Source of the DNA: Carboxylicivirga sediminis
Lineage (GTDB): Bacteria; Bacteroidota; Bacteroidia; Bacteroidales; Marinilabiliaceae
Reading direction: 5' to 3'
DNA: 64,000 nucleotides
Assembly (NCBI RefSeq): GCF_018156225.1
Contig: NZ_JAGTAR010000001.1
Coordinates: 124,001 to 188,000 of the forward strand
The position numbers were made by a program, and so were the translations under genes. Shown piece after piece: positions 1-64,000 of this stretch. The stretch's first letter is position 1; every line of letters starts with the position of its first letter. The notes beneath the pieces are model-generated. The model saw only the letters and a program-made list of their open reading frames with translations, had not been told where the DNA came from and made no database searches.

Positions 1-201
1 AACCCTAAGCCCAATATAAACCCTAACCTTTTCATATAATGCATCTTTTAAATCAAATTTTTCACACTACAAGAATAGGCTATTATGACTTTCAATAGAG
101 GCTGCAGAACGTGTTTTAATGGGGGTGTAAATGATAATTTCTCGAACAAAACTGCTATTCACAGATTTTTTTAAATCAATTAAAGTAACAATTAACTTGC
201 C

Positions 202-924
202 CTATCCATTCAGATGACTAAAATCGCAATGTTTTTTAGAGTTTCTATAGATGCAATTAGTCGCATTACACTGGCTACAGGCATGTTTTCGGTAACGCAC
301 CTTAGTACCAATGCCAATAAACCCACTTACAGACTTAACCGGATGCATCAGGCAGGAGTCGCTTAATGTGATGCCACAGAATTTTTCAGGAAAGAAAGAA
401 AACAGCAGAGCTTGTTCTTTTACATTCCAACCCGAATAACCCGGGCTATAACGATTAGTTATTCTCAGTCCATTGGCTACACACTCATTTTCGATGATTG
501 CTTGTAGCTTATCCATGGCCGTCTCTACCATAACAGAACCCATTACATCCACCAGGTAAGCTTCGAGCCAGTCGCCTTTGGCATTTAATTCGTTTACGCG
601 CTCACTTATTTCATTTCCTGCAGTGCATACAAAAAAAGCTACCTGCTCACTATTGGATAATGCTCCTGCTATTGTTGGTCCGACTTCAAAGTTATTTCCT
701 TCGATGATTATTGTTTCATCCACAACTTCAGCCGGTTCAATTAAATAGCCCCCTTGTATTGAAGCATTTTTTAACCTGCCAAGCAGCTCATCTTCAATAA
801 ACCCGGCATATGAAGGCAAATTCTCATCCATACGAGCTAAACTTTCAACTTCTTCAGCAGTAATTTGAAGTTCCTCAACACTAAAGCGCTTTCTTACAAT
901 ATTATCTGAAATCAACGATTGCAT
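202..924 (-). CDS. MetH activation-domain-like protein, putative corrinoid reactivation factor
   Basis: A 240-residue protein resembling the AdoMet-binding activation domain of B12-dependent methionine synthase. The segment RYSPGYSGWNVKEQ (residues 158-171) matches the R-x-x-x-GY signature of that domain. A C-terminal tail with Cys216, Cys219, Cys224 and Cys233 could bind a metal or an Fe-S cluster; that is inference. Stand-alone proteins of this kind occur beside corrinoid methyltransferases, where they are thought to reduce and remethylate cob(II)alamin that has slipped out of the cycle. It is the last gene of the galactokinase/methyltransferase operon and shares one base with the preceding GTPase gene. 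No RamA-type ferredoxin activase is visible, so this is the best candidate for reactivating the corrinoid protein. It has no signal peptide, so it is cytoplasmic. Confidence 0.75.
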   Translation of the reverse strand: MQSLISDNIVRKRFSVEELQITAEEVESLARMDENLPSYAGFIEDELLGRLKNASIQGGYLIEPAEVVDETIIIEGNNFEVGPTIAGALSNSEQVAFFVCTAGNEISERVNELNAKGDWLEAYLVDVMGSVMVETAMDKLQAIIENECVANGLRITNRYSPGYSGWNVKEQALLFSFFPEKFCGITLSDSCLMHPVKSVSGFIGIGTKVRYRKHACSQCNATNCIYRNSKKHCDFSHLNG

Positions 925-1838
925 TAGTTTTCTTTATATTGTTTAAAAAGTTGACGTAGCTTAACCACATTTAACTCATTGCCAAATGCAATAAGTTCCG
1001 TTGGACCTTCGTAACCCTTCAGTATTTTATATTCTTCTGTTTCAAATACTGAATGAACCGACATCACCTGTCCATCACTCAGGTTTAAGTAGCCCTTAAT
1101 ACGAGGACATTGTTGTTGTAATTCTTTAATTAAGGCATATAACGAGGTTTCTGCGATTTTATCGTGAGTACGTAAAACACAAGAATTCATATCAGGTCGT
1201 CCTGCTGATTCTTTGCCAATAAACTGCACTGCAGCCTCATTTTTGTTTGCATTGCTTCCTTCAAGCGAAAGCCAATCAACGCGTCCATACGTAGTACTTT
1301 GTATCTCTGCAAATGGATTCAGATTTCTCAAATCTTTTTGTATATCCCAAATATTACCTTGCAGACAATCTGTTTTATTGATAATTATCTGGTCGGCAAT
1401 CATTATCTGATGCTTAAATCGCACCAATGTGTTTAGGCCTTTGTAAAAGTTTTGTGCATCAACAACACTGATTATTTTATCCAGAGTGATTTTATCTTTT
1501 AAACCATCACTTTGTAATAACTCCACTATGCTAATCGGATCGGCTAAACCTGATGCCTCCAGGAAGATTATTTCGGGTTGAAAACTGGCCATTAACTGCT
1601 CCAAACTCTGGATAAAAGTATTCAACTGACAAACACAAAACACAGAACCATTGTTAATTTCCACCAGTTTAAACCCATTGTTTTTTTGCTTTAGTTCTTT
1701 GCCATCAATACCAGTTGGGGCAAATTCATTTTGTATGACAGCAATACGTTTCTGAACACTCAATTCAGCAAGCAAGTGACTCAACAATGTAGTTTTTCCA
1801 CTTCCCAAAAAACCAGTTATTAAATTGAATTTGGCCAT
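924..1838 (-). CDS. CobW/G3E-family P-loop GTPase
   Basis: A 304-residue G3E GTPase of the CobW/P47K family, which serve as metal or cofactor chaperones. The Walker A loop is GFLGSGKTT (residues 9-17). The usual CxCC metal-binding motif reads C68-V-C70-Q, so the third cysteine is replaced by glutamine. The region around residues 92-100 (FLEASGLADP) is typical of the family switch segment, and the C-terminal CobW_C-like half is present. Its position between a UroD-thioredoxin fusion and a MetH-activation-like gene suggests a role in loading or repairing the corrinoid methyltransferase, for example by delivering zinc to the UroD-fold enzymes or gating cobamide exchange. A general zinc-homeostasis role cannot be excluded. 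Confidence 0.8.
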   Translation of the reverse strand: MAKFNLITGFLGSGKTTLLSHLLAELSVQKRIAVIQNEFAPTGIDGKELKQKNNGFKLVEINNGSVFCVCQLNTFIQSLEQLMASFQPEIIFLEASGLADPISIVELLQSDGLKDKITLDKIISVVDAQNFYKGLNTLVRFKHQIMIADQIIINKTDCLQGNIWDIQKDLRNLNPFAEIQSTTYGRVDWLSLEGSNANKNEAAVQFIGKESAGRPDMNSCVLRTHDKIAETSLYALIKELQQQCPRIKGYLNLSDGQVMSVHSVFETEEYKILKGYEGPTELIAFGNELNVVKLRQLFKQYKEN

Positions 1839-1890
1839 ATAACAGATATAAACCCGGCAGACTCACTAAAGCCTGCCAGGTGAATAGAAC

Positions 1891-3258
1891 TTAATTCTTA
1901 TTGCTTAGATAATGTTCTATCTTCCCTTTGATATCATTAATTGGTGGTATTTGTGAGATAAACTCAATATTACCATCCATCACTATTGTAGGAAGATTTT
2001 GAACACCAAGGCTCATCATCATCTGAACACCTTCTTTTTCTTTGATACGGTGTTCTTTATAAACCACTTTATCGCCATAATCAGCTGCAGCACGATCAAC
2101 TGCATCTACCATATATTGGCATGGCGCACATGATGACGAATCTAAAGTGATAATATCGATAACTACTTTCGAATCATCCCAGTGATTACTCAAGTCCAGC
2201 TTTTCTAAATCCATTTGCTTTGCTTCAGAGGCACGTAATTCGCCTTGCAGCATTTCATCATGCACCAGTTCCGAAACAGCCACCAAATTCTCCTTCGGCG
2301 TTTCCATGGCTAAATCGCAACCTGGTGCCAGAATAAATCCTTTCTTTCCACCAATATCCATGCATTCGAGCGCATCACGACGCGACGCCTCTTCATCGCC
2401 CATTAAGAGTACCACCGTTAACTTGATGTTACCACCAAAACTCACCTTGTGCTTTAAAGCAGTATCACGCACATAATCCAGGGGAATATTTTCATCAATG
2501 GAAATATTATCCGGATTGGTCTGACACATCACTTCAATGTTTTGCTTGGCATTACCACATACAAAGAACGAGCTTAATGCATCGGCCTCACGAATAAATT
2601 CATTAACCTCTTTGATGTATGGAGACACAAAGGTTTCAAAGCTCATTGGGTCAATCTGACTGGTCATCGGATCGACAATGGCTATCACATCAGCGCCATT
2701 TTCGATATAATTACCGGCCATCATCAAGGCAACGTTGGTGGTAAACCGCATTAATTGATGCGTTTTTTCCGGCTCCATCATCATTTGCATAAAAATGTCG
2801 GTACCCAAAAGGTGAAGCGCCAGTGTAAAAGGGCCTGTTATCAAGCCATAAAGCGCGATATCAGGATGCTGTTCGCGTAGTTCACGTGTCGCTTCCATCA
2901 CCAAAGGGATACGTGCTTTGCAAGGGCATGGCACTTTTAAATCATTGAGACTTACTCCATCTTTTAGAGGATGTGAAACTACCGCCGGGGGGTTGTTATC
3001 AGCCCAAACCAATTGACACCCTAAGGCTTCTGCTTCAATCTGTAAATCAAACGCCACAGGTATTCCATCAGGATTATATAATTTGATGGCTTCATTAACC
3101 CCTTTAACTATGTTGTCTTTCGACTGCAAATACTCAGTGGCTGTCATTCCTAGCAATGCACCTGCATGAGAACCAACAAATGGCACCCACGGAATGCGTT
3201 CTACTTCTTCTAAGCGCATTGCTTTTTTTATTAATTCTATGCCTTTCATGTCATTCAA
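1891..3258 (-). CDS. UroD-family methyltransferase fused to a C-terminal thioredoxin-like domain
   Basis: A 455-residue protein. Residues 1 to about 345 form a uroporphyrinogen-decarboxylase-fold domain of the MtaA/MtbA methylcobamide:thiol methyltransferase type. Candidate zinc cysteines lie in FFVCGN and APGCDLA. The histidine of the usual H-x-C motif is replaced by phenylalanine. Residues about 365-455 form a thioredoxin/glutaredoxin-like domain with a CAPC redox motif (377-380) and a cis-proline segment (LPT). Its first 8 bases overlap the end of the corrinoid-protein gene; starting at Met4 instead would remove the overlap. I infer that it is the second methyltransferase of the system, moving the methyl group from the corrinoid protein to an unknown acceptor, with the redox domain acting as thiol donor, acceptor or reductant. 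Confidence 0.8.
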   Translation of the reverse strand: MNDMKGIELIKKAMRLEEVERIPWVPFVGSHAGALLGMTATEYLQSKDNIVKGVNEAIKLYNPDGIPVAFDLQIEAEALGCQLVWADNNPPAVVSHPLKDGVSLNDLKVPCPCKARIPLVMEATRELREQHPDIALYGLITGPFTLALHLLGTDIFMQMMMEPEKTHQLMRFTTNVALMMAGNYIENGADVIAIVDPMTSQIDPMSFETFVSPYIKEVNEFIREADALSSFFVCGNAKQNIEVMCQTNPDNISIDENIPLDYVRDTALKHKVSFGGNIKLTVVLLMGDEEASRRDALECMDIGGKKGFILAPGCDLAMETPKENLVAVSELVHDEMLQGELRASEAKQMDLEKLDLSNHWDDSKVVIDIITLDSSSCAPCQYMVDAVDRAAADYGDKVVYKEHRIKEKEGVQMMMSLGVQNLPTIVMDGNIEFISQIPPINDIKGKIEHYLSNKN

Positions 3259-3919
3259 CTGTTTTATTTAAAAACTCAACCACGCCTTGTGGATCCGGGT
3301 TATAGCTATCGGCACCTATTTTATCACAGAAATCCTGATTAACAGGTGCTCCACCAATGCAGATAGCTATATTGCGATTATGCGATTTGATGGCTTTTGT
3401 TATTTCTTCCATGTTATTCATAGTAGTGGTCAACAGTGCCGAAAGGCCAATAACAGCTCCCGGGTATTGTTCAGCAGCTTCAATAAACTTTTCAGCCTTA
3501 ACATCAGTTCCTAAATCGATTACTTCATAGCCGTTACCTTCCACCATCATGGCCACCAGATTTTTACCTATATCATGTAAATCACCTTCTACCGTTCCAA
3601 TAATGAATGTGCCTTTTTGTGAACCCGGGCTATTAGCAAAATGAGGTTTCAGATGCGCCATGGCCGCATCCATTGCCTTAGCCGACATCAATACCTGTGG
3701 CACAAACACTTTGTTTTCACGAAATTTCACGCCTACTTTTTCCATGCCAACAATCAATGCCTTTTGCAGAATATCATCTGCAGAAATGCCTTCATTAAGC
3801 AGTTGTTGAGTAATTTCATCGGCCCCATCCTTATCTTTCATATCGGGTGGAAATGGCGATGGCTTGTTTATTTTGCCATACTCTATACAATAGGCTAATT
3901 GCTCAAATAACTCTTCCAT
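3251..3919 (-). CDS. Corrinoid (B12-binding) methyltransferase protein, MtaC/MtbC-like
   Basis: A 222-residue methyl-carrier protein. The N-terminal helical cap (about residues 1-95) matches the B12-binding-2/MetH cap type. The Rossmann-like cobalamin domain carries D113-L-H115-D-I-G118; this D-x-H-x-x-G motif places His115 as lower axial ligand to cobalt. The downstream GxG-like segment CIGGAPVNQDF is also typical. MtaC, MtbC and acetogen O-demethylase corrinoid proteins are normally about 210-220 residues, so the length is standard. It sits between the two UroD-family genes, as expected for the protein that shuttles a methyl group between a substrate-specific and a second methyltransferase. 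Confidence 0.92.
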   Translation of the reverse strand: MEELFEQLAYCIEYGKINKPSPFPPDMKDKDGADEITQQLLNEGISADDILQKALIVGMEKVGVKFRENKVFVPQVLMSAKAMDAAMAHLKPHFANSPGSQKGTFIIGTVEGDLHDIGKNLVAMMVEGNGYEVIDLGTDVKAEKFIEAAEQYPGAVIGLSALLTTTMNNMEEITKAIKSHNRNIAICIGGAPVNQDFCDKIGADSYNPDPQGVVEFLNKTVE

Positions 3920-3964
3920 TTTATCTATTTTTTAATCGTACCAAATAGCTTTAGCAAACTTCAA

Positions 3965-4978
3965 CTAGCACTTTTGTGCTTTTATCAAATCGATGAAGGC
4001 CACAATGTTCTCAATTGGAGTATCACCTTCGGTAGCATGCGATGGACAAAAGATATAGCCACCGTCTTTACCCATTTCCAGCAGGTGTTTGGTTTCAGCA
4101 ACCACATCTTCAACGGTACCATAGGGCAGTGTTTTTTGGGTTGATAACCCACCGTGGAAAGCTACTTTTCCTCTGTATGTATTTAGCAAATCATCAACAT
4201 CCAGCACTTCGGGCTGGAAAGGATTAATACAATTAACTCCTGCTTCAATCAATTCGGGAATAATCTCTTCAATATCGCCACACGAGTGAATCAATTGGTA
4301 TTTTCCATGTGCTTTGGTATTGGCATACATGCGTTTCAATTCAGGATATATGAATTCTATCCATACATCTTTACCCATCATCAGCTTCTTTTGAGCCCCC
4401 CAATCATCTCCAAAGTAAATACCGTCAACCTCAGGATAACGTTCACACACGTTTTTGATTACAGCAATGTTGAAATCAGCAATTTTACGCATCAGGTCTT
4501 TAACAAAATCAGGATACATCATAAAGTCAAGAAATGCATTTTCCATACCCCGCAAAGTCCAATAGCGCTCAAACAGGCTGAACCCAATACTGTAAAGAAT
4601 AAATTTATCTTTGTTGGCAGCTATCTTTTCCTCCATGCCATCATACAACATCGGATTATTTGGATCAGGAAACTCATAGCCATCTAATGTTGGTTCAGGA
4701 AGTACTAAACCTTCAACATTACCAATATCCTTTTCGTGAGTCATATCCCAGATAACACCGAAGATATCTTTCTTACGGTCGTTACCGATATTAATTTTAA
4801 ATCCACTTGATGCACCCAGTTTAATAAAATGGTTATCTACCAACTCTTCCACATCAACATCATCACCATAGTGTGCTTTCATTTTATCTAAAGCTTCAAT
4901 GGTAAATTTACAGTCCCATGGCACATAAGGAGGTTGTTTACCATCAAGCACCATCTTTATTACCTCTTTTTTTGTCAT
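3965..4978 (-). CDS. UroD-family substrate:corrinoid methyltransferase (putative sugar O-demethylase)
   Basis: A 337-residue UroD-superfamily protein. The reading frame extends upstream to 5020, but that would overlap the galactokinase gene by 26 bases. I chose Met15 because the following segment (MTKKEVIKMVLDGKQP) is how the family begins. Motifs include YFGDDWG, HSCGD (likely metal or substrate ligands) and HGGLSTQKTLPYGT. The family includes the O-demethylating methyltransferase MtvB of acetogens as well as genuine uroporphyrinogen decarboxylases. With a corrinoid protein next door and no haem genes nearby, methyltransfer is much more likely. Directly following a galactokinase gene, it is the candidate for taking the methyl group off a methylated galactose. 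Substrate assignment is inference. Confidence 0.78.
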   Translation of the reverse strand: MTKKEVIKMVLDGKQPPYVPWDCKFTIEALDKMKAHYGDDVDVEELVDNHFIKLGASSGFKINIGNDRKKDIFGVIWDMTHEKDIGNVEGLVLPEPTLDGYEFPDPNNPMLYDGMEEKIAANKDKFILYSIGFSLFERYWTLRGMENAFLDFMMYPDFVKDLMRKIADFNIAVIKNVCERYPEVDGIYFGDDWGAQKKLMMGKDVWIEFIYPELKRMYANTKAHGKYQLIHSCGDIEEIIPELIEAGVNCINPFQPEVLDVDDLLNTYRGKVAFHGGLSTQKTLPYGTVEDVVAETKHLLEMGKDGGYIFCPSHATEGDTPIENIVAFIDLIKAQKC

Positions 4979-4994
4979 AATATTTGCCTGTACT

Positions 4995-6161
4995 TTAAAC
5001 CAATTCTTTACACTGCTCAATGTGTGTTCCTCGAGCTGTTTTTACTCCATACACCTGGCACTCAATACCTGTTAATTCTTTGTAAGTATCAAATACGCCT
5101 TTCTTAAACTCTTCTAACTTATCCTTATATACCAAAGACACCATACAACCACCAAATCCAGCTCCAGCCTGTCGGGATGCAACTGAACCCGGCGCTGTTC
5201 GCATAGCTTTATACATAGCTTCCATTTGTGGAACAGAAATCTCAAACAAATCTTTAGCACCCTGAAATGAACGGTCAAAGATGTCTGCAAGCTTTCCTAC
5301 TTCATTATTAGTCAATGCTTCTTCTAACTCTAGTGTACGATCATTTTCTTCGATAATAAATTGAGCACGCTTGGCTGCATTTTCTGATAACAGGTGTTTA
5401 TGCTTATGGAAGAAATTTATGCTCACATCACGCAACGCATTGATGGATGCATCTACTTTTGCAAACTCAGCCACAGCTTCTTCGCATTGCGCACGACGAT
5501 CGTCGTATTCTGAACCATGCAGCTGGCGAGCTTTGTTAGTATTGCAAATGGCCACCATGATATCCTTTGGCCAGCTCACCTGCTTATGTGACAACTCACG
5601 GCAATCCAATTGAATAGCCTTATGTCTTTCGCCAAAAACAACTGAATACTGGTCGAGAATACCGCAATTAACACCTACATAAACATTCTCGGCACGCTGA
5701 CTTAGCAAAGCCATCGTCTTCATATCGATGGTAAACCCTGATGCATGTGCCATCATGGCCATTGTAGTTGCTTCAAGTGCTGCAGAACTGGACAATCCTG
5801 AACCCAATGGAATGGTACTACATAAGGCTCCTTTAATCGCTTTCAATTCATATCCTTCATCAATTAGTACCTTGGCTACCGCACTGATGTATTTTCCCCA
5901 ATCATCGCCTTTAACCATTTCACCTGTCTTTACATCGATAGATACCGTACTATCAAGATTACATGAGTACAAGCGAATTAAACCATCATCCGTATTTGAA
6001 AAAGCACACTCTATTAGGAGGTTAATCGGCATGGTTACAACAAAGCCCATATTGTAATCGGTATGGCTCCCCATTAAATCAACTCGCCCCGGCGAACAAG
6101 CCTTAAATTGCGGCGTATCTCCATATTGTTGCCTAAAATCCTTGAGTACATTCGTATTCAT
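4995..6161 (-). CDS. galK: Galactokinase-like GHMP kinase
   Basis: A 388-residue GHMP-family kinase with the full galactokinase layout: sugar signature SPGRVDLMGSHTDYN (residues 23-37), ATP loop PLGSGLSSSAA (118-128), catalytic Asp170 in GVNCGILDQ, and the C-terminal GAGFGGC motif. It would phosphorylate galactose at C1. The signature normally reads GEHTDY, and here the Glu is Ser32. In known structures, as I recall them, that Glu contacts the sugar near the C6 hydroxyl, so the change may alter specificity. It is the first gene of the methyltransferase operon and is preceded by a divergent AraC regulator. Galactose from agar/porphyran, or 6-O-methyl-galactose, is the plausible substrate. Confidence 0.88.
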   Translation of the reverse strand: MNTNVLKDFRQQYGDTPQFKACSPGRVDLMGSHTDYNMGFVVTMPINLLIECAFSNTDDGLIRLYSCNLDSTVSIDVKTGEMVKGDDWGKYISAVAKVLIDEGYELKAIKGALCSTIPLGSGLSSSAALEATTMAMMAHASGFTIDMKTMALLSQRAENVYVGVNCGILDQYSVVFGERHKAIQLDCRELSHKQVSWPKDIMVAICNTNKARQLHGSEYDDRRAQCEEAVAEFAKVDASINALRDVSINFFHKHKHLLSENAAKRAQFIIEENDRTLELEEALTNNEVGKLADIFDRSFQGAKDLFEISVPQMEAMYKAMRTAPGSVASRQAGAGFGGCMVSLVYKDKLEEFKKGVFDTYKELTGIECQVYGVKTARGTHIEQCKELV

Positions 6162-6297
6162 ATTTCTTTGGATTTAATTTGTTTATTATGCTTTTCTCAA
6201 GCCCTTATTAATGGCTTGAAAAATGCTTCACTTTGTCAACTTCAAAATTAGATGACGAGCAGCGTATAATTTTTCAGACAGTTACCAATCATTTAGC

Positions 6298-6305
6298 TAT
6301 ATTTG
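6298..6305 (+). promoter_or_regulatory. Bacteroidota -7 box upstream of the AraC regulator
   Basis: TATATTTG matches the TAnnTTTG consensus about 35 bases before the TTG start of the AraC gene. No clear -33 TTG is seen, so this is a weak assignment. Confidence 0.35.
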
Positions 6306-6339
6306 CTCTTCATTGGTATAACTGGCAAAATTTTACACG

Positions 6340-7161
6340 TTGAGGCCAAATATTGAGAAAATAGAACTGGACAAAGGGCACTCATTTCATGTTGGAACCT
6401 ATTCGGCCAAATACTTTGAACGCTCGTGGCACTACCATAATGAGTTTGAATTACTGTTAATAACCAAAGGCTATGGCACCCGTGTGGTTGGTGATAATAC
6501 TAGTCCTTTTGCAGTAGGTGATTTGGTTTTGTTAAGTGGCAACGTTCCTCACGCATGGTTTTCAGACACAGTGTTTTTTGAGCCTGATAATAATGAGAAA
6601 TGCGAGTCGATTTACATCCAATTTGACCGCTCTATATTTGGTACACGCTTTGCTGGCTTACCCGAAATGCAAGCAGTCAACCTACTATTAAACAATGCGA
6701 AGTATGGATTAAAATATGAACCCGGTGATGATTGTGTGGATATTATTAATTTGATATGTAATTTCCCTAGTTACCAAGGCGTTGACCGACTACTTAAACT
6801 GATTAAAGTTCTTGATTTGTTTCAGAAAGGCCATTATGAAACCATCGTATCCAAAGAATACTTCAATAGCTTGTTGATTACCAACTCTGACCGAATAAAG
6901 AAAATACATGAGTATGTAATGAATAATTACATGGCAGATATTAGCGTTCAAAAAGCAGCTGAACTGGTTGAAATGAATGTTAGCTCATTTTGCCGTTTCT
7001 TTAAAAAGCTAACGCACAGAACCTTTTCCCAATTTGTAAAAGAAACGCGCATTGATTATGCACAGCAACTACTCATTAACACTAATCTATCATCCAATCA
7101 AATAGGCTTTGAATGTGGATTCAGTTCTGTGGCCTATTTAACCAGTGCTTTAAAAAAATAA
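6340..7161 (+). CDS. AraC-family regulator, C-terminus frameshifted
   Basis: A 273-residue AraC/XylS-type regulator with an N-terminal cupin sugar-sensing domain (WHYHNEFELL, residues about 30-40; PHAWFSD) and a C-terminal double helix-turn-helix (about 180-273). Translation appears to begin at TTG, since an in-frame stop lies 21 bases upstream. The frame stops after ALKK, just before the usual final segment. The missing residues (KISGKSPLEYR and a short tail) are encoded in the -1 frame up to the stop at 7206-7208. The join falls in a run of seven A inside T TTA AAA, a canonical slippery heptamer. It could be a one-base loss, a sequencing error or a real recoding site. It is transcribed divergently from the galactokinase operon, which it probably controls. 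Confidence 0.8.
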   Translation: MRPNIEKIELDKGHSFHVGTYSAKYFERSWHYHNEFELLLITKGYGTRVVGDNTSPFAVGDLVLLSGNVPHAWFSDTVFFEPDNNEKCESIYIQFDRSIFGTRFAGLPEMQAVNLLLNNAKYGLKYEPGDDCVDIINLICNFPSYQGVDRLLKLIKVLDLFQKGHYETIVSKEYFNSLLITNSDRIKKIHEYVMNNYMADISVQKAAELVEMNVSSFCRFFKKLTHRTFSQFVKETRIDYAQQLLINTNLSSNQIGFECGFSSVAYLTSALKK

Positions 7162-7523
7162 GTGGAAAATCACCTTTGGAGTATCGGTCAAACTATAAAA
7201 AGTTATAAACCAAAATTTTGGCATCAATGCTAATAACCTTCTATCTAACAAAACACCCATATCATTGACAAACAGCTTTTTATGCATTTGTTAGATATTT
7301 GAATATTGCGCAATGGCGCATGGGGTACTGAGTTCGACGTGAAATTTTGAACTCAGAACGCTTACAAATAGTAAGTTTCAAGTGTATATCAACGAAAGAA
7401 TACCGGACTATTTTAAGTTGTTACAAGTAGAAAATTGCTGTTTGTAAGTGGAATTAACAAGCTTTGGATAAAGAACTGAGTTGTAAAATTTAAATCGAAC
7501 TCAGGTTAATAATATTTTTTTTG

Positions 7524-8046
7524 TTACTTATCCATTCTTTCTATTGCATCTTTCTCAAATTCCAGCTTCAGCATCCACTTGGAACACACTAGTGTGCATT
7601 CCCACTCAAAGAGTTTTTTGTATAGAATCTTCAGCTTTTCAAGCAACTTGTCTGCCAGATTATTTTACTCCGATAATTACTTAAATCATTCAATTCACCA
7701 AGCCTGTCAGAGAAGCTCCAAAGTAACTTGTTGCTTAATCTAGATCTTTCATACAGTCACCAATGTGTATCGAACAAAAGGCCAGCCCATCTAATCATCA
7801 CTTAAGAATGCATTATTATCCATGCTTACTTACACATTATTGTCCTCATATACACAACATTGCAAGCAATTCCAGGTTAACATTCCTGCCAGCAAAGGTC
7901 AGCATACTGCAACGGCCACATAAGCCTGCTTAAACACTACACCTTCGCTGGCAAGTTTATCAAAATGAGGCGTTTTAAAAAACTCTCTACCCTAAAAAAC
8001 CAAAGTCAGGACAACTGTCATCATCTGATAAAACAATCAGTATAAT
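7524..8046 (-). pseudogene. Decayed sulfatase gene
   Basis: No open frame is left, but two groups of sulfatase-like peptide fragments can be read on the minus strand. Positions about 7872-8046 give IVLSDDD...DFGFLG, then after a frameshift FKTPHFDKLASEGVVFKQAY and AVAVC-stop-PLLAGMLT. This matches the sulfatase N-terminus including the maturation motif CxPSR, here destroyed by a stop codon and substitutions. Positions 7524-7742 give GELNDLS and NNLADKLLEKLK...EWE in two frames, resembling the C-terminal end of sulfatases. A normal gene is about 1.4-1.6 kb, so a large internal deletion has occurred. It sits just downstream of the anhydrogalactose operon on the same strand and was probably part of it. 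The N-terminal match is convincing; the C-terminal one is tentative. Confidence 0.7.
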
Positions 8047-8129
8047 AGTTCGTTACTGTGATTTGACAGAAAAAAATTAATACTGTCAATAGCTATAAGA
8101 TTATAACTCGTTAATTCATCAAGAATAAT

Positions 8130-8801
8130 TTAGACTTTAACTGCCTTAATTGTTGCAACCAATTCTCTCACCTTGTTTTCCAATGCTTCCCAATTCTTCT
8201 TATCCATTATCTCTTTCGGAAACAGATTTGAACCCATGCCTACACAAGTGACGCCTGCCAAAAACCAATCTTCCAAATTATCCTTATCGCAAGTAACACC
8301 ACCTGTTGGCATGATGTCGGTCCATGGCATTGGTGCTTTAACTGCTTTTACAAATGAAGGTCCTCCAACTTCGGAAGCCGGAAAAACCTTTACCACTTCA
8401 CAACCCAGCTCTTGCGCCTTATTAATTTCAGATATAGTACCACAACCAGGCGCCCACATTATTTTTCGGCGGTTACAGATCCTTGCCATTGTCTCATTCA
8501 GCAATGGCGATACAATAAAATTGGCACCACTCTGAATATATAACGCTGTTGTTCCCTCTTCAACAATAGAGCCAGCACCAAGAATCATACCTGGTAATTC
8601 AGCTAAGGCATACTTATTCAGCTCTGTGAACAATTCATGGGCAAAATCGCCACGATTAACAAACTCAAACACGCGAATACCCCCATTGTAACAAGCTCTC
8701 ACAACGGCTTTGCAAACTTCAATATCGGCATGATAAAAAACCGGTACTACACCTGTGTCTTTCATTGCCTGATAAACCTCTATTCTTGTATATCTTGACA
8801 T
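8130..8801 (-). CDS. eda: 2-keto-3-deoxy-6-phosphogluconate/galactonate aldolase
   Basis: A 223-residue class I aldolase of the KDPG/KHG family, the standard length. The Schiff-base lysine is Lys138 in CEVVKVFPA and the catalytic glutamate is Glu46 in FEFVNRG. The phosphate-binding GGV segment (MPTGGVTCDN-like) is present. It cleaves KDPG or KDPGal to pyruvate and glyceraldehyde-3-phosphate. It is the last intact gene of the operon starting at 16856 and follows the matching kinase by 82 bases. The context (GH117, aldehyde dehydrogenase, cycloisomerase) places it at the end of 3,6-anhydrogalactose breakdown rather than in a glucose Entner-Doudoroff pathway. Confidence 0.9.
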   Translation of the reverse strand: MSRYTRIEVYQAMKDTGVVPVFYHADIEVCKAVVRACYNGGIRVFEFVNRGDFAHELFTELNKYALAELPGMILGAGSIVEEGTTALYIQSGANFIVSPLLNETMARICNRRKIMWAPGCGTISEINKAQELGCEVVKVFPASEVGGPSFVKAVKAPMPWTDIMPTGGVTCDKDNLEDWFLAGVTCVGMGSNLFPKEIMDKKNWEALENKVRELVATIKAVKV

Positions 8802-8883
8802 ATAAAACTGAGTCAGAAGGAAGTGTTAAAGGCAGAATTATTCAACCTCCTTTTGCCACTACCTAATTACTTATAAATACTAA

Positions 8884-9984
8884 TTACCTATCAACCCGTG
8901 CATTTCCACCGCCCATAATTTTTTCTACTTCGGGTAGCGTTACCATGGTTGTATCACCAGGAGTTGTCATCGCCAATGCGCCATGTGCAGCACCATAGTC
9001 AACAGCTTTTTGGCCATCGTTGTATTCCATAAAACCATAAATAAGACCTGATGCAAAACTATCGCCTCCTCCCACACGGTCCATTATTTCAAGATTTGGA
9101 CGATGTATTGCCTCATGAATCTTACCATCCGCATAACAGATGGCTCCCCATGAGTTGATGGTTGCCGATTTTACAGTACGTAATGTTGTGGCTATAACAC
9201 TGAAATTAGGAAAAGCCTCAATAGCTGACTTAATCATTACCTTGTAACCTTCAATGTCAAGTTCTTTCAAATCCTGATCATTTCCTTCAATTTCAAGACC
9301 CAGGCAAGCAGTAAAGTCCTCTTCATTGCCAATCATTACGTCAACGTATTTGGCAATTTCCCGGTTTACTTCCTGAGCTTTTCGTTCACCACCAATGGAT
9401 TTCCACAAGGATGGCCGGTAATTTAAATCGTAAGAAACAATGGTTCCATATTTTTTAGCCACCTTAACGGCTTCAATAACCGTTTCGGCTGCCGATTCAG
9501 ATAAAGCAGCGAAGATACCTCCGGTATGCATCCAGCGAACGCCAAGAGTACCAAAAATGTATTCCCAATCAATATCTCCAGGCCTTAATTGTGATGCGGC
9601 TGTATTGCCACGATCAGATACACCTTTTGCGCCACGAATTCCATACCCTCTCTCGGTAAAGTTCAATCCATTACGAACACTTCGTCCGCAGCCATCATAA
9701 TCAACCCATTTGACAAATTGCGTATCCAACCCTCCTTGTAACATCAAATCTTCAACTAAAGCACCAATTTCGTTGTCTGCCAAAGCCGTTACAATAGCGG
9801 TTTTCTTACCAAAGCATTTTCTTAAACCACGTGACACGTTATACTCGCCACCGCCTTCCCATACAGCAAAGGAGCGTGTGGTGCGTATACGTCCTTCTCC
9901 AGGATCGAGTCTTAACATTACTTCACCTAATGAAATACAATCGTACGCACACTCTGATGCCGGTTTAATAATCAATTTACTCAT
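8884..9984 (-). CDS. kdgK: 2-keto-3-deoxygluconate (or -galactonate) kinase, PfkB family
   Basis: A 366-residue ribokinase/PfkB-family sugar kinase. The N-terminal half has the substrate region EGGGEYNVSRGL (about 43-54), and the C-terminal ATP/anion-hole motif is VGGGDSFASG, with Asp308 as catalytic base. It would phosphorylate 2-keto-3-deoxy-sugar acids at C6 for the adjacent aldolase. Length and motifs match Bacteroidota KDG kinases. Whether the substrate is D-KDG or KDGal depends on whether the Zn-dehydrogenase and reductase upstream epimerise the intermediate first. Confidence 0.88.
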   Translation of the reverse strand: MSKLIIKPASECAYDCISLGEVMLRLDPGEGRIRTTRSFAVWEGGGEYNVSRGLRKCFGKKTAIVTALADNEIGALVEDLMLQGGLDTQFVKWVDYDGCGRSVRNGLNFTERGYGIRGAKGVSDRGNTAASQLRPGDIDWEYIFGTLGVRWMHTGGIFAALSESAAETVIEAVKVAKKYGTIVSYDLNYRPSLWKSIGGERKAQEVNREIAKYVDVMIGNEEDFTACLGLEIEGNDQDLKELDIEGYKVMIKSAIEAFPNFSVIATTLRTVKSATINSWGAICYADGKIHEAIHRPNLEIMDRVGGGDSFASGLIYGFMEYNDGQKAVDYGAAHGALAMTTPGDTTMVTLPEVEKIMGGGNARVDR

Positions 9985-10038
9985 TGCTGTTTTATTATTG
10001 ATTGAATTGTGAGTTTATATAATTTATGAAGATAAGCT

Positions 10039-11040
10039 TTAGGCTGCTAGTCCGTTACCATACGCAATAATGACAACTCCAATAATCATAGCGGCCAATC
10101 CAATATAAAGTGCCGTTTTGGCTTTATCCGGTGCTGTCACCCATTCTTTAGTAACAATTCCTCCAACAACGGCTACAACCACCGACATGGTATTAAAAAT
10201 GGCATAACCAATGGTGCCTCCTGCTTTCCCTAATACAAAGGCAGAGTAGGCAAATAATACAGAAGCTGTAAAGTTTAATGCAGCCATCAACGCTGTTAAC
10301 GATACATTTTTGTTGGCTCCAGCCACTTTAAAACTACCCCACATTTTTTTGCGGGATATCTGAATGACGAAATAAGGAATCACAAACAATCCGCCAGATA
10401 CATATACAATAAACATTGAAGCTACTGAAGTCAGCCAGCTTTCGTTGCCATTGTTCTGAACGGCAGCTGCTATGGCATCCTTTCCAAACTCATTAGCTAC
10501 GTTAAAACCTGTGCAAAGCAATCCTCCAACCACAGCTATGATGATACCTGTTGCCATTGATGAACTACCCGCATTTTTTTTATTTTCACCTGCTCGAAGA
10601 ATACCTGCCCGGCCATTCATAATGATACCTATCAAAATTATTACAATCCCAATCAGCACTGCAACAAGAATATTGGTTGCAGGTAACCCATGAATAAAAA
10701 ATGGTAAAACCGACCCGATAAAAACAATGGTACCGATGAAAATGGAAAATCCCAAAGACAGGCCAATGTGATTAATGGCTTTTCCCCAAAGCAACATGCC
10801 AACGCCCCATAGGAAGCTAGGAATAAGCATTTTCAATAAAATTGGCGCCCCCACATCACTCAAAACCTGGGCAAATCCATCAATCATAGAAAAGGCCAGT
10901 ATAGCAGGCACAATCCACAACATAAAGAGAAAACAAAGTCCCCATGTATTTTCGAATTGATAATTTTTTACAAATTTCTCGGGCATGGCATAGAAGCCCA
11001 GCATAACGCCTGCAAATATGGCAAATAGAATTCCAATCAT
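10039..11040 (-). CDS. RhaT-like sugar:proton symporter
   Basis: A 333-residue integral membrane protein with about ten hydrophobic segments, resembling the L-rhamnose/proton symporter family of the drug/metabolite transporter superfamily. It begins directly with a membrane helix and has no cleaved signal. Lying between aldose-epimerase and KDG-kinase genes, it most likely imports a monosaccharide released in the periplasm by GH117 or related enzymes, with 3,6-anhydro-L-galactose or galactose as prime candidates. Family members are named after rhamnose, but no rhamnose genes are nearby. Substrate is inferred from context only. Confidence 0.8.
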   Translation of the reverse strand: MIGILFAIFAGVMLGFYAMPEKFVKNYQFENTWGLCFLFMLWIVPAILAFSMIDGFAQVLSDVGAPILLKMLIPSFLWGVGMLLWGKAINHIGLSLGFSIFIGTIVFIGSVLPFFIHGLPATNILVAVLIGIVIILIGIIMNGRAGILRAGENKKNAGSSSMATGIIIAVVGGLLCTGFNVANEFGKDAIAAAVQNNGNESWLTSVASMFIVYVSGGLFVIPYFVIQISRKKMWGSFKVAGANKNVSLTALMAALNFTASVLFAYSAFVLGKAGGTIGYAIFNTMSVVVAVVGGIVTKEWVTAPDKAKTALYIGLAAMIIGVVIIAYGNGLAA

Positions 11041-11133
11041 AACTTTAGATTTTTTATTCGGTGCTCAATGCATTATGCACAGTGCACTTATTTTTTAGTT
11101 AACTATTATCAAAAAGAGACCCAATGCTAGCTC

Positions 11134-12180
11134 CTAGAATCTTAGTTTAAATACTGTTGTGCTCTTAAACTCCTCTCCGGCTTTGGTGATGGACTTTGGC
11201 GAACCGCTAATATTGGGACCATTGGGCCAACGATGTGTTTCGCAGCAAAAACCCTGATACTTCCCGTATTTTTCAGATTCAGACCGCTGCAATTCATTGG
11301 ATGTGTATTTGCCGGTGTAAAACAACATACATGGCTCCGTTGAGTACACTTCCAATGTGCGACCAGACTGTTCATCGCTTACCCGGGCCACTTTACTCAA
11401 GGTTTCTTCTGCATAATCAAACAGATAGAAATGTTCGAAACCATCCCCAATGGATTCGTGAACATCTTTAATAATACGCCCATTGCGCAAATCTTCTAAA
11501 GTATCTGTTACATCAGTTACTTCACCTAAACAAGCGCCCGTATCATCACTTAACAATCGTTTATTGGATAACACTTGTACTTTAAATCTTTCCACGCTTC
11601 GCTCAAATCCTGAAAGGTTAAAGTAAGTATGATTTGTCATGGATAAAGGTGTATCCCGATCGCTTACAGCCTTATAGTTGAGAATTAATTCATTGTCATT
11701 GCTCAACTCGATGGTCACTTCAGCTTTTACGGTTCCCGGAAAGCCTTCTTCCATATCATCACTAATTAAGGTGAATACTACACCCACCTTCCCAACTCCT
11801 CCTATTGGTTTGGCTTTCCATATTTTTTTATCGAAACCAATCATTCCGCCATGCAAGTTGTTATCGCCACAGTTGGCCGCCAATTGATAGTCAACTCCAT
11901 TTAACGAGAACTTTGCATCTTTTATCTGCGAACAGTAACGCCCAACTGTACATCCAAAGTAGGGCGCATTGGCCTTATAAACATCAGCAAAATATTCGTC
12001 AAACGAATCAAAACCACATGCTATAGAAACAGGCTTATCATCTTTACCCGGGATTGTTATGGATGTAATGGTGGCACCAAAATCCATCATCTTCACTAGC
12101 ATACCATTATCATTCTCCAAAGTATACAAGTGAATATCCTGATTTTGGAATTGTCCGAAAAGTTGAGTTGTGGATTTCAT
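11134..12180 (-). CDS. galM: Aldose 1-epimerase (galactose mutarotase type)
   Basis: A 348-residue GalM-family protein. It carries NLHGG (about residues 104-108), the TNHTYFNLSG segment with catalytic His, and FYTGKY plus a glutamate-containing CCETHRWPN near the C-terminus where the catalytic base is expected. It interconverts alpha and beta anomers of hexoses. No signal peptide is seen, so it is probably cytoplasmic. It may feed the galactokinase or the aldehyde dehydrogenase of this locus with the right anomer. Confidence 0.88.
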   Translation of the reverse strand: MKSTTQLFGQFQNQDIHLYTLENDNGMLVKMMDFGATITSITIPGKDDKPVSIACGFDSFDEYFADVYKANAPYFGCTVGRYCSQIKDAKFSLNGVDYQLAANCGDNNLHGGMIGFDKKIWKAKPIGGVGKVGVVFTLISDDMEEGFPGTVKAEVTIELSNDNELILNYKAVSDRDTPLSMTNHTYFNLSGFERSVERFKVQVLSNKRLLSDDTGACLGEVTDVTDTLEDLRNGRIIKDVHESIGDGFEHFYLFDYAEETLSKVARVSDEQSGRTLEVYSTEPCMLFYTGKYTSNELQRSESEKYGKYQGFCCETHRWPNGPNISGSPKSITKAGEEFKSTTVFKLRF

Positions 12181-12250
12181 GATTTAATTATTAGAAAACA
12201 GTCAGCAGACAGTAGTAAACCAACATCTACTGACCACTGACTAATGACTA

Positions 12251-13342
12251 CTATTTTTCTTTATATGGTGCTAGTTTATCCCAATTGAATTCAACTCCAA
12301 TACCTGGTGTATCAGGCGCAACAGCACGATGATTCTCCACCACCAATGGTCGATGTGTATATTCATCAATGGGGAAACTGTGCACCTCAATCCATCCGGC
12401 ATTAGGCTGTGATGAAACCAGGCTTACATGTAATTCCTGCATTCCATGTGAACAAACCGGAATATTATTTTCAGCAGCCAACTTTGCCGCTTTCAACCAT
12501 CCGGTGATACCTGCGCAGTTAGATGCATCGGGCTGAACGAATGACAACTTAGAATCAGCCATCGCATACTCAAATTCATGAATCGTATGTAAATTCTCTC
12601 CCATCGCTAAAGGTACTCCTGTGGCTTCTGCGATTGCAGCGTAACCTTTGTAATCATCGGGTATGATGGGCTCTTCAAACCAGTAAATATCGTACTGTTT
12701 AAAGCGATTAGCTGCTTCAATGGCTTTCTCAACACTCATGGAGTAATTGGCATCTACCATAAACGTCACATCTGGGCCAATAAATTCACGCACCGCCCTG
12801 ATACGCTCAATATCTTCATCCAGGTTATCGCGACCAATCTTGATTTTAACCGCATTAAAACCTCTATCTAGATAGCCCTGAATACTATCCAGTAGTTTTG
12901 GCAATGGAAACATCAAATCGATACCTCCACAATAAGCTTTACACGTATTGTTGGTACCACCAGCAACTTTCCACAGTGGTTCACCTGCATTTTTACAACG
13001 GATATCCCACAAAGCAATATCAACAGCCGCCATTGCAAAAGCATCAATACCGCCGCGCCCCACATAATGAGCATGCCACCACATCATATCATTCAGGTCT
13101 TCAATATTCTCAGCGTCTTTACCGAGTAAAGCAGGTGCATAATCGAAATCTATCATTGCCTTAATGGCATGACCACCTTTTCCTCCGGTATAAGTATAAC
13201 CGGTTCCTTCCGTGCCATCTTCAAGCGTTACGGTCGCCGTTATGAGTTCAAAATGAAAATGGTCGCCATGCTTGGCATCCGACAACACCTCTTTTAATGG
13301 AACTTTGAAGAGTTGGGTATGTATGTTTTTAATCTTTGTCAT
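12251..13342 (-). CDS. Enolase-superfamily sugar-acid cycloisomerase/dehydratase (3,6-anhydrogalactonate cycloisomerase candidate)
   Basis: A 363-residue mandelate-racemase/muconate-lactonising-type enzyme. The frame extends five codons upstream to 13357, but the Met at 13342 fits the family start better. Catalytic residues are in place: K166-I-K168, metal ligands Asp197, Glu223 and Glu249, and His299 in CSHGMQ. Known 3,6-anhydro-L-galactonate cycloisomerases of agar degraders are enolase-superfamily proteins of about this size, opening the anhydro ring to 2-keto-3-deoxygalactonate. Placement directly after the aldehyde dehydrogenase and with a GH117 in the locus makes that the best call. A galactonate- or fuconate-type dehydratase is the main alternative. 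Confidence 0.75.
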
Positions 13343-13442
13343 TAGTCTTAATATCAAGATTCAAGTATCAGGACATAAGGTGATTTATTACTTTACTAAT
13401 CACCCTTAGTCTTAATACTTATGTCTTACATCTTGTGTCTTA

Positions 13443-14900
13443 TTACGCTTTAAATCGCACATAGAAGGTCTTCTTCTCCAGATACTGCTCAAAACCATAT
13501 TTGCCATCTTCACCACCTGTTCCACTCATTTTGTAGCCGTTGTGAAAGCCCTGATGCAATTCTCCATGCCCTCTGTTGATATAGATTTCACCGAAGTCCA
13601 ATTCGCTGTTAAGACGCATCACACGGTTCATATCATTCGTATAAACCATGGCTGCCAAACCAAATTCACAGTCGTTGGCCCACTCTACTACCTGGTCAAA
13701 ATCGTTAAACTTAATAACCGGTAATATGGGTCCAAATGCTTCCTCATGAACAATGGTCATATCTTGCTTTACATCCGTCAGGATAGTTGGCATAAACCAG
13801 TTTCCTTTTTCATACTCTGCTCCGTCTGGTGTTTTTCCGCCATAAGCCAATGTGGCTCCTTCTTTTATGCTGACATCAACCAACTCCTGCATGTGCTTCA
13901 ATTCCGACTTGTTAACTTTGGCTCCCATATCAGAGGCCTCGTCGAACGGATCACCCACTTTGATATTTTTTACCTTGGCCATGAATTTGGCCATGAACTC
14001 ATCATAGATAGCTTCATGCACGTACATACGCTCGTTACACGTACATACCTGACCACAATTGTCGAAACGTGAGTGTAGAGCACCTTCCACCGCAGCATCA
14101 ATATCACAATCTTCGAAGGCGATGAAAGGCGCCTTACCACCAAGCTCTAGCTGTACATGAGCCAGATTTTCAGATGCCGCTTTAAAGATGGCCTGACCAG
14201 CAGGTGTAGAACCCGTCATGGTTACCATCTTAGTAATTTCGTGTTTACAAAGGGCTGTTCCCATAGTACGCCCAGGGCCTGTAACAATGTTTAATACACC
14301 GTCTGGAATGCCAGCTTTTTTTGCTAACTCGCCCAACATTAGTGTCGAAATGGGTGTTTCAGTAGTTGGCTTAATCACCATGGTATTACCAGCTACCAAA
14401 GCTGGACCTATCTTTCGACCTGCCAATGCTAAAGGAAAATTCCACGCTGTGATAGCTACTACCACCCCACGTGGAATTTTCTGAATCCAGATTTGTTCGT
14501 TCTCATTGTCGGAAGGCACTATGTCTCCCTCAATGCGACGGGCCCATTCGCAGGCATATTCAATAAATGAGCAGCATACATCAACCTCAAAGCGGGCAAC
14601 CTTAAAAAGCTTCCCTTGTTCTTTGGTCAATACAGTTGCTAACTCTTCTCTGTTTGCTTTTATTTCTTTTACAAATGCATATAACAACTCTGCACGCTTA
14701 CGTGCAGGTATCTTTGCCCAGTCTTTTTGCGCTGCTTCGGCAGCTTCCAATGCTTTTATGGCATCTTCTTCATTGCCATTGGCCACTGTTCCCACCAGAC
14801 TATCATCTGATGGATTAAGTACATCGGCTGTTTGGCCATTAGAAGGCTCAACCCAAAGCCCATTTATGTATTGCTTGAAATTTAAATTGGTGGTATTCAT
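13443..14900 (-). CDS. Aldehyde dehydrogenase, candidate 3,6-anhydro-L-galactose dehydrogenase
   Basis: A 485-residue NAD(P)-dependent aldehyde dehydrogenase of the AldA/lactaldehyde-dehydrogenase type. Catalytic Cys286 lies in NCGQVC, Glu252 in LELGGK, the oxyanion Asn in TAWNFP (about 154), and the cofactor lysine in VIKPTTETP. The anhydrogalactose dehydrogenases of agar-degrading Vibrio and Bacteroidota belong to this family and oxidise the free aldehyde at C1 to 3,6-anhydrogalactonate. Gene order (dehydrogenase then cycloisomerase) and GH117 in the locus support this. Lactaldehyde dehydrogenase is the alternative, but no fucose or rhamnose isomerase, kinase or aldolase is present. Confidence 0.78.
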   Translation of the reverse strand: MNTTNLNFKQYINGLWVEPSNGQTADVLNPSDDSLVGTVANGNEEDAIKALEAAEAAQKDWAKIPARKRAELLYAFVKEIKANREELATVLTKEQGKLFKVARFEVDVCCSFIEYACEWARRIEGDIVPSDNENEQIWIQKIPRGVVVAITAWNFPLALAGRKIGPALVAGNTMVIKPTTETPISTLMLGELAKKAGIPDGVLNIVTGPGRTMGTALCKHEITKMVTMTGSTPAGQAIFKAASENLAHVQLELGGKAPFIAFEDCDIDAAVEGALHSRFDNCGQVCTCNERMYVHEAIYDEFMAKFMAKVKNIKVGDPFDEASDMGAKVNKSELKHMQELVDVSIKEGATLAYGGKTPDGAEYEKGNWFMPTILTDVKQDMTIVHEEAFGPILPVIKFNDFDQVVEWANDCEFGLAAMVYTNDMNRVMRLNSELDFGEIYINRGHGELHQGFHNGYKMSGTGGEDGKYGFEQYLEKKTFYVRFKA

Positions 14901-14995
14901 AATTATTAAGTTTTAGTATGAAACATTGAGTGTTGCGAAATGAAATATGAGTCGCTTGCTTTTGCTCAATTCTCATTAAGTCTCTACATTTGAAA

Positions 14996-15766
14996 TTAAC
15001 GTCCCATCCAGCCACCATCGACTAAAACGATGCTTCCATGCATATAGGCTGCTGCTTCAGAACAAAGGAAGACGACAGGACCTGCAAAATCTTCTGGTTT
15101 ACCCCAGCGACCAGCCGGAATACGTGCTAATATCTGCTCCGAACGAATAGGGTCATTACGCAATGCTTCTGTGTTATCAGTGTCGATGTAACCTGGAGCC
15201 ACCGCGTTTACATTCACACCTTTTGAAGCCCACTCATTAGCAAAAGCCATGGTTAACTGACCAACAGCACCTTTGCTGGCTGCGTAACCTGGCACTGTAA
15301 TACCTCCCTGAAATGTTAGTAACGATGCCGTAAACACCACTTTACCAGAACCCCGCTTTACCATTTCTTTACCAAACTCACGCGTAAGGATGAACTGAGC
15401 GTTTTGATTCACCTCAATCACTTTATCCCACATTTCATCAGGATGCTCAGCTGCGGGTGTGCGCAGGATGGTTCCTGCATTGTTTACCAATATATCCACC
15501 ACCGGATGGTTGGCCTTAACTTCTTTAATAAATGCGTACAACGATTCTCGTTTACTGAAGTCGCAGGTGTATGCAGTAAATTTCTTACCGGCTGCTTCAA
15601 CCGCTTTACCAACGGCACTACCTTCTTTTTCCAAAGATGCGGAAACACCAATTATATCGGCACCTGACTCAGCCAAAGCCACTGCCATACCCATACCAAT
15701 ACCTCTTTTACAACCTGTAACCAAGGCTACTTTGCCTTCTAATGAAAATTTATTTAAGATGCTCAT
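14996..15766 (-). CDS. KduD-like short-chain dehydrogenase/reductase
   Basis: A 256-residue classical SDR with cofactor loop T17-G-C-K-R-G-I-G24, NNAG (95-98) and catalytic Ser148, Tyr161 and Lys165. The sequence start and overall pattern resemble KduD (2-deoxy-D-gluconate/5-keto-type reductase). In one described anhydro-L-galactose pathway, 2-keto-3-deoxy-L-galactonate is oxidised at C5 and then re-reduced to 2-keto-3-deoxy-D-gluconate by an SDR; I infer this enzyme does the reduction. It lies 76 bases after the Zn-dehydrogenase gene. Glucose or rhamnose dehydrogenase activity cannot be excluded. Confidence 0.75.
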   Translation of the reverse strand: MSILNKFSLEGKVALVTGCKRGIGMGMAVALAESGADIIGVSASLEKEGSAVGKAVEAAGKKFTAYTCDFSKRESLYAFIKEVKANHPVVDILVNNAGTILRTPAAEHPDEMWDKVIEVNQNAQFILTREFGKEMVKRGSGKVVFTASLLTFQGGITVPGYAASKGAVGQLTMAFANEWASKGVNVNAVAPGYIDTDNTEALRNDPIRSEQILARIPAGRWGKPEDFAGPVVFLCSEAAAYMHGSIVLVDGGWMGR

Positions 15767-15842
15767 TTTAATACTATTTGTTGATTTGCTTATTTGATCA
15801 TTTATTGTTTTGATGTCCTCGATATGTCACTTGATGAGACCA

Positions 15843-16856
15843 TTACTGGCAATCCACCAAATACTTCATCCCATTGGGATTGGTATCGATTTGCTCAAAC
15901 AATTGCTGTATATTATCCAGTGGTTCAACAGCAGTGATAAGTGTTTCGAATGGCAGTTCATTTTTAGTAATCAGGTCAATTGACTCTTCATAATCCTCTC
16001 CTTCGTAAACGCGTGCACCTATCAATTCCAGCTCTTTCCAGAAGAATTTAAATAAATCCACCGGCTTTTTCTCACCATGAATAGCCACCATCACAATACG
16101 ACCACGTATGCCAGCCACTTCGGTCATCACATCTAACGATGGCTGAACACCTGCTACTTCGAACACTACGTCGGCCAAACCACCGTTGGTCTTTTCTTCA
16201 ATATACGCTACCAAATCCGTTTTAACAGGATTAACTACCTCGAAGCCCATGTCTTCGGCCATTTTAATGCGAATATCATTGACTTCCGAAATGACAACAT
16301 TAGCGCCTTTGCTTTTGGCTACCATGGCAACCAGTAAACCAATTGGTCCACCTCCCAGTACAACAGCTGTTTCACCCTGAAGCAAACGACCACGACGCAC
16401 ATCGTGACATGCCACAGCCAATGGTTCTACCAAGGCTGCCAATTTCAAATCGGTTGTCTGGTTCAACTTATGAAGTGTAAAAGCTGGTACATTCCAGTAT
16501 TGCTGCATCGCCCCAGGACTATCAATACCAATGAATTTCAATTTCTTGGCAATGTGCCCAAAGCCCTTGTCTGATTCTGCTTCCAGTCGGTTATCCAAGG
16601 GACGGACAGTCACCTTCTCTCCCACTTCAAAACCTGTTACACCCTCGCCTATTGCATCCACCGTACCAGACATTTCGTGTCCGATTATCTGAGGAATATT
16701 TACACGTTGATCCATCATACCATGGTAGATATGAACATCGGTACCGCAAACACCACAGTAAGCGACTTTGATTCTAACCTCTCCGGCTGCCGGAGTTTCA
16801 TTTTCCTTTTCTACTACAGCGAAGGTTTTATTACCTTCATATAATGTTGCTTTCAT
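15843..16856 (-). CDS. Zinc-type alcohol dehydrogenase lacking the structural zinc site
   Basis: A 337-residue medium-chain dehydrogenase. Catalytic zinc ligands are Cys37 (CGVCGTD) and His60-Glu61 in GHE, and the cofactor loop is GGGPIGLL. The stretch after VTVRPL, where most family members have four structural-zinc cysteines, contains none and reads DNRLEAESDKGFG. It is similar to sorbitol/L-threonine dehydrogenases and to the L-galactonate 5-dehydrogenase group. As first gene of the operon it is the candidate for oxidising the C5 hydroxyl of 2-keto-3-deoxy-L-galactonate so that the SDR can invert the centre. The role is inferred from operon content. Confidence 0.78.
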   Translation of the reverse strand: MKATLYEGNKTFAVVEKENETPAAGEVRIKVAYCGVCGTDVHIYHGMMDQRVNIPQIIGHEMSGTVDAIGEGVTGFEVGEKVTVRPLDNRLEAESDKGFGHIAKKLKFIGIDSPGAMQQYWNVPAFTLHKLNQTTDLKLAALVEPLAVACHDVRRGRLLQGETAVVLGGGPIGLLVAMVAKSKGANVVISEVNDIRIKMAEDMGFEVVNPVKTDLVAYIEEKTNGGLADVVFEVAGVQPSLDVMTEVAGIRGRIVMVAIHGEKKPVDLFKFFWKELELIGARVYEGEDYEESIDLITKNELPFETLITAVEPLDNIQQLFEQIDTNPNGMKYLVDCQ

Positions 16857-16913
16857 AGTTTTATGTAATATTGTTTTCTGACTAAAATTCTGGTAATTGG
16901 TTCTTTATCGCTT

Positions 16914-16921
16914 CAAATTTA
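16914..16921 (-). promoter_or_regulatory. Bacteroidota -7 box for the anhydrogalactose operon
   Basis: On the minus strand the sequence reads TAAATTTG, a perfect TAnnTTTG match about 57 bases upstream of the Zn-dehydrogenase start. The -33 element is not recognisable. It suggests that the catabolic operon can be transcribed independently of the GH86 unit. Confidence 0.4.
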
Positions 16922-17019
16922 CCTTGAGCTTTACCAGACATAGGGTGGTGAAAAATGCTAAATAAAGGGGTGAAATATAATTTGGCTTACTGATTGACTT
17001 AGATGATAACCTATGGGGT

Positions 17020-17745
17020 TTATTTGATAACCACCTCATGCTTGTCCATTAAAGCACCTTGACTGTATAGTTCACATTCGACAGTTGTTAGGTCAGGTAT
17101 TTCATCTGCAATAGTATGTTGATAGAGATTTTCTGAATTGGCAGAGATAAAAACCGGCGTTGTGTATATTTTGACAATCTTTTCATCTTTAAAATATGAG
17201 TATTTTAATATACCTTGTCGCTCAGTATCATAACTATTACGAATAACAATATCTATGCTTCTGTTGGCCATATGAAATACTGAACCATACTTGATGCTCG
17301 ACATAAATAGTTTATTAACACACAATAAACTAGAGCCCCTTAACAAACTCTTACACTGCTCTTGTTCTGATGCATCTTTGATACAAAGTTCCAGGTTATT
17401 GGCAAGCCCTGACTCATTCAAAAATGGTGTCAGGTTAAAATAAAGTGTTCCATCGGCAAAAGTGCCTTGAACGACTTTATGATTATTAACATTCAATGAG
17501 CTAAGATGTAAACCATCATCAAATGTTAAAAGATATATCTTTTCTGAGTCTATTTCTAAATCAAAATGCTTGCCGTAAATAGTGCTATTGTTATCAACAG
17601 ATTTTGTAGCCACAACAGTCCATCCTTGTCCAAATACTATGTCTCTATCAAAACGATAATCACTGTTACACGACAATAATATAGCCAATGTCATAAACAG
17701 CAATAATTGGCCATCTATCGTTTTTCTCTTTTTGAATAAGTCCAT
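17020..17745 (-). CDS. Small lipoprotein of unknown function downstream of GH86
   Basis: A 241-residue protein that I do not recognise. An N-terminal hydrophobic segment ends in the lipobox LLSC, so it is probably a lipoprotein exported to the outer membrane or periplasm. The rest is rich in beta-prone segments and lacks obvious catalytic motifs; a beta-sandwich binding or inhibitor-like fold is possible but unproven. It starts 12 bases after the GH86 gene and is surely co-transcribed. A small binding or chaperone partner for agar/porphyran oligosaccharides would fit, but function cannot be read from the sequence. Confidence 0.7.
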   Translation of the reverse strand: MDLFKKRKTIDGQLLLFMTLAILLSCNSDYRFDRDIVFGQGWTVVATKSVDNNSTIYGKHFDLEIDSEKIYLLTFDDGLHLSSLNVNNHKVVQGTFADGTLYFNLTPFLNESGLANNLELCIKDASEQEQCKSLLRGSSLLCVNKLFMSSIKYGSVFHMANRSIDIVIRNSYDTERQGILKYSYFKDEKIVKIYTTPVFISANSENLYQHTIADEIPDLTTVECELYSQGALMDKHEVVIK

Positions 17746-17757
17746 TGTGGATACTTT

Positions 17758-19965
17758 TTACTCAATAACTAACTTCTGACTATAGCGTTCTTCACCTTCT
17801 TTTATCACAGCCACATACACTCCACGCTTAAGGTGAGAAACAGTAATATACTGCTGCTGACTCATTATTGGCTGATTTAGCAGCATTCGGCCTGATATAT
17901 CATATAACTCTATTACCCCTTGTACCTGCGAATGAGTTGTTTGAACGAGAAACTTACCACTTGCTGGGTTAGGAGAAAGACGAAATTGAGACGCACTAAT
18001 CGACGGTAAACCGACATATCGTCCACTGCGATTAACTTTACGACTAAATTCATAAACTTGCATGGCTACACTCGATACATATCCTCCGTTATCTGGAAAC
18101 TGAAGGGTAACGGTATTTATTGATTGCAGCAAATCCACTGGCACCTCAACCTCAAGTAAGCCAAAAAAGGATTCACGTTGCAACTGGTCATCGCCTCGAT
18201 AATTGGCCTCCACATTAACCTTCGTTCCATTAAAAAGAACCGTTGGATACACCTCTTTATCTAGCGCACGACCAATGCCGATGCGTAGTATTGCTTCTCC
18301 TTCTGTTACTGCTTCAATATTGTTAAAACTATACTCGATATCTGCATTGGCAACAATTGGTTTCAATAGTTCAGTAGCGTAATATTTCGTTTCGTCTGAT
18401 GTTTCTGAAACAGCAATATCTTGTGGATATACACATTCGACAATAAGGGTACCTTCTATGCCTATTTCAAACAAACCAGGTATTTGAGCATGTGTTTCAG
18501 CATCCAATACAGGCTGGTTATTACTCAAGTACAAATGCTTTACATTAACCTCTGCTGGAACTTGTGCAATACCTTCAAAATTGAGTTCTACATTAAACTT
18601 CTTCTCTAAATCAAGGCTATTAACAATAATGTACGCTCTATTTCCGTACACATAACAGTCACTAATAATATCCTGATGGTTCGGTCGTGAATCAACACGC
18701 GTTCCTTTTACATCAGACCAAAGCTGATATGTCTTAACCATATCTGTATAAACCCACTGGCCTGAGTAGCTTGCAGGCTCATTTGCCTTTCGCATCAAAC
18801 GATGGTTATATGCCTGATTTTTTGATGCATCGTATCCCCATTCTGCCTTTACCGGTAGAAAATTGATGGCTTTGGTCATAAGATTTGGACGGGCCATAAA
18901 CTGCAACATCATGGTGTTAACTGATTTCATATGCAACCAATCGCGGTACGGTGTCCATTCTGAATCGAAATCATGCATCTGCGCTCCAAATTCAGATACT
19001 AGAAATGGTTTTGCAACTCCAAATTTCAGATAGCTGTATTGTTCGATCATATCAAGCGTTGCTTCCATCTGAGCTCCTTTACGATAACGCTGCTTACCAT
19101 TAAAAGCTGGAAAATCATAAAAGTGCATACTCCAGAAATCCATCTTTTCACCTGCAATATCCATAAATAACTTCCACCGTTCTTCCCATTGCTGAAAGTT
19201 GTTTTTTTCCAAATCGGGAAACGCCACACAATAACCACCAACTTCAATGATATCGTTGTACTTTTTAATCTCATCAGCCACCGCATTATGAAAGCGAAAT
19301 ACTTTTTCTGGTTGCTCATTACCATAATCAACCAAATGCCAAAGCGGTTCATTTATAACCTCTACGTAATTAGGACGTTTTTGCCCTGTGACACCGCCTG
19401 CCCCAAAAAAATCTCTTATAAAGCGCCCCATGTACTCACCTGTGGCGGTTCCAAAAGGTTCAGTTTCGGTATCGGTTTGAGAAAATGCCCAGCCAAGTTG
19501 AGTGTTTTGTCCATCGGGCCAAAACGGATGTAATTGAGCACACATTACCTGATCATTATATTGCTCAAAAACATGTAGGCTAGTCTTACTGGCAAATTGA
19601 TTTTTAACGTAATCACCTTTATTAGTGATACTTGTTGGATTTGCAAATCCAGGACGTGAAGCATCCTCGCTAATCTGGTTATTGAGCCACCAGGTAATAC
19701 CACCCGTATTACGCCCCATATAAACGTCATAACCTTTAAGAAAATCACTTCGCAAATCTGCCAATTCATTATCACCATCCCACTCTTGCTCTGTAATATC
19801 GGCATGAATACATACAAATTTACTACGGTCAAACTCTGAATTATCACCAACCGTGTGTTTCATATCGAGGTTAACATCCACCACCACTTTATCGTATGTT
19901 TGGGCATAAAGCGACCAGCCAATGATTAGCAGGGCTAATCCTGTTATGTATCTTTTACTAAACAT
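17758..19965 (-). CDS. GH86 beta-agarase/beta-porphyranase with type IX secretion tail
   Basis: A 735-residue secreted endo-enzyme. It has a signal peptide (residues 1-21), a (beta/alpha)8-type catalytic domain (about 25-410) with acid/base Glu206 in EVINEP and nucleophile Glu325 in VSEFG, then beta-sandwich regions. Residues about 660-735 form a type IX sorting domain (SPNPASGKF, YDISGRML, LKRGVYV). Wording such as GRNTGGITWW and the RPNYVEVINEPLW region fits GH86, a family cutting beta-1,4 bonds in agarose or porphyran. It lies between the SusCD unit and the anhydrogalactose operon. A terminator separates it from the SusCD genes, so its transcript level may differ. Agarase versus porphyranase cannot be decided by eye. 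Confidence 0.85.
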   Translation of the reverse strand: MFSKRYITGLALLIIGWSLYAQTYDKVVVDVNLDMKHTVGDNSEFDRSKFVCIHADITEQEWDGDNELADLRSDFLKGYDVYMGRNTGGITWWLNNQISEDASRPGFANPTSITNKGDYVKNQFASKTSLHVFEQYNDQVMCAQLHPFWPDGQNTQLGWAFSQTDTETEPFGTATGEYMGRFIRDFFGAGGVTGQKRPNYVEVINEPLWHLVDYGNEQPEKVFRFHNAVADEIKKYNDIIEVGGYCVAFPDLEKNNFQQWEERWKLFMDIAGEKMDFWSMHFYDFPAFNGKQRYRKGAQMEATLDMIEQYSYLKFGVAKPFLVSEFGAQMHDFDSEWTPYRDWLHMKSVNTMMLQFMARPNLMTKAINFLPVKAEWGYDASKNQAYNHRLMRKANEPASYSGQWVYTDMVKTYQLWSDVKGTRVDSRPNHQDIISDCYVYGNRAYIIVNSLDLEKKFNVELNFEGIAQVPAEVNVKHLYLSNNQPVLDAETHAQIPGLFEIGIEGTLIVECVYPQDIAVSETSDETKYYATELLKPIVANADIEYSFNNIEAVTEGEAILRIGIGRALDKEVYPTVLFNGTKVNVEANYRGDDQLQRESFFGLLEVEVPVDLLQSINTVTLQFPDNGGYVSSVAMQVYEFSRKVNRSGRYVGLPSISASQFRLSPNPASGKFLVQTTHSQVQGVIELYDISGRMLLNQPIMSQQQYITVSHLKRGVYVAVIKEGEERYSQKLVIE

Positions 19966-19995
19966 TTTCTTGAGTTTCTGGATTCAAAAAAAAGA

Positions 19996-20022
19996 AAGGA
20001 GGCTGCCTATTACAGCCTCCTT
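19996..20022 (-). terminator. Rho-independent terminator between surface lipoprotein and GH86 genes
   Basis: A perfect 10-bp stem (AAGGAGGCTG / CAGCCTCCTT) with a 7-base loop, followed on the minus strand by a T-rich tract. It begins 8 bases after the stop codon of the SusCD-associated lipoprotein, so it should end or attenuate the SusCD transcript before GH86. Confidence 0.75.
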
Positions 20023-20029
20023 GTATTAA

Positions 20030-21598
20030 TTACGGTCTGGCTTCAAGCTCAGATATGGTCAGGTTATCTAAATAAAACTGAGAATTTACGGTACTACTAT
20101 TGTTATATCCCCTAATAAAGAAGAAATAATCGCGCGTATCACCTACATTCCAAATGGTTTTCACATACGTCCATTTACCTTCCGGGAAATTTTCATCGAA
20201 GAAATAAGCCAGCTCTGCAGACCAGTTGTCTGGATAGAAACGTAAATCCGGCACCCATCCGTCACCTGTATCAGCATTACCTTTTTGCTCAAAGTAAATC
20301 CAGATACCAACTTCGTAAGCCTTACCACCTTCCAGGTTAAATGTTACCGGTGCACCACCTTTCTGATAATTGAAAATAGCGCCATTCACCATGTCAATGT
20401 ATAAACTTTTAGTTCCATCGTAGGCCTTAGCATTTGTTACTTCCGAAGTAAAGTTTTCAAAGCCACCCCACCATAGGTTCGGCCAATCGGCTGATGTGGA
20501 TGTTTCAAAACTATAATCGTAATCTGTCTTAGGCATAATATTAGCTAAGCCAACAAACCGAACATCTAATGCATCAAATGTCTCAACAATGACATCATCA
20601 GCTGTTTCAAGGGTGCCTATTGAACTATCGTAACTTACTTTTATTTCATCGGTATTGTACAAACGACTCGCTAATTCAATAATCACCACATTATTATCCA
20701 AAGCATCGTATGATATCTTTTTAATAGGAATATCAACCACATTACCTTTATTTACAATGTCAATGGTAAACGCTGCAGGGTTGCAAGCAGATGGGTCTTT
20801 AAGGTCACGACTAAACTCTAACATTATTTCTTTGTTACGAGCCGATTCACTGGTTAACCCAATCAATTCAACCGGATCATCTGTGGGTAAAACATTAATT
20901 AAATCAGTATACAATAGGGTATCCATACCAAACTCGCTGGAAGCAATCAATCGCAAATCATGATTGCCAACACTTCCTACACGTATGTCGATAGGATCGC
21001 CTTTATACTCGCGCATTGCTCCATTGGGTTTTACCAATTGCCATCGGTAAGTATCAGGTTTTCCCAGGCTGTAGTCACCGGCTTCGCAAGTGATAAAACG
21101 ACCAGCTTCTACTTCATTTGCCGCACCATTTTCCATGGTTAAAGGAGAACTATCCTCGGTGCGATAAGCTACATAACCGGCCTTAACGCTATCCCGCACT
21201 TCAATAGTGATGGTGCTTTGCTTTTCTTTACTTCCAGTATCCTCATCGCCAACAAATACATTACTGTTGTATATTTGTGCCAACTCAACATTGGTAAAAT
21301 CATTAGGCTTTGTAAAAATAACCGACACTACATCTTCATTAGATGAAGTAATGGTATTACCGTTTAAATCCAAGGTTCCTTCAGGAAAGGACCATTCACG
21401 CGTTACAACACCTCTTGAAAGGTCAATCAATGTCATTTCGCTATTGATTTGCATGGTTTTATTCTTTAATCCAAATGATGTAGTAACATACGCATGACTT
21501 GGATCGGACGTTGGAGCTTCGTAGCTATCGTCGCAAGCACTTAAAGTAAGTGCCATTGCTCCAATAAAACCTCCTATATATTTTAATATCTTATTCAT
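20030..21598 (-). CDS. SusE/F-position surface glycan-binding lipoprotein
   Basis: A 522-residue lipoprotein with lipobox LSAC (Cys22). The N-terminal and middle parts look like PKD/Ig-type beta-sandwich modules (EAGDYSLGKPDTYRW; a Big_5-like stretch near residues 240-340). The C-terminal region (about 360-522) contains a carbohydrate-binding-module-like jelly roll beginning near YSFETS and ending YLDNLTISE, as in proteins that bind polysaccharides at the cell surface. It follows the SusD gene by 19 bases and ends at a strong terminator. Expected role: capture of agar or porphyran chains for the SusCD transporter. Confidence 0.75.
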   Translation of the reverse strand: MNKILKYIGGFIGAMALTLSACDDSYEAPTSDPSHAYVTTSFGLKNKTMQINSEMTLIDLSRGVVTREWSFPEGTLDLNGNTITSSNEDVVSVIFTKPNDFTNVELAQIYNSNVFVGDEDTGSKEKQSTITIEVRDSVKAGYVAYRTEDSSPLTMENGAANEVEAGRFITCEAGDYSLGKPDTYRWQLVKPNGAMREYKGDPIDIRVGSVGNHDLRLIASSEFGMDTLLYTDLINVLPTDDPVELIGLTSESARNKEIMLEFSRDLKDPSACNPAAFTIDIVNKGNVVDIPIKKISYDALDNNVVIIELASRLYNTDEIKVSYDSSIGTLETADDVIVETFDALDVRFVGLANIMPKTDYDYSFETSTSADWPNLWWGGFENFTSEVTNAKAYDGTKSLYIDMVNGAIFNYQKGGAPVTFNLEGGKAYEVGIWIYFEQKGNADTGDGWVPDLRFYPDNWSAELAYFFDENFPEGKWTYVKTIWNVGDTRDYFFFIRGYNNSSTVNSQFYLDNLTISELEARP

Positions 21599-21617
21599 AA
21601 TTCAGAAAACTAATTGA

Positions 21618-23444
21618 TTATAAATTTTTGTTCGATTGACTTTCCAGATTTGGAATTGGTAAGTAATCATGCTCAGCACTGCTGTAGTTAGACAATGGCT
21701 TTTGCCAATCTGGACGTACACGCTCATTCAGATACAATGGATAAGTACGCTCTATTTCCGGCTTCATTTTCCATTTAGCTTCTGCTTCATCATAGTACAT
21801 CATTTTATCTGTCAATTTTGCTTCGTCAGCAGCTCGTGTACTAATAATGTCACCCATCATGCCCCAGCGAACCAGGTCATACCAGCGATGACCTTCAAAA
21901 GCCAGCTCTAACGGACGCTCTACCATGCGAATATGACGCAGCAAAGTTTCGGCAGATAATGCTTCTACCGGATGTGAAGCTAAATTATTAGCATAACGCG
22001 AAATGTGTAATTGTGGAATACCCCCCATATTATCGATGTAATGCTGCAATGATAAAACACCAGCTCGTTCTCTTACTTTTTCAACATATTTTAATGCTTC
22101 GCTTGTGTTACCTGCATCTTCCAATACAGCCTCGGCATACATCAGATACACATCAGCCAATCGGATATGACGGAAGTTAATACCTGTACGTGCTGCATTT
22201 TCTGAATCCTCTGCATTGGATTTGTACCAATTCGTATACTTTTTAACTTTTGCCCCCTGACCAAAAGCCATATTTGCTTTGGCTTTAATCTCATCTCCGT
22301 TCTCATCAACTTTATTAACTAGTGGAGCATTATAATAGGTTTCATCGGTATCCCAATTGGCATTACCATCACGCTCATTAAGTACTACCACCGAAGCATA
22401 GGTGCGTTGTGATACAAAACGTCCGAGGTTAGATGGATTAGAAACATCCATTGAATCTCCTACGATATATAGCTCCTGCAACCAATAGGTTGGCAAACAA
22501 GTGTTGTATCCACCTGCATATATACTAGAAAAATTACCTGCTATAGCGGTGGCTTCAGAACCTGCTACGTCACCTACATCATCCTGACGATCACCTGGTG
22601 TACCTACTTTATAATTATCAGAGAAGGCTACCTCAAAAATTGACTCTGAATTAAATTCACCTTCGGTTGTAAAGTTTGACATATAATCATCCACCAAAGC
22701 GTATAATCCTTTATCATCGGCCTCATCAATTACCATTTTAAAGTATTGAGCCGCTTTGTTCCATGCTTTGTCGTATAGATATACTTTACCTAGTAAGGCG
22801 GTTGCTGCCCCCCAGGTTGCGCGGCCTAAATCACCTGCATCTTCCCATTTTTTTGGAAGGTGTGTCATAGCATATTCTAAATCAGAAATAATAAATGCGA
22901 CAATGTCTTCGCGCGAGCTTAATCCTTTGTGCAACTCCACATCGTCAAATACCAACTGATCGTGCAATACTGCATCACCATACGAGTTACTTAACCAGAA
23001 ATAGCAGATAGCTCTTACAAAACGAGCCTGTGCTAAAATCAGGTCTTTCTCTCCCTCTGTTAAAACATCTGTTGCTTCAGTGTAGTATATCACTTGATTA
23101 GCACGGTAAATGCCTGTGTAGAGATTTGACCAGTGATTGACCACAAAATCATGCGCATTGGTCCATTGCATATTTGAGAAGGCACTATGGATAGCATACC
23201 AGCTCTCAGAGCCAGCCAAATCAGAACGCATCATATTCATAACAATGCCACCTCCACTTACGTTGTGAAATTGTAAGGCACTATACATTGCATTTTGCGC
23301 TTTTTCAAAATCAGCCTTTGTCTGCCAGAATGTATCTGTTGTAATTGCGTTAGGATTGGACTGATCAAGTAGTTCGTCTTCGCAGCTCGTAAACAATAAA
23401 GCTGAAAAGCATAACGCAATTGTATATCTTAATAAACTTTTCAT
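21618..23444 (-). CDS. susD: SusD/RagB-family outer-membrane lipoprotein
   Basis: A 608-residue SusD homologue with lipobox FTSC followed by EDELLDQ, the TPR-rich helical scaffold, and the typical C-terminal RWYDLVRWG and ERVRPDWQKPL elements. It acts as the hinged lid over the adjacent SusC porin and binds incoming oligosaccharides. It starts 18 bases after the SusC stop. Context makes agar/porphyran oligosaccharides the ligand. Confidence 0.93.
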   Translation of the reverse strand: MKSLLRYTIALCFSALLFTSCEDELLDQSNPNAITTDTFWQTKADFEKAQNAMYSALQFHNVSGGGIVMNMMRSDLAGSESWYAIHSAFSNMQWTNAHDFVVNHWSNLYTGIYRANQVIYYTEATDVLTEGEKDLILAQARFVRAICYFWLSNSYGDAVLHDQLVFDDVELHKGLSSREDIVAFIISDLEYAMTHLPKKWEDAGDLGRATWGAATALLGKVYLYDKAWNKAAQYFKMVIDEADDKGLYALVDDYMSNFTTEGEFNSESIFEVAFSDNYKVGTPGDRQDDVGDVAGSEATAIAGNFSSIYAGGYNTCLPTYWLQELYIVGDSMDVSNPSNLGRFVSQRTYASVVVLNERDGNANWDTDETYYNAPLVNKVDENGDEIKAKANMAFGQGAKVKKYTNWYKSNAEDSENAARTGINFRHIRLADVYLMYAEAVLEDAGNTSEALKYVEKVRERAGVLSLQHYIDNMGGIPQLHISRYANNLASHPVEALSAETLLRHIRMVERPLELAFEGHRWYDLVRWGMMGDIISTRAADEAKLTDKMMYYDEAEAKWKMKPEIERTYPLYLNERVRPDWQKPLSNYSSAEHDYLPIPNLESQSNKNL

Positions 23445-23462
23445 TTTTCTACAATTAATTGA

Positions 23463-26400
23463 TTAAAAGTCAACTTGTATTCCCATTAAGAACTTACGAG
23501 TAACCGGATAAGTTCCTTTATCAATACCACGAGTAGAAATACCGTTTCCACCAACCTCTGGGTCATATCCTTCGTAACCAGTAAAAGTTAAAGGATTTTG
23601 TGCCGTTACATAAAATCTGATATTATCCATTTTTCCCTTAAGTACACGCTTTGGCACAGTGTAACCCAGGGTAAAGTTCCTTACACGCAGGAATGTTCCG
23701 TCTTCAAGAAAATAATCGGTTCTAGTTCTCCAGTTATCATGCTCAGAACCTACTCGACCGGATGGAATGTCAGAGTTTGAATTAGCAGGTGTCCACATAT
23801 AATATAAATCTTTGTGGCGGTTCATTGAGTAAGCAAATAGTTTTGCACCATTATAAACCTCATTGCCATGCGAATAATATAGTTGTAATGAGGCATCAAA
23901 ACCCTTATATTCTGCAGTTAAGATCATACCTGCTTCAAAGTCTGGCATACCCGACCCCTGATAGACTCTATCATTATCATCAATCACACCGTCTTTATGG
24001 GCATCTAACATACGAACATCTCCCAGTTGTGCCGTTGGAACCAAGTTACGATATTCATCTAACTGCTCTTGGGTTTTGATAATGCCATCGGTTGGAATCA
24101 GGAAAAAGGCTCCTGCCTCGTAGCCCGGACGCATATACGTTGTCACATCTTGCTGCACTGCTCTCCAGTTACCAGGTTTACTATCTTGTAAAGCAATCTC
24201 ATCCATTAAACCAAGATCAGTCACTTCGTTAACATTCTTGGTGAATGTACCTGTTACTGACCAGTTAAAACCACTAGCGGTACGGTGCTTGTAGGTAGCT
24301 GCAAGTTCAAGACCTTTATTCACCATGTTACCCACGTTACTCATTTTTGACTTATATCTTCCTGAGTAATCATGTGCTACGTTAGTACCAGCCGAAGGAG
24401 GCAACAACACAGCTAATAACATGTCTTTTTTATCGTTTTGATAAACGTCAGCTGTAAAGCTAAACTTACCACCAAACATTAATAAATCAATACCAATGTT
24501 ACGTGATACATTCGTTTCCCATTTAACATCCGGGTTGGCATAACCGCGTTGAATAGCTCCTGCTCCTAGTTCATCATCATCTTCACTACCCCATATGTAA
24601 TCTATATTTGGGTCGATAGTCGTTTGATACAAATACGAAGGAATTCCTTGGTTACCCACTTCACCATAACTAGCTCTTAACTTCAGGTTATCGATTGAAG
24701 TGACATTTTCCATAAAACTCTCCTCGCTGATATTCCAACCCACAGAAGCTCCTGGAAAATTAGCATAGCGATGGCTCGAAGAAAAGTTAGACGATGCATC
24801 ACGACGAATACTTGCACTAAATAAATAGCGATCGTCGAAGTTATATTGAACCCTTGCCAATTTACCCACAATGCGGTGATCGGTATTGCGACCTGTCATC
24901 GCTGTCATGGTCTTACCACCATCGTAGACCTTAATGCTGTTATCAATAAAGTCACGCTTTTCAGTAGATACGGCTTCACTATCGGTTGTTTCAATCGTGT
25001 AACCTAATAAAGCTGAAACGGTGTGCTTATTAAAAGTCTTTGTATAATTAACAACATTCTCCATCGTATATTTAAGACTGTTGTTAAAGTCGTTGCGCAA
25101 TATGGCTTCCTGACGACTACCTAACTCATTCAGGTTACCATCTTGGTCATAAACCAATAATTGGGGCTGCCAAAAGTTACGCTTGTAGTTCCAGTAGTTC
25201 ATACCCAGGTTAAGCTGGTAGCTTAAGCCTTCGATAATTTCGTATTTAAGATTGGCCGAAACATTATAACTATTTTCGACGCGGTCATCTTCTTGTGTTA
25301 ATAATTTAGATAAATAACCTACGTGATCAGGGTTATTTCCGGGTACCTGAACACTATTTCCATTTGTTGGCAGATCGCCCAATGGTGGTCGGTAAGGCCC
25401 CTGGAACATAGCGAATTCGTATAAACCCCATGGTTCTACCTCTTTATTGGCATGCATAATACCGACACTAGCAAAAGCACTAAATTTACCTTTTTTTAAG
25501 GTGGCATTGGCACGTGTTGTAAAACGGTCGTAACCCGACTGACGCAAAATACCATCCTGACTAAAATAGTTAGTATTTAAATTAAAGGTTAAATCATCTT
25601 TACCGCCCGAAAGTGTTAAATTATAGTTTTGAATTGCAGCATTATCATTCTGTATAGACTCTACAAAATCAGTGTCGTAATCCAAAGCATTTGGGTTAAA
25701 CGATAAGATTGGTGAACCATCGCCCCCAGCTGCTAATTGTACCTGCTCATCAACATAAAGGTGCTCTTTTGTAGTTAACAGAGGCGTACCCGAAGTAATA
25801 TTTTGAATACCATAGTACGATGAGAAACTTACTTTTGTTTGTCCAGCCTTACCTCTTTTAGTAGTAATTAAAATAACACCATTTGATGCTCGCGTACCAT
25901 ATACAGCCGCAGCTGCGCCATCTTTTAAGATGTCAACCGTTGCAATATCTTCCGATGCAATATTTGGATTGCTGTTATATGGAATTCCATCAACTACATA
26001 TAATGGTTGTGTATCACTGGTTATCGAACCTAAACCTCGAATCTGGATATTAGCCTGGTCACCCGGTCGACCACTGCTCTCAGTTACATTAACACCAGCT
26101 ACCTGTCCCTGCAATGTTTTGGTAAAGTCAGATGCCACCACTTTGGCCATTTCTTCTGACTTAATTTGAGCAACTGCACCTGTTAATTCTTTTTTCTTCT
26201 GAACACCGTAACCAACAGCTACCACTTCATCCAAAGAAACCATATCGGCTTGTAACGATACACTCAAAGTTGCACCGCTTACTTCAACTTCCTGACTAAT
26301 ATACCCGATAAAAGAAAAAACAACGACTGTTCCATTATCGGCTGCGATAGAATAATTACCATCAATATCGGTAATAGTACCCGTTGTTGTTCCTTTGACA

Positions 26401-26549
26401 TATACACTTACCCCAGGTATTGCTTCTCCTGTTTCGGCATCAGCCACTGTACCACTCACAGTTTGCTGCGCTAACAGAATGTTACCTGTGGAAAACAGCA
26501 ATGCAAGTATCAGCATTATCCGCCATGCATTTGTTTTCATTTTTTTCAT
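23463..26549 (-). CDS. susC: SusC/RagA TonB-dependent oligosaccharide transporter
   Basis: A 1028-residue outer-membrane transporter. A signal peptide (cut near LAQ) is followed by a carboxypeptidase-like domain (about 28-105, TVSGTVADAETGEAIPG), a TonB-box region (DEVVAVGYG), the plug domain with LYVVDGIP and SNGVILITTKRG, and a long barrel ending in an aromatic residue (QVDF). Length and motifs are standard for SusC. It is divergent from the hybrid two-component regulator and heads the SusC-SusD-lipoprotein unit. It should import agar/porphyran oligosaccharides produced by GH86. Confidence 0.95.
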   Translation of the reverse strand: MKKMKTNAWRIMLILALLFSTGNILLAQQTVSGTVADAETGEAIPGVSVYVKGTTTGTITDIDGNYSIAADNGTVVVFSFIGYISQEVEVSGATLSVSLQADMVSLDEVVAVGYGVQKKKELTGAVAQIKSEEMAKVVASDFTKTLQGQVAGVNVTESSGRPGDQANIQIRGLGSITSDTQPLYVVDGIPYNSNPNIASEDIATVDILKDGAAAAVYGTRASNGVILITTKRGKAGQTKVSFSSYYGIQNITSGTPLLTTKEHLYVDEQVQLAAGGDGSPILSFNPNALDYDTDFVESIQNDNAAIQNYNLTLSGGKDDLTFNLNTNYFSQDGILRQSGYDRFTTRANATLKKGKFSAFASVGIMHANKEVEPWGLYEFAMFQGPYRPPLGDLPTNGNSVQVPGNNPDHVGYLSKLLTQEDDRVENSYNVSANLKYEIIEGLSYQLNLGMNYWNYKRNFWQPQLLVYDQDGNLNELGSRQEAILRNDFNNSLKYTMENVVNYTKTFNKHTVSALLGYTIETTDSEAVSTEKRDFIDNSIKVYDGGKTMTAMTGRNTDHRIVGKLARVQYNFDDRYLFSASIRRDASSNFSSSHRYANFPGASVGWNISEESFMENVTSIDNLKLRASYGEVGNQGIPSYLYQTTIDPNIDYIWGSEDDDELGAGAIQRGYANPDVKWETNVSRNIGIDLLMFGGKFSFTADVYQNDKKDMLLAVLLPPSAGTNVAHDYSGRYKSKMSNVGNMVNKGLELAATYKHRTASGFNWSVTGTFTKNVNEVTDLGLMDEIALQDSKPGNWRAVQQDVTTYMRPGYEAGAFFLIPTDGIIKTQEQLDEYRNLVPTAQLGDVRMLDAHKDGVIDDNDRVYQGSGMPDFEAGMILTAEYKGFDASLQLYYSHGNEVYNGAKLFAYSMNRHKDLYYMWTPANSNSDIPSGRVGSEHDNWRTRTDYFLEDGTFLRVRNFTLGYTVPKRVLKGKMDNIRFYVTAQNPLTFTGYEGYDPEVGGNGISTRGIDKGTYPVTRKFLMGIQVDF

Positions 26550-26629
26550 TGCACTTTAGTTTTAGTTATTCTTTAGTAAGATTTTTTAACAACTATTGTT
26601 AGGAGCAAGCAACTCCAAACAACCACTTA

Positions 26630-26637
26630 CAAATCTA
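26630..26637 (-). promoter_or_regulatory. Bacteroidota -7 box for the agar-locus susC
   Basis: On the minus strand the bases read TAGATTTG, matching TAnnTTTG, about 80 bases upstream of the susC start. No good -33 TTG is present at the expected spacing, as is common for activator-dependent PUL promoters. Confidence 0.45.
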
Positions 26638-26841
26638 TAGTGTCAAAAACGAGTTTACCGTTGGTGAATAATCCATTTAAAGGTACGCAAATGTATACAA
26701 TGTTGGCATTTGAAAACAAAGAGTGCATATTTGATAACTATCTTAAGTTCCTTTACATGAGGAAACTTCGCTCAAGTACATTATCTTTATGCTGTCAACA
26801 AATCAGTTATTGAAATTATCTACGAACCTAAATTAATTAAC

Positions 26842-29800
26842 GTGCAATTACGTCCTTTTATTGGTTTAATCTTCCTGTTTATTTCAATAGATATTATACC
26901 TATTGAAGCAACTGCGTTCTCCGAATTTAAAATCCGCAATCTGGTTGATATCCCTGAGAATGATGTCAATTGTATATATAGCGATTCTAAAGGCTTTATG
27001 TGGATTGGTACTTTGGACGGTCTTCATCGTTACGATGGCTATTCGTACAAAACCTACCGCATTGATAATTCTGGCATTAGCAGTAATATGATTATTGCCA
27101 TTGATGAAGATTCTCAAGGCAATATCTGGATAGGAACCTATGGCAAAGGCATTTGCAAACTCAACCCTCGCACCGAGGTATTTACCAACTATGTTGATTC
27201 AGAAGATAAATACGATCATAACATAACCAATGATATTTCAGCACTATTGGTTGATAGCAATGATTATATATGGGTAGGTAACTGGATGGGAGCCTCCCGG
27301 GTTAAGATGGATGATCAGATGGAGTACGTTCTTGAAGTTAAACCTCTTGATTTGCTTCAGGAGGATACTCCTACTGACAAAGGTGCCAAAGTAATCTTTG
27401 AGGATAAAGACCAAAATATCTGGATTGGCACCAACATTTATACCTATCGTTGCAAAACTCCCTATGGGAATCTTTCTCAAGAAGATTTTGATGTATTTGG
27501 ATGTAAAGCTGATGATATAAGTGATTTTGAGAATGGTGTTATTGCAGCAGGGCTTAATTTAAATGCCATTGTAAAAAATGAAACAACTAACGCTCATGAG
27601 CTAAAGCCAATTAACCAATCAGAAGCCATCAAGGTTATCTACCACAATAATACTATTTGGACCGGGCACCGTGATGGCATCCAATGCTTACAAAAGAATA
27701 ATAATAATATTTGGACAAGTGTAAAACGAATCTCCCATAACTTTTCAGAAGAAACACTTAGCAGTAATATTATTACTTGGCTGACAAAAGATAATTTAGG
27801 CCAGATATGGGTAGGAACACGTGGAGGTGGTGTGAATATTATCAGCCCAAAGCCAGAGCGTTTTAAACATTACAGGCATACACCGCACAAAGGCTCAATT
27901 GCTAATAACCTGACAAGAAGCATTTATGAAGATTCTTACCAAAATCTATGGATTGGAACAGAAGAAAATGGAGTTAGTGTTTTGCCTAATAATCAGAATT
28001 ATAGCAACGGCTTTAGGCACATTCGGGTAAATAACACCAACCACGAAAACCGGGTGTATGCCATTGAAGAAATGCCAACTCCTCATTCAACCCGTTACAA
28101 AAGCATCATCTGGTTAGGAGCCAGCTATCCTATTAACCTTGTTGCTGTTAACCCTCAAACCCTTGAACCCATCACATTTCCTGGAGCCATTAACGACATT
28201 GGTTTTGTGTTTTCGCTTGAAGTAGAAAATGATTCTACCCTTTGGGTAGGCACATACAACAATGGTTTATATCGCTTTATAACTGATAAAGAGGGTGTTA
28301 TCAAACATCGACAAAACTTCACGCCTAATACACCATCGGCCATTTCTTCCTTTATTATCCGTAGCATACTAAAAGACAGTAAAGGCAACATTTGGATTGG
28401 AACTGACAAAGGCCTGAATAAAATACCACATAACGAAACGCACAAAGACAATCCTGTTATAGAAATCTATACATCAGGGGACGACGAGAAACATTTGAAC
28501 CACGACTATATTTTACAGATTATGGAGGCCGACAATAGCATTATCTGGATTGGCACTATGGGTGGCGGTTTGATTAAATACAATGAAAACCCTAATAGTG
28601 GTGATTATGCCTTTTCGTCGGTTACAACTCGGGATGGTTTGCCCAATAACTCTATAAAATCAATTGTCGAGGACGAAGAAGGCAACCTATGGCTGGCGTC
28701 CAACAAAGGCTTATCGAAATATAATCCCGCCGATGGTAGTATCATCAATTTTGATAAGAGCGATGGATTACAAGAAAATGAATTTTCAGAAATTGTTGGT
28801 TTAAAACGACAAAATGGTGAACTGGTATTTGGTGGCATTAATGGCTTTAACACATTCTACTCCAAACAATTTGATATTGACAAAACAGAGCCCAAACTTT
28901 TCTTTACCGACTTTTTAATTCTGAACCAAGAGGTTAATAGCGGTGATACAATTGGTAATAAAATAATCCTTAACGAAGAAATTGAATATACAAAAGAGAT
29001 TGAACTTGATTACAAGCACAATAGTTTCTCAATTGGTTTTGTTGGTGTGCACTACAACGCACCTCAAAAACATAATTACCGCTATATGCTAGAAGGTTTC
29101 GACAAGGAATGGTACAAGGCCTCGCCCGAATACCGTATAGCTAAATATACCAACATACCAGACGGAACCTATACATTCAAAGTAATGGGCTCAAACAGCG
29201 ATAATATCTGGAGCAGTCAGCCCATTGAAATTAAAATTCGGATCAATCCACCACTCTACCGAAGCAACAAAGCCTTTGCTCTTTATACCTTGCTGCTTGG
29301 TCTTTTAGCCTTTTTTACCTATAAGATAGCTAAAACCGTATCACAGCGTAAGCGCGACCTCCTGCTGGCTAATGTTGAAAAAAACAAGGTAGAAGAGATA
29401 TCAAAGGCAAAACTGCAGTTCTTTACAAACATATCTCATGAGTTCCGAACACCTTTATCGCTGATTTCAGCACCATTAGAGCAATTGATAACTGGTGGCA
29501 AGCAAATGCCTGAAGACAAACAAGAGTATAACCTTAAAGTGATTAAACACAACGCCGGCCTGATGATGAGGCTTGTCAACCAACTGCTTGATTTCAGAAA
29601 ACTAGACCAGAATAAGCTGCGTTTAAAACCATCGAAACAGAATATTAACGATTTTCTGGAGAATATTTTCTCGGCCTTTGAGCTATTGGCCAAACAGCGA
29701 AACATCAATTATCAGTATAAATCTATTACTTCAATGACCGATATATGGATTGATGTTGAAAAGATGGAAAAAGTGGTTTATAACATCTTATCCAACGCCT

Positions 29801-30966
29801 TCAAATTCACACCGGATTGCGGTCAAATCATATTGAAAGCAGATATTAATACAGATAAAAAACTATATACAATTAGCGTTTCAGATACAGGCTCAGGCAT
29901 TCAGGCTAATGAATCGGAGCATATTTTTGAACGCTACTACCAGTCAAGTGGCAAGAGTAATGTAGGTGGCACTGGTATTGGTTTAGCACTTTCAAAAGGT
30001 ATTGTTGACCTGCACAAAGGAAAGATTGGTTTTAAAGCGAATAATCCTCAGGGCACTATCTTTTTTGTTGAGATAAAAGCCGGTAATGAGCACTTGCCTC
30101 AAGAAGCGCTGACCTCTGAACAATTAAGCCAACAAATATTGATGCCTGAATATGAGACGATGCAGAAAACCATTGATATAGAGGAAGTAAATAGTGCTCA
30201 AACCAGTCAACACAAACTATTGATTGTTGAGGATAACTACGAGCTTCGAAAACAATTAAAGGACATTTTCAGGAGCGAATACCTTGTAATTGAAGCTGAC
30301 AACGGAAAGATTGGTATTGAACAATGTATACAGCAGCAACCTGATATAATTATCAGCGATGTGATGATGCCTGAGATGGATGGGATTGAAATGTGTAAGC
30401 ATATTAAGCAAGATGAAGCTACCAGCCATATTCCTGTTTTATTACTAACCGCCAAAAACACCGATGATACACGGGTAGATGGTTATGAAATTGGCGCCGA
30501 TGGCTATCTGGCAAAACCTTTTAACATCAATGTACTAAAGGCCAGGCTTAAATCATTAATGGACAACCGTGAGAAAATGCGCTTACGTTTCCAGAAAGAC
30601 ATTGAGATTAACCCTGAGATTATTTCCAATACACCTGCTGATACGCGATTCCTTGAGAAAATTCTAACTAAAATTGAAGAAAATCTATCAGAATCAGAAT
30701 ACTCCGTTGAACAATTGGCTGAAGACTATGGTGTATCGCGCATCTACCTAAACCGCAAAATAAAAGCGCTTACCGGAGAAACCACCAACCAGTTTATGCG
30801 AAATATCCGCCTGAAACATGCTGCCGAACTACTTAAACAAAATAAACTCAACATTTCCGAAGTCACCTGGAAAGTAGGGTACAATGACTTACGAACCTTC
30901 AGAAAACGTTTTAAAGAGAAATTTGGGATGAGTCCGTCGGAATATGCAAAGCAGTATAAAGAGTAG
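26842..30966 (+). CDS. Hybrid two-component system regulator (HTCS)
   Basis: A 1374-residue one-protein sensor and transcription factor with a GTG start and a signal peptide (about 1-24). About fourteen reg-prop repeats (IWIGT-type strands) form two periplasmic beta-propellers to about residue 700. A Y_Y_Y domain (about 725-790) and one transmembrane helix (about 806-828) follow. Then come a histidine kinase with His866 in SHEFRTP, an ATPase domain with GTGIGLALSKG, a receiver with Asp1173 in SDVMMPEMDG, and an AraC-type double HTH (about 1275-1374). Such regulators sense oligosaccharides and activate the adjacent SusCD operon. Its divergent placement next to susC fits control of the agar/porphyran locus. 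Confidence 0.96.
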   Translation: MQLRPFIGLIFLFISIDIIPIEATAFSEFKIRNLVDIPENDVNCIYSDSKGFMWIGTLDGLHRYDGYSYKTYRIDNSGISSNMIIAIDEDSQGNIWIGTYGKGICKLNPRTEVFTNYVDSEDKYDHNITNDISALLVDSNDYIWVGNWMGASRVKMDDQMEYVLEVKPLDLLQEDTPTDKGAKVIFEDKDQNIWIGTNIYTYRCKTPYGNLSQEDFDVFGCKADDISDFENGVIAAGLNLNAIVKNETTNAHELKPINQSEAIKVIYHNNTIWTGHRDGIQCLQKNNNNIWTSVKRISHNFSEETLSSNIITWLTKDNLGQIWVGTRGGGVNIISPKPERFKHYRHTPHKGSIANNLTRSIYEDSYQNLWIGTEENGVSVLPNNQNYSNGFRHIRVNNTNHENRVYAIEEMPTPHSTRYKSIIWLGASYPINLVAVNPQTLEPITFPGAINDIGFVFSLEVENDSTLWVGTYNNGLYRFITDKEGVIKHRQNFTPNTPSAISSFIIRSILKDSKGNIWIGTDKGLNKIPHNETHKDNPVIEIYTSGDDEKHLNHDYILQIMEADNSIIWIGTMGGGLIKYNENPNSGDYAFSSVTTRDGLPNNSIKSIVEDEEGNLWLASNKGLSKYNPADGSIINFDKSDGLQENEFSEIVGLKRQNGELVFGGINGFNTFYSKQFDIDKTEPKLFFTDFLILNQEVNSGDTIGNKIILNEEIEYTKEIELDYKHNSFSIGFVGVHYNAPQKHNYRYMLEGFDKEWYKASPEYRIAKYTNIPDGTYTFKVMGSNSDNIWSSQPIEIKIRINPPLYRSNKAFALYTLLLGLLAFFTYKIAKTVSQRKRDLLLANVEKNKVEEISKAKLQFFTNISHEFRTPLSLISAPLEQLITGGKQMPEDKQEYNLKVIKHNAGLMMRLVNQLLDFRKLDQNKLRLKPSKQNINDFLENIFSAFELLAKQRNINYQYKSITSMTDIWIDVEKMEKVVYNILSNAFKFTPDCGQIILKADINTDKKLYTISVSDTGSGIQANESEHIFERYYQSSGKSNVGGTGIGLALSKGIVDLHKGKIGFKANNPQGTIFFVEIKAGNEHLPQEALTSEQLSQQILMPEYETMQKTIDIEEVNSAQTSQHKLLIVEDNYELRKQLKDIFRSEYLVIEADNGKIGIEQCIQQQPDIIISDVMMPEMDGIEMCKHIKQDEATSHIPVLLLTAKNTDDTRVDGYEIGADGYLAKPFNINVLKARLKSLMDNREKMRLRFQKDIEINPEIISNTPADTRFLEKILTKIEENLSESEYSVEQLAEDYGVSRIYLNRKIKALTGETTNQFMRNIRLKHAAELLKQNKLNISEVTWKVGYNDLRTFRKRFKEKFGMSPSEYAKQYKE

Positions 30967-31065
30967 TGGTAGTTGCTATTAACACTTTATTATCCTTTAG
31001 ATTTATTATCTACCATTTATCTCCAATACTTTACTGACTCTGCAGTTAACAAAATCTATAGATAC

Positions 31066-31092
31066 AAAAAAGAGGCTCACGGCCTCTTTTTT
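31066..31092. terminator. Bidirectional terminator between HTCS and GH117 genes
   Basis: AAAAAAGAGGC, a short loop and GCCTCTTTTTT form a GC stem flanked by A and T tracts, midway between two convergent genes. It can terminate both. Confidence 0.8.
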
Positions 31093-31126
31093 ACTTCCTA
31101 CATACATCTAATTCTATAAAAAACAA

Positions 31127-32341
31127 TTACTCTCCACTTTCTTCTCCAATAGCGGTATGACTTGTTTTGCGCCATGAACGGAAACCACGTATATACTGCC
31201 AGTTATAATCCTTATACTCGTGTGTTAATCCCCATCGCAATACCTCGGTTGGTTCCTTCTCATTATCTGCCGTACGATTTAAACCAATGGCATGGGGTGC
31301 TCCTGGAATAGATGACATAATTTCGAAGTTAATACCATCGGTCGACCATTGGATGGTGTTTTTCTCTGGTCCATCGGTGGTAATCAACGAAGCAACACCT
31401 CCATTATAAGGCCATACACAAATTTCGTGTCCGCTATTACTAATAGGGTTGTAAGGCGATTTTACATATGGTCCTTTAGGGTTATCGGCAATGGCTACAC
31501 CATGACGAATCTGGCGTCCACCAAAAGTAATCTCCTCACCCATCTGCTCTCCTTTGTAGTAAAGGTAAAACTTATCATTATATGGGATAATGCATGGGTC
31601 ATGTACTTTATGACTATCAAAATCCCCCTTTTTCTCCACATTAAAGCGATTGTCTTCGGTGCCAGCCCACACACCATTATCAGCAGGACTCAAAATAGGC
31701 TCCTTCGACTTTGTCCAGGGTCCGTAAGGTGAATCGGCCCAGGCCAAACCAACCTGATTCTTAACACGCACTACATATGGCGACTTAACTGTTTGATAGC
31801 ATAAATAATACTTGCCATCATGCACCATAATCTCGGTAGTAAATACCGAGCGGTCGTCGTACTCACCTTTAGCACCACGTAACACCGCTGGTCCTTCTTC
31901 TTTCCAGGTTATACCATCTTCCGAAGTGGCGTACCAAATGTCGCATCTGTCCCAAGGAAATACCTTTTCTGTTTCAATATCGCCGGCAAAACCATCAACC
32001 TCACCTGTACTGCGCGAATACCACACAAAGTACTTGCCATCGTACTTTATTATAGCACTTGGGTCGCGGCGTACAACACCTTCTTCGTAGGCCAAATCGC
32101 CTTTAAGGTCATACACCTCAAACTCGATAAACCACTCGTTGCCATGTTTAGGCCACTTAAGTGCCCGCTTCGATGCTGCACTTAAATACTCACGATTTGT
32201 GATTCCCAAATGGTCGAGTTCTGCATCGGTTACTTGGCTATAATCATCCTTGCAACACCCGGTATCCTTCTCCGACTCATTACAGCCAACTAAGCTCAAT
32301 ACCATCAAACCAATTGGCAATATCTTTCTTATGCACTTCAT
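31127..32341 (-). CDS. GH117 3,6-anhydro-alpha-L-galactosidase, lipoprotein
   Basis: A 404-residue five-bladed-propeller hydrolase with lipobox LVGC (Cys20). The N-terminal helical segment [11 protein letters not shown] and the stretch [10 protein letters not shown]...RRDPSA are hallmarks of GH117. Asp93, Asp248 (HKVHDPC) and His305 (SGHEICVW) match the spacing of the catalytic trio in characterised GH117 enzymes. It removes alpha-1,3-linked 3,6-anhydro-L-galactose from the non-reducing end of neoagaro-oligosaccharides, supplying the catabolic operon. A lipid anchor suggests a periplasmic or surface location. It is convergent with the regulator gene and has its own upstream promoter box. Confidence 0.92.
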
Positions 32342-33949
32342 AAATTCTTTCTCTAAGTTATTTCTTTTAGGTCGAACTTGAAGTTTGCTTGCTTATTTAA
32401 TAGTTGTTGTCACAAAACTAGCCATTAACATAGCAGCTCTTGGGGTGTAAAAGTATACAATAACGTGGGTGTTTGATATATCCATCATCTAAAATACTGT
32501 TTATCAGCCGTAGGCAGTAAACAACAACCGCCACATTATTCGATAAAAACACATTGAAGTTGTAATTTTTATTAAAGACTACTTTTGTAACATACTCTAA
32601 ATATATTCGATTATCAATACAATTAGGCTAATTGTATTAGTCAATTTATCAAGTAAGATTGATAAGGGGTACAATTGGGCACAACATTTTTTTTGCGTCT
32701 GGGCGTTCCCTCCGGTCAGGCTTTTCGCACTCGCTTTCCGTCTATCGCCGCAAGAGCTCAAACAAATGCTCCAATCCTTAACGCAATCACCACACTAAAC
32801 ATCCTCACGTCATAATTCTCAAATCCTTTGACCCGGTTCATCGGTGTGAGTCATCCCTTGTCAGCAAAAGCTCATGCCAGGCTTTCGCAGCCCTATTTTC
32901 AGTGTCCACTTTTAAGGTATTCAAATAGCGCTGCTCACTAAAGTCACTCTCCTCGCTCTAACCGACAATACCCGGTCATCGAGCGGAGTCGAGATGAGCC
33001 TGTCATGCCCTTTGCAACTCCCACGGTCTTCCTCACGGCAGCTCTCCTTGTGTCTCGGGCACATTGTCATCTCAGCCTGGCGTTCCGCCACTTCGTTGGG
33101 CGTAGCGTCACGCTACGTCTGTTCTGCCAATAAACCCTCACCACAACCGCTGCCAGTGTTTGGCTCGCCTGCTAGTCGCGGCGGGCATCGGGCTGTCACA
33201 TTATTTGCGCTGGCCTCCATTCACACTCCACTCCCCAGTGCCTGCAGTCGCCTCACCTCATTCGCATTTACCCGGCTCATACTTCACCTGGTAACCACTC
33301 ACTCACCTCAGCAACTTCGCCACCCCACATAAGGCGCATTCGTTTCCTATTCAACTGATAAACTCCTCAACTTTTAAACTTCACTTTAACCAATTCGACA
33401 CCACCTAACCAAGCTTTAAATTATTCTCTCCTTCAGGGGAGATGCCGTAGGCAGAGGGGTGTCAAACCAAGTTGCAAATCATCTCACCTCTCATATCTCA
33501 CTTCTAATCTCTCACGCCCCTTATTTCCCCAATGCACGCTCCGTATTTACTACGTCTCACAGCAAATAATCCGCCAGCCCTCGGCTTGTTCGTTCCGTAC
33601 CTCCACTGCCAAGCTATGCCAGTTTCCACTTCTTTCAGTCGTTCTCAACCTGCCACCCTTGCTCCACTCGCAGTCGGCTCGACCCGCCATTCCACCGCAA
33701 ACCACTCCTTTGTTAGGCGTAGCGTCCCACTACGTCAACTTCATTCGTTCATTGCGCTTCCATCCCCACGCTAGCCGCAGGCGCTTGTCCCTATTCGTAA
33801 TGAAACTTGGAATGTCGCAAATATTTACTAAAAATGCGACATAATTCGTTTGTTAAAAGAAAGGATAGCGATGTATTAAACCCACATCAATTGGCCTGAT
33901 TATTAACACGCTGTACTTAACACTTTATAAGTCTTTTGCAATCTTACAG
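32342..33949. repeat. Gene-free, GC-richer repeat region of about 1.6 kb
   Basis: Only the first 300 bases look like an ordinary AT-rich promoter region; TAGTTTTG on the minus strand at 32413-32420 is a -7 box for GH117. From about 32700 composition shifts to GC-rich, C-biased DNA with short palindromes. These include a REP-like element around 32975-32999 (ATCGAGCGGAGTCGAGAT), two copies of GGCGTAGCGTC-type hairpins near 33105 and 33716, and a CAGGGGAGATG repeat at 33434-33460 that recurs at 35008-35040. Open frames here have odd composition and no family resemblance. I see no credible gene or RNA. Confidence 0.55.
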
Positions 33950-34936
33950 TTATTTCCGGCTTAGTTTTTTTAATCGGGTTAAATACGCCTGTTCGTAGTT
34001 GCGTTTCAATTTATCAGACAGATAAGAGTGGCTAATTAAACGAAGGACTTCATGCTTTTTTGACGTTAATAGATTAATAATTTCATCAATCAATTTTGCC
34101 GTTATTCCAGCCATTTGCCCAAGCTTATAAAACTGCTCATTCACTTTTCCCTTCGCTTGGGCAGGAGGCAACAAGCCATCGTCTAGTGCAAAATCTTTAT
34201 CCTCAATATGGATGCGGCTATTTAGTAAGTCATAAGCCGGACTCAATTTATAATCTCCGAACTCAGTTTGTATGAGTGAAAAGTTTTTAAAGTGTGCATC
34301 TCCATTTGAAAACAAGTAATTAAACAATATAATCTTTAGGAGCTTAGGAGCTTCAATATGGTAGGCTGGAACAAATTTTTTCATGATCTCAAATAATTCA
34401 AGATAGCTACCCAGATATTTATAATTTGTGCCATGTGTTTGTGGTGTTCTTTGTGCTAACGAAGCAAAATCTTCTTGTGCCCACTTCGTGTTGTCATCTT
34501 TAACATCAAATCGTTTTGTAATATATGCTGGCTCTCCATTCCTGAAGAAAATGAGTGCGTTCTCAGCAGTTTCTATATTAAAAACCTGCCTGGCTATCTG
34601 CATCGTTAAATGCTCGTTGGCAGGCATCATGTCTGGATGCTTACCTGCACCTGGTTGAGGCTTCAGAATGTATTGTCCTTGTTCACCTTGGTTAATGAGG
34701 CGTAATTTGTTTTTGTCCAACAGAACAGAGAACTTTTCTTGTACTCCTGAGATAGACATCCTTTTTCGATTATCCTCAAACAGTTCATCTGTTACTTCGT
34801 TGGTAGCTGGCGACTCATAAGGTAGTATATGACTGACCTTCTTCCCTTTAAAAACTCGTTTTAAAGCGGTTGATGAATAGGTTTTATAACCTTCTTTCAA
34901 TGTGCCTGGGCAATTTTGGATATCAGATAAACTCAT
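33950..34936 (-). CDS. hipT: HipT-type serine/threonine kinase toxin
   Basis: A 328-residue HipA-family kinase lacking the N-terminal subdomain of HipA. It carries the Ser-Ile-Ser motif (61-63) directly before GVQEK, the autophosphorylation segment known from HipT. The catalytic Asp213 lies in SNGDAHFKN, with metal-binding Asn218, and LSPAYDLL follows. HipT kinases phosphorylate a tRNA synthetase and arrest translation. The genes for HipB-like and HipS-like proteins lie upstream on the same strand, so this is a tripartite HipBST locus. Unlike compact hipBST operons, about 190 bases with palindromic repeats separate it from hipS. Confidence 0.85.
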   Translation of the reverse strand: MSLSDIQNCPGTLKEGYKTYSSTALKRVFKGKKVSHILPYESPATNEVTDELFEDNRKRMSISGVQEKFSVLLDKNKLRLINQGEQGQYILKPQPGAGKHPDMMPANEHLTMQIARQVFNIETAENALIFFRNGEPAYITKRFDVKDDNTKWAQEDFASLAQRTPQTHGTNYKYLGSYLELFEIMKKFVPAYHIEAPKLLKIILFNYLFSNGDAHFKNFSLIQTEFGDYKLSPAYDLLNSRIHIEDKDFALDDGLLPPAQAKGKVNEQFYKLGQMAGITAKLIDEIINLLTSKKHEVLRLISHSYLSDKLKRNYEQAYLTRLKKLSRK

Positions 34937-35127
34937 GTATTATCAGTTTTAATCAATATGATTCCTCGAGGCTTGCCTCGGGGTCCGCTTTTTTCTCCCT
35001 TGAATTTCAGGGGAGATGGCCGATTTATATCGGTCAGAGGGGTTAATAAAAGAAAACACGGTTTTCTGCGATAGCAGAAATAAAGTCACCGAAATACTTC
35101 ATAGGCTTGCCTCGGGGATAGGTGACT
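34937..35127. repeat. Palindromic repeats inserted between hipS and hipT
   Basis: The gap contains several inverted repeats. They are CGAGGCTTGCCTCG near 34964-34980 with a second partial copy near 35105-35115, TCTCCC...GGGGAGA around 34995-35016, TTTCTGC-GATA-GCAGAAA at 35063-35080, and an 11-bp pair ATAAAGTCACC / GGTGACTTTAT at 35080-35090 and 35121-35131. The last arm overlaps the hipS stop codon. They look like REP-type elements rather than a gene. They could act as an attenuator or processing site setting the toxin level. Confidence 0.6.
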
Positions 35128-35454
35128 TTATGAGTTTTCTTTAATAATTCTAACGGCACCAATGGTGTCATAGCTCGCAGTAGTTAGTAATAAGCCAAAA
35201 TGGTCTTCTTTATCAATTCTCATGGCATGACAAACAATTTGTTTATTAGTCCCTTCTGGCAACATATTATAGAAAAACGGGAACAAATACTCAGACTGAT
35301 ATTCTTGCTGATTTTTAGGCAGCGTAAGACTTATAGGTGGTTTATCCGTCGCATTAAACCATGCATCATGGTAACGAAACACAAATGTTCCATTATCCAG
35401 TTGAGTAAGCAAACCTGCCTCCTCATTCTTATAAAGAACCTTAGCTTGTCTCAT
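35128..35454 (-). CDS. hipS: HipS-type antitoxin (HipA N-terminal subdomain)
   Basis: A 108-residue protein corresponding to the N-terminal subdomain-1 of HipA (AKVLYKNEEAGLL..., PFFYNMLPEG, DHFGLLLTTA). In E. coli HipBST the separate HipS protein neutralises the kinase, while HipB mainly adds DNA binding. The start overlaps the hipB stop by 4 bases (ATGA), showing translational coupling. The size is typical of HipS-type proteins, and no kinase motifs are present. Confidence 0.85.
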   Translation of the reverse strand: MRQAKVLYKNEEAGLLTQLDNGTFVFRYHDAWFNATDKPPISLTLPKNQQEYQSEYLFPFFYNMLPEGTNKQIVCHAMRIDKEDHFGLLLTTASYDTIGAVRIIKENS

Positions 35455-35672
35455 TTATCAGGATAAAGTTGTTTTACTTGTAATGTGAGTTCTAAGCCTA
35501 GTGCATCAGCTAATTTACTAATCGTCTGCAATGTGGGATTGCCTTTCCCACTCTCAAACTGTTTTATTGTTCTAAGACTTACACCCGATAGTTCTGCTAG
35601 CATTTCCTGGTTGACCTGCAGCATTTCTCTACGGGCTTTAATGGTTTTTATTAATTCCGAAAAGTGCAACAT
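35451..35672 (-). CDS. hipB: HipB-type XRE-family DNA-binding antitoxin/repressor
   Basis: A 73-residue helix-turn-helix protein of the Cro/C1 type (QEMLAELSGVSLRTIKQFESGKGNPTLQTI is the HTH). First gene of the hipB-hipS-hipT unit. It likely represses the operon through the inverted repeat just upstream. The C-terminal tail is short, as in HipB proteins of tripartite systems. Confidence 0.88.
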   Translation of the reverse strand: MLHFSELIKTIKARREMLQVNQEMLAELSGVSLRTIKQFESGKGNPTLQTISKLADALGLELTLQVKQLYPDK

Positions 35673-35676
35673 AATG

Positions 35677-35699
35677 CTCTATTTATGCCAAAAATAGAG
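35677..35699. promoter_or_regulatory. Probable HipB operator
   Basis: A perfect 8-bp inverted repeat, CTCTATTT and AAATAGAG, separated by 7 bases and starting 5 bases upstream of the hipB start codon. Related half-sites (GAGCACTAAACTGCAC) follow at about 35726-35742. Autoregulatory XRE antitoxins bind such sites. Confidence 0.5.
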
Positions 35700-35939
35700 A
35701 ATAATTTAATTACACACAATAAAAGAGCACTAAACTGCACTATTTATATGATTTCGCATTCCTAATTGTATTTTCCGGTATAAAAGTACAATAAACTACA
35801 CTTCTAAAAGAAAAAATAAACCATCACACTTCAATCTCAACCTGACTCCCCAGCAGCACCTCACACCGAACATCATAAATCTAACATCGTATATCTCACA
35901 TCCAGTACCCGCCTTCAAATCCTTAAACAAAAGTCTCCC

Positions 35940-36012
35940 AGCCTGACAAATAGTAAAGGTCAGGCCCTGCGGGTTCGGGCTACGCTCTCAACCTTGACTT
36001 TATTTGCCAGGC
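35940..36012. repeat. Long imperfect inverted repeat
   Basis: Arms of about 22-25 bases (AGCCTGACAAATAGTAAAGG and its near-complement ending GCCAGGC) enclose about 27 GC-rich bases. It lies in a 386-base gene-free stretch between hipB and the DUF5675 gene. It could fold into a long hairpin. No gene is seen around it. Confidence 0.5.
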
Positions 36013-36058
36013 TGTAAAAAAGGTGGTTTAAGGGTTTAAGGCTAGATGTATTCAAGTT

Positions 36059-36514
36059 TCAATTAATATCACAAACTTGCAGATAGACTGAGTCACCATT
36101 AATTAGAGCATCCCTCATAACAGCATAAACCCGATTATACGCCATCGTACTACTCCCGATAAAACCATCCTTTACCTGGTTATTATTAGCACTATCCCCA
36201 ACAAGTAAACATCCAGCCGTATCGTCATCGTCATTGCCTTTATGAATCAGTATATCTGTAAAACCAGGCACATCCATAATCTGCAGCATCCCCTTATGAA
36301 AATCCACACCATATTTTCTCAGGTACCGCCAATGGTGTCCACCAAAAGTTCGCAACTCAACCCGGTATCGCCCGGCCGGCATTCGTGTTTCGCCCATTAC
36401 CTTTATAGCCCGGTGCTCATCCTCCAACGTATAACAAGCGAACACCCCATCAATAAACAAAAGCCCCAAAGTACTCTCCTCTGAACTACTATATCTCACA
36501 ACTTTTAATTCCAT
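36059..36514 (-). CDS. DUF5675-family protein
   Basis: A 151-residue protein of the DUF5675 family (YTLEDEHR, METRMPAGRY-like, IHKGNDDDDTAGCLLVG). The open frame runs on to 36649, but the extra 45 codons fall in a non-coding repeat, so the Met at 36514 (MELKVVRYSS) is preferred. The conserved His/Asp-rich segment IHxGN...GCLLVG resembles L,D-transpeptidase/peptidoglycan-type cores, but that link is speculative. Such genes often occur with phage-lysis-like modules, and here it lies next to a holin-like gene. Confidence 0.7.
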   Translation of the reverse strand: MELKVVRYSSSEESTLGLLFIDGVFACYTLEDEHRAIKVMGETRMPAGRYRVELRTFGGHHWRYLRKYGVDFHKGMLQIMDVPGFTDILIHKGNDDDDTAGCLLVGDSANNNQVKDGFIGSSTMAYNRVYAVMRDALINGDSVYLQVCDIN

Positions 36515-36589
36515 AATGTAGTTTTTAGCCATCCTGTAAATCAACTCTGATATCACCAATGTAGATGGGGCCTCACTGGAAAAAGCGAA

Positions 36590-36745
36590 AGGAAGAAAAA
36601 TTTGATACCAAGCTGCTAATCCTTTAAATTTTTCCTGTAGCGTTTGCATAGTGGGTCATCGAATGGTGTAATCAGCGGACTTTTTGCCAACTTTTTTGAC
36701 CGTAGAAAAAAGTTGGAGCCATTGCGGCTCAAGCAAATCAGTCTG
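36590..36745 (-). repeat. Intergenic repeat copy B with AACTTTTT/AAAAAGTT hairpin
   Basis: A diverged partner of the element at 37355-37500. Shared blocks include CCAAGCTG, AGTGGGTCA, CAACTTTTT...AAAAAGTT and GAGCC...GCGGCT. The hairpin GCCAACTTTTTT...AAAAAAGTTGG may act as a terminator for the holin-like gene. Confidence 0.55.
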
Positions 36746-36786
36746 ACAAGATAACATCATGTAAATCATCTCATTACTCACTACTC

Positions 36787-36804
36787 CCGCGATAATTATC
36801 GCGG
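36787..36804. repeat. 18-bp perfect palindrome after the holin-like gene
   Basis: CCGCGATAATTATCGCGG is fully self-complementary and starts 2 bases beyond the stop codon. A nearly identical palindrome follows the 251-residue protein gene at 37912-37929, so this is a recurring gene-end element. Confidence 0.7.
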
Positions 36805-36806
36805 TC

Positions 36807-37286
36807 TCACTTCTTTTTACCCATCATTTCACTCACCAACGGCGCTACATTCTTCACCGCCCGTTCACCAAACAAGAACCCCAACACTAGAAAATTGATA
36901 ATCCAAAATGCCGATTCAAGTTTCTCATTACCCTTCAACGACCAATTACCCGCAAACACCATATAATCCATATACGCCACAAAATAACCCCACGAAGGCC
37001 GCTGAGCACCACGCATAAACAACACCAACTTACCCAACCACCCCGATTGATGCAGGTCCTTAGCTGTACCCTCCAGGTCTTTTATACGCTGATTAAACTC
37101 CTGCTCCGCCTCCAGTGACAACTTCACAGCCTCCACCTCATGCCGGTGTTGCAACTCTATCAACTGCTTTTTTATTTCCTGCTTCTCCGCACCAGTCGTC
37201 ACAAATCTATCGATGAGGTCACCCACATCCTTAAAAACACTATTTCCCAACAAAGCCGTCACCTTCTCTAAAAACTTCATAACCAA
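36807..37286 (-). CDS. 3-TM holin-like protein (GTA_holin_3TM type)
   Basis: A 159-residue protein with a charged, probably coiled-coil N-terminal half (residues about 25-75, rich in Glu, Gln and Lys). Hydrophobic segments follow at about 83-125 (RGAQRPSWGYFVAYMDYMVF) and 133-150 (IINFLVLGFLFGERAVKNV). The RPSWGYF stretch is typical of the holin family linked to gene-transfer-agent and phage release. Whether it makes pores for lysis or has been domesticated is unknown. It is co-oriented with the neighbouring small genes. Confidence 0.65.
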   Translation of the reverse strand: MVMKFLEKVTALLGNSVFKDVGDLIDRFVTTGAEKQEIKKQLIELQHRHEVEAVKLSLEAEQEFNQRIKDLEGTAKDLHQSGWLGKLVLFMRGAQRPSWGYFVAYMDYMVFAGNWSLKGNEKLESAFWIINFLVLGFLFGERAVKNVAPLVSEMMGKKK

Positions 37287-37354
37287 TTATTTTTGAACCT
37301 CATGTAAATCCACCCGACCTCAGCAACGCAGCTGGGGTACCCACTTGATTAGCG

Positions 37355-37515
37355 GAGGATAAGAAGATTTGGTCCCAAGCTGTAAATCATTAAATCTTCT
37401 CCGAAGCAAATCATTAGTGGGTCAGCGAGTGCTGCAGTCAATGATTTTTTGTCAACTTTTTCATCAAGGAAAAAGTTTGAGCCCTCGCGGCTTGAGCGAT
37501 TAAGAATAATTAAAA
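37355..37515 (-). repeat. Intergenic repeat copy A
   Basis: Partner of the element at 36590-36745, roughly two-thirds identical by eye. It includes CAACTTTTTCATC...GAAAAAGTT and GCGGCTTGAGC. It separates the tiny membrane-protein gene from the holin-like gene. A spurious open frame lies inside it. Confidence 0.55.
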
Positions 37516-37666
37516 GGGGCTCTTGAATCCAAAAAATCCAAGAGCCCTCCAACACACACTTTATCAACGACCGTTGTCGCCAAAACCAACCTGTCCCGAG
37601 TTCGAGAATCTTGATTTTGTTATCAAAATCTTAGATGAATTTAATCGGGAAACCTAATCGATAAAA

Positions 37667-37861
37667 CTATGAATCTTTCTTTGAGTGATTCTTCAAAAAA
37701 TACTTCAGCAGCCACGACACCCCAAAACTCACCATCGTTCCTAGTATCGTATAAAACACCGTTTCCACAACACCCTCAAACGTTATCCCATTCAGCACAC
37801 TAATCAGCGTACCGCCCAAGAAACCAACCTTTCCACTACCATTCAATGAAGCCTCACTCAT
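37667..37861 (-). CDS. Tiny membrane protein
   Basis: A 64-residue protein with one or two hydrophobic stretches (VGFLGGTLISVLNG and VVETVFYTILGTMVSFGVSWLL) and a positively charged C-terminus (KNHSKKDS), which would face the cytoplasm. Size and layout resemble small holins or spanin-like accessory proteins. It lies between the conserved unknown gene and the holin-like gene on the same strand. No family could be named. Confidence 0.55.
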   Translation of the reverse strand: MSEASLNGSGKVGFLGGTLISVLNGITFEGVVETVFYTILGTMVSFGVSWLLKYFLKNHSKKDS

Positions 37862-37911
37862 ATTAAGTCTTTTTTAAGCCAAGCTGCAATTCAACTCACT
37901 TCTCATCGCTC

Positions 37912-37929
37912 CCGCGATAACTATCGCGG
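37912..37929. repeat. Palindrome after the 251-residue protein gene
   Basis: CCGCGATAACTATCGCGG, identical to the palindrome at 36787-36804 except for one central base. It lies 19 bases beyond the stop codon of the upstream gene. Confidence 0.65.
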
Positions 37930-37948
37930 TCTCATCTCTATAAGGTGG

Positions 37949-38704
37949 TTACACCTTATCCACCTCCACAATCGCCATTGGATTATGCGTTTTCGTCTGA
38001 ATCGGATACATATGACCATTCACCTCCTGATGGTACTCAACGCCAACCACAATAAATACCGGATGAGGTGAATCAGCAGAAATCGCACTATTCAGATTGA
38101 TATCGGCCTGCTCCAATGCAGATAATTCCACATCTGCACTATCTTTCACATCCACTTCGTAGCTCTGGTTGCCAAAGTCAACCGCAGCTGTCGCCAGAAT
38201 GAAACGAACATGTGTAGCTCCCTCCACTTGTGGAATCTCTTCACTCGGATTAAAAGCATCAATAGCCAACTGGGTAGTACCGGCTGCACGTTCAAATGCA
38301 ATCGTGTGGCTCAATTTTAAAATTGATTCTAATGGAGCCGCTGCATTTAACTCAAAACCTTTCAGTAAGGTCAAATCACCATCCAACACATTACGCTCAC
38401 CGCGTCGGTTGGTCGTATCCGCCTGGATAGCTTTCAGAATCTTAGCCGCTAATCGGTTCGAAACCTTCTTATCAGCTGCTCTTACCAGCACTTCATTTAA
38501 AGCATTACGCAGCTCTTTACCTGCTATGCCGGCACGACCAAACTCAGCACCGTTTTCACGTGTCCTGGCATACGCAGGGTCCTTTTTGATACGATCGCCA
38601 TCCACACCACCTTTTTCTCGAGCCATGTACTGGCCATTGCTTTTGTAAAACGACAAATCACCAACACGACCTTCCAACTTAATCACTCCTTTTTGCCTTG
38701 CCAT
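37949..38704 (-). CDS. Conserved Bacteroidota protein of unknown function
   Basis: A 251-residue soluble protein with no signal peptide. The N-terminus is distinctive: a short beta-rich start (GVIKLEGRVGDLSFY), then a basic, Arg-rich segment (REKGGVDGDRIKKDPAYART). I recall similar proteins in other Bacteroidota genomes beside small membrane proteins and DUF5675 genes, always without known function. The C-terminal half is predicted beta-rich (FILATAAVDFG...FIVVGVEY). A DNA- or RNA-binding or particle-structural role could be imagined, but nothing in the sequence proves it. It is first in a row of four co-oriented small genes. Confidence 0.65.
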   Translation of the reverse strand: MARQKGVIKLEGRVGDLSFYKSNGQYMAREKGGVDGDRIKKDPAYARTRENGAEFGRAGIAGKELRNALNEVLVRAADKKVSNRLAAKILKAIQADTTNRRGERNVLDGDLTLLKGFELNAAAPLESILKLSHTIAFERAAGTTQLAIDAFNPSEEIPQVEGATHVRFILATAAVDFGNQSYEVDVKDSADVELSALEQADINLNSAISADSPHPVFIVVGVEYHQEVNGHMYPIQTKTHNPMAIVEVDKV

Positions 38705-39037
38705 AACTTCAATTTTTATGGGTTAATAAGCTCAAAGTACAATCCCATAAATAGCAATTCAAATGTGAGAGTCCGACTTGTCCCTGTTGGTAACTTTTGT
38801 CCGTAAATTTCCTTATTTGTTATCCTTAGATAGGGTATTGCTTAAGTACTCTTCATGCATAGATGAAGTATAGATACAGTAGTAAAATAGCCTATTGATT
38901 ACATCAAAAACTCATAAATCATTTTCATTATAATACCTATTTTCCCTGAAATGATTAAGAATCTACCTACTTTTCATGATTTATACCCATTTTTCCTCTA
39001 TATTAATCTTCAATGATACTTTATTCATCATAGAGCA
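38705..39037. other. Gene-free stretch between two divergent small genes
   Basis: About 330 AT-rich bases. It presumably holds promoters for the 251-residue protein gene and the small HTH-like gene. I see no convincing -7/-33 pair, RNA or coding signal. Confidence 0.4.
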
Positions 39038-39241
39038 ATGACTAAAGCACTAACAAGGCTATGCATATACCCCAAAGATGTGCAGCGCATCACCGGTAAG
39101 AGTGAAAAGTCAAGCCGGCGCATCTTGCAAAACATCAAAGGAGTATTGGGAAAGAAGGAGCACCAGTTTATTACAAGCGAGGAGTTTGCCATCTACACCG
39201 GCATCGATGCCAACCTCGTCCGCGAATACCTGGTTGATTAA
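39038..39241 (+). CDS. Small HTH-like protein
   Basis: A 67-residue protein (YPKDVQRITGKSEKSSRRIL...HQFITSEEFAIYTGI) with the helical pattern of a winged or simple helix-turn-helix. Similar short proteins are widespread in Bacteroidota, usually unannotated and near integrated or accessory elements. It is divergent from the small-gene row and may regulate it. It lacks any enzymatic motif. Confidence 0.6.
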   Translation: MTKALTRLCIYPKDVQRITGKSEKSSRRILQNIKGVLGKKEHQFITSEEFAIYTGIDANLVREYLVD

Positions 39242-39408
39242 TTCACACACTCCCGTTATTGCCTTCAGCAGCATTATATCCGGTTCCCAATCAATTTGAG
39301 TTAATCTGAAACACATCGCTGCAATCTTTCGATATCATCTATATTCAACCCTTCCTCGCACAACCCATATTTAACGATATCTTACTACTGACTACTCACA
39401 AATTTTAG

Positions 39409-39633
39409 TCGGTTTTGATACAATTTGTGGAGTTTAATTTCGTAACTTTATCACTATCAAAGGATATAAAACGCATTCAAATTCAATCATTTGAATCGGG
39501 AGTCATTCGGGAATCATGTCGTATTGATTTTTACTACATGCTGGTTATAAGAGATTTACAGAGGATGACACAAATCCTGTCATCCCGACAGATACAGATA
39601 AAGCACTCTTTTACAGAGTGCTTTATCTTTTTT
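39409..39633 (+). ncRNA. Candidate small RNA ending at a strong terminator
   Basis: A transcript of about 200 bases could start near 39430, after a -7-like ATACAATTTG, and end at the terminator at 39596-39633. It contains an internal hairpin GGATGACA...TGTCATCC (about 39563-39586). The overlapping 74-codon open frame has no protein-like composition. Part of the stretch may instead be a dispersed repeat. No known RNA family was recognised. Confidence 0.25.
39596..39633 (+). terminator. Strong rho-independent terminator
   Basis: A 14-bp perfect stem (AGATAAAGCACTCT / AGAGTGCTTTATCT) with a 5-base loop, followed by six T. It would end either the small HTH-like gene transcript, 350 bases upstream, or an independent small RNA. 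Confidence 0.8.
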
Positions 39634-39915
39634 AACTAGACACATTAGTATAAAAAGGTGCAACCTAAATATACAAGCGCACCTAGAGGTATTTGCGTTT
39701 TGATACTAAACTACCTTTAACAAAATTGGCCCTCTTTAGGTCTGTCATACAGTACAATGACTTTAATTTTGGAGGATTGTAAGATTAACTTCACTACCAC
39801 AACTATCCCATACTTTTTATTAAGTTTACGCTTTGCAAGCCTGTTTAGGCGATTATAGTTTCAACATGTTAAAAAGAAGACACACTATATTAAAATTATG
39901 AATCAAGCTGCCTTT

Positions 39916-40167
39916 TCAAACTGAGAAATTAATCCATGCCTTTGTATTCAAATAGGGCACTCTTACCATCTCACTTGCCTGCCATTTAAATGATTTGATA
40001 AGCACAAGCGACTTGTTATCTTTCAATAGTTTATAGTGATTTTCGTTGGTGCAATATGCAGTTAGACCAGCCTGCTAATGGCCTTTAGAAACCTTGAAAC
40101 GCATTTGTGTTTTTGCCTCAAACGGGTGGTGCAGAATGCGCTTAACAAGGATGGACGAATTAATCAT
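39916..40167 (-). pseudogene. Short coding remnant with one internal stop
   Basis: An 83-codon frame on the minus strand from an ATG (MINSSILVKRILHHPFE) to a TGA (KAWINFSV), interrupted once by TAG after VSKGH. The peptide looks coding-like (YCTNENHYKLLKDNKSLVLI), but I do not recognise it. The rest of the 975-base gap between 39242 and 40216 shows only the terminator described separately. Confidence 0.25.
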
Positions 40168-40216
40168 GCCAATAACAGTAATACTTTCAAACTATATATG
40201 ATGGTTAAGCGCAAAA

Positions 40217-41593
40217 TTATTGTGCATTGATGATGGCATCGGCAATTTCAGGGAAGACCCATTGATAAGTATGTCTGTCGATTAAGCCAAAATAATCGCT
40301 ACTGCCATTATCCCACCAAATCGGACAGATTCCACGCTCTAAACAACCTTGTGCAAAGTACGCAGCATGCACCTTCCGATGAGTTAGGTTGTCATGATTA
40401 AGACTCCCCCATTCTCCCATCACCACAGCAATGTCCTTGTTGATGAAAAGCGATACCAACCGGTCTAACTCAGCATCCAAGGCCTGTTTATCGGCATCAG
40501 TACCCCAACTGGTAACATAGTCCGTTTCGGCCAATGCAAACTTATATGGAAAATAGTTGTGTACCGAAACAATCAGATTCTTATCTGCAGGAAGAACAAG
40601 GCCAGTTAGCGCCACTTCGGACGATGATGCCGCATAGGGTGAAATCATTATATAACGTTCAGAATTATTACCGCCTGTAGCTCTGATAGCCTTAACAGCC
40701 ACTTGATGAAACTGATTAATACAATCGCGCCCTTCAGCTGTTCCGCCCGTCCATTCTTCGGCCGAACCCTTCAATCGCGTTTCATTCAATGTTTCGAATA
40801 CCAGATGTTCATCATAGGCTTTCAAATGATTGGCAATCTGCGTCCATACCTTAGCAAGCTGTTCTTTAGCTGCATCCAAATGATCATAAGCAGGAATCAC
40901 CCATTCTTCATCGTGATGAATATTAACGATGACATACATATCATTGTCGAGACCATAATTAACTACCTCTTTCACACGATTAAGCCATGATTCTTCAATT
41001 ATATAATCAGGTGCATCTCCCATATGGTACTGCCAGGTAACAGGTACGCGTAGTGTTTTGAATCCTTTTGCCCGGATAGCATCAATCAATTCTTTCTGCG
41101 CTAGAGGATTACCCCACATGGTCTCATCAGCATCTTTAGTATCGAGTGTATTGCCAAGGTTCCACCCCACGCCCATTTGAGCAACAAATTGCATAGTTTC
41201 CGTATTAGGCACATACTCCTCTTTAGTGGTAAATGTTATTTCTATGGCCTCTTCCAGTGGTACATCAAAACTATTGATGACTGCACCTTTAGGAATGATT
41301 ATGGTATAATTTGTATTAGACTGCAGTTCATCGGAAAACATCAACTTAGTAAAGCTGGCTTTTACGTTAGCCGGTTCATCATTAATGGTTACTCCATGGT
41401 TGATTGCCAGCGAAATAACTTCGTCAAATACAACCTCAATAGCTGTTGAAGCTGGCACATCTGTTGCTTCGTGGGCCGGAATACTAGATTTAAAAACCGG
41501 TGCCGCTTTAGCCGCTTCGGCTGTCTTTCCGCAGGAAGAACAAAGCACCTGCAGCATCACCATTAATAATATTAGTCTGCTTAAAATCTTCAT
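40217..41593 (-). CDS. GH5 endo-beta-glucanase/glucomannanase, lipoprotein (GH5_4-like)
   Basis: A 458-residue lipoprotein (lipobox CSSC, Cys21) with an Ig-like Big_5 module (about 30-130) and a GH5 catalytic domain (about 135-455). The acid/base is Glu271 in FETLNE and the nucleophile Glu394 in VMGEWG. GVGWNLGNTLD is the signature of the GH5_4 group, which cuts beta-1,4-glucan, glucomannan or xyloglucan. In a mannan locus it probably opens glucomannan or mixed hemicellulose. It is the last gene of the mannan cluster on this strand. Confidence 0.85.
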   Translation of the reverse strand: MKILSRLILLMVMLQVLCSSCGKTAEAAKAAPVFKSSIPAHEATDVPASTAIEVVFDEVISLAINHGVTINDEPANVKASFTKLMFSDELQSNTNYTIIIPKGAVINSFDVPLEEAIEITFTTKEEYVPNTETMQFVAQMGVGWNLGNTLDTKDADETMWGNPLAQKELIDAIRAKGFKTLRVPVTWQYHMGDAPDYIIEESWLNRVKEVVNYGLDNDMYVIVNIHHDEEWVIPAYDHLDAAKEQLAKVWTQIANHLKAYDEHLVFETLNETRLKGSAEEWTGGTAEGRDCINQFHQVAVKAIRATGGNNSERYIMISPYAASSSEVALTGLVLPADKNLIVSVHNYFPYKFALAETDYVTSWGTDADKQALDAELDRLVSLFINKDIAVVMGEWGSLNHDNLTHRKVHAAYFAQGCLERGICPIWWDNGSSDYFGLIDRHTYQWVFPEIADAIINAQ

Positions 41594-41765
41594 AGGTTTA
41601 TTGTTGAAATCAATGAATTGTTAAAAATGTATGATAATGAATTGCTACTTTACAAAACTGCTGGCTATTTGCTAATCACAGGAGATACCGACAAGGCTTC
41701 CGGCAGCGTCCCTGAATTTTTTGGAGATACCACCAAAGCATCTGGCCGTCTTACAATGCCCAATA

Positions 41766-42773
41766 TCACTCTTCCGTAAAAACACTCGCTTTAACGGCAG
41801 TATTACTTATACCATGCGGCGAATAAAAGACCTCCTTGCCCCACCAGGTAAGCGTCTTCCAATCGGTGTATTCAACCAAATCCAACCACCTGTTTTCGGC
41901 ATTATTTCCGGTCCATGACCAAGCCAGATACCCCATGTCCAAATCTTCGCAACACTGCATTATCTCACGGTGGTTCACCTTACAGCCCAGGTTATTGTCA
42001 CCACTATTAAAGCAATAGCCAAACTCACCTACAACAAGCGGCAGATCAGCCGCACTCACCTCATTCAGCTTTCGCTCAATTACATTCTCATCATTCCACG
42101 AGCCATACATATGAATGGAAAACAACAGGTTGTGCTGCGAATCAAACTCCACCAATTGCTGCCCATAGTCAATAATGGGCTGAATATTCTGGCCCCATCC
42201 AGGAGCATCAATCACAATGGTAGATGTGTAGCCGGCCTCGCGCATGAGGCTAACGCATTTTTGATAAGCTTCGGACCAAAAAATTCCAGTGACTGAATGA
42301 TCGCCCCACTCGTTGGCAATATTCACCAGCACATAACGCTCATATTTTTTTAGCATCTGCAACATTTCTGCGGATGTAAAATACCTGGCCAGACTTAATA
42401 GCTTCATTGCGGATGTATCACCGGTAGCATCGTGTAGTTCCAGCATAGGGATCATTTTCAAATTGACACAACGCTGAATAATGCGCTCCAACTTAGCAGG
42501 TGGCAGCGTTGCTTCCCATACAATGCGCACACAGTTAACATCATGAGCCGCAATGGCTCTTAAGGCCTCATAGGATGGCTCTTCAAACCAGGCATGTGGC
42601 ACATTAACACCTCTAATAATAAAAGGCTGGCCGTTGGCATCAAGTAAGCGCCCGGCAGTGGTTGTAAAACCATTAGATGTTGTGCTTTTGTTCTCTGAAG
42701 CACAACTGCACAACAATACTATAGTTATTATTCCTAAACCCAACCATGTAGACACACTCAGCTTCATCATCAC
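41766..42773 (-). CDS. GH5 beta-mannanase, lipoprotein (GH5_8-like)
   Basis: A 335-residue lipoprotein (lipobox CSC, near residue 24) with a compact GH5 domain. The acid/base is Glu155 in NIANEWG and the nucleophile Glu250 in VVGEFG. Segments such as RGVNVPHAW, MLELHDATGD and VIDAPGWGQNI match bacterial mannanases of GH5 subfamily 8. It cuts beta-1,4-mannan internally. Its start overlaps the stop of the GH27 gene by 4 bases, so the two are translated together. Confidence 0.88.
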   Translation of the reverse strand: MMMKLSVSTWLGLGIITIVLLCSCASENKSTTSNGFTTTAGRLLDANGQPFIIRGVNVPHAWFEEPSYEALRAIAAHDVNCVRIVWEATLPPAKLERIIQRCVNLKMIPMLELHDATGDTSAMKLLSLARYFTSAEMLQMLKKYERYVLVNIANEWGDHSVTGIFWSEAYQKCVSLMREAGYTSTIVIDAPGWGQNIQPIIDYGQQLVEFDSQHNLLFSIHMYGSWNDENVIERKLNEVSAADLPLVVGEFGYCFNSGDNNLGCKVNHREIMQCCEDLDMGYLAWSWTGNNAENRWLDLVEYTDWKTLTWWGKEVFYSPHGISNTAVKASVFTEE

Positions 42774-43984
42774 TCCTTTTTAGGTGTTAAACGTAGCAGC
42801 ATGATGTCGTGTGCACCTATCTCGCCCTTTAAATTCACCTTAGTTGTTCCACGGTCTTTGTGAGCATATGCATCTCTTATGGTGTATTCAATGGTATTAA
42901 CCGACATTTCCCGGCCCGATAAATCATCTTTCACTGGATGCCATGCCCAATCAAAATCGAGCTGAAGGGGTTTCTGCCCCATGTTGATGAAAGCGATAGC
43001 CCATTCCCCATTGGCTAGTGGCTTTGCCCACACTTCCATATCGCCCTCATTAGTATGACAATAGGCTTGTATGCCAAGTGCATCCTGATTGATGGCAATC
43101 ACTTCTTTATTGGTAAGCGTTTTTATAGTTTCGTCAGACGCACTACGCAAATCATTACCCATGATTAATGGAGATGCCAACATGGCCCACATAGCGAAAT
43201 GCACCCGATCTTCGGCCGGTGTCATGCCGTTGCCAACTTCCATCATGTCAAAATCGTTCCAATGACCGGGTCCCGAATATTTACGGATGTCTTTACGTAA
43301 TTTAATAATAGGCCAAACACCCAATGAGGCCCAGGTGCCATGCCCCACAGTGCAATCCCAACAGTTAATAATATCACCGGTCACACGCCACATATGTCCC
43401 ATTTCTTCACCCCATTTCCATGGCTCATTATCGCCCCACTCACAAATACTGAAAAGAATAGGGCGACCGGAGGCTTGCAATGCATCACGCATTGTTTGGT
43501 AAGCTCCTTTCGCATTCAGGTTTTCGGTATCGCACCAGTCATATTTAAGAAAGTCAACTCCCCACTCGGCATATAATTTAGCATCGATGTATTCAAAACC
43601 GCGACTACCCGGATAACCAGCACAAGTGGTGGCACCGGCGCAATTATAAATGCCAAATTTCAGACCTTTACTGTGCACATAATCAACAACCTCCTTCATG
43701 CCGTTGGGAAACTTATCGGGATGCGGCACCAGGTTGTAATTATCATCACGCTCCATAGCCATCCAGCCATCATCCAAAACAATGTACTCGTAACCGGCAT
43801 CTTTTAAACCCAGTTTCACAAATGCATCGGCAATATCTTTTACCAACTGCTCATTAATATCTGTTCCGAAAGTATTCCAGCTGTTCCACCCCATTGGAGG
43901 TGTCAATGCCAGGTTTTGAGCCTTCTGTGCCATCACAGAAAAGGACAGCAACAAGCCTAGAACTAAACTTATTCCTAATTTCAT
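42770..43984 (-). CDS. GH27 alpha-galactosidase
   Basis: A 404-residue secreted enzyme with a signal peptide cut near VMAQ. The start LTPPMGWNSWNTFG is typical. Nucleophile Asp149 lies in LKYDWCD, and the acid/base is in HWNDFDMMEVGNG (Asp244/Asp246). It strips alpha-1,6-galactose side chains from galactomannan so that mannanases and mannosidases can act. The gene lies between the mannobiose epimerase (10 bases away) and the GH5 mannanase (overlapping). Confidence 0.93.
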   Translation of the reverse strand: MKLGISLVLGLLLSFSVMAQKAQNLALTPPMGWNSWNTFGTDINEQLVKDIADAFVKLGLKDAGYEYIVLDDGWMAMERDDNYNLVPHPDKFPNGMKEVVDYVHSKGLKFGIYNCAGATTCAGYPGSRGFEYIDAKLYAEWGVDFLKYDWCDTENLNAKGAYQTMRDALQASGRPILFSICEWGDNEPWKWGEEMGHMWRVTGDIINCWDCTVGHGTWASLGVWPIIKLRKDIRKYSGPGHWNDFDMMEVGNGMTPAEDRVHFAMWAMLASPLIMGNDLRSASDETIKTLTNKEVIAINQDALGIQAYCHTNEGDMEVWAKPLANGEWAIAFINMGQKPLQLDFDWAWHPVKDDLSGREMSVNTIEYTIRDAYAHKDRGTTKVNLKGEIGAHDIMLLRLTPKKE

Positions 43985-43994
43985 GTTTGTGTAT

Positions 43995-45197
43995 TTAGTT
44001 AATTGATTTTATTCGAGTTATAAGTTCCATTAATGCTCTTGAATTATGATAAGGACATTTCCAAAAGCCCACTTTAGGAGGGACTGAATCAGGGCATCCA
44101 TTTCTATCCACTTTCCAGTACCATTCGCCATATTTCTTATCTATGATGTTACCTTTAATAAACTCCCACAGGTTCATCATGGCTGTAAAGTATTTTTCGT
44201 TACCTGTAATTTGATAAACTTCCATCAGCCCGACCATACCTTCGGCTTGCGGCCACCAATGTTTATCGGAATCCAGGTGGCCATTTTCCTGCTCATAAAA
44301 CAAGCTTCCATCCTTATCGAAGCCATCAGCTATAGTCGCATCTACCATTTTAACAGCCATCTTCTGCATCTGAGCAAGCAACTCTTCATCATGGATAAAA
44401 TGAGCCGCTTCAGTCAACAACCAGGCGCCTTCAATGTCGTGACCATATGAGATAATATCAGATTTAGGCGACCAATCCATATCAAAAAACAGATTAAAAT
44501 GAAAAGTTTGCGGGTCAATAATGCGATCTCTGAAAATGGTAATCAGATGCTGAATACGGGAACGTAAAGTTTCATCGGGCCAAACACAATACAGGTTAGT
44601 ATAAGGCTCGATAATGTGCAGATGCGTATTCATCGACTTGGGCTCATTGGCATCCTTTTCACTCAGGCGCATATCTTCGAGAGGCTGCCAGTTATCGGCC
44701 AAAGCTTCGATGTAGCCACCATACTGCTCATCTTTATAATGCTGTTCAATCAGTCCAAACAACTTAATGGCATAATTGAGACTTTCCTGATTATCTGAAG
44801 CTTTGTAATATTCGGATAACCCGTATATTCCGAAACCTTGTGCATAAGCCTGCTTTCGAACATTAACGGCCTCACCCTTGTAATTCACAGCCCAATACAA
44901 GCCTCCATTTTTATCATCCCAAAAATGCTTAATGAGGTAATGATAAGCCCTATGCGCAACTTCTAAATAACCCGGCTCCTTAAAAAAAATGTATGCAGCC
45001 GAAAAGGTCCAAAGTATGCGTGCTGTTAACACACCGCCTTTATCAGCTGTATTATTCTTGTTTCCTTCCTGCTCCATCTCACCAATAAAACCTCCATATG
45101 TACTGTCAGGCGTTTGGTTCATCCAGAAATCCAAAATAGCTTTCAGTTCATGCTCCAGTTCGTTGGTTAATGATGGCTGTATATTTTCGTTTGTCAT
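43995..45197 (-). CDS. Mannobiose/cellobiose 2-epimerase (AGE family)
   Basis: A 400-residue (alpha/alpha)6-barrel epimerase of the N-acylglucosamine 2-epimerase family. It has no signal peptide, so it is cytoplasmic. Conserved histidine segments SYGHDIEGAWLL and WWPQAEGMVG are visible. In mannan loci this enzyme converts beta-1,4-mannobiose into mannosyl-glucose for the GH130 phosphorylase also encoded in this locus. Cellobiose epimerisation is possible, but the context argues for mannobiose. Confidence 0.9.
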   Translation of the reverse strand: MTNENIQPSLTNELEHELKAILDFWMNQTPDSTYGGFIGEMEQEGNKNNTADKGGVLTARILWTFSAAYIFFKEPGYLEVAHRAYHYLIKHFWDDKNGGLYWAVNYKGEAVNVRKQAYAQGFGIYGLSEYYKASDNQESLNYAIKLFGLIEQHYKDEQYGGYIEALADNWQPLEDMRLSEKDANEPKSMNTHLHIIEPYTNLYCVWPDETLRSRIQHLITIFRDRIIDPQTFHFNLFFDMDWSPKSDIISYGHDIEGAWLLTEAAHFIHDEELLAQMQKMAVKMVDATIADGFDKDGSLFYEQENGHLDSDKHWWPQAEGMVGLMEVYQITGNEKYFTAMMNLWEFIKGNIIDKKYGEWYWKVDRNGCPDSVPPKVGFWKCPYHNSRALMELITRIKSIN

Positions 45198-45210
45198 TCG
45201 TTAAAAGCTG

Positions 45211-46638
45211 TTATTTCATATCTTCGGAAGTAGTGAAACACGATGCCGGCAAATGGTCTTTATTGAATAACCCAGGCGTTGCCGTACTACTCCATGCAAA
45301 GCGCACACCTTTTGGGTTTTTCACTGCTTTTGAATAAACCTCAACAGTGTTCTTCTTAATTTTTGCCTTGGCCGGATACCAGGTTCCGGTACTATCCCTT
45401 ACTTCAAATTGTGAAAGAGCTGGTCCGTCGGCGTACAAGCCTTCGCCATGCTCAAAAGTTACGGTCACTTTCTTATCTGCAACTGAGTAAAATTGATACA
45501 AAGGACCTGAGGTAGGCAGTTCCTCTTTGCCGTAGGTTTTATTCAATGCCAAATTAGCAAACCGAATACCGGCATCAATTTTATTACGCGGATGAATATC
45601 TACAGTATCACCAATGTCACTGACCACAACCATACCTGCATCAGGGATCAGGTCCAATGCTCTACGTTGCGACTCCCTAACCTGTGCACCTGCTGCAGGT
45701 CCATAGCCGTTCCACGGGGCTATCTGCGCATAATAAAACGGAAAATCTTTTTGAAAACCTTCGCGCCATGACTCAACCAGATTTTGCAACATTTCAGCAT
45801 AAGCCAAAGGATTAGCTGCATTGGTTTCACCCTGGTACCATAACACCCCGGCGATATTAAGCGGCATTAAAGGTGCAATCATAGCATTGTACGCACGACC
45901 AGGTTCGCGGGCAGTCCAGGCCATGTCCTCTAATTTTTTCGATTCCTCAAGTAAATATTCATCTTGAGTAATTTCTTCTTCCGGCACCCAAATTTCAATT
46001 GGCGATCCCCCCCAGGCCGTATTAATTAAACCAACAGGCACGTTATCAAGTGAATCTTGCAGTGTTCGACCAAAAATATAACCAATGGCGCTGAAATCGA
46101 GTACCGTCTCCGGCGAACAAGCTTTCCAGTTCCCTTTTAAGTCCATAATGGGGTTTTCGGCTGTACGTCTAGAAACCGTAAACAATCGAATATTAGGGCG
46201 ATTGGCATTGTTCACCACTTCATCGGCATTATTAAAGCCCCAGCGAGCACACCATTCCATATTTGACTGACCAGAAAGCAACCAGACTTCACCCATTAAA
46301 ATATCATCAAGAATGATGGTGTTATAACCCTGTATGGTAATGGTATGCGCTTGTTGGCTGCCGCAAGGGGTAGAAAGCACCACTGACCATTTACATTGAT
46401 TACTGGCCACAGTGTGCAATGTATCAGTGCTCCACGAGGTAGTCACCGCCACTTTTTCGGTAGGATTGCCCCAGCCCCATAGTTTTACTTCAGAGTTTTG
46501 CTGCAGCACCATGTGGCTACTAAAAAACTCAGGTAGTGAAACATTGGCTTTAGCTGTACCTATAATGAATATAAAGCTTAAAAAAGTAAGGAGGCGTTTC
46601 GCTGGTCTCATTGTCCGTTTTTTCATTTTGAGAATCAT
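45211..46638 (-). CDS. SGNH-type acetylesterase (sialate O-acetylesterase-like)
   Basis: A 475-residue secreted esterase with a signal peptide (about 1-32), the nucleophile block GQSNME, and the GDTVDIHP block carrying Asp and His of the triad. WYQGETNA is the third SGNH-type block. Members in mannan loci remove acetyl groups from mannose or glucose units. The start codon overlaps the stop of the preceding GH26 gene (TAATG), giving translational coupling. The sialate label is a family name only; no sialic acid genes are present. Confidence 0.85.
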   Translation of the reverse strand: MILKMKKRTMRPAKRLLTFLSFIFIIGTAKANVSLPEFFSSHMVLQQNSEVKLWGWGNPTEKVAVTTSWSTDTLHTVASNQCKWSVVLSTPCGSQQAHTITIQGYNTIILDDILMGEVWLLSGQSNMEWCARWGFNNADEVVNNANRPNIRLFTVSRRTAENPIMDLKGNWKACSPETVLDFSAIGYIFGRTLQDSLDNVPVGLINTAWGGSPIEIWVPEEEITQDEYLLEESKKLEDMAWTAREPGRAYNAMIAPLMPLNIAGVLWYQGETNAANPLAYAEMLQNLVESWREGFQKDFPFYYAQIAPWNGYGPAAGAQVRESQRRALDLIPDAGMVVVSDIGDTVDIHPRNKIDAGIRFANLALNKTYGKEELPTSGPLYQFYSVADKKVTVTFEHGEGLYADGPALSQFEVRDSTGTWYPAKAKIKKNTVEVYSKAVKNPKGVRFAWSSTATPGLFNKDHLPASCFTTSEDMK

Positions 46639-48044
46639 TATTTTAAATCAGGCATTTCATCGAGCGTTATCACATCATCGTGGTTGATGGCGTCTATCCA
46701 CCAGTTTGCATTGGCAAATTCATGCTCTGTTGATGTAAAGTCAGCTTCATTCACATCGTTGGTGCGTTCGTGATCGCACCAGGGCATAAACCACGACCAT
46801 TTTCCACCTTTATTCCATTGCTTGGAAACATCAGTAACATTTCCACATTCGCTGAGTGTTATCATTTTAGTAGGATATTTTTGCTGAAGCGATGAAAATA
46901 ACTCAGCTAATTCATCAATATTGGTATTATTATAGACATCTTTTCCTATAATATCAACATAAGCATCGCCCGGATAAAAATCATCATCCTTGGTTTGAGT
47001 AGTCCACACCCAAATAAGGTTATTAACGCCTTTTGATTGAAAGTAGTCAAACATAAACCGCCAAAGCTCAACATAAGCATCTCCACCTTCCATACCCCAC
47101 CAAAACCAAGCTTGCCCATTGTTGTACTCATAAATATTACCAGCTGCTTCGTGTAGAGGGCGCCAAATCAATGGTATATTTTCGTCCTGAAGCAATTTGA
47201 TGTAGGCAATCAGTTCATCAAAATCAGCTTTGGCCACCTCATTTTCCCAAGTTCCGTCTATGGGCACATTCGACGGTTGGAAGTTTACTTTAACACCATC
47301 TTCGTTTTCGAGTCGAAAGGTAAATTTTGTATGGTCAGTAATGGTTTCGTTGGGCGGAATATTCCAATGCCAGGTAGCATTAATCAGGCCGTTATTAGCC
47401 CACCAGTTTTTTTGTACGTCAATATTATTGTAATCAATCCAGTTAGCAGGCGACCAGTTTAAAAAGATATAGTCAATACCAATCATAGCCGGGTATTTAC
47501 CCGTATGTTGCTTGACCCATTCTGCTTCATTGGTATCCACTGCACCATTACTCATTGTTGAGGACAATATCTTAATACCATAGTTGTTTTTCAGGAAGTT
47601 GTATACTTTGACCACCTGTGGTGATGGATTATCAACCACCAAATCAGCATCAATACTCACCAAAACAGGCGCTTCCGTTTTAAACGAAATAACAACTTCA
47701 TCGGCTGTGCTGCCATCAGGTCCCTGAATAACACCGGCGGGAATCTTTAAATTGTATTCTGTCGCTTCTTCAAGGGTAAGCCTGACCATTAGTTTTGTAT
47801 AAGCAGCTGAAGCATCGTTAACAGGGAGATCATTCAATGTGATTCCATGCGGTTTAAGCAGGATAAGGTTTTGATTATAGATAATTTCTACACTTGCTTC
47901 TCCTTTCTCTACTTCTGTTGCATTTTGAAAGCTGCAACTTACAAATTCCGGCGGAATGGTATCCACAACTCCACTATCTTCACTCTCACTACAAGCACCA
48001 ATGGTTAATATAAATCCCAATAGACCTATCCATAATCTCTTCAT
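46638..48044 (-). CDS. GH26 beta-mannanase with Ig-like module, lipoprotein
   Basis: A 468-residue lipoprotein (lipobox IGAC). The frame extends 19 codons upstream, but the Met at 48044 begins a clean signal peptide (MKRLWIGLLGF), so that start is chosen. A Big_5-type Ig module (about residues 28-125) precedes a GH26 domain with acid/base Glu299 in WRPLHEA and nucleophile Glu399 in LSECG. Insertions such as GQAWFWWG are typical. It probably works at the cell surface, making the first cuts in mannan. A terminator separates it from the surface-binding genes upstream. Confidence 0.9.
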   Translation of the reverse strand: MKRLWIGLLGFILTIGACSESEDSGVVDTIPPEFVSCSFQNATEVEKGEASVEIIYNQNLILLKPHGITLNDLPVNDASAAYTKLMVRLTLEEATEYNLKIPAGVIQGPDGSTADEVVISFKTEAPVLVSIDADLVVDNPSPQVVKVYNFLKNNYGIKILSSTMSNGAVDTNEAEWVKQHTGKYPAMIGIDYIFLNWSPANWIDYNNIDVQKNWWANNGLINATWHWNIPPNETITDHTKFTFRLENEDGVKVNFQPSNVPIDGTWENEVAKADFDELIAYIKLLQDENIPLIWRPLHEAAGNIYEYNNGQAWFWWGMEGGDAYVELWRFMFDYFQSKGVNNLIWVWTTQTKDDDFYPGDAYVDIIGKDVYNNTNIDELAELFSSLQQKYPTKMITLSECGNVTDVSKQWNKGGKWSWFMPWCDHERTNDVNEADFTSTEHEFANANWWIDAINHDDVITLDEMPDLK

Positions 48045-48172
48045 GAAACCTCTTTTATAGCTAGGAGTATCCAAAACATAAGCTGCACTCTTAAAGAGCA
48101 AACAACGTTTTCGAACACCCTCATCTTTATTTAAATAATATTCTTAGCGAATCTTCTGTGTAAAATTTTATA

Positions 48173-48194
48173 AAGGGAGGTATTACCCTCCCTT
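48173..48194 (-). terminator. Terminator after the mannan SusCD/surface lipoprotein genes
   Basis: An 8-bp perfect stem (AAGGGAGG / CCTCCCTT) followed on the minus strand by a T/A-rich tract. It lies 30 bases beyond the stop of the 762-residue lipoprotein and likely lowers transcription into the GH26 and downstream enzyme genes. Confidence 0.65.
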
Positions 48195-48223
48195 GTTATT
48201 TTAGCTATTAGAAAACTAGCCAC

Positions 48224-50512
48224 TTATTTAAGAGCCACTTTAGTAACAGTATAGTCACCGCCATAAGCTCCAAAACCACCATTGTTATGAATAGAAGCAA
48301 TATCGTCGGCTGTGAGTTTAAACGATACAACCGAAGAACCACCAGTTATCTTGATATTACCTTCGCCAGAATCGTCGCCCGAATCAGTGGCAATGGCAAT
48401 GGTTGATGGTAAAGCGGCCCAATTGCCGTTACCCAAACGCATATCGCCTCCAGCTTCAGATGTATAGTATACATACATTGTTTGTCCTACTTGTAATCCG
48501 CTGAAATCGTATCCTCCCCAGGTTAAGGCAGTAAAAGACGTGCTCCAACCCGATACTTGAGCCGAACCTTCCCAAATAGGTGTTGGCGGCGAGAAATCCT
48601 TCACCCATGAGATAGATGAAATAATCATACCGTCACCCTGAAGGATAATTGAATAACCCCAATCGCTATATGGGAATAACGAAACTGGCAAATCGATATA
48701 ATCAGAAGCAGCTATGATTGCTGCATTATCTGCATTGTCAGCTCCATCATATACCTGTTCCCAATGACCATTAAACGCCTTCATCTTCGGTTCGTCGTTG
48801 GTTTTGGTGTATCGAATGCGCACATATGAATCAGCAGGTGCACTCGAAAAGTCAACATTCAACTCGTAGTTAGCACTCCAGTTGGCCAGCTCAACAGGCG
48901 TGTTGTACAATACGGTTTCAACTAAACCAGATGCTTCTACTTTGATGGTGTAATCCACATTGGTAGTACCTGATACCAAGGTTAATTTATTATCGCCAAC
49001 ATCTGTACCTACTGCCACATAAAGCTTGGTTCCAACCAATAAAAAAGGCGTGTCTTGATCATTAATCATTACATTGGTAAGGTTTTCGCCATTAACAACT
49101 GAGCATTCCAATAACTCTCCAACAGTAGTTGATTCAGCAGCGAATTCAGCAATGGCACAAAATGTAAAAGCATTAATGGTGATACTTCCTGCAGCCACTG
49201 TTTCACCATTATCCATCACTAGTGTTACATTACCGGTCTCAGCTTCGAGTGGAACAACCACCTTAAATCCATCTACGGTTTCAGTTGCTTCGGCTTCTAT
49301 ATCACCAAACAAAACTGTTTTTACACGACTTCCTAACGTCGATACAATCGCCAGTTCATCCAGTGGCGTAGCATCCGATGGTAATGTAGCTACTGGCTTG
49401 ACCGTCACAAAACCATCGACTACGATAGCAGTTCCATTGGCTGTAGCCAAAGTTATATCACCGCTCTGAGCAGCTTCCGATACTTCCAGGTTTAGCTTCC
49501 CATCAGTTAATGTAACGGGTGTTGCCTCACCGCCGGTGAATGTAGCTGTAGTCACTAAATCCAAATCGCTACCTCCGATAACGACAGTTTCGCCCACACC
49601 ATAAGCATCTTTCACATCTTCAATGGCAGCGGTTGGTTCAATTAAAACAATGTCGCCAACAACAATTTCAATGCCCGATGGCAACACAGAAATGGCTTGA
49701 CCACTCAGCGAATTGGTTGGCACAGTCATCACTAGACTGGTTGCATTTTGACTAACAAATTCAGTGACTGCCACATCGCCGCCCAAAGTAATTGCAGTTA
49801 TTAGATCCAAATCCGTTCCGGCAATTGTTAATGCCGTTCCTGGCTTCACCGGATCTGGTGTCACTTCAGAGATGACTGGTGTGATAACATTTAATTCTTC
49901 CTCAGAATAAATAATAATCGGATCTTCTGCTCCATTCGATACAGCAATTTTACCAGTTTGAGCCTCAGCAGGCACTTTTAGGGTTAATTGCTTGCGCGAC
50001 TTGGTGATAAACATTGAGCTGTCCACTACGACACGATCAGTAAAAAGTACTTCTCCTACCAGGTTCAGGTAATCACCATCAATGGTTAATGTTTCGCCCG
50101 GCTTAATGCTTTTGGGTGAAAAAGAGCCATCGATATCAATTGGTTCTGAATAACCGATTTTGGTTTTGGTAGTAATACTTAATTCATCGCCCAACAAGGT
50201 TATAAAACCTTCAACAGCTTCCTGAGGCACAGTTAATTTAATACTCTTATCGGTGTGCTCGGTAAACTCACTGCTGCCAATCTCAATATTAGGCGGTAAA
50301 ATGATGGTATTAATTTGGTTTAGTTTTTCGCCAATAAAGCGTAATTCGGCTCCCCGAGCTATGGGCATGGGCCCATAGCTAAATAAAGTTGCTTCGTTGA
50401 TACCCTGATCATCGTCGTCGCTACAAGAGCTTAAAGTAGTGATAAACCCCAGGCTCACAACAACTGACAGAAACAACAATGATTTAAAATATTTTATATA
50501 ATTGGTTTGCAT
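48224..50512 (-). CDS. Multi-IPT/TIG surface glycan-binding lipoprotein
   Basis: A 762-residue lipoprotein (lipobox LSSC near residue 30). Residues about 38-530 hold about six IPT/TIG-type Ig modules, recognisable by repeated PxxVKPGxxLTIxGxxL phrases. Two C-terminal beta-sandwich domains follow (about 540-650 and 655-762, the last rich in Trp, Tyr and Gly: GWSTSFTALTWGGYDF), which would be the glycan-binding end. The IPT stalk would hold the binding domain far from the membrane. It follows the smaller IPT lipoprotein gene by 25 bases. Role: capture of mannan for SusCD. Confidence 0.78.
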   Translation of the reverse strand: MQTNYIKYFKSLLFLSVVVSLGFITTLSSCSDDDDQGINEATLFSYGPMPIARGAELRFIGEKLNQINTIILPPNIEIGSSEFTEHTDKSIKLTVPQEAVEGFITLLGDELSITTKTKIGYSEPIDIDGSFSPKSIKPGETLTIDGDYLNLVGEVLFTDRVVVDSSMFITKSRKQLTLKVPAEAQTGKIAVSNGAEDPIIIYSEEELNVITPVISEVTPDPVKPGTALTIAGTDLDLITAITLGGDVAVTEFVSQNATSLVMTVPTNSLSGQAISVLPSGIEIVVGDIVLIEPTAAIEDVKDAYGVGETVVIGGSDLDLVTTATFTGGEATPVTLTDGKLNLEVSEAAQSGDITLATANGTAIVVDGFVTVKPVATLPSDATPLDELAIVSTLGSRVKTVLFGDIEAEATETVDGFKVVVPLEAETGNVTLVMDNGETVAAGSITINAFTFCAIAEFAAESTTVGELLECSVVNGENLTNVMINDQDTPFLLVGTKLYVAVGTDVGDNKLTLVSGTTNVDYTIKVEASGLVETVLYNTPVELANWSANYELNVDFSSAPADSYVRIRYTKTNDEPKMKAFNGHWEQVYDGADNADNAAIIAASDYIDLPVSLFPYSDWGYSIILQGDGMIISSISWVKDFSPPTPIWEGSAQVSGWSTSFTALTWGGYDFSGLQVGQTMYVYYTSEAGGDMRLGNGNWAALPSTIAIATDSGDDSGEGNIKITGGSSVVSFKLTADDIASIHNNGGFGAYGGDYTVTKVALK

Positions 50513-50537
50513 AGCAAATCTTTTTTATTGTTCAATA

Positions 50538-51782
50538 TTATTTCATTGGTACGATACGAATGTTATCGATGCACATGTGAACTCTACAATCTTGACCTTC
50601 AACACCACCATGCCATACAAAGAATGTAAGTCCCCCAAGCATATCATTTGTAACCATTGATCCGGCATCTTTACCATCGTGGTAATAATGGAATTCCTTC
50701 ATTGGAATTGACACAGTTATCCAGCCATCAGTTATAAAGCTGCCTGATGATGCCCATGGATTCCATAATCCACGTTGCGTTGCATTATCAGCAATGTAAC
50801 CATTGGTTCCGCTCACCGAATAAGGGGTAAAAATCATTTGCAAAGCAGCTGATTTCCACTCTTCCACCACGTAACACTCAAATTTAAGTACGGCCTCATT
50901 TAAATCACCTTCGTAAAATGGCACATCCGGACGACCATTCGAAGCGTTCCACAAGTTAAAACTGTGGGCATCTTCATTCCAGGTAGCTCCAACTTCGCCT
51001 GACATATCGCCATCGAAACGCACATAATTACCACTGATACCAGCTGGATCAGAATTGGCAATAACTCCCGAACGCCAGCCGCCGGCTGCATCCAGATTAT
51101 CCCAATCTAAAATGTAGTTACGGTCATCGCGGAAATAGAAGGATGAACGACCAGAACCATAAATACTTTTAACGGTTACCTGACCGGTTGTGGTGCCAGC
51201 AGGCACATTAACAACAATTTCATCAAAGTCGTCACTCACAGCCACCACTTCACCCTGCAATTCGCCGGGGAATATAACCTGAATTGGTACGTTGGGGTCA
51301 TCGATAAAGTAGCTACCTCTGATGACCGCCTGTTCGCCATCGGCCACAAACTCACATAACATTGATTTGGGTGCCGGAGCTGGCACGATCACATTAAAAT
51401 CATGTGTGAGTGTATCCTTACCTGCCACCATATAAATCTTATTGGAAACCTCACCAGGTATTTCATTAGGAACTGTAACAATCAATGAATTAGATGTGAT
51501 AAAACTGGTATTTAAATACGCTTCTTTATCATTGAACCACATTTCGGTGATACTGGTTAAGTTATCACCAATAAGAGCAATCGTTGTATTTAAAGAGGCA
51601 CTCACAATCAGTGAGTCCGATTTATCCGGATCGGTCATTCGAATGTAATTCACACTGGGAACACCTCCTGTTTTCTCGTATTCATGCGGATATTCTTCAC
51701 ATGACTGAAACAAGCCTGCTCCTGTTAACACCAATAGCGACAGAAACAGTGTATATATTCTTTGCTTATTTATCGTTTTCAT
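50538..51782 (-). CDS. IPT/TIG surface glycan-binding lipoprotein
   Basis: A 414-residue lipoprotein (lipobox FQSC) with two IPT/TIG modules (about 40-215) and a C-terminal beta-sandwich domain (about 220-414) starting NYILDWDNLDAAGGW. This matches the pattern of surface glycan-binding proteins of mannan and cellulose-like loci, which have IPT modules and an aromatic-rich binding domain. It follows SusD by 20 bases. It shares layout, but not length, with its 762-residue neighbour. Confidence 0.78.
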   Translation of the reverse strand: MKTINKQRIYTLFLSLLVLTGAGLFQSCEEYPHEYEKTGGVPSVNYIRMTDPDKSDSLIVSASLNTTIALIGDNLTSITEMWFNDKEAYLNTSFITSNSLIVTVPNEIPGEVSNKIYMVAGKDTLTHDFNVIVPAPAPKSMLCEFVADGEQAVIRGSYFIDDPNVPIQVIFPGELQGEVVAVSDDFDEIVVNVPAGTTTGQVTVKSIYGSGRSSFYFRDDRNYILDWDNLDAAGGWRSGVIANSDPAGISGNYVRFDGDMSGEVGATWNEDAHSFNLWNASNGRPDVPFYEGDLNEAVLKFECYVVEEWKSAALQMIFTPYSVSGTNGYIADNATQRGLWNPWASSGSFITDGWITVSIPMKEFHYYHDGKDAGSMVTNDMLGGLTFFVWHGGVEGQDCRVHMCIDNIRIVPMK

Positions 51783-51802
51783 ACTTGAACTCTTTTGTTG
51801 AA

Positions 51803-53503
51803 TTAATTATAGCCTATAGAACCAAAGTCAAAGTCAACAGGCTCGTCCATTAAACCTGGATTTAATGACAAATCAACTTCTGGGAATGGTATCGTAAAAT
51901 CTTCATCGCTCAAGCCAGTTACTTTATGAGTCGTAATTTCCAGGTTTGAATCATCGCCATTAGTATAAAAGTCTTCCAAACCTTCCCAGGTTCCTCTTTC
52001 CTGTGCCAAAATCTGAGCCTTGGCAGCTGCAGGATTGTAGTAGTGCAGGCGAACCAAATCATACCAACGGTCGCCTTCCAATGCAAATTCAACGCGACGT
52101 TCGTGATCAATCATATCGAAGGTTAGGCTGGTTTCATCAACATGATTGCCTTTTAATGCGCGGGCCCTTACCGCATTAAAAGCAGCTAATGCCGATGCAT
52201 CAGTCGTAGTGGCATTGTTACCCAATACCGCTTCGGCATATACCAGGTAAACATCTGACAAGCGTAAAATATGCGTACTCAGTGGTGTGTGCATACGATC
52301 CAGCGTTTCATAACCCTGAGCCTGTGCATCGGCCAAACGCCCAACAATGTGCTTGGTCACATTAGAACCGGTTCCGCTCACAAAGCTAATAGCTCCGCCA
52401 TACATCCCATCAGTGGCGCTGTCCCAGTTGTAGGCAAAACCTCCCATATCGGTCCAGAAATAATCGTATGTATCGCCCACCATCATAATAGTGGCTTTAC
52501 GACGTGCATCGCGGTAATTGCGCGATAAGGTAGTAGCACTTTCTTCAAACGCTGTTTGTAGATCGATGGTTGGGTACACCCAGTTGCCCCACGATTGAAC
52601 CGCATCAGAGAAATTAGTTAATGACAAATCCGACTGCAATGAATTTTGACTCGTCCATTGCGCTCCAACTGTCCAATGCCAGGCTATCAGGCTTTCTTCG
52701 CTAAAGTTGCCTTTCAGCTGAAAAATCTCTGAATATTCAGGATGCAATGTACGTCCACTGTTGTCAATCACCATTTTGGCATACTTAGCAGCTTCGGCTA
52801 AATCGGCTTCGTTGCGCGTTCCACTCATGCCGTAGCCCGATTTTGTCAGATATACCTTAGCCAATAAACCATATGCACTGTATTTATCAATGCGCCCTTT
52901 CATGTTTTCTTCGGGTAGTAATTCAATAGCATCGTGTAAGATTAGGGTGATGTATTTATACACATCTTCAATCTTATTACGCTTCAATGTTGCGGATGAA
53001 TTATCGGCAATAATAGCGGCATTGTCGTGAATAATAGGCACTGCACCAAAACAACGTACCAGATAGAAGTAGGTCATGGCCTTCCACACCATGGCTTCAC
53101 CCTTGACGGTGTTTTTAGCTGCTTGCGAAACTTGTGGTCCTGACTTCAGGTCGACGTTTTGAATGACGCCATTACAGTAAGCATTCACCGACCACAATGA
53201 AGCAGAAGCATTGGCAATATCGGCATCTGAATTATTAAGTACCAGGTTAGTGTAGCCATCGCCAATATCAAATACAAGGTTACCGGCCATTACATCGCCG
53301 ATTTTCATAAAACCACGTTGAAAATCGTACCAGGGTGAGTTATAAATTGTATTAACCGATTGATAAAGTTGTTCATCGTTCTGATAAAAACTATCAATCG
53401 TATAAGTGTCCTCTGCCGGACGCTCTAAAAAATCTTCACAAGATGATACAGCTCCTAATACCAGGATAGCTATAATAAATCTTTTAAAACTATATATTTT
53501 CAT
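51803..53503 (-). CDS. susD: SusD/RagB-family outer-membrane lipoprotein (mannan locus)
   Basis: A 566-residue SusD homologue with lipobox VSSC followed by EDFLERP, helical TPR scaffold, and the typical C-terminal GDRWYDLVRLHYY and FPEVDLSLNPGL. It forms the lid on the adjacent SusC and begins 12 bases after it. Ligand inferred: manno-oligosaccharides. Confidence 0.93.
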   Translation of the reverse strand: MKIYSFKRFIIAILVLGAVSSCEDFLERPAEDTYTIDSFYQNDEQLYQSVNTIYNSPWYDFQRGFMKIGDVMAGNLVFDIGDGYTNLVLNNSDADIANASASLWSVNAYCNGVIQNVDLKSGPQVSQAAKNTVKGEAMVWKAMTYFYLVRCFGAVPIIHDNAAIIADNSSATLKRNKIEDVYKYITLILHDAIELLPEENMKGRIDKYSAYGLLAKVYLTKSGYGMSGTRNEADLAEAAKYAKMVIDNSGRTLHPEYSEIFQLKGNFSEESLIAWHWTVGAQWTSQNSLQSDLSLTNFSDAVQSWGNWVYPTIDLQTAFEESATTLSRNYRDARRKATIMMVGDTYDYFWTDMGGFAYNWDSATDGMYGGAISFVSGTGSNVTKHIVGRLADAQAQGYETLDRMHTPLSTHILRLSDVYLVYAEAVLGNNATTTDASALAAFNAVRARALKGNHVDETSLTFDMIDHERRVEFALEGDRWYDLVRLHYYNPAAAKAQILAQERGTWEGLEDFYTNGDDSNLEITTHKVTGLSDEDFTIPFPEVDLSLNPGLMDEPVDFDFGSIGYN

Positions 53504-53515
53504 AGCAAATACGTA

Positions 53516-56500
53516 TTAGAATGAAACACTTAAGCCAAATGTAAATACCTGTGGCGATGGGTATCGTCCGTTATCCAAGCCAAATACATTGGCGCTTTGT
53601 GTACTGGCACCCACTTCAGGATCAAAACCGGTATAATTGGTAAATGTCGCCACGTTTTCCACACTGGCGTATACCCTGGCATTGCTCAGGCGAATGCGCT
53701 CAATTAAATTCTTAGGCAGTGTATAGCCCAAGGTGATGTTTTTAATGCGGATAAATGAACCATCTTCGATGTAACGATCCGAGATGCGATCATTATCGTT
53801 CGGATCGGTTCCAACCGCACGCGGAATATCTGTATCTGAATTAGCAACTCTCACATTGGTCACATCATCCCACCACACACCTTCGTAATTGCCATCAATA
53901 GGCTCTAACCTTGCTCTGTTGTTCACAACATCAAGTTGGTTGGTCCATAAGCTCTTCATGTTTGATAAGCTAATGGCCGTGTAGTTCATCACATCGTTAC
54001 CATAGGAACCATTGATGAAAATACTCATGTCGAAATTCTTATACGAGAAGGTATTGTTAAAACCAAAGGTAAAATCAGGCATTGGCGAACCAATGGTTGT
54101 TCGGTCGTATGAATCAATGATACCATCTGGTTTGCCATCTGGTCCACTAATGTCTTTAAACTTAAGGTCACCTACATATGTGGTTGTATTAATGCCGAAG
54201 ACCCCGTCAGATGGATAACCAGCTGGTTTAGGACTATTTTGCAAATCTTCCAAATCCTGGTAAACACCATCAGTGACATATCCATAGAAATTAAACAGCG
54301 GGTCCCCCACTTCAGTTAATGATACCACATCACTCCATTGGCCATATCCTTCGATATGCGCTGATGGCGTGCCATCTAAAGCAACAAGCTTGTTTTTATT
54401 AGCCGAAATCTGGAAATCGGTATCCCAGGTAAAAGCACCTTTGAAGTTGTGCGTAGTGACCGAAATCTCTAAACCTTTGTTATTAATTTCACCGAAGTTA
54501 CCCCATGGTGCTGCCAAGGCACTGGAGGCATTACCGCGCGTACCCATGTAGGATGGTAATTGCAATGGCATCAACATATCTTTCGACGTTTTGTCGTATA
54601 CTTCAACGACTAAATCGGCAAAATTAAACAAGGTCAAATCTAATCCAATATTTAACTGTTCCTGCTTTTCCCATTGAATATACGGGTTGGCTATATTCGA
54701 CTGACGATAGCCGGCACCAAGACCTGTGTCCATTTTTGATATACTGGCACCCCATAAATAGCCACCAATGTTTTGGTTACCCACCTGTCCCCAACCAACA
54801 CGTAACTTACCATTGCTTAAGAACTCTTGCGCCCATTCCATAAATGATTCGTTGCTAAAGCGCCACGAACCAGCGAATGAATGGAAACCAGCCCACCGAT
54901 TCTCGGGTCCAAAGTTTGAAGAACCATCACGACGATAGGTATATGTCATCATGTAACGATTATCGTAGTTGTATGTCAAACGCCCGAAATAAGACGCATT
55001 AGCGGCACTACCAAATCCATAGGTAATTTGCGGCGTACCATCTCCCAATTGCGGGTTTTGAATATCGTTACTGGGCAAGTTGGTATTATAAACACTTTGG
55101 TATTCAAAACTATTTTCCCACATGTCCTGTCCAATCATAACTGTACCATTATGCTTGCCATAGTTTTTAGAATAGGTCAGATAGTTTTTAACCTGCCAGA
55201 ATGTATTCTTATTAGTTTGAGCACGCATTGAGTTAATTGGGCGCTCCCAGTTTCCGTAAACAATGGTAGGTCGAAACACCTCTGCTTTCGAGAAATCGAG
55301 GTTTAAGGTTCCTTCCGTGTGCAGTACTAGATCTTTAAGAATGGTTGCATCAAAGAAAACTGTACTACCAAACGAATTCCTATTCAAGAAGTTATCATCA
55401 TCCATGGCCATTCCAATGGCATTAGGCTGTGATGTTTGTCCTTCGCGGAAAATACTGGCATAACTGCCATCCATGTTATAAATTGGCATATCAGGCGTTG
55501 TTTGCAGTGCAATGCGGATGATACCTGCTTCTGAATCGGCCAAACCTAATCGCTCATCAGTTTGTGAGTAATTCACGTTAACACCCATTTTTAACCAATC
55601 TTTCAACTGTGCATCCAAGTTGGTACGGAATGAAAAACGCTCAAACTCGGTGCCTATTACTGTTCCTTCCTGGTTTAAATAACCACCCGACACATAATAT
55701 TTTAGCTTATCGCTACCACCCGACACATTCACCTGGTGTTGTTGTATTGGGGCAATCTGGAAAATTGATTCCTGCCAATCTGTACCGTGCCCCAGTAACG
55801 ATGGATCCAAAAATTCAGGACGTTCTTCACGTCCGTTTGTTTGCGCTGCCACAGAGTTACTGAATTCAGCAAATTCACGCAGATTCATAATGTCAATCAA
55901 TGAATTTTGACGCTGCACACCATACAAACCTTCGTAATTAAATTTGGCATCTCCTTCTTTACCGCGTTTGGTAGTTATGATAATAACACCATTGGCACCT
56001 TGCGAACCATAAATAGCTGTTGCCGAGGCATCTTTTAGGATTTCCATCGACACAATATCATTTGGGTTTAGTTTTGAAAGTGGTGAAACCCCCGAAGTCG
56101 GTGCATTACCTAAAGCATCTCCCAATCCTAAATCATGTCCACCTGTTGATGTATTTTGCATAGGCACACCATCAATCACATATAAAGGCTCAGCACCTGC
56201 ATTTACAGTACTTTGTCCTCGTACACGAATGCTAACAGCACCACCTGGCTGCCCGGTTGTTGAAACAGCTGTAACACCGGCCGCACGACCTTTAAGTGCT
56301 TGGTCGATATTAGCAATACCGGCCGCCACCAGCTTATCAGCATCCAAAGAAACAGAGGCACCGGAGAGGTCACTTTTTTTCATTGTACCATACCCCACCA
56401 CCACTACTTCATCCAAGTCTTTAGTATCGGGAACCATTTGCACGCTTAATGTCATTTTTTCACTGACATTAATTACCTGATCTTCAAAACCGATAAAAGA

Positions 56501-56722
56501 GAACACCAGATTGACGTTACCATCTGGTACCTTAAGCGAGAAATTCCCCTCTATATCGGTAATAGTCCCCTGCGTTGTTCCTTCAATAATGATGGAAACA
56601 CCAGGCAAAGGCTGATTCATATCATCCTTTACGGTTCCTGTTAAGGTCCTTTCCTGGGAGTGCATGATATGCACCATCAGAAACATGACAATAACACTAA
56701 CTAATCGCAGATTTAAATTCAT
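53516..56722 (-). CDS. susC: SusC/RagA TonB-dependent transporter (mannan locus)
   Basis: A 1068-residue outer-membrane transporter. It has a signal peptide, a carboxypeptidase-like domain (RTLTGTVKDDMNQPLPGVS, about 25-100), a TonB-box region (DEVVVVGYG), a plug with LYVIDGVP and NGVIIITTKRG, and a barrel ending in an aromatic residue (LSVSF). The gene heads a SusC-SusD-IPT-IPT unit that ends at a terminator. It should import manno-oligosaccharides produced at the surface by the GH26/GH5 enzymes. Confidence 0.95.
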   Translation of the reverse strand: MNLNLRLVSVIVMFLMVHIMHSQERTLTGTVKDDMNQPLPGVSIIIEGTTQGTITDIEGNFSLKVPDGNVNLVFSFIGFEDQVINVSEKMTLSVQMVPDTKDLDEVVVVGYGTMKKSDLSGASVSLDADKLVAAGIANIDQALKGRAAGVTAVSTTGQPGGAVSIRVRGQSTVNAGAEPLYVIDGVPMQNTSTGGHDLGLGDALGNAPTSGVSPLSKLNPNDIVSMEILKDASATAIYGSQGANGVIIITTKRGKEGDAKFNYEGLYGVQRQNSLIDIMNLREFAEFSNSVAAQTNGREERPEFLDPSLLGHGTDWQESIFQIAPIQQHQVNVSGGSDKLKYYVSGGYLNQEGTVIGTEFERFSFRTNLDAQLKDWLKMGVNVNYSQTDERLGLADSEAGIIRIALQTTPDMPIYNMDGSYASIFREGQTSQPNAIGMAMDDDNFLNRNSFGSTVFFDATILKDLVLHTEGTLNLDFSKAEVFRPTIVYGNWERPINSMRAQTNKNTFWQVKNYLTYSKNYGKHNGTVMIGQDMWENSFEYQSVYNTNLPSNDIQNPQLGDGTPQITYGFGSAANASYFGRLTYNYDNRYMMTYTYRRDGSSNFGPENRWAGFHSFAGSWRFSNESFMEWAQEFLSNGKLRVGWGQVGNQNIGGYLWGASISKMDTGLGAGYRQSNIANPYIQWEKQEQLNIGLDLTLFNFADLVVEVYDKTSKDMLMPLQLPSYMGTRGNASSALAAPWGNFGEINNKGLEISVTTHNFKGAFTWDTDFQISANKNKLVALDGTPSAHIEGYGQWSDVVSLTEVGDPLFNFYGYVTDGVYQDLEDLQNSPKPAGYPSDGVFGINTTTYVGDLKFKDISGPDGKPDGIIDSYDRTTIGSPMPDFTFGFNNTFSYKNFDMSIFINGSYGNDVMNYTAISLSNMKSLWTNQLDVVNNRARLEPIDGNYEGVWWDDVTNVRVANSDTDIPRAVGTDPNDNDRISDRYIEDGSFIRIKNITLGYTLPKNLIERIRLSNARVYASVENVATFTNYTGFDPEVGASTQSANVFGLDNGRYPSPQVFTFGLSVSF

Positions 56723-56784
56723 ATAATTTGTTTTAGTTACTTGATTAGATTACTTATTGTATTATCTAAACTTTGTATTTTTAA

Positions 56785-56792
56785 CAAATTTA
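56785..56792 (-). promoter_or_regulatory. Bacteroidota -7 box for the mannan-locus susC
   Basis: TAAATTTG on the minus strand matches TAnnTTTG, about 63 bases upstream of susC. No -33 TTG is seen at the right spacing, suggesting activator dependence. Confidence 0.4.
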
Positions 56793-56992
56793 AACACATT
56801 ACCGGTCCATTGTTAGTACTATTCCATCAATACCTTGTATTTTCGGAGCGAAGTGTAATGTGCGTTGATTAATATGAAACTATTTATACTTATCTATTTA
56901 ATTGATGATGGTATTATTAACCATTTCAACTAAAGCTGATCTATTGCAACATCAAATGTCTGTTCTTTTTTACCAAAAGATGTGTTCAAATG

Positions 56993-59569
56993 TTAATGCT
57001 TTATGTACCTAAAGTTAACCTCTTTATATTCGACTGGATATCTGCAATTTAAAACCTTTACTTTCTTTGTTTCACCGGGTAAAACATCAAAATAGTTATC
57101 GTTTAGTACCAATCCTGAGCGATTATCATACAGGTATAAACTGCGAATAAGGGCATCTGAGTGTACTTCTAAATAGGTATCATCTCCTTCTTTTAAAACT
57201 GAAATATCTAACTCTGCTTTGGGCAAAAGCAAGTCCTTTGCACTTTCGAAATAGTGATTTTTTGAACAAAGAATACTGGTTTCATCCACCACTTTTAAGA
57301 CCAAAACATTGTAGTTTACATTCAAGCCTTCGATATCATTAAGACTGATGGCTGGCAATTTTGTACTTGTATTGGCATTAATGGTGATGTCTGTGAATGC
57401 CTTATAGACCTCATTGCCATCAAAATCCATTATCTTTATTTCAAGGGTCGCTTGTTTATTCTCCAACAAGTCAGAAACAACATATACCTCCACCTCTTTG
57501 CCTGAATTTACTGCGCTAATCATGACCGGACTAAAGGCATCGCGCACGGCATAGTGCATGCCTTTCCATTTATGATAATAATCGGTACTGCTCCAGCTGG
57601 CCACCGGCCAACAGTCGTTAATCTGCCAATACAAGGAACCCATGCAATACGGCATGGCGCGACGATGGGCTTCAATTCCCATGCGCATTCCGTGTGCCTG
57701 CAAAACCTGGCTCATATAAAGGAACTGTTCAAAATCATCAGGCACTTCATAATACCAGCTCATGTACTCCTTAATGCGCAAATTACCGATACCACTGCGC
57801 TGATGTGCAGCCATCACATCCGATTCGATATCATAGTCATCGGGCTCGGCATAGGTCTTCACCGTTTCAAAATCGGGGAACGACTGAAACCCATATTCGC
57901 TCATAAATCGTGATTGGTATTGTTCGAAGTCGCTGAATGGGTGCAAACCATGCCAAACTCCCCAGTAATGCATATCGCCCGATCTGGTATCATACCCGGC
58001 ATGTTCATCCGATTCATAACCCGCCTGTGGTGACGAAGGCCAGTAATCGATACTATTCGTGTATTCTTCCACTACTTCTGGCAATACCTGATGAAAAATA
58101 TCCAGGTAAGCTTTTTGAATTTCCTCCTGCTGCTCTGTTGTGTAGCGTTGTTTCCAACCCCAGCCACCCTGGCTGTAGTGATGCCAGGCGGTATTAATTT
58201 CGTTATTGCCGCACCAAAGCACAATGGCAGGATGATTGCGCAAACGCTTTACATTATCAATGGCTTCGTGCTTAATATTATCAAGCATCACCTGATCGCC
58301 CGGATACATAGAACAGGCAAACATAAAATCCTGCCAAACCATGATGCCATTGCGGTCGCACAGCTCATAGAAATAATCATCTTCATAGATGCCACCACCC
58401 CATATGCGCAACATATTCATATTGGCGTCAACCGCATCAGCCACTACTTTTTCATAGTCTGCTTTGGTAACTCGCGGTAAAAAGCTATTGTTAGGGATGT
58501 AATTAGCCCCTTTGGCAAAAACGCGCACACCGTTCAATTCGAACAAGAACGACTCTCCCGCTTCATCTTTTTCACGCACCAATCGCACAGAACGCAAACC
58601 AGTAGATAGAGTTTGTCTGGCTAACATACTGTTTTCTTCGTTCTTCACTTCGATTTTAAAATCATACATATTGGCTTCGCCAAGTCCCTTGCTCCACCAC
58701 AGCTTAGGATTAATTATTTCAAAGGGCAGAGTGACATTGTTTATACCCCGCTCAACCGCAACCTCCTGTTCGGTCAATACCTTTTCATGATGCTTAACGC
58801 TAAGCTTTACTTGCATCTGCTTTTCAGATTCGATATTCACGTCCGCAATTAGTTTAGCCAGCTCTGCTGTCACTTGAGGCTGTTGAATGTATACTGACTC
58901 CAGTCGCAAATTATTCCAACTGCGTAGCTCAACAGGTCGCCAAATGCCTGAAGTTACGAAGCGAGGTCCCCAATCCCATCCATAGTGATAGCCGGCCTTA
59001 CGGGTAAATACTGACACCTTCTTATCACCTAAACCGCCATTCTCAGATTGATCATTAGTGGCCGGATAAGCATAGGCAGCTGCATCGTATAAGGCCAATC
59101 CTTTTTTGATGGGCGAATGAAAATATACCTCCAGCTTATTTTCTCCCAGGTGAATATATTCTTTGACGTCCACAGACCATGCACGATGCATATTATTGGT
59201 CTCCTTCAACAGTTGCCCATTCACGTAGATATCCGCATAGGTATCCAGTCCATAAAAATGTAGTTCTACTCTATCTTTTCGCAGTGTACCAGCATCCACA
59301 TCAAAACGAGTTGTGTAAATCCAGTCTTGTTTATCAATCCATTGCAGCTCGGCTTCATTATTCCGATAAAATGGATCATCTATTTGTCCCTCGTTGAACA
59401 AATCGGTATGAATAGTGCCCGGCACGGTAGCACTTCCCTTGTGCTCACCATCCACATCCTGGTATGTCCATCCCTTATTGATTAACTGAACAGTCATATT
59501 ATCAGTATTGGGTTGCTGACAGGCCATAAGCGCTAAGCAACTGTATATCATCATTAATAATTTCTTCAT
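56993..59569 (-). CDS. GH2 beta-mannosidase, lipoprotein
   Basis: An 858-residue beta-mannosidase with lipobox LMAC (Cys17). N-terminal sugar-binding and Ig-like domains (about 25-300) lead into the catalytic barrel with acid/base Glu457 in WCGNNEINTAW and nucleophile Glu558 in MSEYGFQ. These motifs separate GH2 mannosidases from beta-galactosidases. It removes mannose from the non-reducing ends of manno-oligosaccharides, probably in the periplasm. It lies 23 bases after the GPH transporter gene and closes the GH26-GH130-transporter-GH2 operon. Confidence 0.93.
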   Translation of the reverse strand: MKKLLMMIYSCLALMACQQPNTDNMTVQLINKGWTYQDVDGEHKGSATVPGTIHTDLFNEGQIDDPFYRNNEAELQWIDKQDWIYTTRFDVDAGTLRKDRVELHFYGLDTYADIYVNGQLLKETNNMHRAWSVDVKEYIHLGENKLEVYFHSPIKKGLALYDAAAYAYPATNDQSENGGLGDKKVSVFTRKAGYHYGWDWGPRFVTSGIWRPVELRSWNNLRLESVYIQQPQVTAELAKLIADVNIESEKQMQVKLSVKHHEKVLTEQEVAVERGINNVTLPFEIINPKLWWSKGLGEANMYDFKIEVKNEENSMLARQTLSTGLRSVRLVREKDEAGESFLFELNGVRVFAKGANYIPNNSFLPRVTKADYEKVVADAVDANMNMLRIWGGGIYEDDYFYELCDRNGIMVWQDFMFACSMYPGDQVMLDNIKHEAIDNVKRLRNHPAIVLWCGNNEINTAWHHYSQGGWGWKQRYTTEQQEEIQKAYLDIFHQVLPEVVEEYTNSIDYWPSSPQAGYESDEHAGYDTRSGDMHYWGVWHGLHPFSDFEQYQSRFMSEYGFQSFPDFETVKTYAEPDDYDIESDVMAAHQRSGIGNLRIKEYMSWYYEVPDDFEQFLYMSQVLQAHGMRMGIEAHRRAMPYCMGSLYWQINDCWPVASWSSTDYYHKWKGMHYAVRDAFSPVMISAVNSGKEVEVYVVSDLLENKQATLEIKIMDFDGNEVYKAFTDITINANTSTKLPAISLNDIEGLNVNYNVLVLKVVDETSILCSKNHYFESAKDLLLPKAELDISVLKEGDDTYLEVHSDALIRSLYLYDNRSGLVLNDNYFDVLPGETKKVKVLNCRYPVEYKEVNFRYIKH

Positions 59570-59592
59570 AGCTTTTTGATTTGGTTGACAAA

Positions 59593-60969
59593 CTATTCGG
59601 CGGCTCTTCGCTGCTCTAACTCAAGGTTAATGGCCTGCATCTTTTTATCATTAAGCTGATAGAGCATCATAACCAGGCCGGACAGAAGCGCTGCTGCACC
59701 GGGAACGAAGCTCATCATGTATTTAATGCCACGGAGTGTTTCTGATGACTGCTCTACATTGGCTTCAAAGCCATAAAGGGCAAGCAGCCATAAGGTGATG
59801 GAGCCTCCAATGGTCCAGCCTAGCTTTTGCGACATACTTGATGCCGAAAACACTAAACCGGTTGCTCGTCTTCCTGTTTTCCACTCTGAATAATCGGCTG
59901 CATCGGCATACATCGACCACAACAATGGGAAAACAATACCGGCACAGAAACTTATCAGTGCTTGAAGCGTGTATATCAGCCACAACTGGTTTTTACCGGC
60001 AAAAAAGAAGCAGGCACTTAATATAGCGGCACCAAACATGGCATACATAAAGGTTCTGCGTTTGCCTAAGAGCGATGAAACCGACTTGGCCATTATTACA
60101 CCAATCATATTGGTTGATTGCCCCAGGAACAGGTACAAAGTACTGAATGTAAAAGTTGCATTGGTCCATGAAAGGGCCACATCATCGCTTATAAAATACT
60201 TGAAGTAGTATAGTGTCACACCATCGCGCACCGAGTTAAATACCAGTGTGGCCACGCCCGCCCCCAATAAGATGAACCATGGAATATTACCTGCCAAATT
60301 CTTTAAATCCTCTTTCAGGTTATTTTTCTGTCCTTTGGGCGGCAAAATTCGCTCCCTTGTCCAGCTAAAAGTCAATAAAAACATTCCAATAACAATACTC
60401 CCCACCACCAGCATGGTTAACTGATAAGCAGTTGTTTCAGCAAAGACAGTTTTAAAGCCATCTACCAAAGGCTGATAAATCAATACCACTAAAATACTGC
60501 CTGCAAAAGCAAAGGCCATCCGATACGATGCAAAGGAGGTACGATCATCAGATACCGGCGACATCACCCCCAGAAGACTGGCGTATGGTACATTAATGGC
60601 CGTATAAACCATCATCATTAGCGTGTAAGTCAGGTAAGCATATATAAGTTTACCAGTCAGTCCAAAGTCCGGCGTTGTAAACATCAACAAACCGGCAACA
60701 CCAAACGGAACAGCCATCCACAATAAATAAGGCCTGAACTTTCCCCACTTTGTATTGGTACGGTCACATAAAATGCCCATCAAGGGATCATTAGCCGTGT
60801 CCCAAATACGGGTAACCAACAGCATGGTACCGACAGCTGCTGCAGATATACCAAATACATCGGTGTAGAAGATGGGCAAGAAGATGGAGAAGATTTTCCA
60901 AAACATGGAAGAGGCTGCATCGCCAAAACCATAACCGATTTTCTCCTTTAATGTAACTTTATCAGTCAT
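59593..60969 (-). CDS. GPH-family sugar:cation symporter
   Basis: A 458-residue inner-membrane transporter of the glycoside-pentoside-hexuronide:cation symporter family. It shows about twelve hydrophobic segments, the N-terminal KEKIGYGFGDAASSMFW start, and WDTANDPLMGILCDRT in the first loop. In mannan loci it carries mannobiose into the cytoplasm for the 2-epimerase and GH130 phosphorylase. It begins 24 bases after the GH130 gene. Confidence 0.9.
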   Translation of the reverse strand: MTDKVTLKEKIGYGFGDAASSMFWKIFSIFLPIFYTDVFGISAAAVGTMLLVTRIWDTANDPLMGILCDRTNTKWGKFRPYLLWMAVPFGVAGLLMFTTPDFGLTGKLIYAYLTYTLMMMVYTAINVPYASLLGVMSPVSDDRTSFASYRMAFAFAGSILVVLIYQPLVDGFKTVFAETTAYQLTMLVVGSIVIGMFLLTFSWTRERILPPKGQKNNLKEDLKNLAGNIPWFILLGAGVATLVFNSVRDGVTLYYFKYFISDDVALSWTNATFTFSTLYLFLGQSTNMIGVIMAKSVSSLLGKRRTFMYAMFGAAILSACFFFAGKNQLWLIYTLQALISFCAGIVFPLLWSMYADAADYSEWKTGRRATGLVFSASSMSQKLGWTIGGSITLWLLALYGFEANVEQSSETLRGIKYMMSFVPGAAALLSGLVMMLYQLNDKKMQAINLELEQRRAAE

Positions 60970-60993
60970 ATCAATTTACAATTTAATACCTTC

Positions 60994-62184
60994 CTAATCG
61001 ATTAAATGCATAAAACCAATATTACTCTCAATCAATTCGTTGATGGTTTCTACACTTAAATGTGAATACCATTTATCTTGCGGAGTATGCAGACAGTAAT
61101 CAACCAATCGGTCTATAGTGGTGGTAGCTACATGCAGCCGCGTATCTGATGATGCATAATAAATATAAACGGTACCATCCTCATCTTCTATCCAGCCATT
61201 TGAAAACACCACATTGGATACATCGCCAACACGCTCAGCCTCTTGCGGTGCAATAAAATGCCCATGCGGTTTATGTGTAACCACCCATGGCTTTTCAAGA
61301 TCGGTCATAAACACATACAAGGTATAACGCAATCCGGCGGCTGTGTTACGAACGCCATGTGCCAGCTGCAACCAGCCCTGTGAAGTTTTAATAGGTGCCG
61401 GCCCCAATCCATTTTTAACCTCGTAAATAGTATGGTAGGTTTTTGCATCCACAATCACCTCTTCTTTCACCTCGGGTTGTTCAATTGTTTTTGACAAACC
61501 AAAACCAATGCCTCCTCCTTTGCCGGTATCAATAAAACCATCCTGCGGGCGAGTGTAAAACGCATACTGTCCGTCAATCAGGTGAGGAAAAAGTACCACG
61601 TTGCGCTGCTGACCCGAGGTGGAAATTAAATCAGGCAGCCGTTCCCACTGAATCAGGTCTTTAGTGCGCGCTATGCCAGCCGCCGCAATAGCACTGCTCG
61701 TATCGCCTTCGGCAGCATTGGGGTCTTTGCGCTCGGTGCAGAACACACCATATATCCAACCATCGTCATGCTGAGTCAGGCGCATGTCATATACATTGGT
61801 GTCAGGAACATCTGTTTGAGGCAATGTAATCGGTTGGTCCCAAAAACGAAAACCCTCCACACCGTTATCACTTTCAGCCACTGCAAAGAAAGACTTTCGG
61901 TCGTTGCCTTCCACACGAACAACCAGAAGGTATTTGTCATCTAATTTGATGGCTCCGGCATTAAAAGCGGCATTAAAGCCGATACGCTCCATTAGAAACG
62001 GATTCGTTTCCTTATTTAAATCATATCGCCAATGGAGTGGCACATGTTCGCGTGTTAGCACCGGCCTTTTGTATCTTTGACACCATCCATTTACACTAAA
62101 CAACGCTTTGTTTCGTCGTTTTATTTTCTTATTGTAAGTTTTCCTAATCTTATCCAATCGCTTTTCAAAACTCTGTTCCATCAT
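60994..62184 (-). CDS. GH130 4-O-beta-D-mannosyl-D-glucose phosphorylase
   Basis: A 396-residue five-bladed-propeller phosphorylase without signal peptide. The proposed catalytic Asp133 lies in NVYDMRLT, and phosphate-binding residues are in the R/H-rich segments ([23 protein letters not shown]). The N-terminal helical extension rich in Lys and Arg is typical of GH130 subfamily 1. It splits mannosyl-glucose with phosphate to mannose-1-phosphate and glucose, saving ATP. The start may be Met1 or Met2. Its partner epimerase is encoded at 43995-45197. Confidence 0.92.
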
Positions 62185-62218
62185 AGTCTGTTCTTCAGGA
62201 GATACAAATTCTTACCTC

Positions 62219-63316
62219 TTATCTATCTTTCTTAAACTCTACCAAATCATTTAACAACCAGATATTCTTCTGTTCCAGCAACTGCCTCGCGTATTTAGCC
62301 GAAGGATGCTCAGGATAAGGAAAGAAGAAGTGTTTCAGGGGATCATTACGCCACACCAGTGTATAGCTTATATTGGCTGCCACTACACTATCATTAAGTA
62401 CTGTACCCAACTTATTGATATACCAGGTTGGATCAGGAATATTTTCATAACCCGTTTCGGTTAATGCCGATAGCTTGCCAGTTTGATTGGCATAATCGAT
62501 TACAATATGCAACTTGGCAATGGCGTCATCCAATAATCCATCGGTGTATAAGTCGTAGTAATTATCCATGCCGATAACATCCACATATTCATCGCCCGGG
62601 TACCATTTCAGATATCCTTCGAGCGAATCAAAATTACGGTCGGGCGAGTAGGCTACCAGCATCTGATCCATCCCTTTTGCATCGCGCAAGTAAGAGACCG
62701 TAAACCTGAATAGTTCAATAAAATCATGGGGCGTACAACTGTTAATTCCCCACCAAAACCAGGTGCCATCCATTTCGTGCCATGGTCTGAAAATAAAAGG
62801 CACCTTGGCGCCATCATCGGTTGTAATGCTGTTTAAAAAATCGGCCAGGACATCTAAATCTTTCTTAAAAGCCTCATGGTACTTACCGCCAAGTATGATA
62901 TGCTCCACTACCCGGGTGCTGGTATCCCACGAGTCGGCACGATTAATGGGCGAAAATGGGTGCCAACTAAAGGTATTAATACCTCCTTGCTGATAGGCTT
63001 TAAGAGCATATTTCCGGATGTTATCGAAGGTTACAGTATCCAAATTGGCTTTCACACCTTTCTCAATGCCGCCCAACTCCCATCCGAATACAGCAGGATA
63101 ATCACCCGTTACCCGTTTCACATCCGACATGCCTTCCACATCATTCCAGTAGTAACCATACGCATAGGTGTCCTGATGCCCAAACAGAATACCCTTTCCT
63201 TTGAGCGCCATTAGGGTTGAACGTAATTCGTCCTTAGTATTATCATTTGTTCCATTATTTGTTTTGCAAGAGGAAAGCATAAGCAAAACAAAGATCATTG
63301 AGAAAAGCCTGTTCAT
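62219..63316 (-). CDS. GH26 beta-mannanase, lipoprotein
   Basis: A 365-residue lipoprotein (lipobox LSSC) formed almost entirely by a GH26 domain. GHQDTYAYG marks the first strand, acid/base Glu181 is in RPWHEMDG and nucleophile Glu287 in TETGYE. Comparable single-domain GH26 enzymes release mannobiose or act on short chains in the periplasm, which would feed the GPH transporter encoded two genes downstream. First gene of its operon and divergent from the AraC gene. Confidence 0.92.
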   Translation of the reverse strand: MNRLFSMIFVLLMLSSCKTNNGTNDNTKDELRSTLMALKGKGILFGHQDTYAYGYYWNDVEGMSDVKRVTGDYPAVFGWELGGIEKGVKANLDTVTFDNIRKYALKAYQQGGINTFSWHPFSPINRADSWDTSTRVVEHIILGGKYHEAFKKDLDVLADFLNSITTDDGAKVPFIFRPWHEMDGTWFWWGINSCTPHDFIELFRFTVSYLRDAKGMDQMLVAYSPDRNFDSLEGYLKWYPGDEYVDVIGMDNYYDLYTDGLLDDAIAKLHIVIDYANQTGKLSALTETGYENIPDPTWYINKLGTVLNDSVVAANISYTLVWRNDPLKHFFFPYPEHPSAKYARQLLEQKNIWLLNDLVEFKKDR

Positions 63317-63347
63317 TTCAACTGATTTAAGTTAGCATTCAACGATA

Positions 63348-63378
63348 CAAATGTATAGGCAGTGCTCATCCGGAACAA
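63348..63378 (-). promoter_or_regulatory. Promoter for the GH26-GH130-transporter-GH2 operon
   Basis: On the minus strand TTG, 20 bases and TACATTTG match both parts of the Bacteroidota sigma-ABfr consensus (TTG, about 19-21 bases, TAnnTTTG). It lies about 30 bases upstream of the GH26 start and is the best promoter match found in the window. Confidence 0.6.
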
Positions 63379-63594
63379 CCATTATCCTATCACTATTTGA
63401 TATTATTGTATCAATGTAAACAGGGCAAAAATCCAACTAACACAATAGTCACAAAACACCTATACTACAACTATTTAAATAATACTTATTCAAACTCAAA
63501 ATAGATTAATTAACAAATCATACACAATATTTTATCAAACGAGCATATATAATAGTACCAACATAATTACCTTGTCGAATCTAAATCTAAGGCT

Positions 63595-64000
63595 ATGGAA
63601 AATCAAATACATCGTGAAATAACACCCTTAAAAGATAATGATTGTTTTCTGGTGTTTGACAGAAAGCGCAAGGCCTTTTCTTTTCCGGTTCATTTTCATC
63701 CCGAATTTGAGATCAATTTCATTACAAATGCACAGGGTGGCAAGCGCATTGTTGGCGACCACATCGGTATTATCAACGAAAAGGAACTGGTAATGGTTGG
63801 ACCTAACCTATACCATGGGTGGGAAAACTATCAGAATATCAATAATGGAGTATATCATGAAATTACTATTCAGTTTCCGCGCGAACTGTTTGACCAGAGC
63901 ATGCTCGATCGTAACATAATGAAACCCATTAAAGAGCTCTTTGTCAATGCCAACAGGGGGATTCGTTTTTCAAGTGACACCATAGCTCTGGTTGAACCCA
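63595..64000 (+). CDS. AraC-family regulator, truncated by the window edge
   Basis: The ATG at 63595 opens a frame of at least 135 codons that is still open at the end of the window. The translated part (MENQIHREITPLKDNDCF..., FPVHFHPEFEINF) is the N-terminal cupin sensor domain of AraC-type regulators, with the HFHPEFE metal/sugar-pocket-like motif and PNLYHGWEN. The DNA-binding half must lie beyond the edge. It is divergent from the mannan enzyme operon, and no hybrid two-component regulator is visible for the mannan genes, so it is the probable regulator. Confidence 0.82.
   Translation, partial: MENQIHREITPLKDNDCFLVFDRKRKAFSFPVHFHPEFEINFITNAQGGKRIVGDHIGIINEKELVMVGPNLYHGWENYQNINNGVYHEITIQFPRELFDQSMLDRNIMKPIKELFVNANRGIRFSSDTIALVEP

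Follow-up and report, generated by a model that had tools for sequence, protein, structure and literature searches.

The window analysed here, a stretch of 64,000 nucleotides from Carboxylicivirga sediminis, carries near one end (positions 202..6161) six tightly packed open reading frames, all on the minus strand and read in one direction (Table 1). From 5' to 3' they encode a galactokinase (GalK)-like kinase, a UroD-fold methyltransferase (MT1), a corrinoid protein (CP), a UroD-thioredoxin fusion (UroDTrx), a CobW-family GTPase and a protein similar to the activation domain of MetH. The first-pass annotation had listed six co-oriented genes of these families, and all six frames were recovered at their places with the corresponding family matches. 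With better starts, the genes are spaced by 13, 45, 1 and 52 bp and by one overlap of a single base; in particular, the MT1 frame spans 3965-5020 with a preferred ATG at 4981, and the UroDTrx frame spans 1891-3258 with its first ATG at 3249. No known riboswitch was found in the window, as no Rfam match rose above its gathering score. An AraC-family regulator is encoded divergently from the operon.

Table 1. Features of the operon and of the surrounding agar locus (positions within the window).
Feature	Position	Strand	Evidence
GH16 beta-agarase D-like gene, 5' start only	1..44	-	continues beyond the window, L015:8653-10044
MetH-activation-domain-like protein, putative corrinoid reactivator	202..924	-	RYSPGY motif, C-terminal CxxCx4C
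CobW-family GTPase, putative metallochaperone	924..1838	-	CobW family, 141 bits
UroD-thioredoxin fusion (UroDTrx), MtaA-like second methyltransferase	1891..3249	-	FVCGN, Cys314, CAPC
Corrinoid protein (CP), B12-binding	3251..3919	-	PF02310 + PF02607, DLHDIG
MT1, UroD-fold methyltransferase, candidate sugar:corrinoid demethylase	3965..4981	-	PF01208, predicted Zn site His-Cys-His
GalK-like GHMP kinase, operon gene 1	4995..6161	-	TIGR00131, signature GRVDLMGSHTDY
AraC-family regulator, cupin-type sensor domain, divergent from operon	6340..7161	+	family search
Anhydrogalactose genes	8130..16856	-	family searches; cycloisomerase by structure match
GH86 beta-agarase	17758..19965	-	solved structure 8h97, E 1.6e-198
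GH117 anhydro-L-galactosidase	31127..32341	-	solved structure 3p2n, E 3.4e-202

The operon is embedded in genes for agar degradation. Downstream, a GH16 beta-agarase D-like gene in the same orientation starts at position 44; on the other side lies an agar locus with anhydrogalactose, GH86 and GH117 genes. The anhydrogalactose run encodes a KDPG-type aldolase, a PfkB kinase, a RhaT-like transporter, an aldose epimerase, an anhydrogalactonate cycloisomerase, an aldehyde dehydrogenase, an SDR and a Zn-ADH. The adjacency to GH86, GH117 and an anhydrogalactose operon noted earlier agrees with the closest solved structures, which include 5xd7 for the cycloisomerase (E 4.1e-187). The GH86 gene, an agarase, is the single copy in the genome. 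Since four further loci (L027, L028, L030 and L031) keep the order GalK-MT1-CP-UroDTrx-CobW, with MT1 proteins 84-88% identical, the arrangement is not due to chance. The activation-like gene comes next in three of the four, while L028 stops inside CobW. A GH86-type gene adjoins the operon in L027, a GH2-like gene precedes it in L028, and relatives of the AraC regulator (59-60% identity) occupy the equivalent position in L027, L030 and L031.

The kinase scores 288.7 bits against the NCBIfam galactokinase TIGR00131, above the cut-off of 226.65. Its signature GRVDLMGSHTDY holds G-S-H-T-D-Y in place of the canonical galactose-binding G-E-H-T-D-Y, a form seen in 5 of 5 orthologues. For comparison, 27 lower-identity loci were taken as the best-scoring of 209 matching genomes; two had no readable signature, and Glu was present in 23 of the other 25. 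One galactokinase residue contacts O6 of galactose. The change from Glu to Ser is only suggestive, because the second GalK of the C. sediminis genome has Asn at that position. Kinases at least 67% identical were found in 3 of 384 genomes, all three with the operon, and the next best reached 36% among the matches listed.

The central proteins resemble parts of corrinoid methyltransferase systems. The D-x-H-x-x-G cobalamin ligand motif previously reported in the corrinoid protein is present as DLHDIG, in 19 of 19 proteins read. MT1 matches the URO-D family PF01208 with 76.6 bits and, weakly at the profile level, MtaA (4ay7, E 5e-4); its predicted zinc site is His-Cys-His, again in 19 of 19 proteins read. 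As given in the available part of PMC10418091, UroD-family S-methyltransferases carry His-Cys-Cys, whereas in O-methyltransferases one or both cysteines are replaced. UroDTrx combines a URO-D domain (206.4 bits) with a Thioredoxin_3 domain (23.9 bits, just below the cut-off of 24.8) whose sequence also matches NF047660 weakly. UroDTrx is homologous to the methyl-corrinoid:coenzyme M methyltransferase MtaA (4ay7, E 4.2e-28), with both zinc-site cysteines kept, and differs from it by the added C-terminal thioredoxin domain and by the replacement of the zinc-site His with Phe, seen in all 28 sequences read (a set that leaves out L045). Coenzyme M is not known to occur in Bacteroidota. The fusion of a second methyltransferase to thioredoxin hints that something other than tetrahydrofolate or coenzyme M accepts the methyl group. 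The activation-like protein matches Met_synt_B12 with 42.5 bits.

The operon had also been described as holding the parts of a corrinoid demethylase as known from acetogens and methanogens. This stands for the corrinoid protein and the UroD-type MT1, whereas neither a PF00809-type MT2 nor RACo was found in the genome; in place of RACo there is the MetH-activation-like protein. In particular, a profile search of the genome found no RACo (PF14574), the ATP-dependent reductive activator, which rules out a canonical RACo elsewhere in it. In eight related loci, RACo-like genes lie beside the activation-like gene, two identified by Pfam and the others by BLAST against the gene of L027. The genome search for a dedicated tetrahydrofolate MT2, which covered PF00809 and not the MtrH type (PF02007), matched a MetH frame and a stand-alone frame of 289 aa, probably FolP, and nothing else, which speaks against tetrahydrofolate as acceptor through a PF00809 enzyme. 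The C1 unit expected in the first-pass annotation thus has no dedicated acceptor enzyme of this pterin family in the genome.

Acetogen O-demethylases of the OdmB/VdmB type act on aromatic methyl ethers. Likened by description rather than by MT1 sequence, they share with the operon a UroD-family MT1, a CP, a second methyltransferase and an activator (available part of PMC10418091). The operon differs from them in its sugar context, its extra CobW and its thioredoxin-fused UroD, and its genome in the missing PF00809 MT2 and RACo. A parallel in gene content could also be drawn with type 1 mlp clusters, in which several UroD-family proteins and a CP likewise occur with no tetrahydrofolate methylase nearby (same source, in part). 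The operon might then serve the demethylation of methyl-sulfur or methyl-selenium compounds, to which the weak NF047660 match of the thioredoxin part could be added; this is highly improbable, given that the His-Cys-Cys site typical of mlp clusters is missing from both UroD proteins, that the Ram/RACE gene of these clusters is missing from the operon and RACo from the genome, and that the operon includes a sugar kinase and lies among agar genes. The main text on mlp clusters does not name CobW and mentions 'thioredoxin' a single time, within the title of a reference (PMC10418091, as far as available).

MT1 looks exchangeable between cassettes, because a second operon in the C. sediminis genome pairs the cassette with a different MT1 and a sugar transporter. 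Sugar genes adjoin MT1 in most other loci, including GalK, GH2, a RhaT-type transporter, GH120, and an alpha-amylase family gene with a sugar transporter. In the UroDTrx tree, the cassettes paired with GalK and MT1 do not form one supported clade; forks are open and a single clade is not rejected. These neighbourhoods bear on whether the operon could be a general system for methyl donors such as methanol, betaine or methoxy-aromatics that happens to lie next to an agar locus. The CP and the MtaA-like part do resemble methanol, methylamine and betaine systems, the cassette of Labilibacter sediminis has beside it a methanol-type MtaB-like gene that comes with a separate CP, and in two Neiella loci the operon neighbours are not sugar genes. 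None of the six proteins, however, is of the MtaB, MttB or MtgB kind, and together with the sugar genes beside MT1 and the co-occurrence with GH86 this leaves a general donor system quite unlikely.

A lack of co-occurrence with red-algal galactan genes had been set beforehand as a refuting outcome. The opposite was found, with PF18206 as a stand-in for GH86: GH86 is present in all five genomes that have the GalK-MT1 operon, but scores above its cut-off in only five of 393 genomes sampled from the order. In that sample, UroDTrx of at least 75% identity occurs in the same five genomes (Fisher 1.3e-11, with a post hoc threshold and kinship ignored); with all 20 UroDTrx matches the association gives 2e-7, kinship again ignored. 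GH86 is also present in five of five genomes that combine a second-clade MT1 (50-55%) with UroDTrx of at least 75%, although in Labilibacter marinus those genes are on separate contigs, and in none of eight genomes with MT1 relatives (43-54%) and no such UroDTrx. Named strains that unite second-clade MT1, cassette and GH86 are Saccharicrinis aurantiacus HQYD1 and Labilibacter marinus Y11. The correspondence has exceptions: three genomes (G400, G401 and G406) have UroDTrx of at least 75% and no GH86, and two (G397 and G402) have GH86 and the cassette with no such MT1 beside it. Among the eight GH86-less genomes, four (G014, G032, G233 and G311) have UroDTrx at 53-57%, and a fifth, G106, has consecutive genes for MT1 (54%), a corrinoid protein, an activation-like protein and a further UroD; therefore, MT1-cassette pairs exist outside agar degraders too. 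The GH86 survey covered 25 handles, corresponding to 24 genomes, as G379 and G399 were counted once because their GH86 places are identical; G042 and G395 are likewise one genome, as are G132 and G396. In most genomes reached via loci, the presence of MT1 was read within the fetched locus.

A second line of evidence comes from the known enzyme for 6-O-methyl-D-galactose, an oxidative demethylase made of a P450, a ferredoxin and a ferredoxin reductase in Zobellia and Formosa (PMC10033563, as far as available). According to the same part of that source, it converts 6-O-methyl-D-galactose to D-galactose in a red-algal galactan context, as proposed for the operon, yet it forms formaldehyde. Its proteins are unrelated to those described here. 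The two systems share one gene run in Labilibacter sediminis (L036), where CP-UroDTrx-CobW-DUF4395-ACT-RACo is followed on the same strand by P450, ferredoxin and ferredoxin reductase genes. The best solved relative of this P450 is 6g5o (E 1.1e-190; entry titled 'Cytochrome P450'), which we take to be the Zobellia enzyme. A P450 was found in 6 of 16 genomes searched, in all six within the triplet. No cytochrome P450 (PF00067) was found by profile search of the C. sediminis genome, which rules out P450 demethylation there. The Labilibacter sediminis locus has no MT1 beside the cassette, and its genome has no GH86. The linkage points to 6-O-methyl-D-galactose as the substrate.

Agars also contain 2-O-methyl-anhydrogalactose, 4-O-methyl-L-galactose and methylated oligosaccharides, and an enzyme of the same type could act on one of these instead. 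The adjoining genes do process 3,6-anhydro-L-galactose, and the cassette, conserved across loci that differ in MT1, does not reveal the substrate; set against the galactokinase-family kinase in five of five operons and the P450 linkage, such a target seems unlikely. Collectively, the operon is best read, with a probability of about 0.64, as encoding a corrinoid-dependent O-demethylase that works anaerobically on 6-O-methyl-D-galactose released from the agar or porphyran of red algae, the predicted target being this sugar or its 1-phosphate. The proposal of an oxygen-independent corrinoid alternative to the P450 system is thus supported, from sequence, by the GH86 co-occurrence and the Labilibacter sediminis linkage.

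In such a pathway, the kinase would phosphorylate C1 of the methylated sugar or of the freed galactose. The zinc of MT1 would hold the methyl ether oxygen, and the methyl group would pass to the Co(I) form of the corrinoid protein. The D-galactose or galactose-1-phosphate set free in this step would enter the Leloir pathway, for which another kinase and GalT are encoded elsewhere in the genome. UroDTrx may then move the methyl group from the corrinoid to a thiol, which could be a cysteine of its thioredoxin domain or a small-molecule thiol, while the activation-like protein would rescue oxidised corrinoid, probably with S-adenosylmethionine, and CobW may supply metal. More tentatively, and with some doubt, CP, UroDTrx, CobW and the activation-like protein could form a general plug-in platform for the O2-free demethylation of methylated sugars, in which one corrinoid cassette is charged by various UroD-type MT1s, each accompanied by sugar genes of its own, and gives up the methyl group via the thiol of the thioredoxin domain rather than via tetrahydrofolate or coenzyme M.

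No corrinoid sugar demethylase was found among the listings of the open-licence literature searched, in keeping with the earlier remark that none was known; the available part of a 2025 paper (PMC12316285) states that the mechanism by which anaerobes demethylate 6-O-methyl-D-galactose awaits discovery. The operon would thus be a concrete candidate for this route, with a directly testable substrate. If the reading is true, carbohydrates would join aromatics, amines, methanol and thiols as targets of corrinoid demethylation, the O2-free use of methylated seaweed sugars would be explained, and MT1 with the cassette might serve as a marker for anaerobic use of methyl sugars.

Gut porphyran loci are described in the same part of PMC12316285 as having no suspect gene nearby, an observation that counts against this reading of the operon, as do the single GH86 copy of the C. 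sediminis genome and its lack of RACo. A plasmid search returned one distant match each for MT1 (31% over 69% of its length) and UroDTrx (41%), on two Subdoligranulum records.

All six co-oriented genes described in the first-pass annotation were found in place on the minus strand, and each family assignment is backed by profile matches: a galactokinase-like kinase (GalK), a UroD-fold methyltransferase representing a candidate sugar:corrinoid demethylase (MT1), a corrinoid protein (CP), a UroD-thioredoxin fusion (UroDTrx), a CobW GTPase and a MetH-activation-like protein, the last four being referred to here as the cassette. Taking the first ATG as the start of MT1 and UroDTrx, the genes are separated by 13, 45, 1 and 52 bp, except for one pair that overlaps by a single base. 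The window spans positions 124001-188000 of contig 45 in a genome of 5.8 Mb, and the agar-locus setting proposed for the operon is borne out, with GH16 on one flank and anhydrogalactose genes, a GH86 agarase and GH117 on the opposite one. The GH16 side also holds GH2, GH3 and sulfatase genes; with these neighbours on both flanks, the operon sits inside an agar utilisation region.

Coordinates of the operon, its surroundings and loci used for comparison (window positions unless a locus is named)
Feature	Position	Remarks
Six-gene operon	202-6161	minus strand
AraC regulator	6340-7161	divergent, upstream of operon
GH16 gene	starts at 44	minus strand, as operon; downstream of operon; best solved relative beta-agarase D, E 1.1e-90
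GH2	outside window, after GH16 gene	same strand as operon
GH2, GH3, sulfatase	farther beyond first GH2	this GH2 closest to 5t9a (E 6e-300)
Second polysaccharide locus, mannan-type	40217-62184	GH5, alpha-galactosidase, epimerase, esterase, GH26, GH2 mannosidase-like, GH130
Second, paralogous corrinoid operon, window genome (G000)	L016:6321-12790 = G000 contig 47:81321-87790	
UroD-family protein, 387 aa	L018:7895-9058 (G000 contig 38)	amid fucosidase-like, sulfatase-like and GH20-like genes (labels by eye)
DUF4395-type protein, Labilibacter sediminis	L036:12337-12852	between CobW and activation-like gene; score just under cut-off
AraC-like regulator, CP, MtaB-like methanol methyltransferase (421.8 bits, cut-off 720), CobW-like gene, Labilibacter sediminis	L164:8865-12976	beside P450/cassette run
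MT1 relative (54%), CP, activation-like protein, UroD without thioredoxin, in row	L081:9422-12815	genome G106, without GH86
MT1 relative (54%) convergent with canonical-signature galactokinase	L082:8149-10344	genome G032, without GH86

In the proposed oxygen-free route, the methyl group of 6-O-methyl-D-galactose or its 1-phosphate would pass from the sugar to MT1 and then to the corrinoid protein, with the kinase acting before or after demethylation. A profile built from 15 MT1 proteins matches MtaA (4ay7) weakly (E 5e-4); its alignment places a His and a Cys on two of the residues that we take to be the MtaA Zn ligands, and a His on the third, which is Cys in MtaA. The HxC motif and the later His are present in 19/19 MT1 proteins read. 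UroD-family S-methyltransferases are described as His-Cys-Cys enzymes, and O-methyltransferases as replacing one or both Cys (PMC10418091). UroDTrx would be the natural second methyltransferase because it resembles MtaA (E 4e-28). It has Phe at the Zn His position in 28/28 sequences read, retains the second Cys in 27/28 (the remaining one has an unread stretch) and carries CAPC in 28/28; the missing His, together with the fused CAPC domain, suggests a novel way of handling a thiol acceptor.

A dedicated PF00809 methyltransferase was not found in the window genome, where the only matches are MetH and a stand-alone frame that we infer to be FolP. As RACo, the ATP-dependent reductive corrinoid activator, was not found in this genome either, the corrinoid is probably reactivated by the MetH-activation-like protein, which keeps RYSPGY, presumably the AdoMet-binding motif of MetH, in 15/16 sequences and a C-terminal CxxCx4C in 15 rows and, by eye, in a sixteenth, that of L036. 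In 8 related loci, RACo follows the activation-like protein. The operon is classed here as a variant of the corrinoid methyltransferase systems, with two of their usual parts, the THF methyltransferase (PF00809) and RACo, sought and not found in the window genome. In agreement with the first-pass annotation, to which no described sugar demethylase of this type was known, no corrinoid sugar demethylase came up in searches of the open-licence literature, a coverage outside which most subscription papers fall.

The operon kinase has Ser where 23/25 other readable GalKs have Glu, a residue that presumably contacts O6 of galactose. Since the other GalK of the window genome, beside GalT, has Asn there, the change to Ser proves nothing taken alone. 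Kinases at least 67% identical occur in 3/384 genomes including the window's, all with the operon; among the matches listed, the runner-up reaches 36%.

One scan of 84,980 species genomes with both UroD-thioredoxin proteins of the window genome returned 26 loci. The order GalK-MT1-CP-UroDTrx-CobW is identical in four of them (L027, L028, L030, L031), which are MAGs of the SZUA series and presumably marine; the activation-like gene comes next in three, while L028 stops inside CobW. Identity to the window proteins is 84-88% for MT1 and 65-72% for GalK. A GH86-type gene adjoins the regulator in L027, a GH2-like gene precedes GalK in L028, and the genes ahead of the operon in L031 are not sugar genes by Pfam. 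A second type of MT1, at 50-55% identity, accompanies the cassette in Saccharicrinis (L023), two Neiella species (L033, L034) and L086, and in Labilibacter marinus (L080) lies beside a GH2-like gene on a contig other than that of the cassette. The MT1 tree groups the five window-type rows into one clade (100/100) and the five of the second type into another (99/97). The operons of the two Neiella species, which are Gammaproteobacteria, have no sugar genes as neighbours; judged by identities of 72-76% for CP and UroDTrx, 52% for MT1 and 46-49% for CobW and the activation-like protein, a transfer between phyla is probable. Distant MT1-like (31%) and UroD-thioredoxin-like (41%) proteins are encoded on plasmid records OY725838.1 and OY725850.1 of Subdoligranulum variabile, from a genus of gut bacteria.

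Among 393 genomes of the order, GH86 (PF18206) is above cut-off in 5 and UroDTrx present at E <= 1e-60 in 20. UroDTrx of at least 75% identity is found in exactly the five GH86 genomes, spread over four families, and the next best is at 71%. Fisher's test, uncorrected for kinship, gives 1.3e-11 when this threshold, chosen after the fact, is applied and 2e-7 when all 20 UroDTrx genomes are counted. A second check covered 25 handles (24 distinct genomes): GH86 was above cut-off in 5/5 genomes with GalK-MT1, the co-occurrence with red-algal galactan genes that the first-pass annotation had anticipated, in 5/5 with second-clade MT1 and UroDTrx of at least 75%, in 2/5 with such UroDTrx and lacking an adjacent MT1 of either type, in 0/1 with a 67% cassette, and in 0/8 with MT1 relatives (43-54%) and no UroDTrx of at least 75%, one match lying below cut-off. 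Four of these eight hold UroDTrx at 53-57% which, together with the gene row in G106, indicates that MT1-type systems are wider than agar. GalK paired with window-type MT1 was not observed without GH86.

The oxidative 6-O-methyl-D-galactose demethylase is described as consisting of P450, ferredoxin and ferredoxin reductase in a source that also cites the Zobellia structure (PMC10033563). In L036 (Labilibacter sediminis), CP, UroDTrx, CobW, the DUF4395-like gene, the activation-like gene and RACo are followed on the same strand by P450, 2Fe-2S ferredoxin and ferredoxin reductase genes. The best solved relative of this P450 is 6g5o (E 1.1e-190), which we take to be the Zobellia carbohydrate P450. 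A P450 was found in 6/16 searched genomes (G395, G397, G399, G403, G404, G406) and not in the window genome; all six hold the L036-type triplet, the other five P450s being 67-74% identical to that of L036, so that each of the 16 has either no P450 or an L036-type one. L036 has no MT1 beside the cassette, its genome no GH86, and a methanol-type MtaB-like unit lies near, which advises against over-reading the P450 link.

The paralogous operon on contig 47 shares 67% identity with the window operon in CP, 81% in UroDTrx, 57% in CobW and 42% in the activation-like protein, and just 33% over 223 residues in MT1. It is headed by a RhaT-type sugar transporter where the window operon has the kinase, with a GH29 fucosidase on the opposite strand and SusC/SusD-like genes (assigned by eye) nearby, and perhaps serves a methylated deoxysugar. 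Around the UroD-family protein of contig 38, no corrinoid protein ORF was seen in the 16 kb locus. The MT1 slot is adjoined by a GH120-type gene in L025 and, in L026, by genes for an alpha-amylase-family protein and a sugar transporter; in L022, L024 and L032, CP is preceded not by MT1 but by a GntR regulator that carries a periplasmic-binding-protein-type domain, L032 having UroD and RhaT-like genes slightly farther on, on the opposite strand. An exchangeable substrate enzyme on a common methyl-transfer cassette would be expected to leave such a pattern.
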